Below, piece after piece: positions 1-64,000 of a stretch of DNA of 64,000 nucleotides. A model generated the notes under the pieces. The model saw only the letters and a list, made by a program, of their open reading frames with translations. It was not told the origin of the DNA and did not search any database. This stretch comes from Polytrichum commune (Eukaryota > Streptophyta > Polytrichopsida > Polytrichales > Polytrichaceae): assembly GCA_950295325.1 (NCBI GenBank), contig OX485803.1:20210001-20274000 (forward strand). The letters run 5' to 3'. A program made the translations under genes and the position numbers. The stretch's first letter is position 1; the number at the start of each line of letters is the position of its first letter.

Positions 1-77
1 CAAAGTCAAACTAAAATTGGTTTCGAAGAGTTAATCACCACATGTGGGCATCATTTTGGGCTCACACACCGCCTCAT
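1..77 (-). repeat. putative start of the 3' LTR
   Basis: On the minus strand the sequence from 77 downward begins TGTGAGCCCAAAA. This is the same start as the 1,499-bp LTR-type insertion at 55690-57188 read on its minus strand, and the next about 60 bases stay similar. It follows the last stop codon of the polyprotein, where a 3' LTR is expected. The rest of the LTR lies outside the window, so this is a homology-based inference. Confidence 0.5.
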
Positions 78-157
78 GTCGATTGCGTCTCTAAGCCATA
101 ACTCCTCATCTTCCATTTGGGCAGGCACAAGATGATGAAAAACACACATGATCATTA

Positions 158-538
158 AGTACGATTGGTGGGAGTACCAAGTACCGAAGATCCTCGACAG
201 CGAGGACAACTCCACTATCCAGATGGTAGAGAAGTCAAGGGTGGCCTCAAGCATGCCATGTGCCAACCACGTTGACACTGATTACACAAGAGCATAGTAG
301 CCGCTCATTTCTTCTCTTCACACACAAAACATGGAAGACCCTCTAGCACGACGGCCAGTTCAGGATGACCTGTACCTTCAATGGGTAAATGACATGGGAC
401 ACAGTTTTTGGAATGCTCGCGACATTCCCTGCCATCCTTGCCTTCCAACAATAACAAACCACTCGGCAACACCTCCTTTACCCGAAGGATAGTGCGCCCC
501 ACCCTGACATCCAATGTCGTAGGCGCCTCACGTTGAAG
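158..538 (-). pseudogene. integrase C-terminal tail plus PHD finger of the Ty3 polyprotein (two stop codons)
   Basis: After the integrase core the frame runs through a gypsy-type tail with ILRVKEVLPSGLLLLEGKDG. It then enters a cysteine/histidine pattern CFVC...CNQC....H..C...W.CPRC at about 331-197, with the tell-tale CLRPPL and a tryptophan two residues before the last CxxC. This is the Cys4-His-Cys3 signature of a PHD finger, a module that in known proteins reads histone H3 tails. In-frame TGA (near 305) and TAG (near 212) interrupt it, and the frame ends at a TAA near 158. A chromatin-reading domain at the end of integrase could have guided insertion-site choice. That role is inferred; the zinc-ligand pattern is seen. 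Confidence 0.8.
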
Positions 539-1314
539 TTAAACATAATCCCCTTGTTGAAATCTCCGCAACTGAGGTCGGTAAGCACCACTGCGAATGC
601 GTGCATAACGCAATTTGTCACGGTGCTGAGCAATGGACAAATTCTCCATGGCCATAGGCATGGCTCTCTGGAAGAATTGAGTCCGCTTCTGCAAACACTC
701 TGTCCAAATGTTTGGGTCATCCAAGTCCACAACAAGAGCTAACTTTTCCCGAATAGAACTCGGGAGAATAGGCTCACATCCATACAATAACTGATACGGT
801 CTGCAGGATGTCAAAGAGGCATGCTTACTAAATCGATAGCCCATAGCAATCCAATGCAACATAAGGTCCCAATCCCGGTGGCTTTCCCGAAGTAATCCAT
901 ACTTCCTCAAGCCACGTTTGGTTGTCTGAACAACCCGTTCAGCCAAGCCATCTGCCTCCGGACGATCCACTTGCTAAAATGCTCCACCATCACCAACACG
1001 TACTTTGCGCCACGTGATGTAACAACCAACGGCCCTACAAAGTCCAGTGACCAACGGTAGCCCAATCCCATAATAGGTAAGGGTTGTAACTGAGGTGACA
1101 AGGTGTTAAAGCTAGACCTAACCCGGTCACAAACTTCACATCTCCCGACATAAGCAGCCACCTGCTGATACATGCCAATCCACCAATATTGGCCACGCAA
1201 CATCGAATGTGTCCTGCGTATGCCAAAATGGCCCAGTTCCTCGTGCACTTGTCGCACCAAGGAGGCCCTCTGATCCGGCCTAGGAACAATACGCCTTGTC
1301 CCATCCAGCCACAA
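539..1314 (-). pseudogene. integrase with internal deletion of the second catalytic aspartate
   Basis: The N-terminal HHCC zinc domain is intact (HEELGHFG, H then CEVC), followed by the first catalytic aspartate in SLDFVGPL. The frame then jumps near 970 from HFSKW directly into RPEADGLAERVVQT, the block that carries the catalytic glutamate. The roughly 90 residues between them, including the second aspartate of the DDE triad, are absent and the frame shifts at the junction. The rest (FSKHASLTSCRPYQLLYG and the heptad region) is normal for Ty3 integrases. The enzyme would insert retroelement cDNA into chromosomes; this copy cannot. Confidence 0.9.
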
Positions 1315-1559
1315 TCAAAATAACAAACCGTTCTCCCAACGGAACCTTGTTATTCGATGTCCAATCCTATCCCTTTCCATTGCTGAAATAAACAAAGGAA
1401 AGGTACAATATTGAAGATTATGCAATACGGGAAGATCCTCCCATATATCCGCAATAGCTTGAGGCCGATCAGTCTCATCATCTGAGCCCTGTATCGGAAT
1501 CTCAACAGATGTACCAGAAAATAAAGTGAGGTAAGCAGCCGCGTGCCAACCTGGAACCG

Positions 1560-3102
1560 CCTCTCGATCACAATCTCCATGTCACTTGGCCCCGGTCAAG
1601 TCCTCATCCAAAGGACTTGGATTGCGTGAGAGTCCATCTGCATCCAAGTTGGTAATCCTAGCACGGTGTACCACCTCAAAGTCATACTCCTGGAGCAACA
1701 AAGCCCACCTGGCAAGCTTGCCAGTAAGCTTATCCGACTCCATGAGCTACCGTAACGGCTGATGGTCAATCACTAAAGTAAAGTGCTTACCATAAAGATA
1801 CGGCCGAAAATGAGCAATAGCCCATACCGCCGCCAATGCTTCTTCCTCGTAGGATGAATAATTAGCCTCCGCCGTGTTATTGCTTTGCGAAGCGTAAGCA
1901 ACAACATACTCCCGGCCAAAATCATCCTTCTGAGTGAGAACTGCTCCCAAACCCAATGAACTCCAATCCGTATGCAACTGGAAGGATTTGGAAACATCCG
2001 GACGTCGAAGCACTGGAGCCGCACCCAATTTCTGCTTCAATGTCTCAAAGGCCTGTTGCTGCTCACGACCCCAAGTCCAAAGTTGGTCCTTGCTCGTGAG
2101 AATGGTAAGATACTTGGCGATCAAGCTAAAGTTCTTGACGAATCGACGATAGTAATTCGCCAAGCCCAAGAAAGCACGAAGTCTCAGTACATCGACCGGT
2201 GCCGGGATCTTCTGCAAGGCGTCTACCTTAGCTTGTTGCACCCCAAAACCTCCTGGAATAATCATATGACCTAGATATGCTAGTCGGTCATGAAAAAACT
2301 TGCACTTCCTATGGTGCAAGCGCAATCCCCACCGCCGTAATCGCTAAAAAACGGCTTGAAGATGCTTTACATGCTCTTGTGGTGTTTTGCTGAAAATGAT
2401 TACGTCATCAATGTAACACCGAGCAAAAGGCAAGCCAAAGAGAACTTGGTCCATCATTCTCTGAAACTCAGCAAGCGCATTTTTAGGCCAAATGAAAGAA
2501 ACTTCCAATGGTATAGTTGATCCTTTCTATTATGATCAACTCCCCAAAATGCGGTCTTCACCCGATCTCCCGTAAGTAATGGAAGTTGGTAATATCCGGA
2601 TCTCAAGTCCAATGTGCTAAAGACCCGAGAGAATCCGATGGCATCGAACAACTCCTCCGGGATTGGCATGGAATACCGATCCGACTTGGTCTTCCGATTA
2701 ATTGGACGGTAATCCCCACACATCCGTTTCTCCGTCCAATTGCCAAAGATATCATTCTTTGATGGCATAACCGTAGCACAAGCATACTCCCCGTTGGAAA
2801 GTTCAATTAGCCATGTTGCCAAGAGCTCTCGGTAACGAGCCTGAACGCCAATCCGCTCGGAAACACTGAGCCTGTAAGGTCTTCGAAAAATGGGATGGTC
2901 GTCCTCCAACTGAATGTGGATGGGTTTTCCTTTATAACCTTTAAGATCTTGAAGGCTAAAAGCAAAACACCTACAGTACGAGTGAATAAATGCTCGTACC
3001 TTCCGTGCCTTAGCACCAGTGAGATGAGGGCCTAATTCCAATGGCCAATCATCAAACTCTGTAGTCTCCCTCTCTACCAAAGGAGAACCACTTGATGCTG
3101 GC
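1560..3102 (-). pseudogene. reverse transcriptase and RNase H of the Ty3 element
   Basis: The RT fingers and palm are recognisable: MCGDYRPINRKTKSDRYSMP, STLDLRSGYYQLPL, and the catalytic [10 protein letters not shown] near 2420. A TAG stop follows shortly after at about 2347. RNase H begins near 1990 with LHTDWSSLGLGAVLTQ and contains YSSYEEEALAAVWA and DHQPLR. A further stop precedes the connection segment that ends LDADGLSRNPSP. The order and spacing are those of a Ty3/gypsy pol. The frame continues upstream across the MITE at 3103-3512 into the methyltransferase domain, so the DNMT lies directly before RT. Confidence 0.93.
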
Positions 3103-3512
3103 CACGGGGAGGTCACTCCATTGTCAAGTTGAAAACCACGTGTGAACAAAGTTTGCTACCCCTATATTATATGCCATAGATAATTTTTAAAATTATGATG
3201 TTTTTTCTATATATACATATCCATTGATAATATGTTTTGTATATTTTTTGAAACTTTTAGTCATCCCCATTTTTTCCAGTAATTTTTTTAGTTCAATTCT
3301 GCGTCATTCTAGTTAGAAACGGTATGTTTTCTAGAAATTTTTTTTTATCAAATTTGGTTATCCATTTTTACTATGTAATAGATACCATGTATATGTACTC
3401 ATAATTTTTTTTTGATAAAAGTTTGACCCATTTTGTTGATGCAACTTAGAAAAAGTATATATTTTTTGTTTGCACGTGGTTTTCAACTTGACAATGGAGT
3501 GACCTCCCCGTG
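3103..3512. mobile_element. 410-bp MITE with perfect 40-bp terminal inverted repeats
   Basis: Bases 3103-3142 (beginning CACGGGGAGGTCACT) are the exact reverse complement of 3473-3512. The 8-bp ATGCTGGC is duplicated at 3095-3102 and 3513-3520. The interior is AT-rich and non-coding. Removing the MITE and one copy of the duplication restores an uninterrupted reading frame between the methyltransferase and reverse transcriptase regions of the host retroelement. The 8-bp duplication suggests mobilisation by a hAT-like (or Mutator-like) transposase. The superfamily is inferred; the ends and duplication are seen. Perfect TIRs indicate a fairly recent insertion. Confidence 0.93.
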
Positions 3513-3520
3513 ATGCTGGC

Positions 3521-4896
3521 ACAGACTCTAATTGCTAATGAGAGGAGGGGACATTAACTATGCCCCCAATCTCGGTGCTAGTACTAGAGTCTGATATTTC
3601 TTCATCACCACCAATATGTGATGATGAAGCCACCACCGGAGGCGAAGAAACCAAAACACTGTAAAAATGTTGAGCTCGAAGCTCCTCCATCACATGCTGC
3701 TCGAATTGAGAAATTCGTTCGGCTTCTCCAATTATGGCGTGAATTCCCTCCTCCATGGGTGTGGACCGATGTGCCTCCTGACCAGAGTCCTCTGCCCCCA
3801 GAGACAAGCACTGGTCACCATGATGCCTTTGCAATGAAAGGCATAAAGCAACAGTCCACACCATGGTATGAAGATCCATAGCTTGGCCCAACACGAAGCG
3901 CCGTTGGCCCTCAGAAAGGCCGGGAGTTGCGGTGGTGCCAGTGCGGAATCCCATGGCACGCTCCCGTTCGTCAGCCAATGGTTTGGTGTGGGTTTTGGTG
4001 TGAACATCCCACACCATACCCGGCCCTCTATTGCGGAAAGCAAATGACTGTGGAAACGTCATAAATGTGGGAAATGCCCGCCGTGGTGCCCCCATTTTAT
4101 TGACCAATGCCAACGAGGGTAAATCATCTCGAACAACCGGCAAAGAAGTCCGGTTTGGATCCAAGATGTCATCCACCTTTTGATCAAAAGGTAGAGGCAC
4201 TGCAGAAAATGCTGCAGCTAAAGTAGATGACGGTGCGAGGTTGGTCCAAATCCACCGAGGCCGGTGGGCATAAGAACCAATGCTCGCGGCATCCACAAAA
4301 ATGGGATCGCCAAGGTGTTGACGAACATAATAATCGCCTTCCAACACCTTGTCCCGAGAGTCTCCCAACAAAGGTACATTCTCAAAAATATACCCTGGAG
4401 GGAAAGGTTGGTGGGAATACCACCACTGCATGAGGCGGATGAGGTCCCAAAATAGAGTAGACCTGGGATCCTCTAGTCCTCCGCCTGCTCCAGCACGTGA
4501 ATGGCCCTGGCATGGCCATCCCGCAATCATCATATCTACCGGACCTAAGTGTCGTAAGTCGGCCTCATTGATGAGTGTGACATCACGAGGGAGACGTGAA
4601 AAATACCCACGAATGGCAGTCGGGTGTAACTGCTATGGGTACAACACCATCAACCGGTGAAGATGATGACGAGCCGCACGGGTGGACACTGGAGAGTTGT
4701 CCACGTAGACATATCGGTTGACCGTAAGGCTAGCCTCCAATACGGCTGCCAAACTTGTGCCAATGCCCCCAAACAGCTCCACCAAAGTAATTCCATTGTC
4801 TGGAGGACGCCACAAAATGGGGCGTGCCAACGTGGATAGACTATCCGATATGACTGGTGTGGTAGAACTGAGAGAGAGGACAATGTCATCACACCT
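3521..4896 (-). pseudogene. C5-cytosine DNA methyltransferase domain inside the Ty3 polyprotein
   Basis: Conserved methyltransferase motifs occur in order on the minus strand. Motif I is LVELFGGIGTSLAAVL (near 4770). It is followed by VYVDNSP for SAM binding, the catalytic proline-cysteine loop AGWPCQGHS (near 4520), IFENVP (the ENV motif), an AHRPRWIWTNL block, and a C-terminal GQAMDLHTMVW block. The catalytic cysteine is present. AHRPRxxWxNL resembles the DNMT3-type arrangement more than DNMT1, but I cannot place it by alignment. Stops occur after LYP (near 4633) and after GIVNVPSSH (near 3534). It sits in frame between protease and reverse transcriptase, so it was expressed as part of Pol. 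C5-methyltransferases captured by retrotransposons have been reported in charophytes and dinoflagellates. A role in self-methylation of cDNA is the published idea and is inference here. Confidence 0.9.
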
Positions 4897-6135
4897 TTAG
4901 AACAAACCAACTGAATCACGCCACGGAGGTAGAGGGTCCTTGGGATGGCGTACTAAGGCCCTCCTAAGTGCCATATCCAGTGAGTCTTCAACATCCCCCA
5001 TGAATGCCAAAGACTCCTCCAATAATGCGGATCCATAAGGCAATGTATCCACAATAGCACTGCATCTGAAAACCATGGATAATGGTTCGATGGTGGCGGC
5101 CGCTGCGAAGGCCACATGAATAAGTTCCCTATGGCCGTCTCTAGCTAACCAACCTGGTCGGATCCAAGCTTCCTCAGTCCAGTTGTCCAAACCAAAACCG
5201 AGAGGGTAAAGTGTTTGCTGACCAACTAAAATGTCATAGTTGGTTGCATCCGTTACTGCACACCTAAGAAGAAGAGGTGCGGGTGGATCTCCAGGCTTCA
5301 CTCGGAAGCTTAGCTGTAAAGGCTCCCGAGTATAACTAGTGGCCCGCTCCACGTGGCCAATAGATGTGACGATGGTAAATGGGCAAGGAGCCAAGTCGTC
5401 GGCCGTCAACCGCAATTCCTGCGCAAGCTTCTTGCCGATCATAACAGGTTGTGCTCCTGAATCCATCATCACACACTGGGGAGCAACTCGAATAGGGTTG
5501 CCCCCAACCCGACTGACCATTAAAATGCCGGAATCATTCACCATCCGTACAACGCCACGTCGAATGCCTCGACGCGCGCGAGCAGGTCGAGCAGCTACAT
5601 CTGAAAGGTAAGTTGCGCCTGCGGAGGCTAGTGAATCATAAGATGAGGTTGGCTCTTGGCCATCCGAGGCGTGTGCGTCAAAAGACGCAATGGCCTCCGC
5701 CGCAAGCCTCGCCCGCCGTTTGGCGGCTTTCTCAGGATCCTCCGTGGTAGGAAGGTCAGTGGTTGCTTGAGCCACAGTCAGAGAAGATGGTGTTCCCTTC
5801 TCTTCCAAAATCCTACATGCTAGGTGAAAAACCTTAGCTGGTTGGATATTGGATGACGACCACTCCATTGCCGTGAACAAAGGGGTGTGCAACATTTTGG
5901 ATGCCAAAGTATGCACCACGTCGGTCGCCAGATTCGAAGACTCCAAATTCGAAGTACGATTACTGATAGATTGGGCAGCATCAGCCAATTCAAAAGACAA
6001 TGGAAGACGTGCCTGGCCGATCTGATCCGCGGGACCATTGTCCTGAGCTCGTAAGCTGTCCACAAACTTTCCTGTGGTCGCAGGCGTGGCTCGTAATACG
6101 GTTTGAGCACGTGTCATGGCTGCGGAACTCACCAC
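4897..6135 (-). CDS. aspartic protease region of the Ty3 polyprotein
   Basis: An open stretch of 412 codons contains the retropepsin signature VMMDSGAQPVMIG (near 5460) and the later DILVG...YPLGFGLDN block typical of plant gypsy proteases. Its N-terminal half is a low-complexity linker rich in alanine, threonine and serine. It follows the zinc-knuckle region at a stop or frame break near 6136. It ends at a TAA at 4897, after which the same frame continues into the methyltransferase domain. Protease would mature Gag and Pol. Confidence 0.85.
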   Translation of the reverse strand: MVSSAAMTRAQTVLRATPATTGKFVDSLRAQDNGPADQIGQARLPLSFELADAAQSISNRTSNLESSNLATDVVHTLASKMLHTPLFTAMEWSSSNIQPAKVFHLACRILEEKGTPSSLTVAQATTDLPTTEDPEKAAKRRARLAAEAIASFDAHASDGQEPTSSYDSLASAGATYLSDVAARPARARRGIRRGVVRMVNDSGILMVSRVGGNPIRVAPQCVMMDSGAQPVMIGKKLAQELRLTADDLAPCPFTIVTSIGHVERATSYTREPLQLSFRVKPGDPPAPLLLRCAVTDATNYDILVGQQTLYPLGFGLDNWTEEAWIRPGWLARDGHRELIHVAFAAAATIEPLSMVFRCSAIVDTLPYGSALLEESLAFMGDVEDSLDMALRRALVRHPKDPLPPWRDSVGLF

Positions 6136-7183
6136 CTACCCTGAAGCTCCGAACATATAATAATCTGGAGTGGAAGAACTGGCCTTAGTTCCGGAGGTAG
6201 ATGGTGAGTCCAAAATTTGGCCGGATGACGCCAAACTCTTGAACCTCTCCTCCAAGGCGCCAATCTTCACCTCCATGGCCTTTTCTCGTTCGGAAGTAGG
6301 ACGTTTCTTTGGATGGAGAGCAAAGTAGTTCTCCACCGCGTGATTGTTCCGCCCACAATGGGAACACTTCAACTGTTTGGGTAACTGATTACCCGCCCTC
6401 TTCGCGGAACCCTGAGCGGGAACAAATGGTTTCCGCTTCGGAGTACCTACAGTCTGGGCTTGCCTCTGCTTCGAAGGACAATCCTTCTTAGCGTGGCCCG
6501 CTTGCCCACAAGACCAACAATGATAACTGTTGTCTGCCTCTGCCTCCGCCAATCATGCAGTCGAAACTGGAGCCTTCCGGGGCTTGCTAGAATCCACTAG
6601 CAAGAACACCAAATCAGTGGCATCATGTTGACATAATGCACGATGACACTGCTCTACCACGGCGAATGCCTCTGCGAGTGTCGTCCGACCACCAAACTCC
6701 ATGATGATCCTGGGCAGTGCCAAGTCAAGGAGGCGTTTGTCAATCTTTGACAAAAACACCTTCACCAACTGACTTTCCGCGAGCACACCTCCAGATTCTC
6801 TGGCAAACCTCGCCAACCTCGTATACATGGTACGAGGTGTATCGTCTTTCTCCCGTCTAAAGTCCTGTATGCGCTGCATCTGATCCCGACGGAAACCTCC
6901 GTACTCGTCTTGTAGATGCAGCTCTCAAATGCCCGCAATGGCTCAAAATCTGGCGGAGCCCCTAAAGAGACTAAAGCCGCCTGGGTAGCCTGGGCATAAC
7001 GAGATAGTGGAAGCACTGGACTCGACGTACTCGTCGCAGCGGGAGCATAACCCTTAGTCTTGGGCTCATCATGAGAAGTTCCTTTCTCATCTACCACATA
7101 AACTCCCTCTAGTACCTCCGTCTTGACCTCAGGAACGGCCATCAAGCTGGAAGCTGCGCCTTCCTTCAATGCGGATACCAATT
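6136..7183 (-). pseudogene. gag C-terminal half and nucleocapsid zinc knuckles
   Basis: The frame begins at the transposon junction with LVSALKEG, read from the duplicated 10 bp at 7174-7183. It passes through a capsid-like section (ESQLVKVFLSKIDKRLLDLALPRI), with a frame change near 6880. It ends with two zinc knuckles: CWSCGQAGHAKKDC (CCHC, near 6500), and CSHCGRNNHAVENYFALHP, in which the last cysteine is replaced by tyrosine. The N-terminal half of this gag is at 38877-39322. The separation is due to insertion of the giant transposon plus a later rearrangement. Confidence 0.88.
7174..7183. repeat. 10-bp target-site duplication, left half (GATACCAATT)
   Basis: This 10-mer directly precedes copy L of the giant element. 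Its reverse complement, AATTGGTATC, directly precedes copy R at 39313-39322. Both lie at the same codon of the same gag gene. They are the two halves of one target duplication, now on opposite sides of an inverted segment. Confidence 0.9.
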
Positions 7184-7262
7184 GGACGAGACTTGTATGT
7201 GAGCGGTGAGCGGAGAGCGGAGAGCAGAGAGTGGCGATTTGGAGAGCGGAGAGCAGAAATGG
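7184..7262. repeat. copy L left terminal inverted repeat with GAGCGGA minisatellite
   Basis: After the terminal bases, the sequence GTATGTGAGCGG leads into several imperfect 7-bp units (GAGCGGA, GAGCAGA). The opposite end of the element, reverse-complemented, shows GTATGCGAGCGG followed by the same type of units. Short iterated motifs at a TIR often are transposase-binding sites; that function is inferred. Confidence 0.8.
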
Positions 7263-7752
7263 TGTAAAAATAGGAAATATTCTATATTAAATTTAGAATT
7301 TCCTTAAAATAATACAAGAATATACTTAGAATATTCCAGATTATGCCAGAAATAGAAAAAATTTGGGACCTATTTCTGTGGAATGTGTAGGCACTAAATA
7401 AAATAAATGACTTGAATTTGAAATGGTCTGATTTAGTTTGGGAACCGTGAAGTGCAAAAATGATAGTAAAATTGTGATATAATAAATAAGTAGATGATGA
7501 AAACCAAGGATGATCCCAAGATGTATAGAGACACATGATACAGTTGAGTATTGTAATCCAACATTTTGAGTTGAATAAAAATAATCCATGCGATTGTATT
7601 TATTATATTATTGAGCTGACAATCTTAAATTATTCAATGAAAATCTTATATCACTTAGTCTATGTCGTACTCGATTAGAAACATGGATGAATAGGCACTA
7701 CTTCATCGATCTATCATGTTGATGGGAGAAAGGGACACTCCTAGAGTAAATC
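7263..7752. other. AT-rich terminal region without recognisable gene
   Basis: Between the left TIR and the transposase stop codon there is only AT-rich sequence, probably the transposase 3' untranslated region. It contains one of the few substitutions between the copies (A at 7410 versus the equivalent of C at 58070). Confidence 0.6.
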
Positions 7753-10700
7753 CTAGGTCCGATCTAAAGGGTGAGTTAAAATTCCACTCTCGAGAATTAC
7801 TTTGACCTCGTTGAAGCTGAAGGTTGGCGCGTGGATGAAAAGGTCTACATCAGGATTGCGATGGCAGACCTTTAAAAGAATATAGTAAACATGCTTGCAA
7901 TACGAGAATTGACTCCGCCCTTGAAAGTTGGTCATTGTCTTCTTGAACGCAGGGCATGTGCAACCCGGGAGGGAACTGATGGTGATATGGTATTGTGTCA
8001 CATCGGGTGGCATCATCGAGTCTAGCGCAATGATGCAGCCATGGCCAGGGTGAGGAATCATTGTGACCGAGCGGAGTTGAGCTTTGAGGGAGTCCGAAGA
8101 GCCCATGGATAGCCGCTGCTGAGGGTTTGGACGGGTTGCGGTGCGCTTAACGAGCTTCCCTTCTCTCTTCCCAGGATACCTGTCCGCATCTGCTGGCACC
8201 GGCACGGAGTCTAGATTTGCCGGAGACGGTGCAGTGGAAAAGAGCCTTCTGGGTGAGACTGGCACTTTCTGCGGCAGTTGGAATCCGGCCGCCTCGAGGG
8301 CCAGGATCTCACATTGCTTGAGGTTAGTGCCAAGTTTCACTGGCCAAACATCCGGAATGCTTGGTCTCTCCTGTTCCGCAGAGTATTGAACAACCCATTT
8401 GCGCCTGCTACCCTTAACGCACCTATGGATATCATCTGAGCAGAAGAAAAACTCTGTGGTCTCTTTCACATTCCTCCTAGTGCTGTGCCATAGACCGGTG
8501 TACGTAGGGGCAGGGGTTGATTTTGCACCCCTTACGATTCTCTCAGTACACTTCTTTTTGGTGACAGCTCTCTGTGCCCAACAACATTTGGCAGAAGTCT
8601 TTGGCAACCGAGCGATGTGCCACTCCTTCACGTTCACCCTAGTCTCCTCGACGGCAGTGACGTGGCTGATCCGTCCCTCGGGGATGTGGGACGGGACGAC
8701 ATTGTCGGCATATGGCGCCATGGGTGCAACTTCCGGGACATTGGAATCATCCTCTTCAATAATTATGGGCATGTTAGTGGAACGAGTCCGGACAGCCCTA
8801 CCAGAGCCACGGGGATGTGAGAAGTTGACCTTATCAGGTCTGTGCGACTCCTCTTCTGCTCCAAGAGGTAGATCTGCTTTCCGTTTCGTGGACCCGAATA
8901 CCTCTTCCCCAGCCATGCAAGGCACCCGGGTACAGAACTCTTCTGCTCCAGGCATGTCCATCATGGGGTCTTCGAGGACTAAAGGATTACCCGTTTGCTT
9001 CGCCCTGCGCTCTGCCAACCTTAGCTTGAGCTCTTTCTTTGTAGGGCCTGTACCGCCGACATCACCTTTCAGGAACTGGTAGTAATTGACAACCTGTAGG
9101 AAGCCTCGAACGAAGTCGTCCACGGTAGCAACATAGAGGTCGCCGCCGCTATTTCCAGACGCTTGAAGCCACTTGTTGTGTATTGATTCGGCGAGATTAC
9201 ATGAAGGCATTTCTGCTAGTTCTCCTTCTGTAAATTTCTGCGTGCACATAGTGGAAGCAATTATAAATTGGAGAAGAGTTGTGAAAATTACAGTGAAAGA
9301 AAAAAAAAACAACAAGTTTTGGGACAACATACCCCGGTCATGAAGCCTCCCCATTGGCGATAACGGAAATGCCAGAATGCAAGCCAGAGCTCCAGTTTGT
9401 CAAGTGCCTTCTCTGTCACTGCCCCGGCGGATACCCACCATGCACGTAGCCCGTGGTACAGGTTTTCCGCTTCGTCCATGGTCCTCGCGGTCCTATATTG
9501 GTGGCACATCTTCTTGTGCTGCTCCCAGAGTTCTTCGGGAATGTATTTCTCGGTATACTTAACCATAGATTGGGTCCAATGAAACTGACAGGTTCTCTCC
9601 CGGTCATCCATGCGGTCCTCCTTCTTCCCGTTGCCATATATGACCCGAACTGCATTCCAATTGGCCTGGGCGCTGTCGGCCATGAAACCCTTGAAGTTGG
9701 TATCGACAACACCATTCCTCTCCATCACAGCATTGAGATTCTTCCAAAAAACGATCTGGGCATCACAGTCCTCCGATTGCATGTCACAACTTGCAATGGT
9801 CATGACACGACAATACGTGGAGTCATACACGTGGCATGCCATTGTGGTCCATTGTCTAACCCGTTTCACATGGTCGAACATCATCCAAGCATTCTCCAGA
9901 TCTTCGCCGGGCTGCATACGCTTCACCAAGTCTACCCCACTACCAGGCCCGACTTCCGACATCTTGAAGACAAAAACCTTGTCAAGATCAGCCCCTTGAC
10001 CAGGGAATTTGTTCTCCTGAACAAAGGCCCATAAATTGATTCTACGGAGTTTGGTGATAGAGTCCATGACACCATACCTTTTGAGGTATCGGAAGCTCAT
10101 GACCTTGTTGCGGATGTTCGGGGAAGCCATGTCCTTGCACCGGTCGAATACAGGAACAAGTTCCTCCAGAGTGAGCTTCTTTGGTGGCGCGTCATCGGAT
10201 TGAAGAAGATAGTTGCCAATTAGAACTTTGCTAGCCTCCAACACAAGTGCACTCTTGGTAGCCTGAGGAGTCTTCTCGATCTGTTCTTCAATTAGGCCAC
10301 TGATCTCAGCCTTAGTGTCTCTGTAGTCGCCCACCTTGACAGGGTGATCGTGAGTTCCAATGTGGATGCACGCTCTTGTGTGGTTGTTTTTGCCAGCAAC
10401 ATAATAAATTTTCGCTCCACATGTAGCAATACATGTTGGGGGTTCTTTACATACCTTGCAAACAAACGTAGAGTCAGGTGGGGGCGCTTGATCCACTACA
10501 AAGGCTTGGAGGGTACAACCTTCAAACTCTGTCTCGTTGACTTCGAAAATACGAGGTCGGCGGATCAAATATTCGCACTCCTTGTTGTTGCAACGCAGGT
10601 GTCCAACGCAAGCGGAAGAACGGAAGGACAAACCAAAGTCGTTTGTGATGTTGGTGGTGATGGTCTTCGTCCACACATGGCCGTCGTAACGCTTGTCCAT

Positions 10701-11549
10701 TCCCTGCATTGACTTGGCCTGTGACCGTGCGGCCGTATCACTAGCGGGTGGCAACTCAAATATGACGACACCATCAAACTCAGCAGGAAGGTACTCTACT
10801 CTCTCGTGTCTAATCACTGAGTAATCTAATTTTTTTAGAATATTTTTTTTTCCCGGCCTTCCTGCAAGTTGTTTTAGCAATGGAAATATGCTAACAGTCT
10901 CTTGGGACAAAGGATATACTTTAGGAGCATTCCCACTAACTATAACCTGAGGCGGGGGCTTGGTGGGACTGCCCTCTTCATCTGAAGAAAGTGTAATTAC
11001 AGACTGAACTCTAACGTTTTCTACAATTGGCGTGTCGAGACCGGGCTCGAGCTTGACCTTCACATCACGTGGCAGAGGAGTTTGAATGGTGCACGTAGAG
11101 GAATTACGAGGAGTGAGGATCTCAGTAGACGCAGCCATCTGAGAATCAGTGAGGCCATACACTCGGTAACTACCTGGAGGAAGACTCCAAAACAAGTTAT
11201 TGTTCTCATCTCGCTGCGATACCCGACCAAGGGTGTATGTAAGTTCTGACGTGACAACATCAAAAATATCCTCGTCAACAATAATAGTATCCTCTCTGAA
11301 GCCGAACCGAATACTCAGACGTTGGGACGTCACGTAAGCTAGACCGTCCTCTTGCATCCGAAAGGTAACTGGGACTCTCACACCATCTGCATAGAGGACA
11401 GCCAACCCCAAGTCTCCAATAGCAGGAATATGAGCCATGATGAGGGGAATGAGCCCTTGCGGCAAGATGGAAATATGAAAGAGGATTCTAAACATTGTGG
11501 GCCATCTATATATTACAAATGGGCTGCCAACGACAACGACATGATCCAC
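7753..11549 (-). CDS. Mutator-like transposase, two exons, intact
   Basis: Exon 1 is 11549-9333, a 95-bp GT-AG intron is 9332-9238, and exon 2 is 9237-7753. Together they give 1,233 residues with the frame preserved (FMTG joined to KFTEGE). An N-terminal linker with acidic SSDEE is followed by a Cys/His zinc module (CNNKEC, FVCKVC, CGAK, GTHDHP) of WRKY-GCM1/FLYWCH type. The MULE catalytic core follows: first aspartate in HVYDSTY, second in FMADSAQANWNAV, then the C-x-x-H of CQFHW. A C-terminal SWIM zinc finger (CTC...CKH, residues about 1165-1188) completes it. It would cut and join the element's ends in the nucleus. An alternative start is MAHIPAIG, 37 codons downstream. The divergent gene at 17617 and the repeats between may share a regulatory region. 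Confidence 0.9.
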
Positions 11550-11978
11550 ATGATGGATGAACTCTGAACGAAAACTTCACTAATATTTTCAATATGGAAA
11601 CAGCCGCCCTTGGGTCTAAAAGTGATGGGTAACGCTGTCACGATATATATAAGTACAGCGTGCAAGTCATGGTAGACATTCTACTCGACAAGCAATTAAA
11701 TTTGATTATTTGGCGCCGACTTAAAGCATGATTCATAACTAGGTCTAGAGATAGACTTGACGTTTCAAGACAGGAATAGAACGAATGACAAAGACCCAAT
11801 TGGGCATTAAATATAGGACTGTCCCTCGTGCGAACACTTGTATAAGATCTCGTGATACTCAGCTCCTTTGTTTTAGAATCATAAGTTATGGACTCTCGAG
11901 TGCCGTAAGATGTGTTCGGTTCAAGGGAGGATTTTGGGAATGTTGGAGTAGACATGCTCTGGAAGGGTAATACCTGAC
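11550..11978. other. upstream region of transposase, no gene recognised
   Basis: Non-repetitive AT-rich sequence upstream of the minus-strand transposase start. It probably contains its promoter. I see no convincing coding exon. Confidence 0.5.
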
Positions 11979-12176
11979 ATGCAAAATCATATCAAGAGAA
12001 GGAAAAAGAGAGGGAAGTTGTATTTCAGTAGCACTAAGGCATTGAAGACAAGTAGAATGGGAAGGAAGAAGGCACAACACGAAAGATACGAGACAAATGG
12101 AATTAACAAAGTTTCCCTCCCAAACGTAGAACATCTTGCCAGAAAGGTGTGTAAGGTAAGGGTCAATTTGAATTAA
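11979..12176 (+). CDS. small basic ORF, paralogous to the ORF at 12793
   Basis: A 65-codon ORF begins MQNHIKRRKKRGKLYFSS and continues with TKALKTSRMGRKK. I do not recognise a family. The stretch KR-K/R-basic, FSS, SRM, followed by a basic segment and RY, is repeated in the ORF at 12793 with recognisable DNA similarity, so the two derive from one duplicated sequence. It is very basic and could be nuclear or nucleic-acid binding, or simply a relic exon. It is identical in copy R (51800-51997, minus strand). Coding status is uncertain. Confidence 0.35.
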   Translation: MQNHIKRRKKRGKLYFSSTKALKTSRMGRKKAQHERYETNGINKVSLPNVEHLARKVCKVRVNLN

Positions 12177-12792
12177 AATTGAAAATGCAGTGGAGCAGTT
12201 ACTTAAGTTAGTCATGATCATATGCCAATCCAAATTAGATATATTAATAACAAACATGAGGCTGGATGCCGAGTGACGTACTTATAAATACACCAGAGAC
12301 CACGTGAACCATTTAGTGGATATAAGGGACACCCTAAAGTAAAGTGTTTCTTTTGGAGTGGAAGATTGAAATGGGCAAGGGAAGAGCATTAACCTTTAAG
12401 GAGAAGCTAGAATAAGTTAGTTTAGTTGGAAGAGTATCGTCAAGGTATGGCTATACAAAATATTTCTTCTAATTAGTTTAGTTTGAATTATGTATTATCA
12501 TTTGTACTATCATTTTTATTTTTATAAAACATGATATTCTTCATTTTTAGATTACTTCTGAATTATTTCTATAAATGTTATTAGACATCCGTGTCCATTC
12601 TTTTAATGTTCATTTTTATGATTCCTTATATGTTTATAGCAACTTGACTGTAATCAAAACATATCGACATTATGTGAAAAAAATTATGGGATGGAATATT
12701 AGTGTGGATGTAATACAGGCGAGACACATACATTGATAGAGTGATGTTCACATAGGAGGGAAGTGTAGAATTTGTGAAGCCGGTTCAGTTAC

Positions 12793-13098
12793 ATGACAGG
12801 GTCCTCGCCGATAGAGTTAGTGAAACCAAAGGCGAAGAGGAGGAGGAAGGCATTTTTCTCAAGCAGGAAGCAATTAAGGGCATCTAGGATGAGACAACCG
12901 AAACAACGATATGATAGCTTAAACAGCACAGTCAAGGCATTGGAATTCTCCCCAGACCGCACACGGTCAAGGTCTCGTATACGGAGAAGCCAGACTCACA
13001 GTGGTGAAGACATTGCTAGCAAGGAAGCTGGAGTGGGTACGACCAGACAAGTGGAGATATCACATGATCTATCGAGAATTTGCGAGACCCAGGTATGA
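12793..13098 (+). CDS. small basic ORF, possible exon of an unrecognised gene
   Basis: A 101-codon ORF begins MTGSSPIELVKPKAKRRRKA and contains FFSSRKQLRASRM, an RS-rich segment (RTRSRSRIRRS), and ends ...ICETQV. A good splice donor (CAG/GTATGA) lies at its end, so it may be a 5' exon. It shares its central motif with the ORF at 11979. Function is unknown. The conserved open frame in both element copies is uninformative because the copies are nearly identical. The equivalent in copy R is 50878-51183 on the minus strand. Confidence 0.4.
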   Translation: MTGSSPIELVKPKAKRRRKAFFSSRKQLRASRMRQPKQRYDSLNSTVKALEFSPDRTRSRSRIRRSQTHSGEDIASKEAGVGTTRQVEISHDLSRICETQV

Positions 13099-13649
13099 AC
13101 CTCAAGTCGATGTTAACATATATGCACTAGAAATTAGGGGTTGTATTCGTGAGCTAGAGAAGGCAACAAGTGTGGGCCCGTTGAAGCACTCGACATCACA
13201 ATGAGACCGTCACAAGTGGAAGGGAACAAGACTGCCGCGGCAGTAGTCTACCATCGTTCCCCGCATTACAACGGACCTCTGAACTAGGCTTGCAGGGTTG
13301 CAGCCACGATTTGGAGCGGGGGAGTGACTCGAGGGAAGGGCAGTGGTCGCCCCGTGGAGAGGTTTGAGGTGAGAGCCCTAGGGGATGAAATTTGAACCTC
13401 GCAAATGACTTTAGATGGCTGGTTTAGGGTTGGCAAAGGGCTCCTTAGTGAGGTATGAGGTGAGAGCTGGATGATCCTTAGTAAGGTTCAAGGTGAGAGC
13501 TGGGGCGGCAGAAATTTTGGTGGCTTTGTAGGGTGGCTGGATGCTCTTAGTGTGGTTCGATGTGATAGCTTAGGGGCCAGAGATGAGAGGTGATCATATG
13601 AATTTTGGTGGCTGGATGGTCATAGTGAGGTTCGAAGTGGAAGTTGAAG

Positions 13650-13716
13650 CGGGCGGTGCGGTGCGGTTCGGTTCGGTTCGTTCGTTCGTTCGTTTCGTTT
13701 CGTTTCTTTCATTCTT
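13650..13716 (+). repeat. graded microsatellite leading into the satellite
   Basis: The tract drifts stepwise from GCGGT units to TCGGT, then TCGT, then TTCGT, before the sequence TTCTTCAGCTTTCTTTTTCA that precedes the first satellite unit. A comparable layout (a different microsatellite, then the same lead-in) occurs before the second array at 16230. Confidence 0.8.
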
Positions 13717-13729
13717 CAGCTTTCTTTTT

Positions 13730-15180
13730 CAGCATCCTTAGTGAGGTTAGAGGTGAGAGCTGGGGCAGAAATGTAAGGTTATTATCTGATTTTTGGTGGC
13801 TTCCTAGGGTGGTGGATGGTCCTTAGTGAGGTTAGAAGTTAGAGCTAAGGGCACTGTCGGATCCGACAGACCCCTAGGGGCAGATATGCGCACCTCGCTT
13901 TTTATTTTCGGGAGGTTAGAGGTGAGAGCTAGGGGCAGAAATGCGAGGTTATTATCTGATTTTTGATGGCTTTCTAGGGTGGTTGGATGGTTCTTAGTGA
14001 GGTTAGAAGTTTGAGCTAGGGGCACTGTCGGATCCGACAGACCCCTAGGGGCAGATATGGACACCTCGCTTTTGATTTTCGGGAGGTTCAAGGTGAGAGC
14101 TGGGGGCAGAAATGCGAGGTTATTATCTGATTTTTGGTGGTTTCCTAGTGTGGCTGGATAGTCTTTAGTGAGGTTAGAAGTTAGAGCTAGGGCATTGTTG
14201 GATCTGACAGACCCCTAGGGGCAGATATGGGCACCTCGCTTTTGATTTTCAGGAGGTTAGAGGTGAGAGCTAGGGGCAGAAATGCGAGGTTATTATCTGA
14301 TTTTTGATGGCTTCCTAGGGTGGTTGGATAGTCCTTAGTGAAGTTAGAAGTTAGAACTAGGGGCACTGTCGGATCCGACAGACCCCTAGGGGCAGATATG
14401 GGCACCTCGCTTTTGATTTTCAGGAGGTTCAAGTTGAGAGCTGGAGGCAGAAATGTGAGGTTATTCTCTGATTTTTGGTGGCTTCCTAGTGGCTAGATGG
14501 TCCTTAGTGAGGTTAGAAGTTAGAGCTAGGGGCACTGTCGGATCCGACAGACCCCTAGGGGCAGATATGGGCACCTCGCTTTTGATTTTCGGGAGGTTCA
14601 AGGTGAAAGCTGGGGGCAGAAATGTGAGGTTATTCTATGATTTTTGGTGGCAGCCTAGTGTGGTTGGATGGTCCTTAGTGAGGTTAGAAGTTAGAGCTAG
14701 GGGTACTGTCGGATCCGACAGACCCCTAGGGGCAGACATGAGCACCTCGGTTTTGATTTTCGGGAGGGTCAAGGTGAGAGTTGGGGCAAAAATGTAAGGT
14801 TATTATCTGATTTTTGGTGGCAGCCTAGTGTGGCTGGATGGTCCTTAGTGAGGTTAGAAGTTAGAGTTAGGGGCACTGTCGGATCCGACAAACCTCTAGG
14901 GACTGATATGAGCACCTCGGTTTTGATTTTCGTGAGGGTCAAGGTGAGAGCTGGGGCATAAATGTAAGGTTATTATCTGATTTTTGGTGGCAGCCTAGTG
15001 TGGCTGGATGGTCCTTAGTGAGGTTAGAAGTTAGAGCTAGGGGCACTGTCGGATCCGACAGACCCCTAGGGGCAGATATGGGCACCTCGTTTTTTATTTT
15101 CGGGAGGTTAGAGGTGAGAGCTGGGGGCAGAAATGCAAGGTTATTATCTGATTTTTGGTGGCTTTCTAGGGTGGCTAGAT
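13730..15180 (+). repeat. about 170-bp satellite array with palindromic core, array 1
   Basis: Eight successive units have the core at about 13859, 14030, 14200, 14371, 14540, 14711, 14881 and 15051, a period of 169-171 bp. Each unit contains the 16-bp perfect palindrome CTGTCGGATCCGACAG (degenerate in the units at 14200 and 14881), then CCCCTAGGGG, then a conserved purine-rich body. The units are not open reading frames with recognisable products. The array sits between two divergently oriented genes. The period is close to a nucleosome repeat. The palindrome could bind a dimeric protein; the ParB-domain product of the adjacent gene is one candidate (inference). Confidence 0.95.
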
Positions 15181-16003
15181 TGTCGCAACCCTTGCTAGTC
15201 CCCTTAAAAATCTTGCCAATTCGCATTTCTAGCATAGGTTACGAGTACTAACCCTTCGCATACCGCCAAGCTAATGGTTAGCTCCTCCTACCCCGGACCA
15301 TATAGTTCATAGGAGGGGAACCAACCTTCCTACTTTGCTTTCGGGACTCACCCCTTAATCGGTAACCCATTCCCAAATGTGGACTTCCATCGATGGAAGT
15401 CCAATCCCATGTTGATCATCGCGTTGCCGGAGCAACACTACAACAACCCGAACCATACTAGGCAACTATGGCCTCACAATGGGCCAAAGCCCAATGAGGC
15501 CGTGCCGTTCGGCCTCGGGTGGGTGAGGCCACACCACCTCAGCCATATAAGCCTCTAGGACTCTACGAGGGGCCCCTACCCCACCGTCAACCAACCTCTT
15601 GTCTCTCTACCAAGAGTTGGGGCCAAGTAGACATTTTCCTTTAGCTGTTGGGCCTAGAAGCCCCCAACAGCTTCAGACCACCATAACTTTCTTGTATGAT
15701 TTTTGATTCCAACAACCAACCACTCCATCTTCATCTACGCTTCACGTAGATGCCGATGGACCCCTCACTTGACCCATTCATGCAAGTATTGACGACGTTA
15801 TGCCTGTTTGAACCTTGGCAGTCCCGGGAATGACTCCCAGGCAATGCTCGACCAGGGCGCTGTCCCGCGACAGCGCCCCACTCAAATGGCCATAACTCCT
15901 AGCTCACACCTCCGATTGAGGTGTTCTTCAGCTTTCTAGAATCACCACGCCATGAGCTACGCATAGCTCATGGCCTTAGTCTTGTGCCTCCTAGTCTCCG
16001 AGG
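15181..16003 (-). repeat. truncated solo-LTR-type element, family B, inverted
   Basis: It begins TGTCGCAACCCTTGCTAG, the reverse complement of the right end of the family B copies at 18760-19732 and 41373-42344. It follows that family for about 820 bp and loses similarity shortly after CTCCTAGTCT, so about 150 bp of the other end is missing. The left flank TAGAT has no partner because of the truncation. It interrupts the satellite array and is present at the same site in copy R (47973-48795). Confidence 0.85.
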
Positions 16004-16030
16004 GTGAGCGGCGTCTGTAGGCTGCGAAGT

Positions 16031-16069
16031 CTGTGTGAGCGGAGCGGCGAAGTATGTGAGCGGCGAACC
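16031..16069 (+). repeat. internal sequence resembling the element's own termini
   Basis: Next to the truncated LTR the sequence contains GTGTGAGCGGAGCGGCG and then GTATGTGAGCGGCG. The 12-mer GTATGTGAGCGG is identical to the one at the element's left end (7195-7206). This may be the remnant of another copy's terminus left by a rearrangement that also truncated the LTR. It is too short to be sure. Confidence 0.45.
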
Positions 16070-16105
16070 CATAACCCTTGCTTCAAACCCACTAGGCATC
16101 CTTAA

Positions 16106-16229
16106 AGAAAGAAAAAGACGAAGGAGAAGGAGAAGGAGAAGGAGAAGGAGAGAAGGAGAAGGTGAAGGTGAAGGTGAAGGTGAAGGTGAAGGTGAAGGTG
16201 AAGGTGAAGGTGAAGGTGAAGGTGAAGGT
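16106..16229 (+). repeat. GAAGGA/GAAGGT microsatellite
   Basis: A GAAGGA-type tract changes to 12 perfect GAAGGT units at 16158-16229. Copy R has 11 units (47753-47818, as ACCTTC). This single-unit change is the only length difference I find between the shared parts of the two giant copies. Its Glu-Gly repeat translation is a by-product. Confidence 0.95.
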
Positions 16230-16259
16230 GCGTTTCTTCTGCTTTCTTTTTCATCGTCC

Positions 16260-17196
16260 TTAGTAAGGTTAGAGGTGAGCGTTAGGGGCACTGTCGGATC
16301 CGACAGACCCCTACTCCTATTGGCAGATATGGGCACCTCGCTTTTTATTTTCAGGATGTTTAGGGTGAGAGCTGGGGGGTGGAGGTTTAGGGTGGCTGGA
16401 TGGTCCTTGTGAGGTTAGAGGTGAGAGCTAGGGGCACTGTCGGATCCGACAGACCCCTACTGACAGATATGGGCACCTCGCTTTTGATTTTCGGGAGGTT
16501 TAGGGTGAGAGCTGGGGGTGGAGGTTTAGGGTGGCTGGATGGTCCTTGTGAGGTTAGAGGTGAGAGCTAGGGGCACTGTCGGATCCGACAGACCCCTACT
16601 GACAGATATGGGCACCTCGTTTTTTATTTTCGGGAGGTTTAGGGTGAGAGCTGGGGGTGGAGGTTTAGGGTGGCTGGATGGTCCTTGTGAGGTTAGAGGT
16701 GAGAGCTAGGGGCATTGTCGGATCCGACAGTCCCCTTGGGGCAGAAATGTGCACCCGAATTTTTTATTTTTATTGGACTTTTTGGTAGGCCAGATGCTCA
16801 TTTGGACAGGTATTAGTTGGGGGTTAATGCACGTTAGTGAGGGTTTAGTCATGTTTAGATGCTCTTAGTGTGGTTCGAATTGATAGCTAGGGGGGGATTT
16901 AGAGGTGCTCTATAATCTGTTTGGCCTTTAAGGGTTTGGGATGCTCTTAATGTGGTTCGATTTGATAGCTAGGAGGGGCACAAACTAGAGGTCAGATTAT
17001 AGTGGAGAGAAACAGGGCAGATTTGCTAGCATATTATGTGAATTCTGGTAGATTATGTGGGTGGCCGAAAGCTCCCAATGAGGCTAAGGTTAGAGGTAGG
17101 GGTCTGAAATGTGTTTGTTAGCACCTGAATATTTGTGGCTGGCTTTAGCTTGTGAGGTATGATATGGAAGCCCAGGGGCACTGTCGGATCCGACAG
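16260..17196 (+). repeat. palindrome satellite array 2 and diverged higher-order repeat
   Basis: The core palindrome recurs with GGATCC at about 16296, 16442, 16581 and 16720 (periods 139-146 bp, shorter than array 1) and once more at 17186. After 16720 the unit changes to a longer one of about 466 bp. It contains TTGGTAGGCCA and GTGGTTCGAATTGATAGCTA and is repeated, diverged, after 17186. The last palindrome extends to 18 bp (ACTGTCGGATCCGACAGT) and lies about 420 bp upstream of the ParB/methyltransferase start codon. It could therefore act in that gene's regulation; that is inference. Confidence 0.9.
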
Positions 17197-18759
17197 TCCC
17201 CTAGGGGCAGAAATGTGCACCCAAAATTTGATTTTTGTTGGACTTTTTGGTAGGCCAAATGCTCATTCGGGCAGGTATTAGTTGGGGGATTGTACACGTT
17301 AGTGAGGGTTTAGTCATGTTTAGATGCTCTTAGTGTGGTTCGAATTGATAGCTAGGGGGGGATTTAGAGGTCAGATTATATTTGAAAGAAACAGGGCATA
17401 TTTGCTAGCATATAATATGATTTCGGGTGGATTTTGGGGGTAGCTGAAAGCTCACAAGAAGGCTAAGGTTAGAGGTAGGTGGATTTTGTGGGTGGCCGAA
17501 AGCTCCCAATGAGGCTGAGGTGAGTTTGGTTGTATTATCATGTAAATATTGGGTGGCATTGTTCATCCTATTGGTTCTTATGTTGGTAAGTAATTGATTC
17601 TCAGGAGATTGTTGAGATGGTTGCGGATGGAGAGTCATTGGATGTTGGGGTTCGCATTGGTGCTGGATCATCCCTTAGTGTAGAGGAGCATATGGAGCAA
17701 GGGTCTCCGTTGTCATGTGCTGAACCTACTGGGCTTACACTTGGTAGTGGCGAACCGCAGACACCCGGGATGACACTCACCGGCTCACCACCAGAATCGG
17801 ATGTGGGTGTTCGTGTAATGGAGTATCGGATTCGCCACAATTTAAAAAAAGATAGTTGTTCAGTTGTTGAGGGCATGAGGATACAACCAGTTGAAAAGTC
17901 CTCTATGAGAATCCCTCTCTGCAGGTTGATTCACATGCCATTGGTTCGGCCAACTCTCCGCAGCGACGTTACAAAGCTCATGGCAGCATTTCAATTTGGA
18001 TACCGAGCTGGGTCTGCCATTTTTTATGTGTCTACTGCAAATGAGAGTGGAGAGAATCGATTCATTTCTGCCAAAGACAAGCGTGAATGGGGAGAGCTAT
18101 GGAATGCAGAAAATGATAAGTTTGAGTTTTTTTTGCGCTCGGATAAGGACTTGATGAGCCTTAGTGGATGCATGTTCTTTGTGTATGATGGTAACCACCG
18201 CTTGCTAGCGTGGAAGGAGTGTATTGAAACAGATCACAAGGACGATGCACTTTGGTATGAGAAACATGGTTGCCCAGAATGTGTCATCCTCGACACAACG
18301 GGTGGGCGTGGAGACGTCCTTAATGCAATGCACGACATAAACAAGTAAGTTTGTTATTTTTTTGAACATTTTTTCCTTCATTTTTTTATTTTCATCTAAT
18401 GCCATTTATCTCAACCGCAACAGGGCTAACCAGACTGCGCACGTTAAGACTAGCCTTGTTCACACTCTACACCGCATCCAAAAATACGGTTCGTATGATC
18501 TTAGCTACTACCAGCCATTGTTGACCGAGGAGCAATTCCAAGCGTGCAAGAGCAAAGGCCCCAAGAGCCCTTGGTACCCGCTGACCCAGGATCTTATGGT
18601 GTCCTTCATTTTCAATGTAAGTCACTCCAAATTCATCAAGCTCCTACTTCGCATTCATTACTTTTAGTCATGGTCTAACAATTTAGAATACATGTCCAGC
18701 AAGAGATAGCCGATGCGGTAGATGAGGCAGCCCAAATCTTCAAGGAGGAAGTGCCTCTA

Positions 18760-19732
18760 TGTCGCGCACCTCTCCATGAGGAGTGCCCGAAACACCATGG
18801 GCACAAGGGGGACCCCGGAGTGACACCCGGGACTTGTGGCGCCGTTGGTGAGAGGGCCCAAGTGATCCTAGTGTGGGTGAGGGCCCCGGGCGTTGGGAAC
18901 GCCTCCCACCCATGAAGACTAGGAGGCACAAGGGGAAGGCCATGAGTTATGCGTAGCTCATGGCGTGGTGATTCTAGAAAGCTCAAGAACACCTCAATCG
19001 GAGGTGTGAGCTAGGAGTTATGGCCATTTGAGTGGGGCGCTGTCCCGGGACAGCGCCCTGGTACAGCAGTGCCTGGGAGTGATTCCCGGGACTGCCAAGG
19101 TTCAAACAGGCATAACGTCCTCAATACTTGTCCGAATGGGGCAAGTGAGGAGTCCATCGGCATCTACGTGAAGCGTAGATGAAGATGGAGCGGTTGGTTG
19201 TTATGATCAGACATCATAAAAGGAAGTTATGATGGTCTGAAGCTGCTAGGGGGTTCTAGGCCCAGCAGCTAAAGGAAAATGTCCACTTGGCCCCAACTCT
19301 TGGTAGAGAGACAAGAGGTTGGTTGACGGTGGGGTAGGGGCCCCGCGTGAAGTCCTAGAGGCTTATATGGGTGAGGTGGTGTGGCCTCACCCACCCGAGG
19401 CCGAACGGCACGGCCTCCATGGGCATTGGCCCATTGTGAGGCCATAGTTGCCTAGTATGGTTCGGGTTGTTGTAGTGTTGCTCCGGCAACGCGATGATCA
19501 ACATAGGATTGGACTTCCATGGATGGAAGTCCATATCGAAGAAATGGGTTACCGATTAAGGGGTGAGTCCCGAAAGCAAAGTAGGAGGGTTGGTTCCCCT
19601 CCTTTGAATTAATGGTCCGGGGTAAGAGGAGCTAACCATTAGCATGGCGGTATGCGAAGGGTTAGCGCTCGTAACCTTTGCTAGAAAAGAAAATTGGCAA
19701 GATTGCTAAGGGGGCTAGCAAGGGTTGCGACA
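18760..19732 (+). mobile_element. 973-bp solo-LTR-type element, family B, shared by both copies
   Basis: It starts TGTCGCGCACC and ends GGTTGCGACA. It is flanked by CTCTA at 18755-18759 and 19733-19737. TG...CA ends, imperfect inverted termini and a 5-bp duplication fit an LTR retrotransposon LTR, with no internal region. It lies inside exon 3 of the ParB/methyltransferase gene and brings in-frame stops. The same insertion with the same flanks is at 44250-45222, so it predates the duplication of the giant element. The sequence is unusually rich in perfect hairpins. Confidence 0.9.
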
Positions 19733-20502
19733 CTCTAGATGAGCAGTCAGGGAAGGGGTTGAGTGATGTATTGGACGTTGTAATTAAGAAGACGTCTGAG
19801 GAACTTGGGCACAAGTTCAACAAACAACAGTCGATCGCAAACCCTGCCCTTGGAAAACAGTTCCTAGATGAGGTAATCTCCTTGTCATCCAATTTGGAAT
19901 TATGTTTTTCGTATTGCTTGCATTCTTTGCAGCATTTTTTCAGTAAACATTCTAAAATTTACTTGGCCTTCTATTTTGATTGCATTTGTTTCAGATTACT
20001 AGGCATTATAGCGCCCACCATTCTCAAAAGATTGAGATGACATTGGAGAAATTGCAACTCATTGCCACTGCCGCTGTCGAGCCAGAGTATAAAGCCCGTT
20101 GGCTTAAGTGGTGGAACAGTGGAAGTTTCAATCGTGAAGCTATCCGGTTTCCCAAAAGTCCTGCAAGCGAGGACAACTTGAAATCTTGGCTCAATAAAGC
20201 AGCGTTCTGGGCAGGGGTACGTCTATCCTATTTTCTTTGCTTACCTTTCAATTCTTCATTTTGTGCCAATTCTCATGTTCGCCTTGAATTCCTTCACAGC
20301 TAGAGGATGCTGCGGTCAAGGAGTTACCGGATATACTAAGTGCATTGGGTGGGCTTGACGGAGACATGGAAGTTGATTCGTTGCCGGATTACTTGGAGAA
20401 GTGGCGAATTTGCCTTTGGGATAAGGCGTTCATTGGTCACTTCTCAGGGTCAGATATCTATGGAAAGGGGACGTGGTGGAAGGATGTCAAAGGCGCTGAC
20501 AA

Positions 20503-23500
20503 TGTGGGAGTCCAAATTCGACGGAAATACGGAAATACGGAAATACGGATTCAATTTCCGTATTTTACCTTGCTTATCTGAGGATAATAGGGTCTATTAG
20601 GACAAAATTAATGGTACTAGGAAATAGAGTAGTCTAACCCCGCCTTGTGCGGTAAAACGACTCTAAATAAGTACTATGACCGGTCCGTCAAATAGGATGG
20701 GCGGACCATGCAATCATGGTCCAAACCCTTGGTCCGGACCAAGTGACGGACGCGCCAAGATTACCCAACGGCCCGGAAGTGGCGGTTACAACGGGCCTTA
20801 TGGCGGTTGGGGGAAAAGAGAGCCGTTGGTGAAAAGGTTAGTAAAACCGTTGGTGGGAACCGCCGGAAAACGGTTGGTAACCGTTTTCCGTTAAACCAAA
20901 CGGTAACAGGGGAAGGAAGAGGGAGGAAGGATATTTAAGGGTCCCTTCCTTCTCCCTCACACTCTTTTCTGGAAAAAGGCAACCTGTTGAGAGAACGAGT
21001 GGTGAGGTGTTCCTTCTTTTGAGCCGCCAGCAGTTGGATTGCTGGGACTCAGCACTTTTCAGTCACCGGCAGTGGGCTTGCCGGGACTTTGTGGCACTTA
21101 GACGGAAGAGAAGGACTCCGGAAGAGAGAGGGAGAGGTTGCAAGCCAGAAAGGATGAGAGGAGAGGAAAATGCCGGAAGCACGGGAAGAGGATCAGCGGG
21201 AATCCATCCCGATTCCGCTGAAAGCCCTCACCCCTGCAATTCCGAGGGAGGATAGAGAGCTGCAGGAGCTCGCGGAGGATCTCAGGGTCATGGGTTGTGC
21301 GGGATTGCTCTCCAAACCCTGGAATCTCAGAGCGGAAGATACCCTCCGCGAGTTTAAATTCGAGAGGGGAAATCAGTGGCTAGGCACAAAGAGGAAGGAT
21401 CCGGAACATTGGACTCCGGATACGTGGAACAGGGTCTACGGGTTTCCCAGGGGAATCACGGAGGGGTGGGCCGGCCGCCGCGACGGCCTGTTCGCCGGGA
21501 AATTCAGAGGGGACGCGGATCCAAAGGACGGGTTTCACCCAGGGAACTGCCGGAATATTAGGGAGCGGAGAGTGCTAGAGTTTCTCCTGCCCATTCTCAA
21601 TCCGGACAAGCTGAAGCGGATTAGCCTCACCATGGCTAACACGCTGTTTGGTGCAATGTCCGGAGTCCGGCCGGTGAATTGGGGCCTGATCATCCAGGAG
21701 ATAGTCGGACGGGCCCTCCCCCATATTGGCCGGAAACCCTCCTTCCTCTCCCCCTTCATTTTGCACCTCTACCAGCATTTCGACTGCATCACGGCAGAGG
21801 AGGAGGACCTGCTCACAATAGCGGCGGATGAGGTCACCTACAAGCTGCTCCCGGAAGCCGGAGACGTCGAGACGGAGACCTCCAGCGACCCTATTCTTCC
21901 GGAAGCACCTCCCTCGTCACCCGGAAGCCCGCCACCAACCGTCTCGAGGCCACTCTTTCCCCCTCCCCCGCACCAACATCCGGAAGCCGGACCCAGCCGG
22001 GAGACCCCATGGCGAAATGTGGACCTATCCACTTGGGACTTCCCGGAGAATCCATTCAAGCGGTTCCAGGAGGGGATGGAGGACCTCAAGACCCAGTACT
22101 ACCGACTGGAGCACATCATCAAGGGGGCGAACCATGCTCTGGACGACTGCGGACCCGGAAACATCCTCCGGGAATTGGCAAAGAGGGCGGACCGGAAGGA
22201 GCTGGAGCAGGCCAAGACGGAGAACGCCCACCTCACCGCACAGGTAGCGGCGATGACCCAGGAGCTGAGTCAGAAGAGTGAGGAGATCCGGAAGTATCAT
22301 GCGGAGCAGGCAGTGCTCTTCAGCCGGATCCGGGAGCTGGTGGGTCATCCGGCGGAGATCGTGAACAAGGCACATCTCTACGACCGGATGATGGAGTCAG
22401 GAGAACCGGCTTCCGCCAGGCAGACCCTCCCCATCCTCGTGAAGTATTCACGGACGATGAAGGATCTCCTGGCGGAAATCCAGAGGGTGGTCCCGCCAAG
22501 CGGAACACCGCGGAGAGTGCTCTATCCGGGTCCGCCAGGGTCACCAACCGGAACCCTCTACGAGGTGGTTGGTGAAGTAGCCCTGGTTCAGAATCCGCCG
22601 GCCTCTGCAGGACCCAGCCAGCAAGGAGGCGGCTCTCGGCCTGGTCATTCCGGAGGGGCTCCGGAAAGGGTCCATTCTCCCCAGGTGAGGCGGAAGAGCA
22701 CCGGGTCGGTCCGATCCGGAAGGGGCCAGTCCCCTGTTCCGCGGAACTCGGATAGGTCCCGGACTCCGGATAGGGTTCGGACGCCGATCCGGCACCAGAC
22801 TTCCGATCGGGAGGCCACTCCGAGTAGGGGCAAGGCTCCTATGACCCACGCCTCGCCATCGTCTCCACGGGACTGCCAAGTGGTGAGTCCATTTCCTCCG
22901 CCACACTCGAGAGCGGCCTCCAACAGGGATCCGCGGACGGCTTCACTCTCGGGTGGACGGAATCCAGAGCAGGGCACCGGAAGCGATCCTTCTCCAGTCC
23001 GAAGCATCCGGATGGGGACAGCTTCCGGAACCCCAGGGACAGTCTCCGGGACACCAGGGACCGCTACCCCACGGACCGAGAGGGCAGCGGATTCGGAGGA
23101 CGAGGTTGCTCCGTCTCCGAACATGAGGAGGATGCTCACGCGGCTACAGAAGGCGTCGCCGGCCGGGGGCTCATCCGCCGTCAGCGGATTAGGGAGTCAC
23201 TCAAAGGAGGGATCGGCTCCGAAGAAGCACCGGTCTTCTTAATTAGGGGAGTGGCTAGATTGATTAGGAAGAAGGGAGGTAGGCAGGTAGGACTTAGGAG
23301 TTTTTGAAGACGATTAATAAAATTTTCCTTTGGTAGTGTCAGCGGAAAACCCGGATCTGGATCCGAGAAATCCGGGAGACTGGGGGTAGTTAGGGTTTTC
23401 TTGAGCGGCGGCCGCTTGGGCCGCCGCCCTCAGTTTAGGGATTTTTGAGCCTCTACTTAAGGCTGAATAAGGAGCTTGGGGGGGGTTCCTTCTCCATTGT

Positions 23501-24628
23501 TGTATTGTGGTTACTCCTACCCCGAATAAATGTCTTTGCTTCTCACCCCTTGACTTCTCTTGATTGATGTGTGTGTGAATGACCCGGAGATCGTTAGTGG
23601 AAGAGAAAGGGAGGGCATGAAGGATAGGAGTTCCGGATAGGACATGAGAGAGGAGACCCGGATTAGATCCGGTTACCGCCTTGTAGATCCTCTCTGAGTG
23701 TAGTGGGAGGGAAACCTCACTAATCCGGTAGGTTGGGTAACGTCTAGGTGGGATAGCCGCTGGGAAGATTGGGTGAGATCCGGAAGGAATCCGGACTTAC
23801 GCCAATCTGATCTTCTGAAGAGGTCCCACCGTCCTTAGACGGACCTGCCCGGATTAGTGGTACGGATCGCCTAGTTATCTCAGATTGAATAGAATCCAAG
23901 GTAAAGGTAGCCGGACAGATCCGTCGGACGGAGAAGGAGAGGTCCGGATCAGTAAGGATTCCGATAGGAGGCCACCTCCGGAGTGCAGTAGGAAGATATC
24001 CTCATTGTTCCGAATGCCTGGGTAACGTCCATGTGAGATAGCCGTCGTTAGGACTGGGCAAGATCCGGAAGGTGCCGGACTTACGCCATCCGACCTTCTG
24101 AAGAGGTCTCACAGTCTTTGGACGGGGTAATCCGGAAAGTGGTACGGGTCACCTACTCATCCCGTAGAGTTAGATCTCCGGTTGGAATCCGGACTCCTCT
24201 GGCCACTTTGGTCCCAAGAAACAATCCAGATCTCTCTGCGTGACCTGCCAGGACGGACCTGATCAATCCGGATTGGTTGTGAGGGAGTTTCCGGATTCTA
24301 ACTTTATCAAGGACGTCTTCACCGGAAGAAACCAATTATTCTAGAGGGTAGACGTAAAGGGGTGGGTAAGTATTATAAAGAGGACCTAGAAATAACATCC
24401 GGAGAGGTACCCTCCGGAAAAAGGCTAAGAATGTCCCCAAAGACCAAATATCCGGAAATTAGGATTTCCGGAAATTTGGCTAAGGAAGAAGAAATAAGCA
24501 GGTACGGAGAGTTTTAGACCTCCTACACTTCACAGAATCCCTGGACGATACTAAGGTCACCCGGAAATATCCGGATTTGGCACAAAAACCCGCCAATCCG
24601 GAACTTTTGGTGTTTGTGGGTTCCCACA
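20503..24628 (+). mobile_element. 4,126-bp TG...CA element with 5-bp duplication, copy L only
   Basis: Ends are TGTGGGAGTCC and GGTTCCCACA (inverted termini TGTGGGA). The target GACAA is duplicated at 20498-20502 and 24629-24633. Copy R has the empty site at about 43480. I cannot find a second copy of either terminus inside, so it is either a very long solo LTR or a non-LTR-flanked unit using the same chemistry. A TATTTAAG box near 20930, a 690-codon ORF at 21170-23242 and AATAAA motifs near 23317 and 23525 form a complete transcription unit inside. The whole element is dense in CCGGA/TCCGG. Confidence 0.88.
21170..23242 (+). CDS. 690-residue ORF of the 4.1-kb element, gag-like or plant-transposon protein
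   Basis: An ATG-started open frame of 690 codons, GC-rich and unlike its AT-rich surroundings. Residues about 1-240 form a globular region including NTLFGAMSGVRPVNWGL and LSPFILHLYQHFDCIT, reminiscent of the uncharacterised N-terminal domain of plant Ty3-type ORFs ('putative plant transposon protein'). A proline-rich segment follows at about 245-290. A predicted coiled coil lies at about 310-420 (ADRKELEQAKTENAHL, QELSQKSEEIRKYHAEQA). A long Ser/Arg/Pro-rich tail completes it. No zinc knuckle, protease or reverse transcriptase is seen. It may be a structural or regulatory protein of the retroelement; the family assignment is weak. Confidence 0.7.
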   Translation: MPEAREEDQRESIPIPLKALTPAIPREDRELQELAEDLRVMGCAGLLSKPWNLRAEDTLREFKFERGNQWLGTKRKDPEHWTPDTWNRVYGFPRGITEGWAGRRDGLFAGKFRGDADPKDGFHPGNCRNIRERRVLEFLLPILNPDKLKRISLTMANTLFGAMSGVRPVNWGLIIQEIVGRALPHIGRKPSFLSPFILHLYQHFDCITAEEEDLLTIAADEVTYKLLPEAGDVETETSSDPILPEAPPSSPGSPPPTVSRPLFPPPPHQHPEAGPSRETPWRNVDLSTWDFPENPFKRFQEGMEDLKTQYYRLEHIIKGANHALDDCGPGNILRELAKRADRKELEQAKTENAHLTAQVAAMTQELSQKSEEIRKYHAEQAVLFSRIRELVGHPAEIVNKAHLYDRMMESGEPASARQTLPILVKYSRTMKDLLAEIQRVVPPSGTPRRVLYPGPPGSPTGTLYEVVGEVALVQNPPASAGPSQQGGGSRPGHSGGAPERVHSPQVRRKSTGSVRSGRGQSPVPRNSDRSRTPDRVRTPIRHQTSDREATPSRGKAPMTHASPSSPRDCQVVSPFPPPHSRAASNRDPRTASLSGGRNPEQGTGSDPSPVRSIRMGTASGTPGTVSGTPGTATPRTERAADSEDEVAPSPNMRRMLTRLQKASPAGGSSAVSGLGSHSKEGSAPKKHRSS

Positions 24629-26657
24629 GACAACATTGTCAAGCGCTTAATTTTCCGGTAAGTTAGTTGGGCCATCTTTTGTTCTCATTTATATCAAACT
24701 AGTTGTTTTCTAAGTTGCTTATTGGCCTCACTCCTTGGTTGTGAAGGTACATCAAACACGAGCTTTTCAAGAAGAAGGCTTTGAAGAAGCTTCCTCCATT
24801 TCTGGATGCATGGTCGGATTCCTCTTCGCCCACCTTCATTTTTTCCCCGGCTCAAAAGCGCAACTTCTCCCTCCCGCATCTCCGCGAGTGTTGCTGGTAC
24901 TTGGAGTGTAAGAGGACGTGGCAGCCGGATGAGGAGGCGGCCTTGAAGATTCGGCTCTCCGGTGGAGAGCCACCTTCTCAAAGCGATGAGGTTGTTCTTC
25001 TAGAGAGTCAGCTTCCGGAGGCGGATGAGGTTGTTGCGACTCTCGATGAGCCCAACACTCAGAAGTCCAAGAGGAGGAAGCGTGCGACTCAAGACGAGTC
25101 TTCACTAAAGAAGCGCGCGAGGAAGCTGAAGACTGTGGAGGATGATCCCCCTGCTTCACCTGAGGCGGCAGTTGCATCCACTGCAACTCTTAGTCAAGTT
25201 CCTACTCTTTCCAGGCCGCCTCCTCCGCCCGTTCTTTCATCTGCTAGGCGTCCTCCAGTTGTTTCAGAATGCATCTTGAATGCCTCTATTCTTCATCAAC
25301 GTCGTCATTTTCAAGATGTTTCCAACTTCATTCTTTCTCTTCCACCCTCCTATCCGCGGAGAGCTCTAGGCGTTGCGAGGTCAGATGTGGGCATGGCTGA
25401 TCTTGTCATTGCCGACCTCCCGGAGAACCTGCCGGTACCCAATGTCTCCGATCCTTCCTATAGTGTGCCTTCCTGGAATGCATTGGATTCCGATTTTATT
25501 GGTGAACTCTTCGATTTCGCGGACGAGATCCTGCATGACGATGGAGCTCTCCTCCTCTTTCATCCAGATGACAATGGTGATTTCAGGGAGAGCATTGAAG
25601 ACCACTTCGCTGCTTTTGGGTTCACGATCTTCAAGGAGTGGCTGGGAGTCAACCGTCTTCGCCTACATTCAGCTAAGCATAAGGACAAGACCACCAACCT
25701 CTTCCAAGTTGTACTACTTGTTCATGCCACCAAAACAATTGGATCTGACCTTGATAAGCGGCCCCGGCACTCGTCATTTCGCCTTCGCGATGCCAATGAG
25801 CTCAAGGCTCTTGGCATTGAGCTCGACATGGATGATGCGATTATGAATTATACCGCAACTCCTCTCATGGACGGCTCCAAAGCTTGGCGTGGTCCCCGGG
25901 AGAAAGATATTTCTTTCATGTCCTCCTTGATCATGGCCACTACGGACATTGGACAGGTTGTGGTGGACATTAATGCAGGCGTTGGTATGTCCTAATTCAC
26001 TTGCCAACATATCCTAGTTTTCAATTTCTAAGTTTGTTTTTTTTTCCTTTGCTAACCTTTCCTCCGCAACAGGGACTTCTATCCATGCATGCAGGCAGCT
26101 TGGGCGCCATATCGTTGCTCTTGAGGAGGACGAGGACACCTTCAACCGTGTCCTTAAGCCACTTAAGAGTGTTCAGCCTACGGTGAAGGCTCCATCCATT
26201 GTTGTTGCTTCCACGCAGGCTTCACAAGGCACGCAGAAGAGGCCGCCGGCCTTGAAGCGATCGAGGCCAGAGCCCTCGCAGTAAGTGAGTATGATGACCT
26301 TCTTCGCTTATTTTCTTTGTCCATTCAGCTTTTACACTTTCCATCCTCTTTCTTACATTTATCGTGTTTTTTTTCAGACTTGGCGTTGGAGCGGATGTGT
26401 TGGGTACTCCCACCATGGGATTCACATTGCCTATCTATGCCCATGATATGGCGATGGTACTAGCGGCACAACCTTCTCCTACCGAAGCTAGTTCCCCGTC
26501 TCCACGTTATGACCCCCATGCCTTAGACTTCTTCGAGCATTCTGCGGAGGTGGATAATGAGTGCCATAGCTTAGATTCCACTTCAGATGAGGGCGGCCAT
26601 GAGGGTAGTATCTTTGGAAGTAGGGAATCTAGTAGTGACGACCTCATGGTTGATTGA

Positions 26658-27813
26658 TTTTGGGTTTGATTGATTTGTTGGTTTGATTTATCGGTATTTG
26701 GATTTATGAAGTGTTGTGTGGATTTCAATATTCCAATTATCTCATTGAATGCATCTTTTCGTTGTTCTCAAATCACGCTTCACTTGGTGGTCGTCATACT
26801 CCAAAGAGAATTTAGTCCACCATCTTCTCACAATCTTAACCGCTAGTCACAAAACAATGTAGCATCCACCCACTCCAATAAAAAGTTGTTGCCTCACACA
26901 CCTCCTCCTTGTTTCCTTGAATCATAAGTATTCAATAATACTTGTTGCACACCACCCAACACACTCCAATTCATACTACCCGCATTGCATTCTTCATTTT
27001 TGTTCACCATCTATAATGTTCACCCTCAAATGTTCACCCTCTATAAATGTTAACCCTCGGGAGTGGATCGAACTTTACATGTATAAAGGTGTTAACAGTT
27101 AACAATTATAAAATTACTTCTTTGAACAATATACAAATCTTAACATGTCCTAACTATAAGCAATTGTGAAGAGTAATTGTGAGAGAATATCATACACAAA
27201 ATTGCAAACCCAATCAAAACTTTATTCAATATCAAGTTTACAAATCATGGGTGAATTATGAATGTATTTCAGTCGTTAACATTTATAGAGTCAAATTTAC
27301 AAAGAAGGGAACACCGTTTTGTTAACAATTAACAGGTTTAACATTTATAGTGTGCAATATGTAGGGAGTAGAATAAAGTGAACGTTTGGAAATGGTTAAC
27401 ACTTATAGGTGTAACAGTAATAGAGGGTGGACTGTATGTGGAGAATTTTTTTCGCCAACCTCCTTCGTGTCACGTTCAAATAGTAAATATTATTTAATTT
27501 ACCGTAATATAAAATATAGTACACCATTTTGGTAATTATAATTGTGACGTCATAGTGATGTAAGCCCTAATTTTGTATTTTATTTTAATATTTCTATGTT
27601 TCAAAAATCTATTAACTTTATGAATAGGGAAATGTTACTTTATTTCCACGGTAATAGAGTCCATAACTCTCCAAAGTTTCTAAAAATAATTCAACATTTT
27701 TCCCTCAATCCCGCGGTTATAGGTGCAATTTCTCTCTCATTTCATGTCTCAAATTGAGTTCTCCGCTCTTCGGTCTTCGCTCTCCGCTCTCCGCTCGCAT
27801 ACTAACTTTCCCC
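26658..27813. other. 3' flank of the methyltransferase gene and right terminus of copy L
   Basis: AT-rich non-coding sequence. It contains several short iterations of TTCACCCTCTATAA and GTTAAC-type words near 26990-27430, some in inverted orientation. It ends in the GAGCGG-type terminal repeat at about 27755-27813 (as CCGCTCTCCGCTCGCATAC followed by TAACTTTCCCC). No gene is recognised. Confidence 0.7.
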
Positions 27814-30019
27814 GGCTTGATTAGGTTCATCAAGCGCAATTAGGCTAAATATGCTTGATTACATAGAATCAACCTTTATGAGTTTGGTTGTGTCTGAAAA
27901 TTTTCAAAATTAAAAGACATCACCCAAGGTATATTAAATTGTACAATTGTAATGGGAACTCACAAAAATTATAACCTCCATGCTAACGAGTACTTTGTCA
28001 TGCAATGTTATGAAATTGACGTTAAAATCTTGGAACCCATAAGGCTAATAAGGCTAAAACTATATCATGATGGCTTCAAACCAACTCAATCTTTAGAGTG
28101 GTGGAGTGCGGTAGCCTCCGTAATGTTTTTGGCTTCCAAGGTAATTACATGCTTTATTCACAGTTCCAATTCGGGAATGAAATCCTAATCAATTGTTTAT
28201 TTGCTAAGTGGAAGTGCACGGATATAATGGATTTAGGACATTGAAGGTGAAATGCAGTCAATATGGGATTTAAGAGAACTTCTCTTGTGATGCAACTGAA
28301 GTGAGCACATAGACATTTTTAATGGTACAGTTGCTTACATTAGTTTTGTTCTCCCCCGCTGAAGTTCCTCTTCTGCTAGCCTTGCTCTCGCCTGGAAGAG
28401 TTCAATCCAGCTTAAAAGGACTCTAATCAACATGTTCACTTAGCTACTCATCTTTGACTCCTTGTAAGTTTACATGTGAACCTACGTGACGTCGCTTTTG
28501 ATGACGAAGCCTAAGAAACGATGACAATCTGATGAGCAGTACAGAGGTACCTCCCTAGTCCAGGTAAACCACTGTCACCTGGACCCCGCATTTTCACATG
28601 CAATTAAATGTTGTGTCCCAGAATCTCAGATTATACCTGATAGCATTTGCCAATAACTAAGATTGTAGCCAAGAATCCACCTTCCTTCGGTTTGGATTTC
28701 TGCTCGGGCAACCATGGTCTACTTCCTCAAAGCCCACTTAATATTCATATCTAGAATGCTGCATTTAGAACCAAACTAGAAGGTGCAAGAAATTAGTTTA
28801 AGCCTCGTAAGTTTTAAGAACTGATTGCTTTTAGATTTCAGCATACGCCGCATACTGTGAAAGGAACATACGACTACGACTTGCTCTAGTTGGGCAGTCA
28901 TTTGAGTTGTGTGTTCATTTGAGTTACGTGTTCATCTTTCTCGATTTCTTTTGGAATTTGAGGTAAGTTCTCTAAATTCCTCAGATAATGTTCGGATAAT
29001 TTTTCTGCAGTCTTGAACTTGTAGGGTTATGGCCAATATAAGTCCATTTACACGTCCTCTCCTTTTGGGCTCATACAATTTCCTGGTCACCAGTCCTTGG
29101 ATTTAACCATTAACTTTCTGTTGTGTGTCTATATTGCTTCCTGTTGTTCTCCAGGTTCGATCAATGTTAAGTTTAGAGGAATAAATATCTGGTGAGATTA
29201 TATTTCTCCCGAGATTCTGGGTATAAGGTTTTTGCTGAGTTTGTAGTTTGACATTTCAAGGTCAGGCAAGAATCAACGTTCTTTATAGACCTAGATTACT
29301 GCGCATTTCTTTCAACCCTTTTCATTCCCGGAGTTGTGGGTTGCTTTATTCCTAAAATTCTAGAGTTTCCAAGTCCAGCCAGTTAGATGTGGACAACTTT
29401 TGGGTTTTCTTATGTAATTCAAACTAAGTTCAATGAATTCTGCCAGTGTAACTATAACATATGCAGCATACTAGAGAAGATTACTCATTGTTGATATTGT
29501 TATATTTCATCTTCACTAATGCCAAAAATGTGATTTCCACACCCGATTCAAGGAGGCCCGATTCTGGTTAGTCTAGTCTAGGACCACAAAGTTCTGTTCC
29601 GAGAGTGTCTCTAGATGGGTAGTCATTTGAGTTGTGTTTAGGGTATATGTGTGCACATTCTTGAGTTTTATGTGCAGGTGATGTTAGATCTTCGTATAGT
29701 AGCCCACTGACTGCTTCGCTTTATGAGTGTTATTTTGTGAGTCTTCTAACACCTCTGACTTTTGCACTTGATGCGCACCCTCGTTCTCGATTCCACTGGC
29801 TCCAGCCGAAGTCGAGTAGACATCCAGTGAAGTCCTAGTAATACTATAGTCATCATTCACAGACCTGGTAGTAATGTTCTAGTCAACCATTTCTGTAGTG
29901 GTAGTCAACTAGTTCTAAAGTTCCTCAGCACTTCAGGACTTGCTTATGCATATATATGGAACTCTGTAACTATGTTCATGTCTGATTAATGGAATGCAAT
30001 GCAAGAGGGTCTTGGTGCA
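27814..30019. other. spacer segment with no recognised gene
   Basis: Roughly 2.2 kb of single-copy sequence between copy L and the CACTA-associated gene. Short ORFs are present but show no family features. TAGTC/GACTA words become frequent after about 29810, which may mark the upstream edge of the CACTA-type element. Confidence 0.5.
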
Positions 30020-31920
30020 GGCAGCAGAGTTGCAACGGGATCCAAGCCGCGAGGAGATAGAGTTGGAGATGCTACGCCAAAAATCTCGCAAGAAGCAGCC
30101 GGCAGGCACGCCAAATGTGTCCCACATTTCTGGTAGCGGAAGCGGAGTGCAGGAGCCGTCGACGTCCCTGGCAATGGAATTTAAGTCGATGAAACGCGAC
30201 TTCTATACCCGAATGGCTGGGATGGAGGCAAGTATGAAGGCAATTATGACAGCACTAAACATACCAGCTGTTCCAGACCCTACTACATCCAATGTTCAGC
30301 AGCCTTCGTCTTTCGAGCAACTGCAGTCAACTCCGAACACGTGTAGCACCGAGTGCTTGCCCAACTCGGTACGTTTTTAATTCCAAACCTCAACTTGGTT
30401 TAAATGCATTGGTAGAGTTCACGTGCTATGACTGCCAAATCCTAAACATTAAGGTCGTATTGTTGCCCATGTTGTGTAGTTCCCAAACCAGAATTTGGCC
30501 TCACCAAAATCCAAGGGACATTCAAGAGAAGATACTCCTCAAATTGACGAAGCTCATGTGGTACACGCACACACTACACATGAGCAAGAGGTGACTACAA
30601 AGACATTCTGAACATAGAGTTTGTGACGACAACATAGTAAAGTAGAGATCATGTCCTGAGTAATAGTAGCTTATGTTGTTGAGCACTCGAGTATGAAATG
30701 TGAAGTTCATTCTTAGCGCAAAGTTGGCTAGCTTTGGAGTGATATAAATTTGCTAGACTAAATGCTACTGGGGTGGATACTTTGAACAGGGAAAGAAACG
30801 GAAGGCAGAAGACGAAGGTCCCACTGCGCAGGAGGTTGCAGAGTTGGAGACTCAGAACGATCAGGAGGTAAGCTCCGGCTCCAGGGAGAAGGTGGCCAAC
30901 GATGTTGCATTCACTCCGAAGAAGAGGGCGCGGGCCACGGAGTTGCAAAAGCTACAGGTTGGAATGCAGTCACCGCAAATGCCCCGCAAATTACGAGCCA
31001 AGCATGTAGTGGAAAAGGAATCGGAGAAGATTGGCAAGAAGCGGCTCCCCAAGAAAGGCGCATCAAAAATCTCAAAGGTAGGACAATGACTTATGCTTGG
31101 CTTATGTTTGATACATGCTTGTCTAATGCTTGTCTAATGCTTGTCTAACCAGTATAATGGGCATCTCTAGTCTATGTTTGACTAATGCTTGACTAGCAAT
31201 TGACTAATGCTTGACTAACCAGTGACTAATGCTGGACTAACCAGTGACTAATGCTGGACTAACCAGTGACTAATGCTGGACTAATCAGTGACTAATGGTT
31301 GACTAACCAGTGACTCATGGTTGACTAACCAGTGACTCATAGTTGACTAACCAGTGACTCATGGTTGACTAACCAGTGACTAGTGGTTGACTAACCAGTG
31401 ACTAGGTCTAGACTAATGCTTGACTAGGTCTAGTCAACATGTCGTAAATATATTTAGCAGGGTGGGCACTACATGTTTACTACTGGCAGTTGACAATGAT
31501 TGACTTTTTGAATGTCACCCCTATTAGTAATCAAATGACAAGTTATGTATCCATGGTTGTAGCTCATACTAACTCCTCAGCATGTCAATTTCTTTGTAGG
31601 AGAAAGAAACATTGAAGGAGGTTGAAGCAATGCAACCCTTTGTAGCAGGAGACGTAGTACAGATCATGGGAATAGGAGTCGACGAGGAATCTCTTCTAGT
31701 AGGGGAAGGGAGGGTCACGACTCTTCCGGGGGGGACTTTGCACGGAGTAGTAATCGCTGAAGGAACTGTGTCCTTGGCAGTGCTCCAGAGCCACGATGAC
31801 GGATATGTGCTATATAAACCCCTAATGCTAGATGATCCGCCGGTCTCGAAAATCGGTGATGCCGTGGGTCAGTTTATTTTGTGGCCCACAGAATGTTTGC
31901 GCCGGCCTCCACCAGTTTAG
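30020..31920 (+). CDS. CACTA-associated protein with DUF8039-like C-terminus, three exons (partial)
   Basis: Exons 30020-30368, 30790-31077 and 31600-31920 join in phase 0 at consensus splice sites. Exon 1 contains SREEIELEMLRQKSRKK and a heptad-like RMAGMEASMKAIM segment, as in plant Ptta/En-Spm accessory proteins. Exon 2 is very basic (GKKRKAEDE, KKRARATE, PRKLRAKH). Exon 3 has FVAGDVVQIMG...EGRVTTLPGGTLHG...IGDAVGQFILWP, matching the DUF8039 pattern that accompanies CACTA transposases. Upstream exons with the rest of the protein are not seen, so it may be a 5'-truncated relic. The second intron is filled by a 22-bp repeat array. Nucleic-acid binding is likely from charge; function is otherwise unknown. 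Confidence 0.6.
31150..31440 (+). repeat. 22-bp tandem repeat array (TTGACTAACCAGTGACTAAT type) in an intron
   Basis: About nine consecutive 22-bp units built from GACTAACCAGTGACTMATG occupy the second intron of the CACTA-associated gene. TGACTA/TAGTCA words continue at high density to about 32890. Iterated short motifs of this kind are the subterminal transposase-binding repeats of CACTA elements; that role is inferred. There are no spacers of unique sequence, so it is not CRISPR-like. Confidence 0.9.
31462..31497 (+). repeat. CACTAC-start direct repeat, copy 1
   Basis: A 36-bp sequence containing CACTACATGTTTACTACTGG recurs at 32577-32612 with about four mismatches and in the same orientation. 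CACTAC is the canonical terminus of CACTA transposons. Confidence 0.8.
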
Positions 31921-31929
31921 TTTTGAACT

Positions 31930-32900
31930 AGTTCCAGGAACCCGCATGTGCTTATGGGAGGACTACACCCAGGAACGATTATTTTGAATATAAAGTGCTT
32001 TTTGAACCAGTGTATGGATTGCCACAAGTGATTGTTTCTATGGAATGTTTGCGCATGTCGCAGCTGAGCTTGTTACAACAAGTAGTACAGATTGCACATA
32101 CATGGATATGCATCTATTTCTATCACTAGTCGTATTAATTTGACTACTTGTGAAAGCAATGCTAAAAATGAAGACCAAAACAATTCACATGGGTTGACTA
32201 GAGTCAGTCATGAATCTGGAATGCAAGACTAAAGTGAATGAGGAGAGTTGACTATGCGTAGTAGTTTCCAATTGACAACAATGACTAAAACGATTGCAAG
32301 TAGGGAAGAAGACAATCTTTAAGGCCAGCTGAATGCCAATTGTGTGACTAGTTTTAGTCAAGGTAAACCCAAGATTGTCCACCATGAACAATCCCTTGAC
32401 TAATCTCAGTCACACCAATGTGACTAAATATAGTGGAACGTTGTAGCAAAGATGACTATGTTTTATTTGGATTATACACAAATCATTATGACTAGACTTA
32501 GTGAAGCGACATAATTATTGACATGACTAAGTTTTTACTAGGTATAGTCAAGATATTATAACTATCTTTATTAGAGTGGGCACTACGTGTTTACTACTGG
32601 TAGTCAACAATACTTGACTATATGTAGTCGAGACACGGGAGGTCCCAAGGGCGGTGCCAATCGAGGTCCCAAAAGGTCATTGGGAACGTGCATAGGGAAC
32701 GAAATGCCCACAGAATAAACCATAGTCAACTTGTTGCAAGCGACTGGTCCGACCTGACAAGCATTTGACTCACTTTGCTACTACAGTAGTCCTAGTCAAG
32801 TACCTGGTTTTATACCATTTTTAGTCGAAAACCCCAGTCAAAAAAGCCTGTATTTGGCATAGTGACAAGATTAGTCAGCTCTCTATGTTCACATTATTCT
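31930..32900. repeat. TAGTCA/TGACTA-rich subterminal-like region with second CACTAC repeat
   Basis: Dispersed TAGTCA and TGACTA words in both orientations occur every few tens of bases. The second CACTACGTGTTTACTACTGG sequence lies at 32581. This looks like one or two CACTA element ends. An inverted partner ending GTAGTG was not found, so element borders cannot be set. Confidence 0.55.
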
Positions 32901-34570
32901 TCACACTATGCCCGGCCAAAGGCTCCAATTCCTATATTTTATTGGCTATGTATTTTCAGCCCATTTCTTTGGATTCTCAACAAAGTTTGGCCTTTCAATC
33001 CCATGGCCTCTCGACTTGGACGGCCATGGTGTTAAGCAGCCCTTAGTGTGGCATCAAAATTGATGTGTCGTGTTAATAGGAGTACTATCCTTCATGACTA
33101 TCATGTCACTTAGTACAGTTTATCCATTCATTTTCTATTTCAAAAAATACCCCTAACATGTTCATGGTTGATTCATCTCAAATGTGTCTCGCTAGGGATA
33201 ATTTGGGGTCTGTGAAGCAAATTTCAATTTCTGAATGCAATTAAAACGTAACATCCGGGCTTGTACGATTAGGGCCATTATATATATATATATATATATA
33301 AGTTGGCTCATATTCCAATAAGTTTGTCTCACCCAACCACAAGGTGACAACCAGATGGCATGAGACACGTGCTCTTAGAGGATAAGTCCTGAAGGCCACT
33401 CAAAACTAGCACGGTGCATCATTTTTGAAATGGATTATTGGATGAATTAAAAAGGCCTAAAGAGCCAATGGTAGTTGCTCAATTGTGGCTTCACAAGTTC
33501 ACGGCTAGGACTTGGGTGTCATGTATAGGGTACCGGAAGTTCGGTCAAGCTAGGATCGAATTTTGATTAGGGCAAAACCAATAGTGTCATAACACATGTC
33601 TTAGTTTTGAGTGCTAAATTAAGGAGGAATGGTTAATTAGTATGAGTGGTTATGGCAAAGTAAAGACATCGGTAATGTGTTCAGGCCAACTTTTGGCTTC
33701 AAAAATTCACAGGTTTTTAATGTTAAGGAATCAAATTCCCCCTAAAAAATAGCACTCCTAATTTCTATCTTCCTACGTGGGAAAAAATTGCACCACTTTA
33801 TACTTCTTCATAATTGGCACAAAATCTCTTGAGTAATCGGTTATGGGTGCCTCTACTCTAGAAAAGACAAATCATTTCCAATACCCCCCCCCTCCTTCAC
33901 CAATCTTACTATATAGAATCCCCTAAAGCCATGAGGCACCACACACATTAGTCATCATTTACTAACGTGATGGAACGAGTCATGAATAATCACACATCTA
34001 ACTTCCACGTTCGGCATGACGGAGAAAATGTAAGTTAAAAAGACAAAAATTTGGGTTCCTTAGAAAAGGGCACTATTCATAATCAAGTATTTGTCTCCCA
34101 ATTATTGGGAAATAAGTCGACCTCTACTATAAATATGAGTTGGGAGAGAATCTTGCCTATGAAAATTTACAAAAATTTCAAAACTTGCATAACATCATTC
34201 AAATCCAAAACAATGTTTTGTAGGATTGACAATATACCATAGAATATTCCCCACATTCCCCACACCCAGTCTGAATATGGAGGAATATTCCATTGAATAC
34301 TATCAGTCCCACAAAACACTATTATGGATCTGAATAATGTTATGTGAAATCAAACTGTGTTGTGTTTGTTAAATATTGTGATATCAACATCCAAACCTGT
34401 GAAGAATCAATATTCTTCATAAACATATCAATATGAATATCAAGGTGAATTGTGGTGATGAATTATTGAATTGTCTACGGAATTCTTTGTCATGTTTCCG
34501 CTTGCAAGCTTGGATTTGTATCATTGAGCTTGTGAAGAGCATTCTTGATTCCATTCCAAGTTCGCTTTCA
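32901..34570. other. unassigned AT-rich spacer with (TA)n
   Basis: No gene recognised. A (TA)n tract of about 22 bp is present at 33279-33300. The rest is unique AT-rich sequence. Confidence 0.5.
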
Positions 34571-34619
34571 TTCAAAAAAAAATTTAAAAAAAAGGAGAAG
34601 GAGGAGCCGACTCTGAAAG

Positions 34620-34890
34620 TCGGAGCTTCTGGCGGGTTCCGGAGCTCTCAACTCCTGGCTTTGGCGGCCGTCCGGCGGCCGGGCCTGCAGCTCCCCTCCC
34701 TCCCCCCCGGGCTCTTTCCCCGCTCCTTCCCCCAATCACCTTCCTCTCCCTACCTTCCCCTACTCCCTACCTCCCCTCTATTGCCTACCCCCTCACAGCT
34801 CCCCTATCTTCCCCCCTACTGCCTACCCCCTACCCCTATCCCTACCCCAACTACCTCCTACCCAACTACCTATCCCCCCCTTACTACGCG
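34620..34890 (+). repeat. C-rich CCCCTACC/TACC degenerate repeat
   Basis: A degenerate tract of CCTACC, CCCTACT and TTCCCC words. The same type of sequence appears on the far side of the 34895-37627 element (37635-37710). The element may therefore have inserted into this tract. Confidence 0.7.
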
Positions 34891-34894
34891 TCAC

Positions 34895-37627
34895 ATTAAT
34901 CACCCCCCCTCCATGTACATGGCCCACCACGTGGGCATCGTTTCTTTTCTGCCCGTCCCTGAATCAACCCGAGCTTATCGGCAACCGGTTCAGCCGGTCA
35001 TGGTTGTTCGCCGTGGCAGGGTAGTTCGTCATTGTCGCACTTGCTTGGTACTTCTCTGTCGGGCGAGCTAGGTAATGAATTCTGACTTTGGTCCTGCGAT
35101 AGCATAGATCTTGTCCTGCGATTAGAGTGTTGTGTTTGTGCATTTCCCGCCCTTCTTGTCTTGCATGATGTGTGCCTTGCTTGCACTGTGTTTGGAGTGG
35201 ATTTTGGGTTGTGGGTTTTCGAGATGCTTAGGGTTTAGGTTGAATCTTCTTCAGTCGGTGAGTGAAAATGGTCGGGATTTGGAGTTTAAGCCTTCAACCG
35301 AGTGAACGCTACAACCAAATTCATCTTCTTCGGTTAATATCATCTTTCACTTCAAAATTTGAACGGTATGAAAAAGAAAAGTCTGGTGAAATGTTTGGGT
35401 GTCGTCCCGACATTCTTTGCATACTTACTTGAATTTGCTTGGACATGCTCTAGTGCATCCCATATGGCTGCCGATAAGGCTAACCAAGCCAAGGATGCCG
35501 CCGGGAGCGTCCTTTAGCAGATAGGTTCAGCAATTGTTTCGATTGCACCATAGTTCACAGTTATGCTTGAATCTTCTTCTGTCAGTGTGAAAATTCTCGG
35601 GTGTCGGAATTAGGGTTTAGCTTCAACTTGGAAAATTCCAAAGTCTGCTGGGAAATCGATCTTCATCTGTGAACTCTAAAATTTGAACATTCCTAATTGC
35701 TTTAACTTGTGGGGGATTCAATTCTTTCTTAGGCATCATGAGATTTGCGCTGTCTGAACATAGAGCTTTACTTCTTTGAATCTTATCTAGGGCGTACTAC
35801 TGATATATTCTGTGTGCTCACTTGAATTTGTAAGGGTTACATTCTTTCTCGGCCATTGCTGAGATTTGGGTGGGGTGAATGTTTGGGTATTATAAGATTC
35901 TGATACTCTTGACGTCATTGCCTGAATTTGTGAGGGATTCGTTCTTTCATGGTGACGATACTTGCTAATATATTCGTGTTGTCTGTAACCATGGTTTATA
36001 AATTCACAAGAAGCACACATAAGTGATTTAAAAACAATTGGTCTAAAAGGGAGGGTTGCCATCATGCAGGCAAGGGAGAGAGCGTATGAGGAACTGTTGC
36101 CAAACCAATACCCTCAGGTTGGAAGTCCAGGGTAGAAATAAATAAGCAAGAGAGGGACTCAGGTGTTGGCTGTGTGCAACGAACAGGGAAAGTAGCTGAC
36201 AAAGACTTGGGTAGAATCTCAAGGCGACCAGCAGGACGGTTCAATGTCATCCACTGCTCTCCAGTTCCTCCCCCTGAAGATGATGAATCCAGAGGCTCTG
36301 CAGGCTCCAAGCACAGTACCAAACCTAAGCATCAACCATTGATGGGACCATGTGCTTAAGTTGGACATTCTATGGAAGTTAACAAATTAGACCAACAAAA
36401 TTAGTCAAGGTCATTGTATTACAAATAGTCCTCTGCCCTGCAGAACTTTTATTATCCCTTGAAGCAATACATTGAAAGGAACTTTTGGACAGAAATATTC
36501 TCAAGCTCTCCAGAGTTTTGTTTCTATGTTAATCTTCCAACTTGCACTCAAGGAGGGCTAAACTTACTCTTATCTGAAAAAGCAGGCAGTAATTCAAGCC
36601 CAAACTCTGCCCAAACTACAAGAAGCAGAGAGGTTTACTTTTAAGCTTTGGAGTCCACCTCCATCCACAAGCTGACAGATGAAAGGTTCCTTAAATGCAA
36701 CAGACCTCAATAACTACTGCAGGGCACACATGAGCTATTGTACTACATTTCCTCTAGTCACTACCAATTTTGTAGGCAGGGGTTTATATGCTGTCCTTGG
36801 TGGCTTCCTTCTGACATGCTGCAATGGAGACATCTGTACTTAATTTGAAAATATATCTTTTCATAGTTTGGCTTCATTTAGCTTGGTTTGTACAGATTGA
36901 TTGAGAAAGAAGGTCCCGATGGTATGATGCAGAGCAAATTAAGGTGAGAACTTATACTAATACAATACTCACGCATAATGAGGATTGTTCCCAAGGTAAT
37001 TATCAATATTTTTTCTATTTAACCTATAGGAAAGAAAAGGACTGACATGGCTTTAGAGAAACCTCCACTGGCTTGTTCATTAATGTAGGAAGTGCAACCC
37101 TGCAAACAATGGACTACAAACGTTGAAGCAAATGGGACACAAAACATTACAACACAACAAACCTTAAGTTTCCCTACAACCTACACCACAAATTGCAACC
37201 AAAATACAGAAACAAAATGTGAAAAACAAACAAACCCTAATTCAAGAAACACAACAACACATAACCAGTCACTTCCAAGGTAAGCCCCCAACCAGCGCCC
37301 CCAAACCCTAAATTGTTGAGCCGCCGACCCTCAACCCTAAGTCAACACTTTTCAGATCCACATTTTCCGACAGGACAAGATCTGGTTGTGCAGGACAAGA
37401 TCAGTCTTGCAGCACAACAAAAATTTCGTCGACGGATGGCACTGAATTGTCGTCAACGGAGGCTTGGGAACGTCGTCGACAGAGGGCGGGGAACGCTGTC
37501 GACGGGAGCGAGGGAAGCGGGCAGTTGAAAAAGACCAAGCTGCCCGACGTCGCCAAAATTCCTCGAATTCGGGCAGCTTTTGCCGGGCAGCGGCCTGACG
37601 TCATACAGTGGAAGGGGGGTGATTAAT
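34895..37627. mobile_element. candidate 2.7-kb DNA transposon with 19-bp inverted ends
   Basis: ATTAATCACCCCCCCTCCA at 34895-34913 is matched by its inverted copy at 37609-37627 with one mismatch. The flanks on both sides are the same CCTACC-type tract. TTAA is present at both borders, which would suit a piggyBac-type target, but TTAA may equally belong to the TIR. Inside I see no transposase. There is only a 17-codon frame MAADKANQAKDAAGSVL near 35464, GGGCAGC-rich sequence near 37500-37600, and otherwise non-coding DNA, so it would be non-autonomous. Confidence 0.5.
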
Positions 37628-38876
37628 ATGAGCCTCTTACTACCTACCTGCCCCTACCTTCCCCTACTGCCTACCCTACTCGGCCTCCTACCCTACCCGG
37701 CTCCCTAACCGGCTTCATAAATTTGTTAAGATACATTTGAGGGGCCCTTATTTTATATTCTTATTTATATTTGTGTTTTTAGTTGTATTTTTAAATAAAA
37801 TAAAAATAAAATAAAATAAGATAAAAATAAGTGGCTTTATGAAGACAACTTTGGCACAATTTTTGCCAAGCGAGGGAGTTTGGGGTTTTAGGACAACAAA
37901 ACAACGTCCTAATCTCAAGAACAAGTCGACTAGTTTTTGGGATCACAAACATTAGCTTGTTGGAAAGGGTGGAGCATTGCGGGAGAGGTTCGCGGGAGCA
38001 TCCGGCAACACGCGGAGGACGTGGGATCTCGGCGAATTTGCGGTTAGCTTTTTTTTCTCCCGCAACGACTTGATAGAGGTGCTTGGCATAAGCGGGGATT
38101 TTCCATTTTCTTATGTTTATAAGGAAAATAAAGACGTTGTGATTTATTTGGGATAGGTGTAGGATTTACTTTGGATTAGATTTATTAGTTTGTTGAGGGA
38201 TTGTTGTTGGGATTATTTGGGGATAGGTTTATTAGATTGTTGTTGGGATTTATTTGGGGATAGGTTTAATAGATTGTTGAGGAATTGCCTAGAGGTAAAG
38301 CAAATTGGCACATGGAATCCCCATTCGACTTAACAAGATAATTGTTAAGAACGAATTATGTTGAGAAACACAGATTCCAGGAACTTCAGGCAGGAGAGGA
38401 TTTTATGTTGTAGACTAGATGAGCGACGTGCTTATCCAATTTCTTTTCTTAAGCAACAGGGGCTCTTCATTTTGACCACCAACCGCAGGCGGGTGCCGAT
38501 TGGTCGCGGTCGCTTTCAATTTTTGTTTAAGTGTTGTTTTGGGGAAGAGGATCCAGTGCGGTTATTGCATTGTTTCTTGTATTTTGTTGTGGTACCTTCC
38601 CCCGTGGCGGGCTGTTGTGTTGGAGTCTTCCAACATTGCCCCATTTTGTGTTGTCCTAGTTTGTGATAGGGTATTGTGGGGGTGAGGTCGGAGTAATGAC
38701 CGACGAGACCCTTGTGTGTGCACCAAGTGGCGGTGCTTATATTCCCTTATGGTGAGGCTGGATTGATGACCAGTAGACCATAAAATTTGGTGGTGGTTGC
38801 AGGTGCAGGTTGCCTTTGCCCTAATACCACATTAGTTTAGGTTGTTAGCTCCAGTGACTAAATCCATTGCGGGTTT
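37628..38876 (+). other. leader region upstream of the displaced gag start
   Basis: This stretch should hold the 5' LTR and primer-binding site of the split Ty3 element, because gag starts at 38877. I find no TGTGAG...CA-type LTR or clear primer-binding site. It contains A/T tracts (37790-37830) and a partly repeated GGGATTATTTGGGGATAGGTTTA sequence near 38200-38270. The 5' LTR is either diverged or lost. Confidence 0.4.
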
Positions 38877-39322
38877 ATGGTTACAACTCGGAGCAAACAT
38901 TATCGTTCTCCGTCTCCGGCATCATCACAAGATCGATCCTCGGATCTTTTGAACATTGAACCAGTGGTAGCACCCGACGAGGTTTTTTAGCCTACTTCGG
39001 CGTGGGGGACTGTCACTCGGTCTCACGTCCATTGGGTGGGATCATTTGACAAGATGAAAGAGGGGACCCGAGGCGGCATCCGAGACCAATTTTCTGGTCG
39101 AGCGGGGACCATTTCCATGTAAGATTGGAAAATTCGGTTCAAGACATGGATGACGGAGAAGCATCAACGGAATACCAATTTTAATGATTGATATGCGTTT
39201 GAGCTTCTGCCCCAGCATTTGCAGCATGAGGCTCTCCAGACTTATGAGCAGTGGACGGAGGCTCATTGGATGGAGTTGCGTCAGGTTGAGTGGTACTGGG
39301 AGACTCGGGTTGAATTGGTATC
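38877..39322 (+). pseudogene. gag N-terminal half of the split Ty3 element
   Basis: It begins ATGGTTACAACTCGGAGC (MVTTRSKHYRSP), a typical plant gypsy gag start, and runs for 148 codons to WETRVELVS at the copy R border. In-frame stops lie near 38988, 39120 and 39188. The matrix-capsid-like part contains DWKIRFKTWMTEKH and FELLPQHLQHEALQTYEQW. The last codons coincide with the 10-bp target duplication, and the frame is taken up without shift by the minus-strand gag at 7183. The strand is opposite to the rest of the element because of the inversion. Confidence 0.92.
39313..39322. repeat. 10-bp target-site duplication, right half (AATTGGTATC)
   Basis: Reverse complement of 7174-7183. It abuts the GGGGAAAG end of copy R. 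See the left half. Confidence 0.9.
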
Positions 39323-41372
39323 GGGGAAAGTTAGTATGCGAGCGGAAAGCGGAGAGCGAAGACCGAAGAGCGGAGAACTCAATTTGAGACATGAAATGAG
39401 AGAGAAATTGCACCTATAACCGCGGGATTGAGGGAAAAATGTTGAATTATTTTTAGAAACTTTGGAGAGTTATGGACTCTATTACCGTGGAAATAAAGTA
39501 ACATTTCCCTATTCATAAAGTTAATAGATTTTTGAAACATAGAAATATTAAAATAAAATACAAAATTAGGGCTTACATCACTATGACGTCACAATTATAA
39601 TTACCAAAATGGTGTACTATATTTTATATTACGGTAAATTAAATAATATTTACTATTTGAACGTGACACGAAGGAGGTTGGCGAAAAAAATTCTCCACAT
39701 ACAGTCCACCCTCTATTACTGTTACACCTATAAGTGTTAACCATTTCCAAACGTTCACTTTATTCTACTCCCTACATATTGCACACTATAAATGTTAAAC
39801 CTGTTAATTGTTAACAAAACGGTGTTCCCTTCTTTGTAAATTTGACTCTATAAATGTTAACGACTGAAATACATTCATAATTCACCCATGATTTGTAAAC
39901 TTGATATTGAATAAAGTTTTGATTGGGTTTGCAATTTTGTGTATGATATTCTCTCACAATTACTCTTCACAATTGCTTATAGTTAGGACATGTTAAGATT
40001 TGTATATTGTTCAAAGAAGTAATTTTATAATTGTTAACTGTTAACACCTTTATACATGTAAAGTTCGATCCACTCCCGAGGGTTAACATTTATAGAGGGT
40101 GAACATTTGAGGGTGAACATTATAGATGGTGAACAAAAATGAAGAATGCAATGCGGGTAGTATGAATTGGAGTGTGTTGGGTGGTGTGCAACAAGTATTA
40201 TTGAATACTTATGATTCAAGGAAACAAGGAGGAGGTGTGTGAGGCAACAACTTTTTATTGGAGTGGGTGGATGCTACATTGTTTTGTGACTAGCGGTTAA
40301 GATTGTGAGAAGATGGTGGACTAAATTCTCTTTGGAGTATGACGACCACCAAGTGAAGCGTGATTTGAGAACAACGAAAAGATGCATTCAATGAGATAAT
40401 TGGAATATTGAAATCCACACAACACTTCATAAATCCAAATACCGATAAATCAAACCAACAAATCAATCAAACCCAAAATCAATCAACCATGAGGTCGTCA
40501 CTACTAGATTCCCTACTTCCAAAGATACTACCCTCATGGCCGCCCTCATCTGAAGTGGAATCTAAGCTATGGCACTCATTATCCACCTCCGCAGAATGCT
40601 CGAAGAAGTCTAAGGCATGGGGGTCATAACGTGGAGACGGGGAACTAGCTTCGGTAGGAGAAGGTTGTGCCGCTAGTACCATCGCCATATCATGGGCATA
40701 GATAGGCAATGTGAATCCCATGGTGGGAGTACCCAACACATCCGCTCCAACGCCAAGTCTGAAAAAAAACACGATAAATGTAAGAAAGAGGATGGAAAGT
40801 GTAAAAGCTGAATGGACAAAGAAAATAAGCGAAGAAGGTCATCATACTCACTTACTGCGAGGGCTCTGGCCTCGATCGCTTCAAGGCCGGCGGCCTCTTC
40901 TGCGTGCCTTGTGAAGCCTGCGTGGAAGCAACAACAATGGATGGAGCCTTCACCGTAGGCTGAACACTCTTAAGTGGCTTAAGGACACGGTTGAAGGTGT
41001 CCTCGTCCTCCTCAAGAGCAACGATATGGCGCCCAAGCTGCCTGCATGCATGGATAGAAGTCCCTGTTGCGGAGGAAAGGTTAGCAAAGGAAAAAAAAAC
41101 AAACTTAGAAATTGAAAACTAGGATATGTTGGCAAGTGAATTAGGACATACCAACGCCTGCATTAATGTCCACCACAACCTGTCCAATGTCCGTAGTGGC
41201 CATGATCAAGGAGGACATGAAAGAAATATCTTTCTCCCGGGGACCACGCCAAGCTTTGGAGCCGTCCATGAGAGGAGTTGCGGTATAATTCATAATCGCA
41301 TCATCCATGTCGAGCTCAATGCCAAGAGCCTTGAGCTCATTGGCATCGCGAAGGCGAAATGACGAGTGCCGG

Positions 41373-42344
41373 TGTCGCGCACCTCTCCATGAGGAGTGCC
41401 CGAAACACCATGGGCACAAGGGGGACCCCGGAGTGACACCCGGGACTTGTGGCGCCGTTGGTGAGAGGGCCCAAGTGATCCTAGTGTGGGTGAGGGCCCC
41501 GGGCGTTGGGAACGCCTCCCACCCACAAAGACTAGGAGGCATGAGGGTGAGGCCATGAGCTATGCGTAGCTCATGGCGTGGTGATTCTAGAATGCTCAAG
41601 AACACCTCAATCCGAGGTGTGAGCTAGGAGTTATGGCCATTTGAGTGGGGTGCTGTCCCGGGACAGCGCCCTGCTACAGCAGTGCCTGGGAGTGATTCCC
41701 GGGACTGCCAAGGTTCAAACAGGCATAACTTCCTCAAGACTTGCCCGAATGGGGCAAGTGAGGAGTCCATCGGCATCTACGTGAAGCGTAGATGAAGATA
41801 AAGTGGTTGGTTGCTGGAATCAGACATCATACAAGGAATTTATGATGGTCTGAAGCTGCTGGGGGCTTCTAGGCCCAGCGGCTAAGGGAAAATGTCCACT
41901 TGGGCCCAACTCTTGGTAGAGAGACAAGAGGTTGGTTGACGGTGGGGTAGGGGCCCCGCGTGAAGTCCTAGAGGCTTATATGGGTGAGGTGGTGTGGCCT
42001 CATCCACCCGAGGCCGAACGGCACGGCCTCCATGGGCATTTGCCCATTGTGAGGCCATAGTTGCCTAGTATGCTTCGGGTTGTTGTAGTGTTGCTCCGGC
42101 AACGCGATGATCAACATAGGATTGGACTTCCATGGATGGAAGTCCACATTGGGGAAATGGGTTACCGATTAAGGGGTGAGTCCCGAAAGCAAAGTAGGAG
42201 GGTTGGTTCCCTCCTATGAACTATTGGTCCGGGGTAAGAGGAGCTATCCATTAGCATGGCGGAATGCGAAGGGTTAGCGCTCGTAACCTTTGGTAGAAAC
42301 GAAAATTGGCAAGATTATTAAGGGACCTAGCAAGGGTTGCGACA
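41373..42344 (+). mobile_element. 972-bp solo-LTR-type element, family B, copy R only
   Basis: TGTCGCGCACC...GGTTGCGACA flanked by GCCGG at 41368-41372 and 42345-42349. Copy L has the single GCCGG-containing site near 25760. It differs at several positions from the family B copy at 44250-45222, so it is an independent insertion and not a local conversion tract. Confidence 0.93.
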
Positions 42345-44249
42345 GCCGGGGCCGCTTATCAAGGTCAGATCCAATTGTTTTGGTGGCATGAACAAGTAGT
42401 ACAACTTGGAAGAGGTTGGTGGTCTTGTCCTTATGCTTAGCTGAATGTAGGCGAAGACGGTTGACTCCCAGCCACTCCTTGAAGATCGTGAACCCAAAAG
42501 CAGCGAAGTGGTCTTCAATGCTCTCCCTGAAATCACCATTGTCATCTGGATGAAAGAGGAGGAGAGCTCCATCGTCATGCAGGATCTCGTCCGCGAAATC
42601 GAAGAGTTCACCAATAAAATCGGAATCCAATGCATTCCAGGAAGGCACACTATAGGAAGGATCGGAGACATTGGGTACCGGCAGGTTCTCCGGGAGGTCG
42701 GCAATGACAAGATCAGCCATGCCCACATCTGACCTCGCAACGCCTAGAGCTCTCCGCGGATAGGAGGGTGGAAGAGAAAGAATGAAGTTGGAAACATCTT
42801 GAAAATGACGACGTTGATGAAGAATAGAGGCATTCAAGATGCATTCTGAAACAACTGGAGGACGCCTAGCAGATGAAAGAACGGGCGGAGGAGGCGGCCT
42901 GGAAAGAGTAGGAACTTGACTAAGAGTTGCAGTGGATGCAACTGCCGCCTCAGGTGAAGCAGGGGGATCATCCTCCACAGTCTTCAGCTTCCTCGCGCGC
43001 TTCTTTAGTGAAGACTCGTCTTGAGTCGCACGCTTCCTCCTCTTGGACTTCTGAGTGTTGGGCTCATCGAGAGTCGCAACAACCTCATCCGCCTCCGGAA
43101 GCTGACTCTCTAGAAGAACAACCTCATCGCTTTGAGAAGGTGGCTCTCCACCGGAGAGCCGAATCTTCAAGGCCGCCTCCTCATCCGGCTGCCACGTCCT
43201 CTTACACTCCAAGTACCAGCAACACTCGCGGAGATGCGGGAGGGAGAAGTTGCGCTTTTGAGCCGGGGAAAAAATGAAGGTGGGCGAAGAGGAATCCGAC
43301 CATGCATCCAGAAATGGAGGAAGCTTCTTCAAAGCCTTCTTCTTGAAAAGCTCGTGTTTGATGTACCTTCACAACCAAGGAGTGAGGCCAATAAGCAACT
43401 TAGAAAACAACTAGTTTGATATAAATGAGAACAAAAGATGGCCCAACTAACTTACCGGAAAATTAAGCGCTTGACAATGTTGTCAGCGCCTTTGACATCC
43501 TTCCACCACGTCCCCTTTCCATAGATATCTGACCCTGAGAAGTGACCAATGAACGCCTTATCCCAAAGGCAAATTCGCCACTTCTCCAAGTAATCCGGCA
43601 ACGAATCAACTTCCATGTCTCCGTCAAGCCCACCCAATGCACTTAGTATATCCGGTAACTCCTTGACCGCAGCATCCTCTAGCTGTGAAGGAATTCAAGG
43701 CGAACATGAGAATTGGCACAAAATGAAGAATTGAAAGGTAAGCAAAGAAAATAGGATAGACGTACCCCTGCCCAGAACGCTGCTTTATTGAGCCAAGATT
43801 TCAAGTTGTCCTCGCTTGCAGGACTTTTGGGAAACCGGATAGCTTCACGATTGAAACTTCCACTGTTCCACCACTTAAGCCAACGGGCTTTATACTCTGG
43901 CTCGACAGCGGCAGTGGCAATGAGTTGCAATTTCTCCAATGTCATCTCAATCTTTTGAGAATGGTGGGCGCTATAATGCCTAGTAATCTGAAACAAATGC
44001 AATCAAAATAGAAGGCCAAGTAAATTTTAGAATGTTTACTGAAAAAATGCTGCAAAGAATGCAAGCAATACGAAAAACATAATTCCAAATTGGATGACAA
44101 GGAGATTACCTCATCTAGGAACTGTTTTCCAAGGGCAGGGTTTGCGATCGACTGTTGTTTGTTGAACTTGTGCCCAAGTTCCTCAGACGTCTTCTTAATT
44201 ACAACGTCCAATACATCACTCAACCCCTTCCCTGACTGCTCATCTAGAG

Positions 44250-45222
44250 TGTCGCAACCCTTGCTAGCCCCCTTAGCAATCTTGCCAATTTTCTTTTCTA
44301 GCAAAGGTTACGAGCGCTAACCCTTCGCATACCGCCATGCTAATGGTTAGCTCCTCTTACCCCGGACCATTAATTCAAAGGAGGGGAACCAACCCTCCTA
44401 CTTTGCTTTCGGGACTCACCCCTTAATCGGTAACCCATTTCTTCGATATGGACTTCCATCCATGGAAGTCCAATCCTATGTTGATCATCGCGTTGCCGGA
44501 GCAACACTACAACAACCCGAACCATACTAGGCAACTATGGCCTCACAATGGGCCAATGCCCATGGAGGCCGTGCCGTTCGGCCTCGGGTGGGTGAGGCCA
44601 CACCACCTCACCCATATAAGCCTCTAGGACTTCACGCGGGGCCCCTACCCCACCGTCAACCAACCTCTTGTCTCTCTACCAAGAGTTGGGGCCAAGTGGA
44701 CATTTTCCTTTAGCTGCTGGGCCTAGAACCCCCTAGCAGCTTCAGACCATCATAACTTCCTTTTATGATGTCTGATCATAACAACCAACCGCTCCATCTT
44801 CATCTACGCTTCACGTAGATGCCGATGGACTCCTCACTTGCCCCATTCGGACAAGTATTGAGGACGTTATGCCTGTTTGAACCTTGGCAGTCCCGGGAAT
44901 CACTCCCAGGCACTGCTGTACCAGGGCGCTGTCCCGGGACAGCGCCCCACTCAAATGGCCATAACTCCTAGCTCACACCTCCGATTGAGGTGTTCTTGAG
45001 CTTTCTAGAATCACCACGCCATGAGCTACGCATAACTCATGGCCTTCCCCTTGTGCCTCCTAGTCTTCATGGGTGGGAGGCGTTCCCAACGCCCGGGGCC
45101 CTCACCCACACTAGGATCACTTGGGCCCTCTCACCAACGGCGCCACAAGTCCCGGGTGTCACTCCGGGGTCCCCCTTGTGCCCATGGTGTTTCGGGCACT
45201 CCTCATGGAGAGGTGCGCGACA
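44250..45222 (-). mobile_element. 973-bp solo-LTR-type element, family B, copy R equivalent of 18760-19732
   Basis: Reverse complement of the copy L insertion with the same duplicated target, here TAGAG at 44245-44249 and 45223-45227. It shows that the insertion was present before the giant element duplicated. Confidence 0.92.
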
Positions 45223-46785
45223 TAGAGGCACTTCCTCCTTGAAGATTTGGGCTGCCTCATCTACCGCATCGGCTATCTCTTGCTGGACATGTATTCTAAA
45301 TTGTTAGACCATGACTAAAAGTAATGAATGCGAAGTAGGAGCTTGATGAATTTGGAGTGACTTACATTGAAAATGAAGGACACCATAAGATCCTGGGTCA
45401 GCGGGTACCAAGGGCTCTTGGGGCCTTTGCTCTTGCACGCTTGGAATTGCTCCTCGGTCAACAATGGCTGGTAGTAGCTAAGATCATACGAACCGTATTT
45501 TTGGATGCGGTGTAGAGTGTGAACAAGGCTAGTCTTAACGTGCGCAGTCTGGTTAGCCCTGTTGCGGTTGAGATAAATGGCATTAGATGAAAATAAAAAA
45601 ATGAAGGAAAAAATGTTCAAAAAAATAACAAACTTACTTGTTTATGTCGTGCATTGCATTAAGGACGTCTCCACGCCCACCCGTTGTGTCGAGGATGACA
45701 CATTCTGGGCAACCATGTTTCTCATACCAAAGTGCATCGTCCTTGTGATCTGTTTCAATACACTCCTTCCACGCTAGCAAGCGGTGGTTACCATCATACA
45801 CAAAGAACATGCATCCACTAAGGCTCATCAAGTCCTTATCCGAGCGCAAAAAAAACTCAAACTTATCATTTTCTGCATTCCATAGCTCTCCCCATTCACG
45901 CTTGTCTTTGGCAGAAATGAATCGATTCTCTCCACTCTCATTTGCAGTAGACACATAAAAAATGGCAGACCCAGCTCGGTATCCAAATTGAAATGCTGCC
46001 ATGAGCTTTGTAACGTCGCTGCGGAGAGTTGGCCGAACCAATGGCATGTGAATCAACCTGCAGAGAGGGATTCTCATAGAGGACTTTTCAACTGGTTGTA
46101 TCCTCATGCCCTCAACAACTGAACAACTATCTTTTTTTAAATTGTGGCGAATCCGATACTCCATTACACGAACACCCACATCCGATTCTGGTGGTGAGCC
46201 GGTGAGTGTCATCCCGGGTGTCTGCGGTTCGCCACTACCAAGTGTAAGCCCAGTAGGTTCAGCACATGACAACGGAGACCCTTGCTCCATATGCTCCTCT
46301 ACACTAAGGGATGATCCAGCACCAATGCGAACCCCAACATCCAATGACTCTCCATCCGCAACCATCTCAACAATCTCCTGAGAATCAATTACTTACCAAC
46401 ATAAGAACCAATAGGATGAACAATGCCACCCAATATTTACATGATAATACAACCAAACTCACCTCAGCCTCATTGGGAGCTTTCGGCCACCCACAAAATC
46501 CACCTACCTCTAACCTTAGCCTTCTTGTGAGCTTTCAGCTACCCCCAAAATCCACCCGAAATCATATTATATGCTAGCAAATATGCCCTGTTTCTTTCAA
46601 ATATAATCTGACCTCTAAATCCCCCCCTAGCTATCAATTCGAACCACACTAAGAGCATCTAAACATGACTAAACCCTCACTAACGTGTACAATCCCCCAA
46701 CTAATACCTGCCCGAATGAGCATTTGGCCTACCAAAAAGTCCAACAAAAATCAAATTTTGGGTGCACATTTCTGCCCCTAGGGGA

Positions 46786-47722
46786 CTGTCGGATCCGACA
46801 GTGCCCCTGGGCTTCCATATCATACCTCACAAGCTAAAGCCAGCCACAAATATTCAGGTGCTAACAAACACATTTCAGACCCCTACCTCTAACCTTAGCC
46901 TCATTGGGAGCTTTCGGCCACCCACATAATCTACCAGAATTCACATAATATGCTAGCAAATCTGCCCTGTTTCTCTCCACTATAATCTGACCTCTAGTTT
47001 GTGCCCCTCCTAGCTATCAAATCGAACCACATTAAGAGCATCCCAAACCCTTAAAGGCCAAACAGATTATAGAGCACCTCTAAATCCCCCCCTAGCTATC
47101 AATTCGAACCACACTAAGAGCATCTAAACATGACTAAACCCTCACTAACGTGCATTAACCCCCAACTAATACCTGTCCAAATGAGCATCTGGCCTACCAA
47201 AAAGTCCAATAAAAATAAAAAATTCGGGTGCACATTTCTGCCCCAAGGGGACTGTCGGATCCGACAATGCCCCTAGCTCTCACCTCTAACCTCACAAGGA
47301 CCATCCAGCCACCCTAAACCTCCACCCCCAGCTCTCACCCTAAACCTCCCGAAAATAAAAAACGAGGTGCCCATATCTGTCAGTAGGGGTCTGTCGGATC
47401 CGACAGTGCCCCTAGCTCTCACCTCTAACCTCACAAGGACCATCCAGCCACCCTAAACCTCCACCCCCAGCTCTCACCCTAAACCTCCCGAAAATCAAAA
47501 GCGAGGTGCCCATATCTGTCAGTAGGGGTCTGTCGGATCCGACAGTGCCCCTAGCTCTCACCTCTAACCTCACAAGGACCATCCAGCCACCCTAAACCTC
47601 CACCCCCCAGCTCTCACCCTAAACATCCTGAAAATAAAAAGCGAGGTGCCCATATCTGCCAATAGGAGTAGGGGTCTGTCGGATCCGACAGTGCCCCTAA
47701 CGCTCACCTCTAACCTTACTAA
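46786..47722 (-). repeat. palindrome satellite array 2, copy R
   Basis: Inverted equivalent of 16260-17196, with CTGTCGGATCCGACAG cores at the corresponding positions (for example near 46787, 47253, 47393, 47532 and 47677). Confidence 0.92.
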
Positions 47723-47752
47723 GGACGATGAAAAAGAAAGCAGAAGAAACGC

Positions 47753-47870
47753 ACCTTCACCTTCACCTTCACCTTCACCTTCACCTTCACCTTCACCTTC
47801 ACCTTCACCTTCACCTTCTCCTTCTCTCCTTCTCCTTCTCCTTCTCCTTCTCCTTCGTCTTTTTCTTTCT
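47753..47870 (-). repeat. GAAGGT microsatellite, copy R (11 units)
   Basis: Eleven ACCTTC units at 47753-47818, then CTCCTT units. One unit fewer than copy L. Confidence 0.95.
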
Positions 47871-47972
47871 TTAAGGATGCCTAGTGGGTTTGAAGCAAGG
47901 GTTATGGGTTCGCCGCTCACATACTTCGCCGCTCCGCTCACACAGACTTCGCAGCCTACAGACGCCGCTCAC

Positions 47973-48795
47973 CCTCGGAGACTAGGAGGCACAAGACTAA
48001 GGCCATGAGCTATGCGTAGCTCATGGCGTGGTGATTCTAGAAAGCTGAAGAACACCTCAATCGGAGGTGTGAGCTAGGAGTTATGGCCATTTGAGTGGGG
48101 CGCTGTCGCGGGACAGCGCCCTGGTCGAGCATTGCCTGGGAGTCATTCCCGGGACTGCCAAGGTTCAAACAGGCATAACGTCGTCAATACTTGCATGAAT
48201 GGGTCAAGTGAGGGGTCCATCGGCATCTACGTGAAGCGTAGATGAAGATGGAGTGGTTGGTTGTTGGAATCAAAAATCATACAAGAAAGTTATGGTGGTC
48301 TGAAGCTGTTGGGGGCTTCTAGGCCCAACAGCTAAAGGAAAATGTCTACTTGGCCCCAACTCTTGGTAGAGAGACAAGAGGTTGGTTGACGGTGGGGTAG
48401 GGGCCCCTCGTAGAGTCCTAGAGGCTTATATGGCTGAGGTGGTGTGGCCTCACCCACCCGAGGCCGAACGGCACGGCCTCATTGGGCTTTGGCCCATTGT
48501 GAGGCCATAGTTGCCTAGTATGGTTCGGGTTGTTGTAGTGTTGCTCCGGCAACGCGATGATCAACATGGGATTGGACTTCCATCGATGGAAGTCCACATT
48601 TGGGAATGGGTTACCGATTAAGGGGTGAGTCCCGAAAGCAAAGTAGGAAGGTTGGTTCCCCTCCTATGAACCATATGGTCCGGGGTAGGAGGAGCTAACC
48701 ATTAGCTTGGCGGTATGCGAAGGGTTAGTACTCGTAACCTATGCTAGAAATGCGAATTGGCAAGATTTTTAAGGGGACTAGCAAGGGTTGCGACA
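47973..48795 (+). repeat. truncated family B element, copy R
   Basis: Inverted equivalent of 15181-16003, ending GGTTGCGACA at 48795 within the satellite array. It has the same truncation point as copy L. Confidence 0.85.
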
Positions 48796-50246
48796 ATCTA
48801 GCCACCCTAGAAAGCCACCAAAAATCAGATAATAACCTTGCATTTCTGCCCCCAGCTCTCACCTCTAACCTCCCGAAAATAAAAAACGAGGTGCCCATAT
48901 CTGCCCCTAGGGGTCTGTCGGATCCGACAGTGCCCCTAGCTCTAACTTCTAACCTCACTAAGGACCATCCAGCCACACTAGGCTGCCACCAAAAATCAGA
49001 TAATAACCTTACATTTATGCCCCAGCTCTCACCTTGACCCTCACGAAAATCAAAACCGAGGTGCTCATATCAGTCCCTAGAGGTTTGTCGGATCCGACAG
49101 TGCCCCTAACTCTAACTTCTAACCTCACTAAGGACCATCCAGCCACACTAGGCTGCCACCAAAAATCAGATAATAACCTTACATTTTTGCCCCAACTCTC
49201 ACCTTGACCCTCCCGAAAATCAAAACCGAGGTGCTCATGTCTGCCCCTAGGGGTCTGTCGGATCCGACAGTACCCCTAGCTCTAACTTCTAACCTCACTA
49301 AGGACCATCCAACCACACTAGGCTGCCACCAAAAATCATAGAATAACCTCACATTTCTGCCCCCAGCTTTCACCTTGAACCTCCCGAAAATCAAAAGCGA
49401 GGTGCCCATATCTGCCCCTAGGGGTCTGTCGGATCCGACAGTGCCCCTAGCTCTAACTTCTAACCTCACTAAGGACCATCTAGCCACTAGGAAGCCACCA
49501 AAAATCAGAGAATAACCTCACATTTCTGCCTCCAGCTCTCAACTTGAACCTCCTGAAAATCAAAAGCGAGGTGCCCATATCTGCCCCTAGGGGTCTGTCG
49601 GATCCGACAGTGCCCCTAGTTCTAACTTCTAACTTCACTAAGGACTATCCAACCACCCTAGGAAGCCATCAAAAATCAGATAATAACCTCGCATTTCTGC
49701 CCCTAGCTCTCACCTCTAACCTCCTGAAAATCAAAAGCGAGGTGCCCATATCTGCCCCTAGGGGTCTGTCAGATCCAACAATGCCCTAGCTCTAACTTCT
49801 AACCTCACTAAAGACTATCCAGCCACACTAGGAAACCACCAAAAATCAGATAATAACCTCGCATTTCTGCCCCCAGCTCTCACCTTGAACCTCCCGAAAA
49901 TCAAAAGCGAGGTGTCCATATCTGCCCCTAGGGGTCTGTCGGATCCGACAGTGCCCCTAGCTCAAACTTCTAACCTCACTAAGAACCATCCAACCACCCT
50001 AGAAAGCCATCAAAAATCAGATAATAACCTCGCATTTCTGCCCCTAGCTCTCACCTCTAACCTCCCGAAAATAAAAAGCGAGGTGCGCATATCTGCCCCT
50101 AGGGGTCTGTCGGATCCGACAGTGCCCTTAGCTCTAACTTCTAACCTCACTAAGGACCATCCACCACCCTAGGAAGCCACCAAAAATCAGATAATAACCT
50201 TACATTTCTGCCCCAGCTCTCACCTCTAACCTCACTAAGGATGCTG
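48796..50246 (-). repeat. 170-bp palindrome satellite array 1, copy R
   Basis: Inverted equivalent of 13730-15180 with eight units at the same spacing. The graded microsatellite follows at about 50260-50326. Confidence 0.95.
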
Positions 50247-50877
50247 AAAAAGAAAGCTGAAGAATGAAAGAAACGAAACGAAACGAACGAACGAACGAAC
50301 CGAACCGAACCGCACCGCACCGCCCGCTTCAACTTCCACTTCGAACCTCACTATGACCATCCAGCCACCAAAATTCATATGATCACCTCTCATCTCTGGC
50401 CCCTAAGCTATCACATCGAACCACACTAAGAGCATCCAGCCACCCTACAAAGCCACCAAAATTTCTGCCGCCCCAGCTCTCACCTTGAACCTTACTAAGG
50501 ATCATCCAGCTCTCACCTCATACCTCACTAAGGAGCCCTTTGCCAACCCTAAACCAGCCATCTAAAGTCATTTGCGAGGTTCAAATTTCATCCCCTAGGG
50601 CTCTCACCTCAAACCTCTCCACGGGGCGACCACTGCCCTTCCCTCGAGTCACTCCCCCGCTCCAAATCGTGGCTGCAACCCTGCAAGCCTAGTTCAGAGG
50701 TCCGTTGTAATGCGGGGAACGATGGTAGACTACTGCCGCGGCAGTCTTGTTCCCTTCCACTTGTGACGGTCTCATTGTGATGTCGAGTGCTTCAACGGGC
50801 CCACACTTGTTGCCTTCTCTAGCTCACGAATACAACCCCTAATTTCTAGTGCATATATGTTAACATCGACTTGAGGT

Positions 50878-51183
50878 TCATACCTGGGTCTCGCAAATTC
50901 TCGATAGATCATGTGATATCTCCACTTGTCTGGTCGTACCCACTCCAGCTTCCTTGCTAGCAATGTCTTCACCACTGTGAGTCTGGCTTCTCCGTATACG
51001 AGACCTTGACCGTGTGCGGTCTGGGGAGAATTCCAATGCCTTGACTGTGCTGTTTAAGCTATCATATCGTTGTTTCGGTTGTCTCATCCTAGATGCCCTT
51101 AATTGCTTCCTGCTTGAGAAAAATGCCTTCCTCCTCCTCTTCGCCTTTGGTTTCACTAACTCTATCGGCGAGGACCCTGTCAT
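50878..51183 (-). CDS. small basic ORF, copy R of 12793-13098
   Basis: Same 101 codons as the copy L ORF. See that entry for description. Confidence 0.4.
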   Translation of the reverse strand: MTGSSPIELVKPKAKRRRKAFFSSRKQLRASRMRQPKQRYDSLNSTVKALEFSPDRTRSRSRIRRSQTHSGEDIASKEAGVGTTRQVEISHDLSRICETQV

Positions 51184-51799
51184 GTAACTGAACCGGCTTC
51201 ACAAATTCTACACTTCCCTCCTATGTGAACATCACTCTATCAATGTATGTGTCTCGCCTGTATTACATCCACACTAATATTCCATCCCATAATTTTTTTC
51301 ACATAATGTCGATATGTTTTGATTACAGTCAAGTTGCTATAAACATATAAGGAATCATAAAAATGAACATTAAAAGAATGGACACGGATGTCTAATAACA
51401 TTTATAGAAATAATTCAGAAGTAATCTAAAAATGAAGAATATCATGTTTTATAAAAATAAAAATGATAGTACAAATGATAATACATAATTCAAACTAAAC
51501 TAATTAGAAGAAATATTTTGTATAGCCATACCTTGACGATACTCTTCCAACTAAACTAACTTATTCTAGCTTCTCCTTAAAGGTTAATGCTCTTCCCTTG
51601 CCCATTTCAATCTTCCACTCCAAAAGAAACACTTTACTTTAGGGTGTCCCTTATATCCACTAAATGGTTCACGTGGTCTCTGGTGTATTTATAAGTACGT
51701 CACTCGGCATCCAGCCTCATGTTTGTTATTAATATATCTAATTTGGATTGGCATATGATCATGACTAACTTAAGTAACTGCTCCACTGCATTTTCAATT

Positions 51800-51997
51800 T
51801 TAATTCAAATTGACCCTTACCTTACACACCTTTCTGGCAAGATGTTCTACGTTTGGGAGGGAAACTTTGTTAATTCCATTTGTCTCGTATCTTTCGTGTT
51901 GTGCCTTCTTCCTTCCCATTCTACTTGTCTTCAATGCCTTAGTGCTACTGAAATACAACTTCCCTCTCTTTTTCCTTCTCTTGATATGATTTTGCAT
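51800..51997 (-). CDS. small basic ORF, copy R of 11979-12176
   Basis: Same 65 codons as the copy L ORF. See that entry for description. Confidence 0.35.
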   Translation of the reverse strand: MQNHIKRRKKRGKLYFSSTKALKTSRMGRKKAQHERYETNGINKVSLPNVEHLARKVCKVRVNLN

Positions 51998-52426
51998 GTC
52001 AGGTATTACCCTTCCAGAGCATGTCTACTCCAACATTCCCAAAATCCTCCCTTGAACCGAACACATCTTACGGCACTCGAGAGTCCATAACTTATGATTC
52101 TAAAACAAAGGAGCTGAGTATCACGAGATCTTATACAAGTGTTCGCACGAGGGACAGTCCTATATTTAATGCCCAATTGGGTCTTTGTCATTCGTTCTAT
52201 TCCTGTCTTGAAACGTCAAGTCTATCTCTAGACCTAGTTATGAATCATGCTTTAAGTCGGCGCCAAATAATCAAATTTAATTGCTTGTCGAGTAGAATGT
52301 CTACCATGACTTGCACGCTGTACTTATATATATCGTGACAGCGTTACCCATCACTTTTAGACCCAAGGGCGGCTGTTTCCATATTGAAAATATTAGTGAA
52401 GTTTTCGTTCAGAGTTCATCCATCAT

Positions 52427-55400
52427 GTGGATCATGTCGTTGTCGTTGGCAGCCCATTTGTAATATATAGATGGCCCACAATGTTTAGAATCCTCTTTCA
52501 TATTTCCATCTTGCCGCAAGGGCTCATTCCCCTCATCATGGCTCATATTCCTGCTATTGGAGACTTGGGGTTGGCTGTCCTCTATGCAGATGGTGTGAGA
52601 GTCCCAGTTACCTTTCGGATGCAAGAGGACGGTCTAGCTTACGTGACGTCCCAACGTCTGAGTATTCGGTTCGGCTTCAGAGAGGATACTATTATTGTTG
52701 ACGAGGATATTTTTGATGTTGTCACGTCAGAACTTACATACACCCTTGGTCGGGTATCGCAGCGAGATGAGAACAATAACTTGTTTTGGAGTCTTCCTCC
52801 AGGTAGTTACCGAGTGTATGGCCTCACTGATTCTCAGATGGCTGCGTCTACTGAGATCCTCACTCCTCGTAATTCCTCTACGTGCACCATTCAAACTCCT
52901 CTGCCACGTGATGTGAAGGTCAAGCTCGAGCCCGGTCTCGACACGCCAATTGTAGAAAACGTTAGAGTTCAGTCTGTAATTACACTTTCTTCAGATGAAG
53001 AGGGCAGTCCCACCAAGCCCCCGCCTCAGGTTATAGTTAGTGGGAATGCTCCTAAAGTATATCCTTTGTCCCAAGAGACTGTTAGCATATTTCCATTGCT
53101 AAAACAACTTGCAGGAAGGCCGGGAAAAAAAAATATTCTAAAAAAATTAGATTACTCAGTGATTAGACACGAGAGAGTAGAGTACCTTCCTGCTGAGTTT
53201 GATGGTGTCGTCATATTTGAGTTGCCACCCGCTAGTGATACGGCCGCACGGTCACAGGCCAAGTCAATGCAGGGAATGGACAAGCGTTACGACGGCCATG
53301 TGTGGACGAAGACCATCACCACCAACATCACAAACGACTTTGGTTTGTCCTTCCGTTCTTCCGCTTGCGTTGGACACCTGCGTTGCAACAACAAGGAGTG
53401 CGAATATTTGATCCGCCGACCTCGTATTTTCGAAGTCAACGAGACAGAGTTTGAAGGTTGTACCCTCCAAGCCTTTGTAGTGGATCAAGCGCCCCCACCT
53501 GACTCTACGTTTGTTTGCAAGGTATGTAAAGAACCCCCAACATGTATTGCTACATGTGGAGCGAAAATTTATTATGTTGCTGGCAAAAACAACCACACAA
53601 GAGCGTGCATCCACATTGGAACTCACGATCACCCTGTCAAGGTGGGCGACTACAGAGACACTAAGGCTGAGATCAGTGGCCTAATTGAAGAACAGATCGA
53701 GAAGACTCCTCAGGCTACCAAGAGTGCACTTGTGTTGGAGGCTAGCAAAGTTCTAATTGGCAACTATCTTCTTCAATCCGATGACGCGCCACCAAAGAAG
53801 CTCACTCTGGAGGAACTTGTTCCTGTATTCGACCGGTGCAAGGACATGGCTTCCCCGAACATCCGCAACAAGGTCATGAGCTTCCGATACCTCAAAAGGT
53901 ATGGTGTCATGGACTCTATCACCAAACTCCGTAGAATCAATTTATGGGCCTTTGTTCAGGAGAACAAATTCCCTGGTCAAGGGGCTGATCTTGACAAGGT
54001 TTTTGTCTTCAAGATGTCGGAAGTCGGGCCTGGTAGTGGGGTAGACTTGGTGAAGCGTATGCAGCCCGGCGAAGATCTGGAGAATGCTTGGATGATGTTC
54101 GACCATGTGAAACGGGTTAGACAATGGACCACAATGGCATGCCACGTGTATGACTCCACGTATTGTCGTGTCATGACCATTGCAAGTTGTGACATGCAAT
54201 CGGAGGACTGTGATGCCCAGATCGTTTTTTGGAAGAATCTCAATGCTGTGATGGAGAGGAATGGTGTTGTCGATACCAACTTCAAGGGTTTCATGGCCGA
54301 CAGCGCCCAGGCCAATTGGAATGCAGTTCGGGTCATATATGGCAACGGGAAGAAGGAGGACCGCATGGATGACCGGGAGAGAACCTGTCAGTTTCATTGG
54401 ACCCAATCTATGGTTAAGTATACCGAGAAATACATTCCCGAAGAACTCTGGGAGCAGCACAAGAAGATGTGCCACCAATATAGGACCGCGAGGACCATGG
54501 ACGAAGCGGAAAACCTGTACCACGGGCTACGTGCATGGTGGGTATCCGCCGGGGCAGTGACAGAGAAGGCACTTGACAAACTGGAGCTCTGGCTTGCATT
54601 CTGGCATTTCCGTTATCGCCAATGGGGAGGCTTCATGACCGGGGTATGTTGTCCCAAAACTTGTTGTTTTTTTTTTCTTTCACTGTAATTTTCACAACTC
54701 TTCTCCAATTTATAATTGCTTCCACTATGTGCACGCAGAAATTTACAGAAGGAGAACTAGCAGAAATGCCTTCATGTAATCTCGCCGAATCAATACACAA
54801 CAAGTGGCTTCAAGCGTCTGGAAATAGCGGCGGCGACCTCTATGTTGCTACCGTGGACGACTTCGTTCGAGGCTTCCTACAGGTTGTCAATTACTACCAG
54901 TTCCTGAAAGGTGATGTCGGCGGTACAGGCCCTACAAAGAAAGAGCTCAAGCTAAGGTTGGCAGAGCGCAGGGCGAAGCAAACGGGTAATCCTTTAGTCC
55001 TCGAAGACCCCATGATGGACATGCCTGGAGCAGAAGAGTTCTGTACCCGGGTGCCTTGCATGGCTGGGGAAGAGGTATTCGGGTCCACGAAACGGAAAGC
55101 AGATCTACCTCTTGGAGCAGAAGAGGAGTCGCACAGACCTGATAAGGTCAACTTCTCACATCCCCGTGGCTCTGGTAGGGCTGTCCGGACTCGTTCCACT
55201 AACATGCCCATAATTATTGAAGAGGATGATTCCAATGTCCCGGAAGTTGCACCCATGGCGCCATATGCCGACAATGTCGTCCCGTCCCACATCCCCGAGG
55301 GACGGATCAGCCACGTCACTGCCGTCGAGGAGACTAGGGTGAACGTGAAGGAGTGGCACATCGCTCGGTTGCCAAAGACTTCTGCCAAATGTTGTTGGGC

Positions 55401-57727
55401 ACAGAGAGCTGTCACCAAAAAGAAGTGTACTGAGAGAATCGTAAGGGGTGCAAAATCAACCCCTGCCCCTACGTACACCGGTCTATGGCACAGCACTAGG
55501 AGGAATGTGAAAGAGACCACAGAGTTTTTCTTCTGCTCAGATGATATCCATAGGTGCGTTAAGGGTAGCAGGCGCAAATGGGTTGTTCAATACTCTGCGG
55601 AACAGGAGAGACCAAGCATTCCGGATGTTTGGCCAGTGAAACTTGGCACTAACCTCAAGCAATGTGAGATCCTGGCCCTCGAGGCGGCCTGTGAGGCCAA
55701 ACCCCCCACCCTTAAACGTCCGTAGTCCGAGTAGTGGGTTTGGGCTCACATTCCTCCGCGGTATTGGATTTGGACTTGGATGAGTCCATAGTGCAAGGTT
55801 CACCCTTCAAGTGGTCTTGGATTTAACTAGCTCCTTCATAAACCCAGCTCCTTCATAAACCCAGCTTCTTAGCTTCTAACTAAACAAACCCAGCTCCTTC
55901 ATAAACCCAGCTCTTTACTTTCTAACTAAACAAACCCAGCTCCTTCATAAACCCAGCTCCTTCATAAACCCACAACTTTGTAGTTGTAATCCCCAACTAC
56001 CTCACTAATTATTCAAGCCCTTAACTAATCTTCCTACCTAATTTCCCTAATTCTACTAACAACCCCTTTCTAATCACACAATTCTTCTCTAATCCTAAAA
56101 TCCTAAAATCCTAGAGAGGAGAGGGGGAGAGAGAATTTCCTAACTTCATTAAGACTAACTAATCCACACAAGTATATTTTTGCACTCATCACAACATCAA
56201 GTGCTCAACTCTTAAACATGGAACTTGCAACCACGTGTATTCAAAACATGAACTTAAAGTACCACAAATTGGAATCATGAATTAACTTTAAAATCCTTCA
56301 TGTCAACACTAATTCTACCAAGAGGTCAAGCCCTCTTCAAGGCTAACAAGCCTTGGCTCTCAAACTAAAAACTAAGCACACACATGTGCTCCAATATGGC
56401 TTCCCACACCCACACTTATAACTCGTGGGGTGCCTTGGAGCACAAAGGAAAGAGAGGATGAGTGAGGGAAGAATGAGGGATTATATAGTAAGCTTGAGGG
56501 GGTGAGCACCCTCAAGGCTCACGATAAGCCCTTGAGATTTCCTCCTACTTAGTAGGCGCCAATCCTATCTTCTAAGCCTTCCTCCCTCAAATGATCAACA
56601 AGGATCCTAATTCGAACATTTAACTAGCCTTGGCTTTCTACCTACCACACTTTACCAAACTTGGGATGCTTCAACCCAAACTTAGCCTCCTTCGCTTTCC
56701 GCCGCCATAACTTTCTCCCCTTACTTTTCCAAATCGTCGCTCACCACTTAATTCAAACCACGATGCTTAACTCGTGATTTGATTGGTGCTTTGAGAATTT
56801 GCTTATCCTCCACCTTGCATTCTTCCTTGGGCCTTCCCCATTAAGTGGCCATGATGAGGTGGTCCACTTGTGCGCTCCATGTGATCCTCCATTCATCCCA
56901 ATTCGAATGCACTTGCCTCTTGAGTCACTTTGGTTGTCTCCATCCATTTGTACTAGCCTACTCACTAACTACTCAATCTAAGTTCTCCTTACCTATCCTC
57001 ATTCACTCAAATCCTTCCGAAGGTAAAAACACAATAACAACTCACATCCTAGCCTCTTACAACATGGTACTTCTAAGACTAACATTTCACTCTTTTTATA
57101 TTTTTGTGAAGTAACATGCTACTTCAAAGTGCATCAACTAACGTTTCAAGGGTCTAAGACTAAATGTGGGCACCCTTTTGGGCTCACACGGCCGGATTCC
57201 AACTGCCGCAGAAAGTGCCAGTCTCACCCAGAAGGCTCTTTTCCACTGCACCGTCTCCGGCAAATCTAGACTCCGTGCCGGTGCCAGCAGATGCGGACAG
57301 GTATCCTGGGAAGAGAGAAGGGAAGCTCGTTAAGCGCACCGCAACCCGTCCAAACCCTCAGCAGCGGCTATCCATGGGCTCTTCGGACTCCCTCAAAGCT
57401 CAACTCCGCTCGGTCACAATGATTCCTCACCCTGGCCATGGCTGCATCATTGCGCTAGACTCGATGATGCCACCCGATGTGACACAATACCATATCACCA
57501 TCAGTTCCCTCCCGGGTTGCACATGCCCTGCGTTCAAGAAGACAATGACCAACTTTCAAGGGCGGAGTCAATTCTCGTATTGCAAGCATGTTTACTATAT
57601 TCTTTTAAAGGTCTGCCATCGCAATCCTGATGTAGACCTTTTCATCCACGCGCCAACCTTCAGCTTCAACGAGGTCAAAGTAATTCTCGAGAGTGGAATT
57701 TTAACTCACCCTTTAGATCGGACCTAG
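52427..57727 (+). pseudogene. Mutator-like transposase, copy R, split by a 1.5-kb LTR-type insertion
   Basis: Exon 1 is 52427-54643 and the 95-bp intron is 54644-54738. Exon 2 is 54739-55689 plus 57194-57727, with the insertion 55690-57188 and its 5-bp duplication between. Catalytic aspartate motifs and the zinc module are on the 5' side. The SWIM finger (near 57525-57600) is on the far side of the insertion. Read-through of the insertion meets a stop within 12 codons (after TLKRP). Any product would keep the DDE core but lose the SWIM domain and C-terminus. Copy L is the intact version. Confidence 0.9.
55690..57188 (-). mobile_element. 1,499-bp solo-LTR-type element, copy R only
   Basis: Ends are TGTGAGGCCAAA and TTTGGGCTCACA (inverted 12-bp termini with one mismatch). 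The target CGGCC is duplicated at 55685-55689 and 57189-57193. Read on the minus strand, its start TGTGAGCCCAAAA resembles the putative 3' LTR at 77-1, so it may be an LTR of a related methyltransferase-bearing Ty3 element. It contains a minisatellite of CCTTCATAAACCCAGCT units at 55830-55975 and no ORF of note. Confidence 0.9.
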
Positions 57728-58229
57728 GATTTACTCTAGGAGTGTCCCTTTCTCCCATCAACATGATAGATCGATGAAGTAGTGCCTATTCATCCATGTT
57801 TCTAATCGAGTACGACATAGACTAAGTGATATAAGATTTTCATTGAATAATTTAAGATTGTCAGCTCAATAATATAATAAATACAATCGCATGGATTATT
57901 TTTATTCAACTCAAAATGTTGGATTACAATACTCAACTGTATCATGTGTCTCTATACATCTTGGGATCATCCTTGGTTTTCATCATCTACTTATTTATTA
58001 TATCACAATTTTACTATCATTTTTGCACTTCACGGTTCCCAAACTAAATCAGACCATTTCAAATTCAAGGCATTTATTTTATTTAGTGCCTACACATTCC
58101 ACAGAAATAGGTCCCAAATTTTTTCTATTTCTGGCATAATCTGGAATATTCTAAGTATATTCTTGTATTATTTTAAGGAAATTCTAAATTTAATATAGAA
58201 TATTTCCTATTTTTACACCATTTCTGCTC

Positions 58230-58296
58230 TCCGCTCTCCAAATCGCCACTCTCTGCTCTCCGCTCTCCGCTCACCGCTCACATACAAGTCTCGTCC
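58230..58296. repeat. copy R outer terminal inverted repeat
   Basis: CTCTCCGCTCTCC-type units followed by CCGCTCACATACAAGTCTCGTCC, the inverted equivalent of 7184-7250. The flank beyond 58297 (ACTAGTACAT) does not match the inner flank of copy L at 27814 (GGCTTGATTA), so no second target duplication is visible. Confidence 0.8.
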
Positions 58297-59367
58297 ACTA
58301 GTACATGGCCTTCAAAAATTTCTCTTGGGCACATCAACTCTTTTCTTCTTCATGTTTACATAATTTACAAAAATACAAGACATTGTGAGTAGGTCAATCA
58401 ACCAAAAGACTTGGGATTTTTGGACATTGTTGACTTCTTGGGAAGTTCACTATAATTTAGAATCGCCTTCATGAATTGTCATGTTGCATCAACAAGAGTG
58501 AACATATTGCACTATCATTGCATGGGTTGATAATGAATAATGTGGGCCACACTACATCAAGTATACGTTGTGGCTATATCTCACTAGATAGCTTTACAAT
58601 CTACGAATATGGTAGCTTATGAATCCACATTCATAAAGTTTATATCATTATTCTTGAAAAGAATTGGTGATAAGACCGCACAATTCCCATAGTGTGAGAC
58701 CCTATCCTAAAGCTAGGAAGAACATGACTAGGTCGAACAGAGACGCTCCCATTCACGTCAATTCATAAAACAACATTTTTTTTTCATTTTTTTTTTATTC
58801 CCACATTGTGAGGCTATTTGTATCAAGATTCAAGAACTTCAATAAGCTCTAATTGGTAGGATTATCCTATGATGGACTTTTTTGTTTCATGGATTGAAAA
58901 TTAATTTATCAAATGAAATCCACGAATTGCAGACAAAGGTTTAATCAAAGCATGCACACCCAAGAACCAACACTATGTATTGCAAGTCATATAATTCATA
59001 GCCCCAAAATGTTTGACTGAGGTGCATAGTGTTGTTTTGAGGTTCAATGTTGGGTTTGAGTAATACCTCATATGGTAACTTTGATTGTTATATGTATCCT
59101 CAACATGTACGGGGGAGTAAATATCTCGGGGGGTGCACCTTTCATTAAAACCTAGAATCACGTGCGTTCACTGCATACTCTAAAAACCCCCTATATACAA
59201 GTTATTTTTTGTGAAATGAAGTAATACACATACAATTGCAACAATAAATACACAAGTGACAATATGTATACACAAAAAAACATCCATTCATATATAGTCA
59301 TTAACATAAGTATACAAATATACTTTTGAACAATAATCAACCCCTATAATATGTGTAACAAAATATC
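58297..59367. other. AT-rich sequence without recognised gene
   Basis: No domain-bearing ORF, repeat array or element terminus was found in this stretch. Confidence 0.5.
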
Positions 59368-59799
59368 CTAGCTTTCATCAACAAAGTCGTTGAAATTTTT
59401 TTCATCTCCTGGATGTAACTCATCAACATTTGATTCACCAATATATGTCATTGTAGCCAATGCAATTATTGTCTCTAAGTCTACCATCAAATGATCAATA
59501 AGATCGTATGTCCACTTGTTGTTAGTCCCTTTTTGAAACCAACATAAACCAATCTCCACGTTTGATGGACGGTCCATCAAGTCAATTGGATCCCTATACT
59601 CCACCCAACGATTACCAAACTTCCTCCACATCCTATAAACTCTCCCAACAAACCAAACCTTAACTCGAGTAGATTTTTTTGGCCTACCTCGTTTTTTCAT
59701 GGTTTTAGCTTCAGGTGTGTTCAAAAAACACACACCACAGTCACAACCAAGCTTTAACAAAGTGTCATGGTTTCCATCACTCAAGAGTTTAGGCTTCAT
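59368..59799 (-). CDS. unrecognised 143-codon ORF with AT-hook
   Basis: Starts MKPKLLSDGNHDTLLKLG and contains CDCGVC and the AT-hook-like KKRGRPKKS near residues 34-43. A tryptophan-rich middle section follows (VYRMWRKFGNRWVEYRDP, WFQKGTNNKWTYDLIDHL). The acidic C-terminus ends FVDES. I do not recognise the family. The AT-hook suggests binding to the minor groove of AT-rich DNA. Composition and length are compatible with a real exon or a small gene. Possible splice sites were not resolved. Confidence 0.45.
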   Translation of the reverse strand: MKPKLLSDGNHDTLLKLGCDCGVCFLNTPEAKTMKKRGRPKKSTRVKVWFVGRVYRMWRKFGNRWVEYRDPIDLMDRPSNVEIGLCWFQKGTNNKWTYDLIDHLMVDLETIIALATMTYIGESNVDELHPGDEKNFNDFVDES

Positions 59800-61246
59800 A
59801 TAGGCGTCCTCTAGCTCCGAATTTCAGAACAAGGCCATGATAATGTCAAGACTTTCGGTGATTCCCACGGCAGCAGTAACTGCACGGACGTTGAAAAGCG
59901 CTGGAAGCAACAGGTGAAAGAAGGAAAAGTGAAGCAGTTGTTGGCAAAAAAAAGCAAGCTATGCGAGAAGAGAAAACAAAAACCTTCAGCGCCCGACAAA
60001 AAGATAAAACAAAAACCTAGGGATGGGAGGGGAAAAGGGTCCTTGTTACTTTGAGCTGAACGAATCATTTCAAAACCCTAATACTGCCTCTTTCCCCGAT
60101 ATTACCTTGACACCTTGTACATGGTTCATACTACCCTATAAGGTTGCTAACGAAAATCGTTAATCCTAGTTAATCCTAATTTCATCCAATATGAAAACTT
60201 ATGATATGTAGTATAGTAACAGTACCATACAAGTACAATTATTGTATACTTTTTAAAGGCCTTCCATATATGTACGTAACTATAAATTATAACATGTATA
60301 CCATATGTATACGTAATACAACAAGGTCCAAATCAATACCCCTCCTGTGCACTCACGTATACTCGTACATGTTTAGTACAGTGCACCCCCCGAGGTAAAT
60401 ATTCACAACACCTACCATCAAGGACAATGAAAACATAAATGTTTGGATAAACCCCCCGGGATTTAACACCTAATTAACACCTTAATCAGAGTCAAAGTGT
60501 TGAATTACTCAACATGAATCATAGTTAAATTTAGCAAAAATCATAGGTTTATTAATAAATCTAAATATCAAAGGTTTACCCCTAAAGGTTTCTCTAGATA
60601 TAGTATATACCTAAAGGGGTAGATATGTATTGCACCACCAATGATGGGTGTTGGGAAGTGAAATCCTACATGAGGCTAGAGATTTGTAATGTCTATGTAA
60701 ACTCATTCACGGGGAAGGTGAAAACGAAATGACCTATTCTACAACCTAGAAACTACAATAACTATTGTATTGAGTGCCACATACTATTTGGAGTCACACA
60801 TGCTATATATTTCCCTATTTATGTACATTTATTGATCAAGTAAAGAAGTTTATGTTTTACAATGTCCAAACAACCACTTTGACCTTTGTTGGCAAAAAAA
60901 AGAGATATACGATACCTAGTTATAGCATTGTGTAATTCCAAATAGTAAGTGACACTCAATAAACTACTTAGTGTATTTTTTTCATAAAAATATACTTTAG
61001 AAATAGCATCCAAGATTCTAGCCCTCAACTTATAGGGGAATTATTTTTACTATAGCCCTTCGAGTCATCATGGACGACTTCAAATACATAGAGATGCATT
61101 GAATCCCAAATTGCGCACTACTCGAATCTAGACCTAGAAACAAAAAACTAAAATAGGCTTAAATTGAGTACTTCCTTGTTGTTAAAAATGACGTACTAGG
61201 TGCTTTTGGCACATCTATCTAAACATAATGTCCAAAAAGTAAGACT
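59800..61246. other. no recognised gene
   Basis: AT-rich sequence with scattered short ORFs and many stop codons in all frames. Nothing supported. Confidence 0.5.
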
Positions 61247-61721
61247 CAAGCCGCATTCAATGCTTCCCACATGTCTAAGGTAGAAGCGTCCAACTCCAAG
61301 CACTTAGTGATCTATTTTTGGGTCTCCAAGTGGGTGGTCGCGTACTTCAAACGATTACCAATGATACCATTATAAGAATAAAAAAACACAATCCTTGCAT
61401 TTATTTGCAAAGCCGCTTGATGCGCGTGGGCCACAGTGTTGTCCAAAAAACATAATGTCCAAAAAACAAGACTAGATGGGACCCCCATATAGATTTGACC
61501 AAGGCCACATTATTGTCCAAGTCCAACCTCAAGCCGCATTCAATGCTTCCCACATGTCTAAGGTAGAAGCGTCCAACTCCAAGCACTTAGTGATCTACTT
61601 TTGGGTCTCCAAGTGGGTGGTCGAGTACTTCAAAACGATTACCAATGATACCATTATAAGAATAAAAAAACACAATCCTTGCATTTATTTGCGAAGCCAC
61701 TTGATGCGCGTGGGCCATAGT
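61247..61721 (+). repeat. direct duplication of about 191 bp
   Basis: 61247-61437 and 61530-61721 both start CAAGCCGCATTCAATGCTTC and are about 95% identical, with an offset of 283 bp. The short sequence CATAATGTCCAAAAA also recurs around them. This is a local tandem duplication of unknown origin. Confidence 0.9.
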
Positions 61722-62531
61722 ACTCCGCGTCTTCTCTCACACAACATCGCTTCTGCCGCTTTCTCTGTGCGCTTGTCGTTTGGTTCACCATGATGTTTTC
61801 TGGGTTGATGTAGGGTTTTGGTTGGAGGCGACACCAAATGTCTCTGTGCTTCAAAAAGCAACACTTGAAGGAGGTATGGAGATCTAACGTTTTCACTTGA
61901 CTGTGGGTATGGAGTCTCTTAGGTTTTCAGTCGAAGTTGAAGATTTTAGTCGGAGTCAGCGTCCTCATCCAAGTATGTGTTGGTCGAATGGAGTGTGTTA
62001 GATCGGGGCCGCGTGGCGCTTTGATGTGTGTGCTCCAACAATATATGTGGCCTTCATGACCTAGTCTGTTAGTTTTTTAGATCTGATTCTGTGTCTTCAT
62101 AGAGTACATAAATTGACGTGTGAGGTTGTTATTTTGGTAGACAGTTTCTTAAGTTTTGGCCCGTTGCTCTTGAGACTTCTGACATAACTTATGTGCTACA
62201 TTTGGGCGCATCTGGCACCAAAGGAACTCTATGCCGGCTCAAAATGTGCTCTTTCGCAAGATTTGTCTCTCTCCCTATTCGGCCACGAAGCTTTACTTGG
62301 GTTATTGATATCTGTAACCATGAGATCGGAGGAGATCTGTGGACTCCGTTAGTTTAAACTTGTACATCGCCACAAAGTTGTCTTCAATTTAGCACTGCTT
62401 TTTAAGTTTCTATGTTTTTGTTAATAATGATAAAACCCTTTCCTGTGGTAGACTTTGTGAGTCCTATTTTTTTCCTCTTGAGTTGCAAGTGCAAGTGTGG
62501 TCATCCTCTGGCACCCTTGTAAGGCTGCGAC

Positions 62532-62849
62532 ATGGTTTTGAGGTCTTGCAAATCATTGTTAAAGCTTCAACGTGGTCGTGTAGTTCACCCTGCCATTCTT
62601 GCGAACCTTGTGGGTGCTGGATTGAAGCAAGAACTTTTGTCAGGTGCTACATTAAATTCAATTCTTGATATGGCTGTACAATCTTCATGTAAATTTCTAG
62701 ACATGCTCCACACTTACAGGACATTATATGTGGTTAGACGAACGGAGCTTGATCAAGCCATCTGTATCTTTAGTCTTACGTTTCTCAGGTTTTTGGATAC
62801 AAGATCCTCTCAACATTGCTCCAGAGATGCTCTATATTTACATACGTAA
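62532..62849 (+). CDS. 105-codon ORF, weak resemblance to a PPR repeat
   Basis: MVLRSCKSLLKLQRGRVVHP followed by AILANLVGAGLKQELLSGATLNSILDMA recalls the L-type pentatricopeptide repeat pattern (LxxCxxLxxLxxGRxVHxxIL...GL...L...LxDM). The similarity ends after one or two repeat lengths. It may be a fragment of a PPR gene or coincidence. No neighbouring repeats are found. Confidence 0.25.
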   Translation: MVLRSCKSLLKLQRGRVVHPAILANLVGAGLKQELLSGATLNSILDMAVQSSCKFLDMLHTYRTLYVVRRTELDQAICIFSLTFLRFLDTRSSQHCSRDALYLHT

Positions 62850-63017
62850 ATGATTGGCTTGCACTACTATATGCTAACTACCTTGGTTTTTGAGTGTAAA
62901 ATAACAACCAAATCCTTCTCTTGGTTTTCTGCCATAACTAAATGTTGCTGAATTTGTTGTTGGTATCTATAGAATCACCAACCCTCTCCAAGAGCTTAAG
63001 TTTTGGTGGATTTGCAG

Positions 63018-63890
63018 AAACTCAATCACGAAATTATGGCACTGCATCAAAGTGGAAGTTAGCACGCTGTGAAAATGGTACCCCTTAGGTCTCTTCCAGT
63101 GTCAACAATCTTGAAAGTGTTCCATGATTTCAAACTCAGTCTATTTTACTTTACGATGCTATGCCATTGAAATGTTGTCAAACTATCCTTGAGTCCGTGT
63201 TGATGAGGTGATAGGTTGAATTGCCTGACAGTTGGTAAAATAACAGAGGCTCACCAGTATCATGTAACTGATATGCAGGGTTGAGATATTTTGAGGAGAC
63301 TGCAGATTTCCCTTTCAAGTATAAGGTAAGCTTGGTGTTTGCAATAGTGTATGTCCTCTGTACTTTCTGCAGTTCCCTGATCAACTTAGCATGTCTTCAA
63401 CTGAAGATGACTGCTCATACAAACCAAATGTTTTTGTGGAAGGCATCAACATTTGTTGATTGCTCTTTTTTGTTGTAAATTGTTTCAGCTGCCAATGATG
63501 AAAGCAATTAGGGTGGTGAAGGCTCCAGCTGACCAAATCTTTAATCTCATAATGGATTATGGGTCGGAACGCCAATAGTAAGCACTCACAACTTCAGTTC
63601 CACTCTGCTATATTTGAAATGGAATTGTTAGACCAAGAGTGTTGTATACTCTTTCACCTTGCTCTATCAATGGGTGATATATGCAAGTATAGGAATACTT
63701 GCTCGTTGCACTTGGATTCAGTGACATGATATTTTTGTGGCCTTCTATTATGATAAGCTTGTGTACTTTAGATAAGTCAACTTGTTCAATAACAAGCAAA
63801 ATCCTGTGCAGATGGGACCACATAGTGGGAAGCATCAATTATCAAAGTTGTTGATGGTCATTAGGATATTTTGTATATATGCATTGGTCA
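63018..63890 (+). pseudogene. EDR2-like START-domain protein fragment, several exons, broken
   Basis: Exons 63018-63077 (TQSRNYGTASKWKLARCENG), 63279-63325 (LRYFEETADFPFKYK) and 63489-63577 (LPMMKAIRVVKAPADQIFNL...) join in consistent phase at GT-AG sites. They match the start of the START domain in plant EDR2-type proteins (pattern W-LL-C-NGLR-FEE, then MKAVGVVEA-EEIF). Those are lipid-binding regulators with PH, START and DUF1336 domains. The next segment at 63812 (WDHIVGS, then IKVVDGH and DILY) has a stop at the junction, a frameshift and an in-frame TAG where a threonine codon is expected. It is therefore probably a pseudogene, and it continues beyond or ends near the window edge. Confidence 0.6.
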
Positions 63891-64000
63891 AAATTCAGGG
63901 TAAATATGCAATTGTTGTATGGATTGACTACCTGCAATATGTGAATTCATGCTGGCAGACTCTATCTGCTACTTTAATATTGACGTTGTTGTGTTTATGA

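Follow-up and report, generated by a model that had tools for sequence, protein, structure and literature searches.

In a 64,000-nucleotide stretch of Polytrichum commune DNA (the window), we identified a cargo gene carried by a DNA transposon of about 16.5 kb that is present in two inverted copies, A and B. The C-terminal part of the predicted protein is, by sequence, a homologue of beta-class N6/N4 DNA methyltransferases, and the homology is statistically real. The gene lies inside the terminal inverted repeats, on the strand opposite to a divergent transposase-like gene, at two places in the window, and a palindrome, TGTCGGATCCGACA, occurs at 13 sites within the adjoining 3.4 kb. The best explanation, to which we assign an even chance, is a MULE-like cut-and-paste transposon with a phage-type ParB-methyltransferase accessory protein that would recognize the palindromes of its own element. 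We prefer it because of the methyltransferase homology, the likeness to the Sola1-1 element of Ectocarpus, the palindrome array and the analogy with the VANC proteins of Arabidopsis.

The cargo gene and its interruptions

The cargo gene is real. It starts at position 17617 and stops at 26655–26657, and the pieces of its eight exons sum to 3,291 nt, which is 1,097 codons including the stop, or 1,096 amino acids. All seven introns are of the GT-AG type, and none of the ten exon pieces contains an internal stop. The eight-exon model of 1,096 codons in the first-pass annotation was thus correct in length, provided that two mobile insertions (18760–19732 and 20503–24628) are omitted. The parts of the gene and the insertions of its two copies are as follows.

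17617–18344 and 18424–18616 (17617–18616), plus strand: cargo exons 1 and 2, N-terminal region, containing DGNHRLLAW and ParB-like at the motif level only
18700–18759 and 19738–19872, plus strand: cargo exon 3, split by an insert; middle region, no family assigned
19995–20216, plus strand: cargo exon 4; middle region, no family assigned
20300–20502, plus strand: cargo exon 5, first part; middle region, no family assigned
24634–24657, plus strand: cargo exon 5, last part
24747–25984, 26073–26280 and 26378–26657 (24747–26657), plus strand: cargo exons 6–8, beta-class N6/N4 methyltransferase domain
18760–19732: LTR-like insertion of 973 bp in cargo exon 3, TG..CA, duplication CTCTA, in both copies
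20503–24628: insertion of 4,126 bp in cargo exon 5, TG..CA, duplication GACAA, in copy A only, with one 694-aa ORF inside
41373–42344: a member of the 973-bp LTR-like family, inserted into the methyltransferase exon of copy B, with duplication CCGGC

As it stands, the cargo gene is interrupted in both copies by the common LTR-like insertion in exon 3. Copies A and B share this insertion, so no intact cargo gene was present in cis as this lineage spread. The gene is broken at this locus, and any activity would therefore need other copies of the element. Nested insertions common to several copies are described for giant elements in the available part of one account (PMC12477816). The possibility that the 973-bp family represents introners was dropped, as its exon insertions carry plain 5-bp duplications. 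A search with exact 8-residue patterns in viral_contigs and genome_contigs confirmed no relative.

Domains of the cargo protein

The methyltransferase was detected only once exons 6–8 had been joined at their ordinary introns; searched unspliced and on their own, the exons matched nothing in Pfam at E up to 1 and nothing relevant in the PDB. The joined exons matched Pfam PF01555 (E 1e-5; 26.1 bits, just below the cut-off of 26.7), and the domain matched phrog_3008 (E 1.7e-7), the CcrM model (E 1.9e-7), and CcrM and DpnA in the PDB (E 3.4e-4 to 4.1e-4). A profile of ten phage proteins scored 33.9 bits, as compared to 5.6 for the best of 2,000 shuffles. The tblastn alignments to phage methyltransferases covered 96–97% of the domain (best E 8e-5). 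Five of the eight phage matches inspected were fusion-length genes (H2, H5, H7, H8 and H17) with Pfam matches to both PF01555 and ParB_N, the latter above its cut-off in three of the five; the other three were short methylases (H3, H9 and H18), with the best E-value for H3. The methyltransferase domain proposed in the first-pass annotation is thereby borne out by the Pfam, PHROG and PDB matches and by the phage profile.

The order of the motifs was also read correctly: the place of motif IV precedes SAM motif I (VVVDINAGVGTS), and the SAM motif is kept. The catalytic (D/N/S)PP(Y/F/W) is absent from the cargo, where the aligned place reads DLPE, whereas all ten of the fusion-length phage methyltransferases have DPPY or SPPY. 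The phage ParB-N6/N4 methyltransferase fusions, such as those of Streptococcus phage Javan244 and phage NatCom_3357, share the domain order of the cargo, and their methyltransferase domain can be aligned with it over its full length. They differ in being intron-less and 357–444 aa long (ten used), and in a ParB part that cannot be aligned to the cargo.

The motif DGNHRLLAW is present upstream of the methyltransferase, as first noted, at residues 191–199, and the pattern [DEG]G.HR..A arose in 27 of 20,000 shuffles. The PHROG ParB family phrog_1033 matched three cuts of the cargo sequence weakly (E 0.51, 0.23 and 0.1). The N-terminal region gave no ParB match in Pfam, NCBIfam or the PDB, and the ParB section of the phage profile scored −0.2 bits, with 80 control sequences scoring above. 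When the N-terminal block was compared with the phage alignment by hhalign, the probability was 0.15%, and tblastn of the block against phages gave a single match that was not relevant, to a tail protein (E 0.6). Structure models from single sequences without alignment had mean pLDDT values of 33.1 and 34.5, too low for use; a Foldseek search with the N-terminal model yielded 353 matches with E up to 10, of which 0 had E up to 0.001 and none of the best 50 was named ParB-like, an outcome that carries no weight at so low a pLDDT. The earlier ParB assignment thus retains its motif and a weak PHROG match, with the fold not confirmed and the phage profile negative, and we infer that the region may be ParB-like.

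The element, its copies and its palindromes

The two copies of the element are 99.9% identical, and contain the following features.

7183–27814, plus strand: element copy A, 20.6 kb with its inserts; homology to copy B ends there
Ends of copy A: TGGACGAGACTTGTATGTGAGCGG... and (reverse complement) CGGGGAAAGTTAGTATGCGAGCGG..., terminal repeat identical at 35 of 43 positions
39322–58297, minus strand: element copy B, inverted relative to copy A
7753–11438, minus strand: transposase-like gene, 1,196 aa, two exons (11438–9333 and 9237–7753), open in copy A
55690–57188: insert interrupting the transposase-like gene of copy B
13743–17371: non-coding repeat zone between the divergent genes, with a 170-bp array (13743–15184), a 139-bp array (16256–16736) and a lone unit
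13855–17195: palindrome TGTCGGATCCGACA, 13 copies in copy A, upstream of the cargo gene, starting at 13855, 14026, 14196 (2 mismatches), 14367, 14536, 14707, 14877, 15047, 16292, 16438, 16577, 16716 and 17182
46787–50121: 13 further copies of TGTCGGATCCGACA, mirrored in copy B

A 9-bp duplication, ATACCAATT, adjoins copy A at its left end and, in inverted form, copy B at its inner end; the remaining two flanks do not match. The first-pass annotation made no mention of the inverted copy (39322–58297). A gypsy element with a C5 methylase ORF is a neighbour of the transposon in the window, and an Rfam scan and a tRNA scan gave no matches.

The transposase-like gene has its ATG at 11438 and an additional in-frame ATG at 11495. 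No Pfam family matched its 1,196-aa protein at E up to 10, and the matches to IS256 (E 0.0061) and SWIM (E 0.019) are sub-threshold; the D, D-CxxH and E residues were placed by eye. A tblastn search of plasmids with the transposase core hit a single replication protein (E 0.09). The element looks MULE-like, based on the 9-bp target duplication, the SWIM-like motif and the sub-threshold IS256 match. Of the MULE with methyltransferase cargo described earlier, the DNA transposon, its inverted repeats and the 9-bp duplication stand, and the transposase is without a Pfam match.

Exact copies of TGTCGGATCCGACA number 24 in the window, all within the two elements; its 18-base core has 0 matches in viral_contigs. 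Over its 13 units in copy A, the palindrome shows 2 changes in 182 bases and the flanks 124 in 1,222. This conservation may partly reflect ascertainment, because the units were located via the palindrome and some older left-flank unit copies are without it altogether. When only the 170-bp array is considered, the difference falls short of significance (2/112 vs 36/760, Fisher 0.11), and CpGs are retained equally (14/16 and 14/16).

VANDAL elements are MULEs. The anti-silencing VANC proteins of Arabidopsis VANDAL, like the cargo, are encoded by an accessory gene adjoining the transposase, and their targets are often short motifs, tandem-repeated in non-coding DNA of the transposon (PMC5735166, PMC10398659). 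VANC proteins differ in having DUF1985/DUF287, and the available parts of these accounts mention no methyltransferase domain (PMC5735166, PMC10398659). Neither DUF is among the Pfam matches of cargo exons 1–2, exons 6–8 and the scanned pieces of exons 3–5 (the second part of exon 3, exon 4 and the first part of exon 5). The TGTCGGATCCGACA array is a candidate self-recognition site and resembles the VANC-target arrays of VANDAL elements.

Proposed self-recognition and alternative explanations

The suggestion that such cargo was unreported in transposons falls. The Sola1-1_Ec32 element of Ectocarpus encodes an accessory protein of 1,104 aa with ParB-like and N4/N6 methyltransferase parts, and red and green algal relatives are cited (PMC12477816). 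To judge from the published description, the moss element is alike in the methyltransferase domain and a putative ParB-like region, in length (1,104 vs 1,096 aa), and in a large DNA transposon with the accessory gene opposite to the transposase strand. The differences are a Sola1 transposase there and a MULE-like one here, and the palindrome array, which was not found in the available part of the account of Sola1-1 (PMC12477816). Binding and modification of their own element has only been suggested for these proteins, with no target named (PMC12477816), and no cis-site for them was found in literature titles and abstract beginnings or in that part of the account. KnitGypsy-Dnmt3 is likewise a mobile element carrying a DNA methyltransferase, and differs as a retrotransposon with a C5 enzyme and another mechanism, according to the available part of its description (PMC5890265).

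ParB-like proteins typically bind palindromes, and in ParB-parS systems the ParB protein both recognizes a palindromic parS site and uses a nucleotide to clamp DNA. In the self-recognition that we favour, the accessory gene, divergent from the transposase gene, would encode a protein of about 1,100 aa built like the phage ParB-methyltransferase fusions. Its ParB-like N-terminal region would recognize the candidate palindromes in the non-coding centre, and the protein would thereby accumulate on copies of the element. Once bound, it may regulate the two divergent genes and maintain that copy in an accessible or marked state, in the manner of VANC on VANDAL elements. The methyltransferase domain might modify element DNA or, given DLPE, be kept as a SAM-binding module that grips DNA.

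Somewhat less probably, it is the transposase or a host factor that binds the palindromes, which would then be unrelated to the cargo protein and serve a bidirectional promoter as promoter or enhancer repeats. Their position between two divergent genes suits such repeats; nothing decisive opposes them, although an array beside the cargo gene fits self-recognition. We regard as doubtful a partition-like form of self-recognition, in which a phage-derived ParB-methyltransferase would load on parS-like palindromes and coat, cluster or mark the element, countering silencing.

Active self-marking, by methylation of adenine (or cytosine N4), for example in the GATC of the palindrome, with the mark protecting or timing transposition, is improbable in our judgement. 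The beta-class order and SAM motif are kept, the nearest models are adenine methyltransferases, and every exact palindrome contains GGATCC. However, DLPE replaces DPPY, an altered catalytic motif that makes marking by methylation less certain, and GATC is not clearly enriched in the repeat zone (14 observed vs 11.7 expected) or the cargo gene (13 vs 19.4), so the palindrome GATC was rejected as a sign of enrichment. No better placed is a captured passenger, hitch-hiking without serving the element as in Pack-MULEs. Because both copies share the gene-breaking LTR-like insertion, the second copy did not require the cargo gene in cis. Against this, the same architecture is published in algal transposons, the Ectocarpus one belonging to another superfamily (PMC12477816, available part), the frame is otherwise open over eight exons, and prokaryote-type domains would be atypical of host transcripts. 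An assembly artefact, with the inverted copies being a single locus or two haplotypes fused head to head, is very unlikely: the copies differ by merely 5 mismatches and one gap over 16,522 aligned bases, but their flanks differ and three copy-specific insertions each have their own 5-bp duplication.

Judging from the available part of the literature, ParB/methyltransferase cargo is already known in algal transposons; the MULE-like element and the 13-copy TGTCGGATCCGACA array are new. If the assignment holds, such cargo is extended to a MULE-like element, and the repeat beside the gene provides a concrete candidate DNA sequence for binding and methylation. If true, self-recognition would link a protein type of bacterial viruses to the arms race between transposons and host silencing.

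Two copies of a MULE-like element

The window, 64 kb of N-free sequence with a GC content of 46%, contains two inverted copies of one DNA transposon, in which a transposase-like gene and a cargo gene lie side by side:

7183–27814: copy A
39322–58297: copy B, inverted relative to copy A
11438–7753, − strand: transposase-like gene of copy A, two exons, 1,196 aa through to the stop
17617–26657, + strand: cargo gene of copy A

Over 16,522 bases in four alignment blocks, the copies differ by 5 mismatches and one gap, and their homology ends at terminal inverted repeats that are identical at 35 of 43 positions. The 9-bp sequence ATACCAATT (7175–7183; inverted at 39313–39321) adjoins copy A at its left, outer end and copy B at its inner end, and neither of the other two flanks (right of A, outer of B) matches it. 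This pairing would fit an inversion between two copies already in place, or a transposition using the ends of two copies.

The transposase-like gene has an additional in-frame ATG at 11495. Two pieces of its product gave matches below the cut-off: the C-terminal one to SWIM (E 0.019, 15 bits; cut-off 19.6) and the central one to the IS256 transposase model (E 0.0061, 15.6 bits; cut-off 150). MULE and IS256 transposases are related. Thus, based on the 9-bp duplication and these two matches, the element is best described as MULE-like, not as a proven MULE; the unqualified term of the first-pass annotation is too strong, since Pfam returned nothing at E up to 10 for the whole protein.

Two features were observed outside the copies. 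A retrotransposon of the gypsy type occupies 539–6924 (− strand), its open pieces separated from one another; they include RNase H (1.3e-35) and a zinc knuckle just under the cut-off (7e-4). Its C5 cytosine methylase ORF (3535–4632; PF00145, E 2.9e-12) is flanked by two pieces with matches below the cut-off, one protease-like (E 0.0057) and the other a reverse transcriptase (E 3.7e-5). This arrangement recalls KnitGypsy-Dnmt3 of Klebsormidium (PMC5890265). A 151-aa ORF at 59368–59823 (− strand) showed a weak AT-hook match (E 0.61).

Structure and state of the cargo gene

The pieces of the cargo gene sum to 3,291 nt, or 1,096 aa plus a stop, which reproduces the codon count of the first-pass annotation. 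None of the 10 pieces contains an internal stop, and all seven introns are GT-AG. Inserted elements, some of which interrupt the gene, lie at the following places:

18760–19732, 41373–42344 and 15181–16014, with copy B mirrors of the first and last: 973-bp TG..CA LTR-like family
20503–24628: 4,126-bp TG..CA insert with a 5-bp duplication and one 694-aa ORF

A 973-bp element splits exon 3 in both copies (duplication CTCTA), and this insertion is therefore older than the two-copy state. In copy A, exon 5 is split by the 4,126-bp insert (duplication GACAA); in copy B, a further member of the 973-bp family splits exon 6 (duplication CCGGC). Because the insertions split exons, neither copy can yield the whole cargo protein by ordinary reading. 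The transposase gene is likewise split in copy B (insert 55690–57188, duplication CGGCC) and still open in copy A.

The 973-bp family has inserted repeatedly; the identical mirror aside, its members are 92–95% identical to the first (18760–19732), and the palindrome GCTGTCCCGGGACAGC is present at 3 of the 5 places. The 4,126-bp insert lacks long direct repeats at its ends; the only repeat is internal (184 bases at 74%). No Pfam match of its ORF reached the threshold, those below it being to several coiled-coil families. In giant elements, nested insertions are generally common to the copies, i.e. the elements kept moving, according to the Ectocarpus study PMC12477816.

Domains of the cargo protein

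Searches with joined exons 6–8 (575 aa) bore out the proposed permuted N4/N6-type methyltransferase. The match to PF01555 (1e-5) scored 26.1 bits, just short of the cut-off of 26.7. Further matches were to six PHROG families of methyltransferases (best 1.7e-7), to the CcrM model (1.9e-7) and to the PDB chains of CcrM (3.4e-4) and DpnA (3.9e-4 and 4.1e-4); MboIIA matched weakly (0.09), over the side bearing motif IV. Motif IV precedes motif I, the order of beta-class enzymes. Using tblastn, the 234-aa domain matched 135 phage records with E-values no higher than 10, of which 21 spanned at least 80% of it; the lowest E-value (8e-5) belonged to a short methylase, and the eight hits opened comprised five genes of fusion length and three short methylases. 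The methyltransferase part of a profile built from ten phage genes (357–444 aa) scored 33.9 bits against the query, compared to at most 5.6 for 2,000 shuffles. One phage fusion, L001, itself matched 850 phage records, 286 across at least 80% of its length. The position of motif IV reads ADLPEN in the cargo, as compared to DPPY (9/10) or SPPY (1/10) in the phage proteins. With the aromatic residue and one proline gone, catalysis is doubtful, unless active family members have the same motif IV.

For the other half of the proposed fusion, the evidence consists of a motif and a weak family match. Joined exons 1–2 contain MFFVYDGNHRLLAW, and when the two blocks were shuffled 20,000 times, the pattern [DEG]G.HR..A arose in 27 cases. 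The ParB-like family phrog_1033 was the sole match of the full N-terminal block (E 0.51) and ranked first of two for shorter cuts (E 0.23 and 0.1). On the other side, the region had no match in Pfam, NCBIfam or PDB, tblastn in phages gave nothing relevant, hhalign against the phage alignment returned a probability of 0.15%, and against the phage profile's ParB part the score was −0.2 bits, exceeded by 80 control sequences. The missing Pfam match is not strong counter-evidence, since ParB_N is weak or absent in the phage fusions themselves: all ten profile genes exceed the PF01555 cut-off, whereas ParB_N was among the Pfam matches of eight (E 9.7e-8 to 0.0079; four above the cut-off) and absent for L009 and L013. 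Because published proteins have the same layout, ParB is the best reading of the N-terminal region, although not proven here.

A candidate recognition site and its possible role

Two arrays lie in the non-coding zone between the two divergent genes, one with 8.5 units of 170 bp and the other with 3.4 units of 139 bp. Within this zone, the palindrome TGTCGGATCCGACA occurs at 13 sites in copy A, 12 of them exact and the remaining one with 2 mismatches, and at 13 sites in copy B; with 24 exact copies, it is the commonest perfect 14-base palindrome in the window. When as many as 3 mismatches are allowed, matches in the window number 29, and the three beyond the 26 of the elements have 3 mismatches each. 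In 100 shuffles the average was 1.89 and the maximum 6, never 29.

In the units compared, the palindrome shows fewer changes than its flanks. Changed bases numbered 2/182 in the palindrome and 124/1,222 in the aligned flank for the 13 units of copy A (Fisher 2.5e-6), 0/84 and 77/570 for one first-array unit plus the five others (1.2e-5), 0/56 and 52/380 for one unit per class (4.8e-4), and 2/112 and 36/760 for the eight 170-bp units alone (0.11); these P values overstate independence, because the units are of common descent, and the units compared were selected by having the palindrome. Flank probes gave 350 hits, 47 of which, in the first 32 kb, fall at none of the 13 sites; among the 40 of these listed, some are shifted sub-repeats inside the array and others are older copies without the palindrome, namely left-flank copies at 13421–13577 and 16837–16893 (~72–82% similar). 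The repeat zone has the lowest CpG observed/expected ratio (0.48) among six regions. CpG retention was 24/26 in the palindrome versus 19/26 in the flank consensus, and equal within the 170-bp array (14/16 each). As a possible protein-binding site, TGTCGGATCCGACA is a good candidate.

ParB fused to predicted DNA methyltransferases is frequent in phages (PMC12704722), and ParB is unmentioned in a survey of eukaryotic 6mA (PMC12695648), as far as the accessible parts of both papers extend. Titles and abstract openings, with most subscription papers beyond reach, announced neither this cargo in a MULE nor a palindromic cis-site for it. We conclude that the cargo is a real accessory gene in a broken copy; its kind is known but little studied, its host element is MULE-like, and a new candidate recognition site accompanies it. 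VANC proteins of VANDAL elements offer a likeness, as they bind short motifs, often tandem-repeated in non-coding TE DNA (PMC5735166, PMC10398659). We hypothesize that the cargo protein would act first by self-recognition through the palindromes; regulation or an anti-silencing effect may follow, and methylation may or may not be involved.
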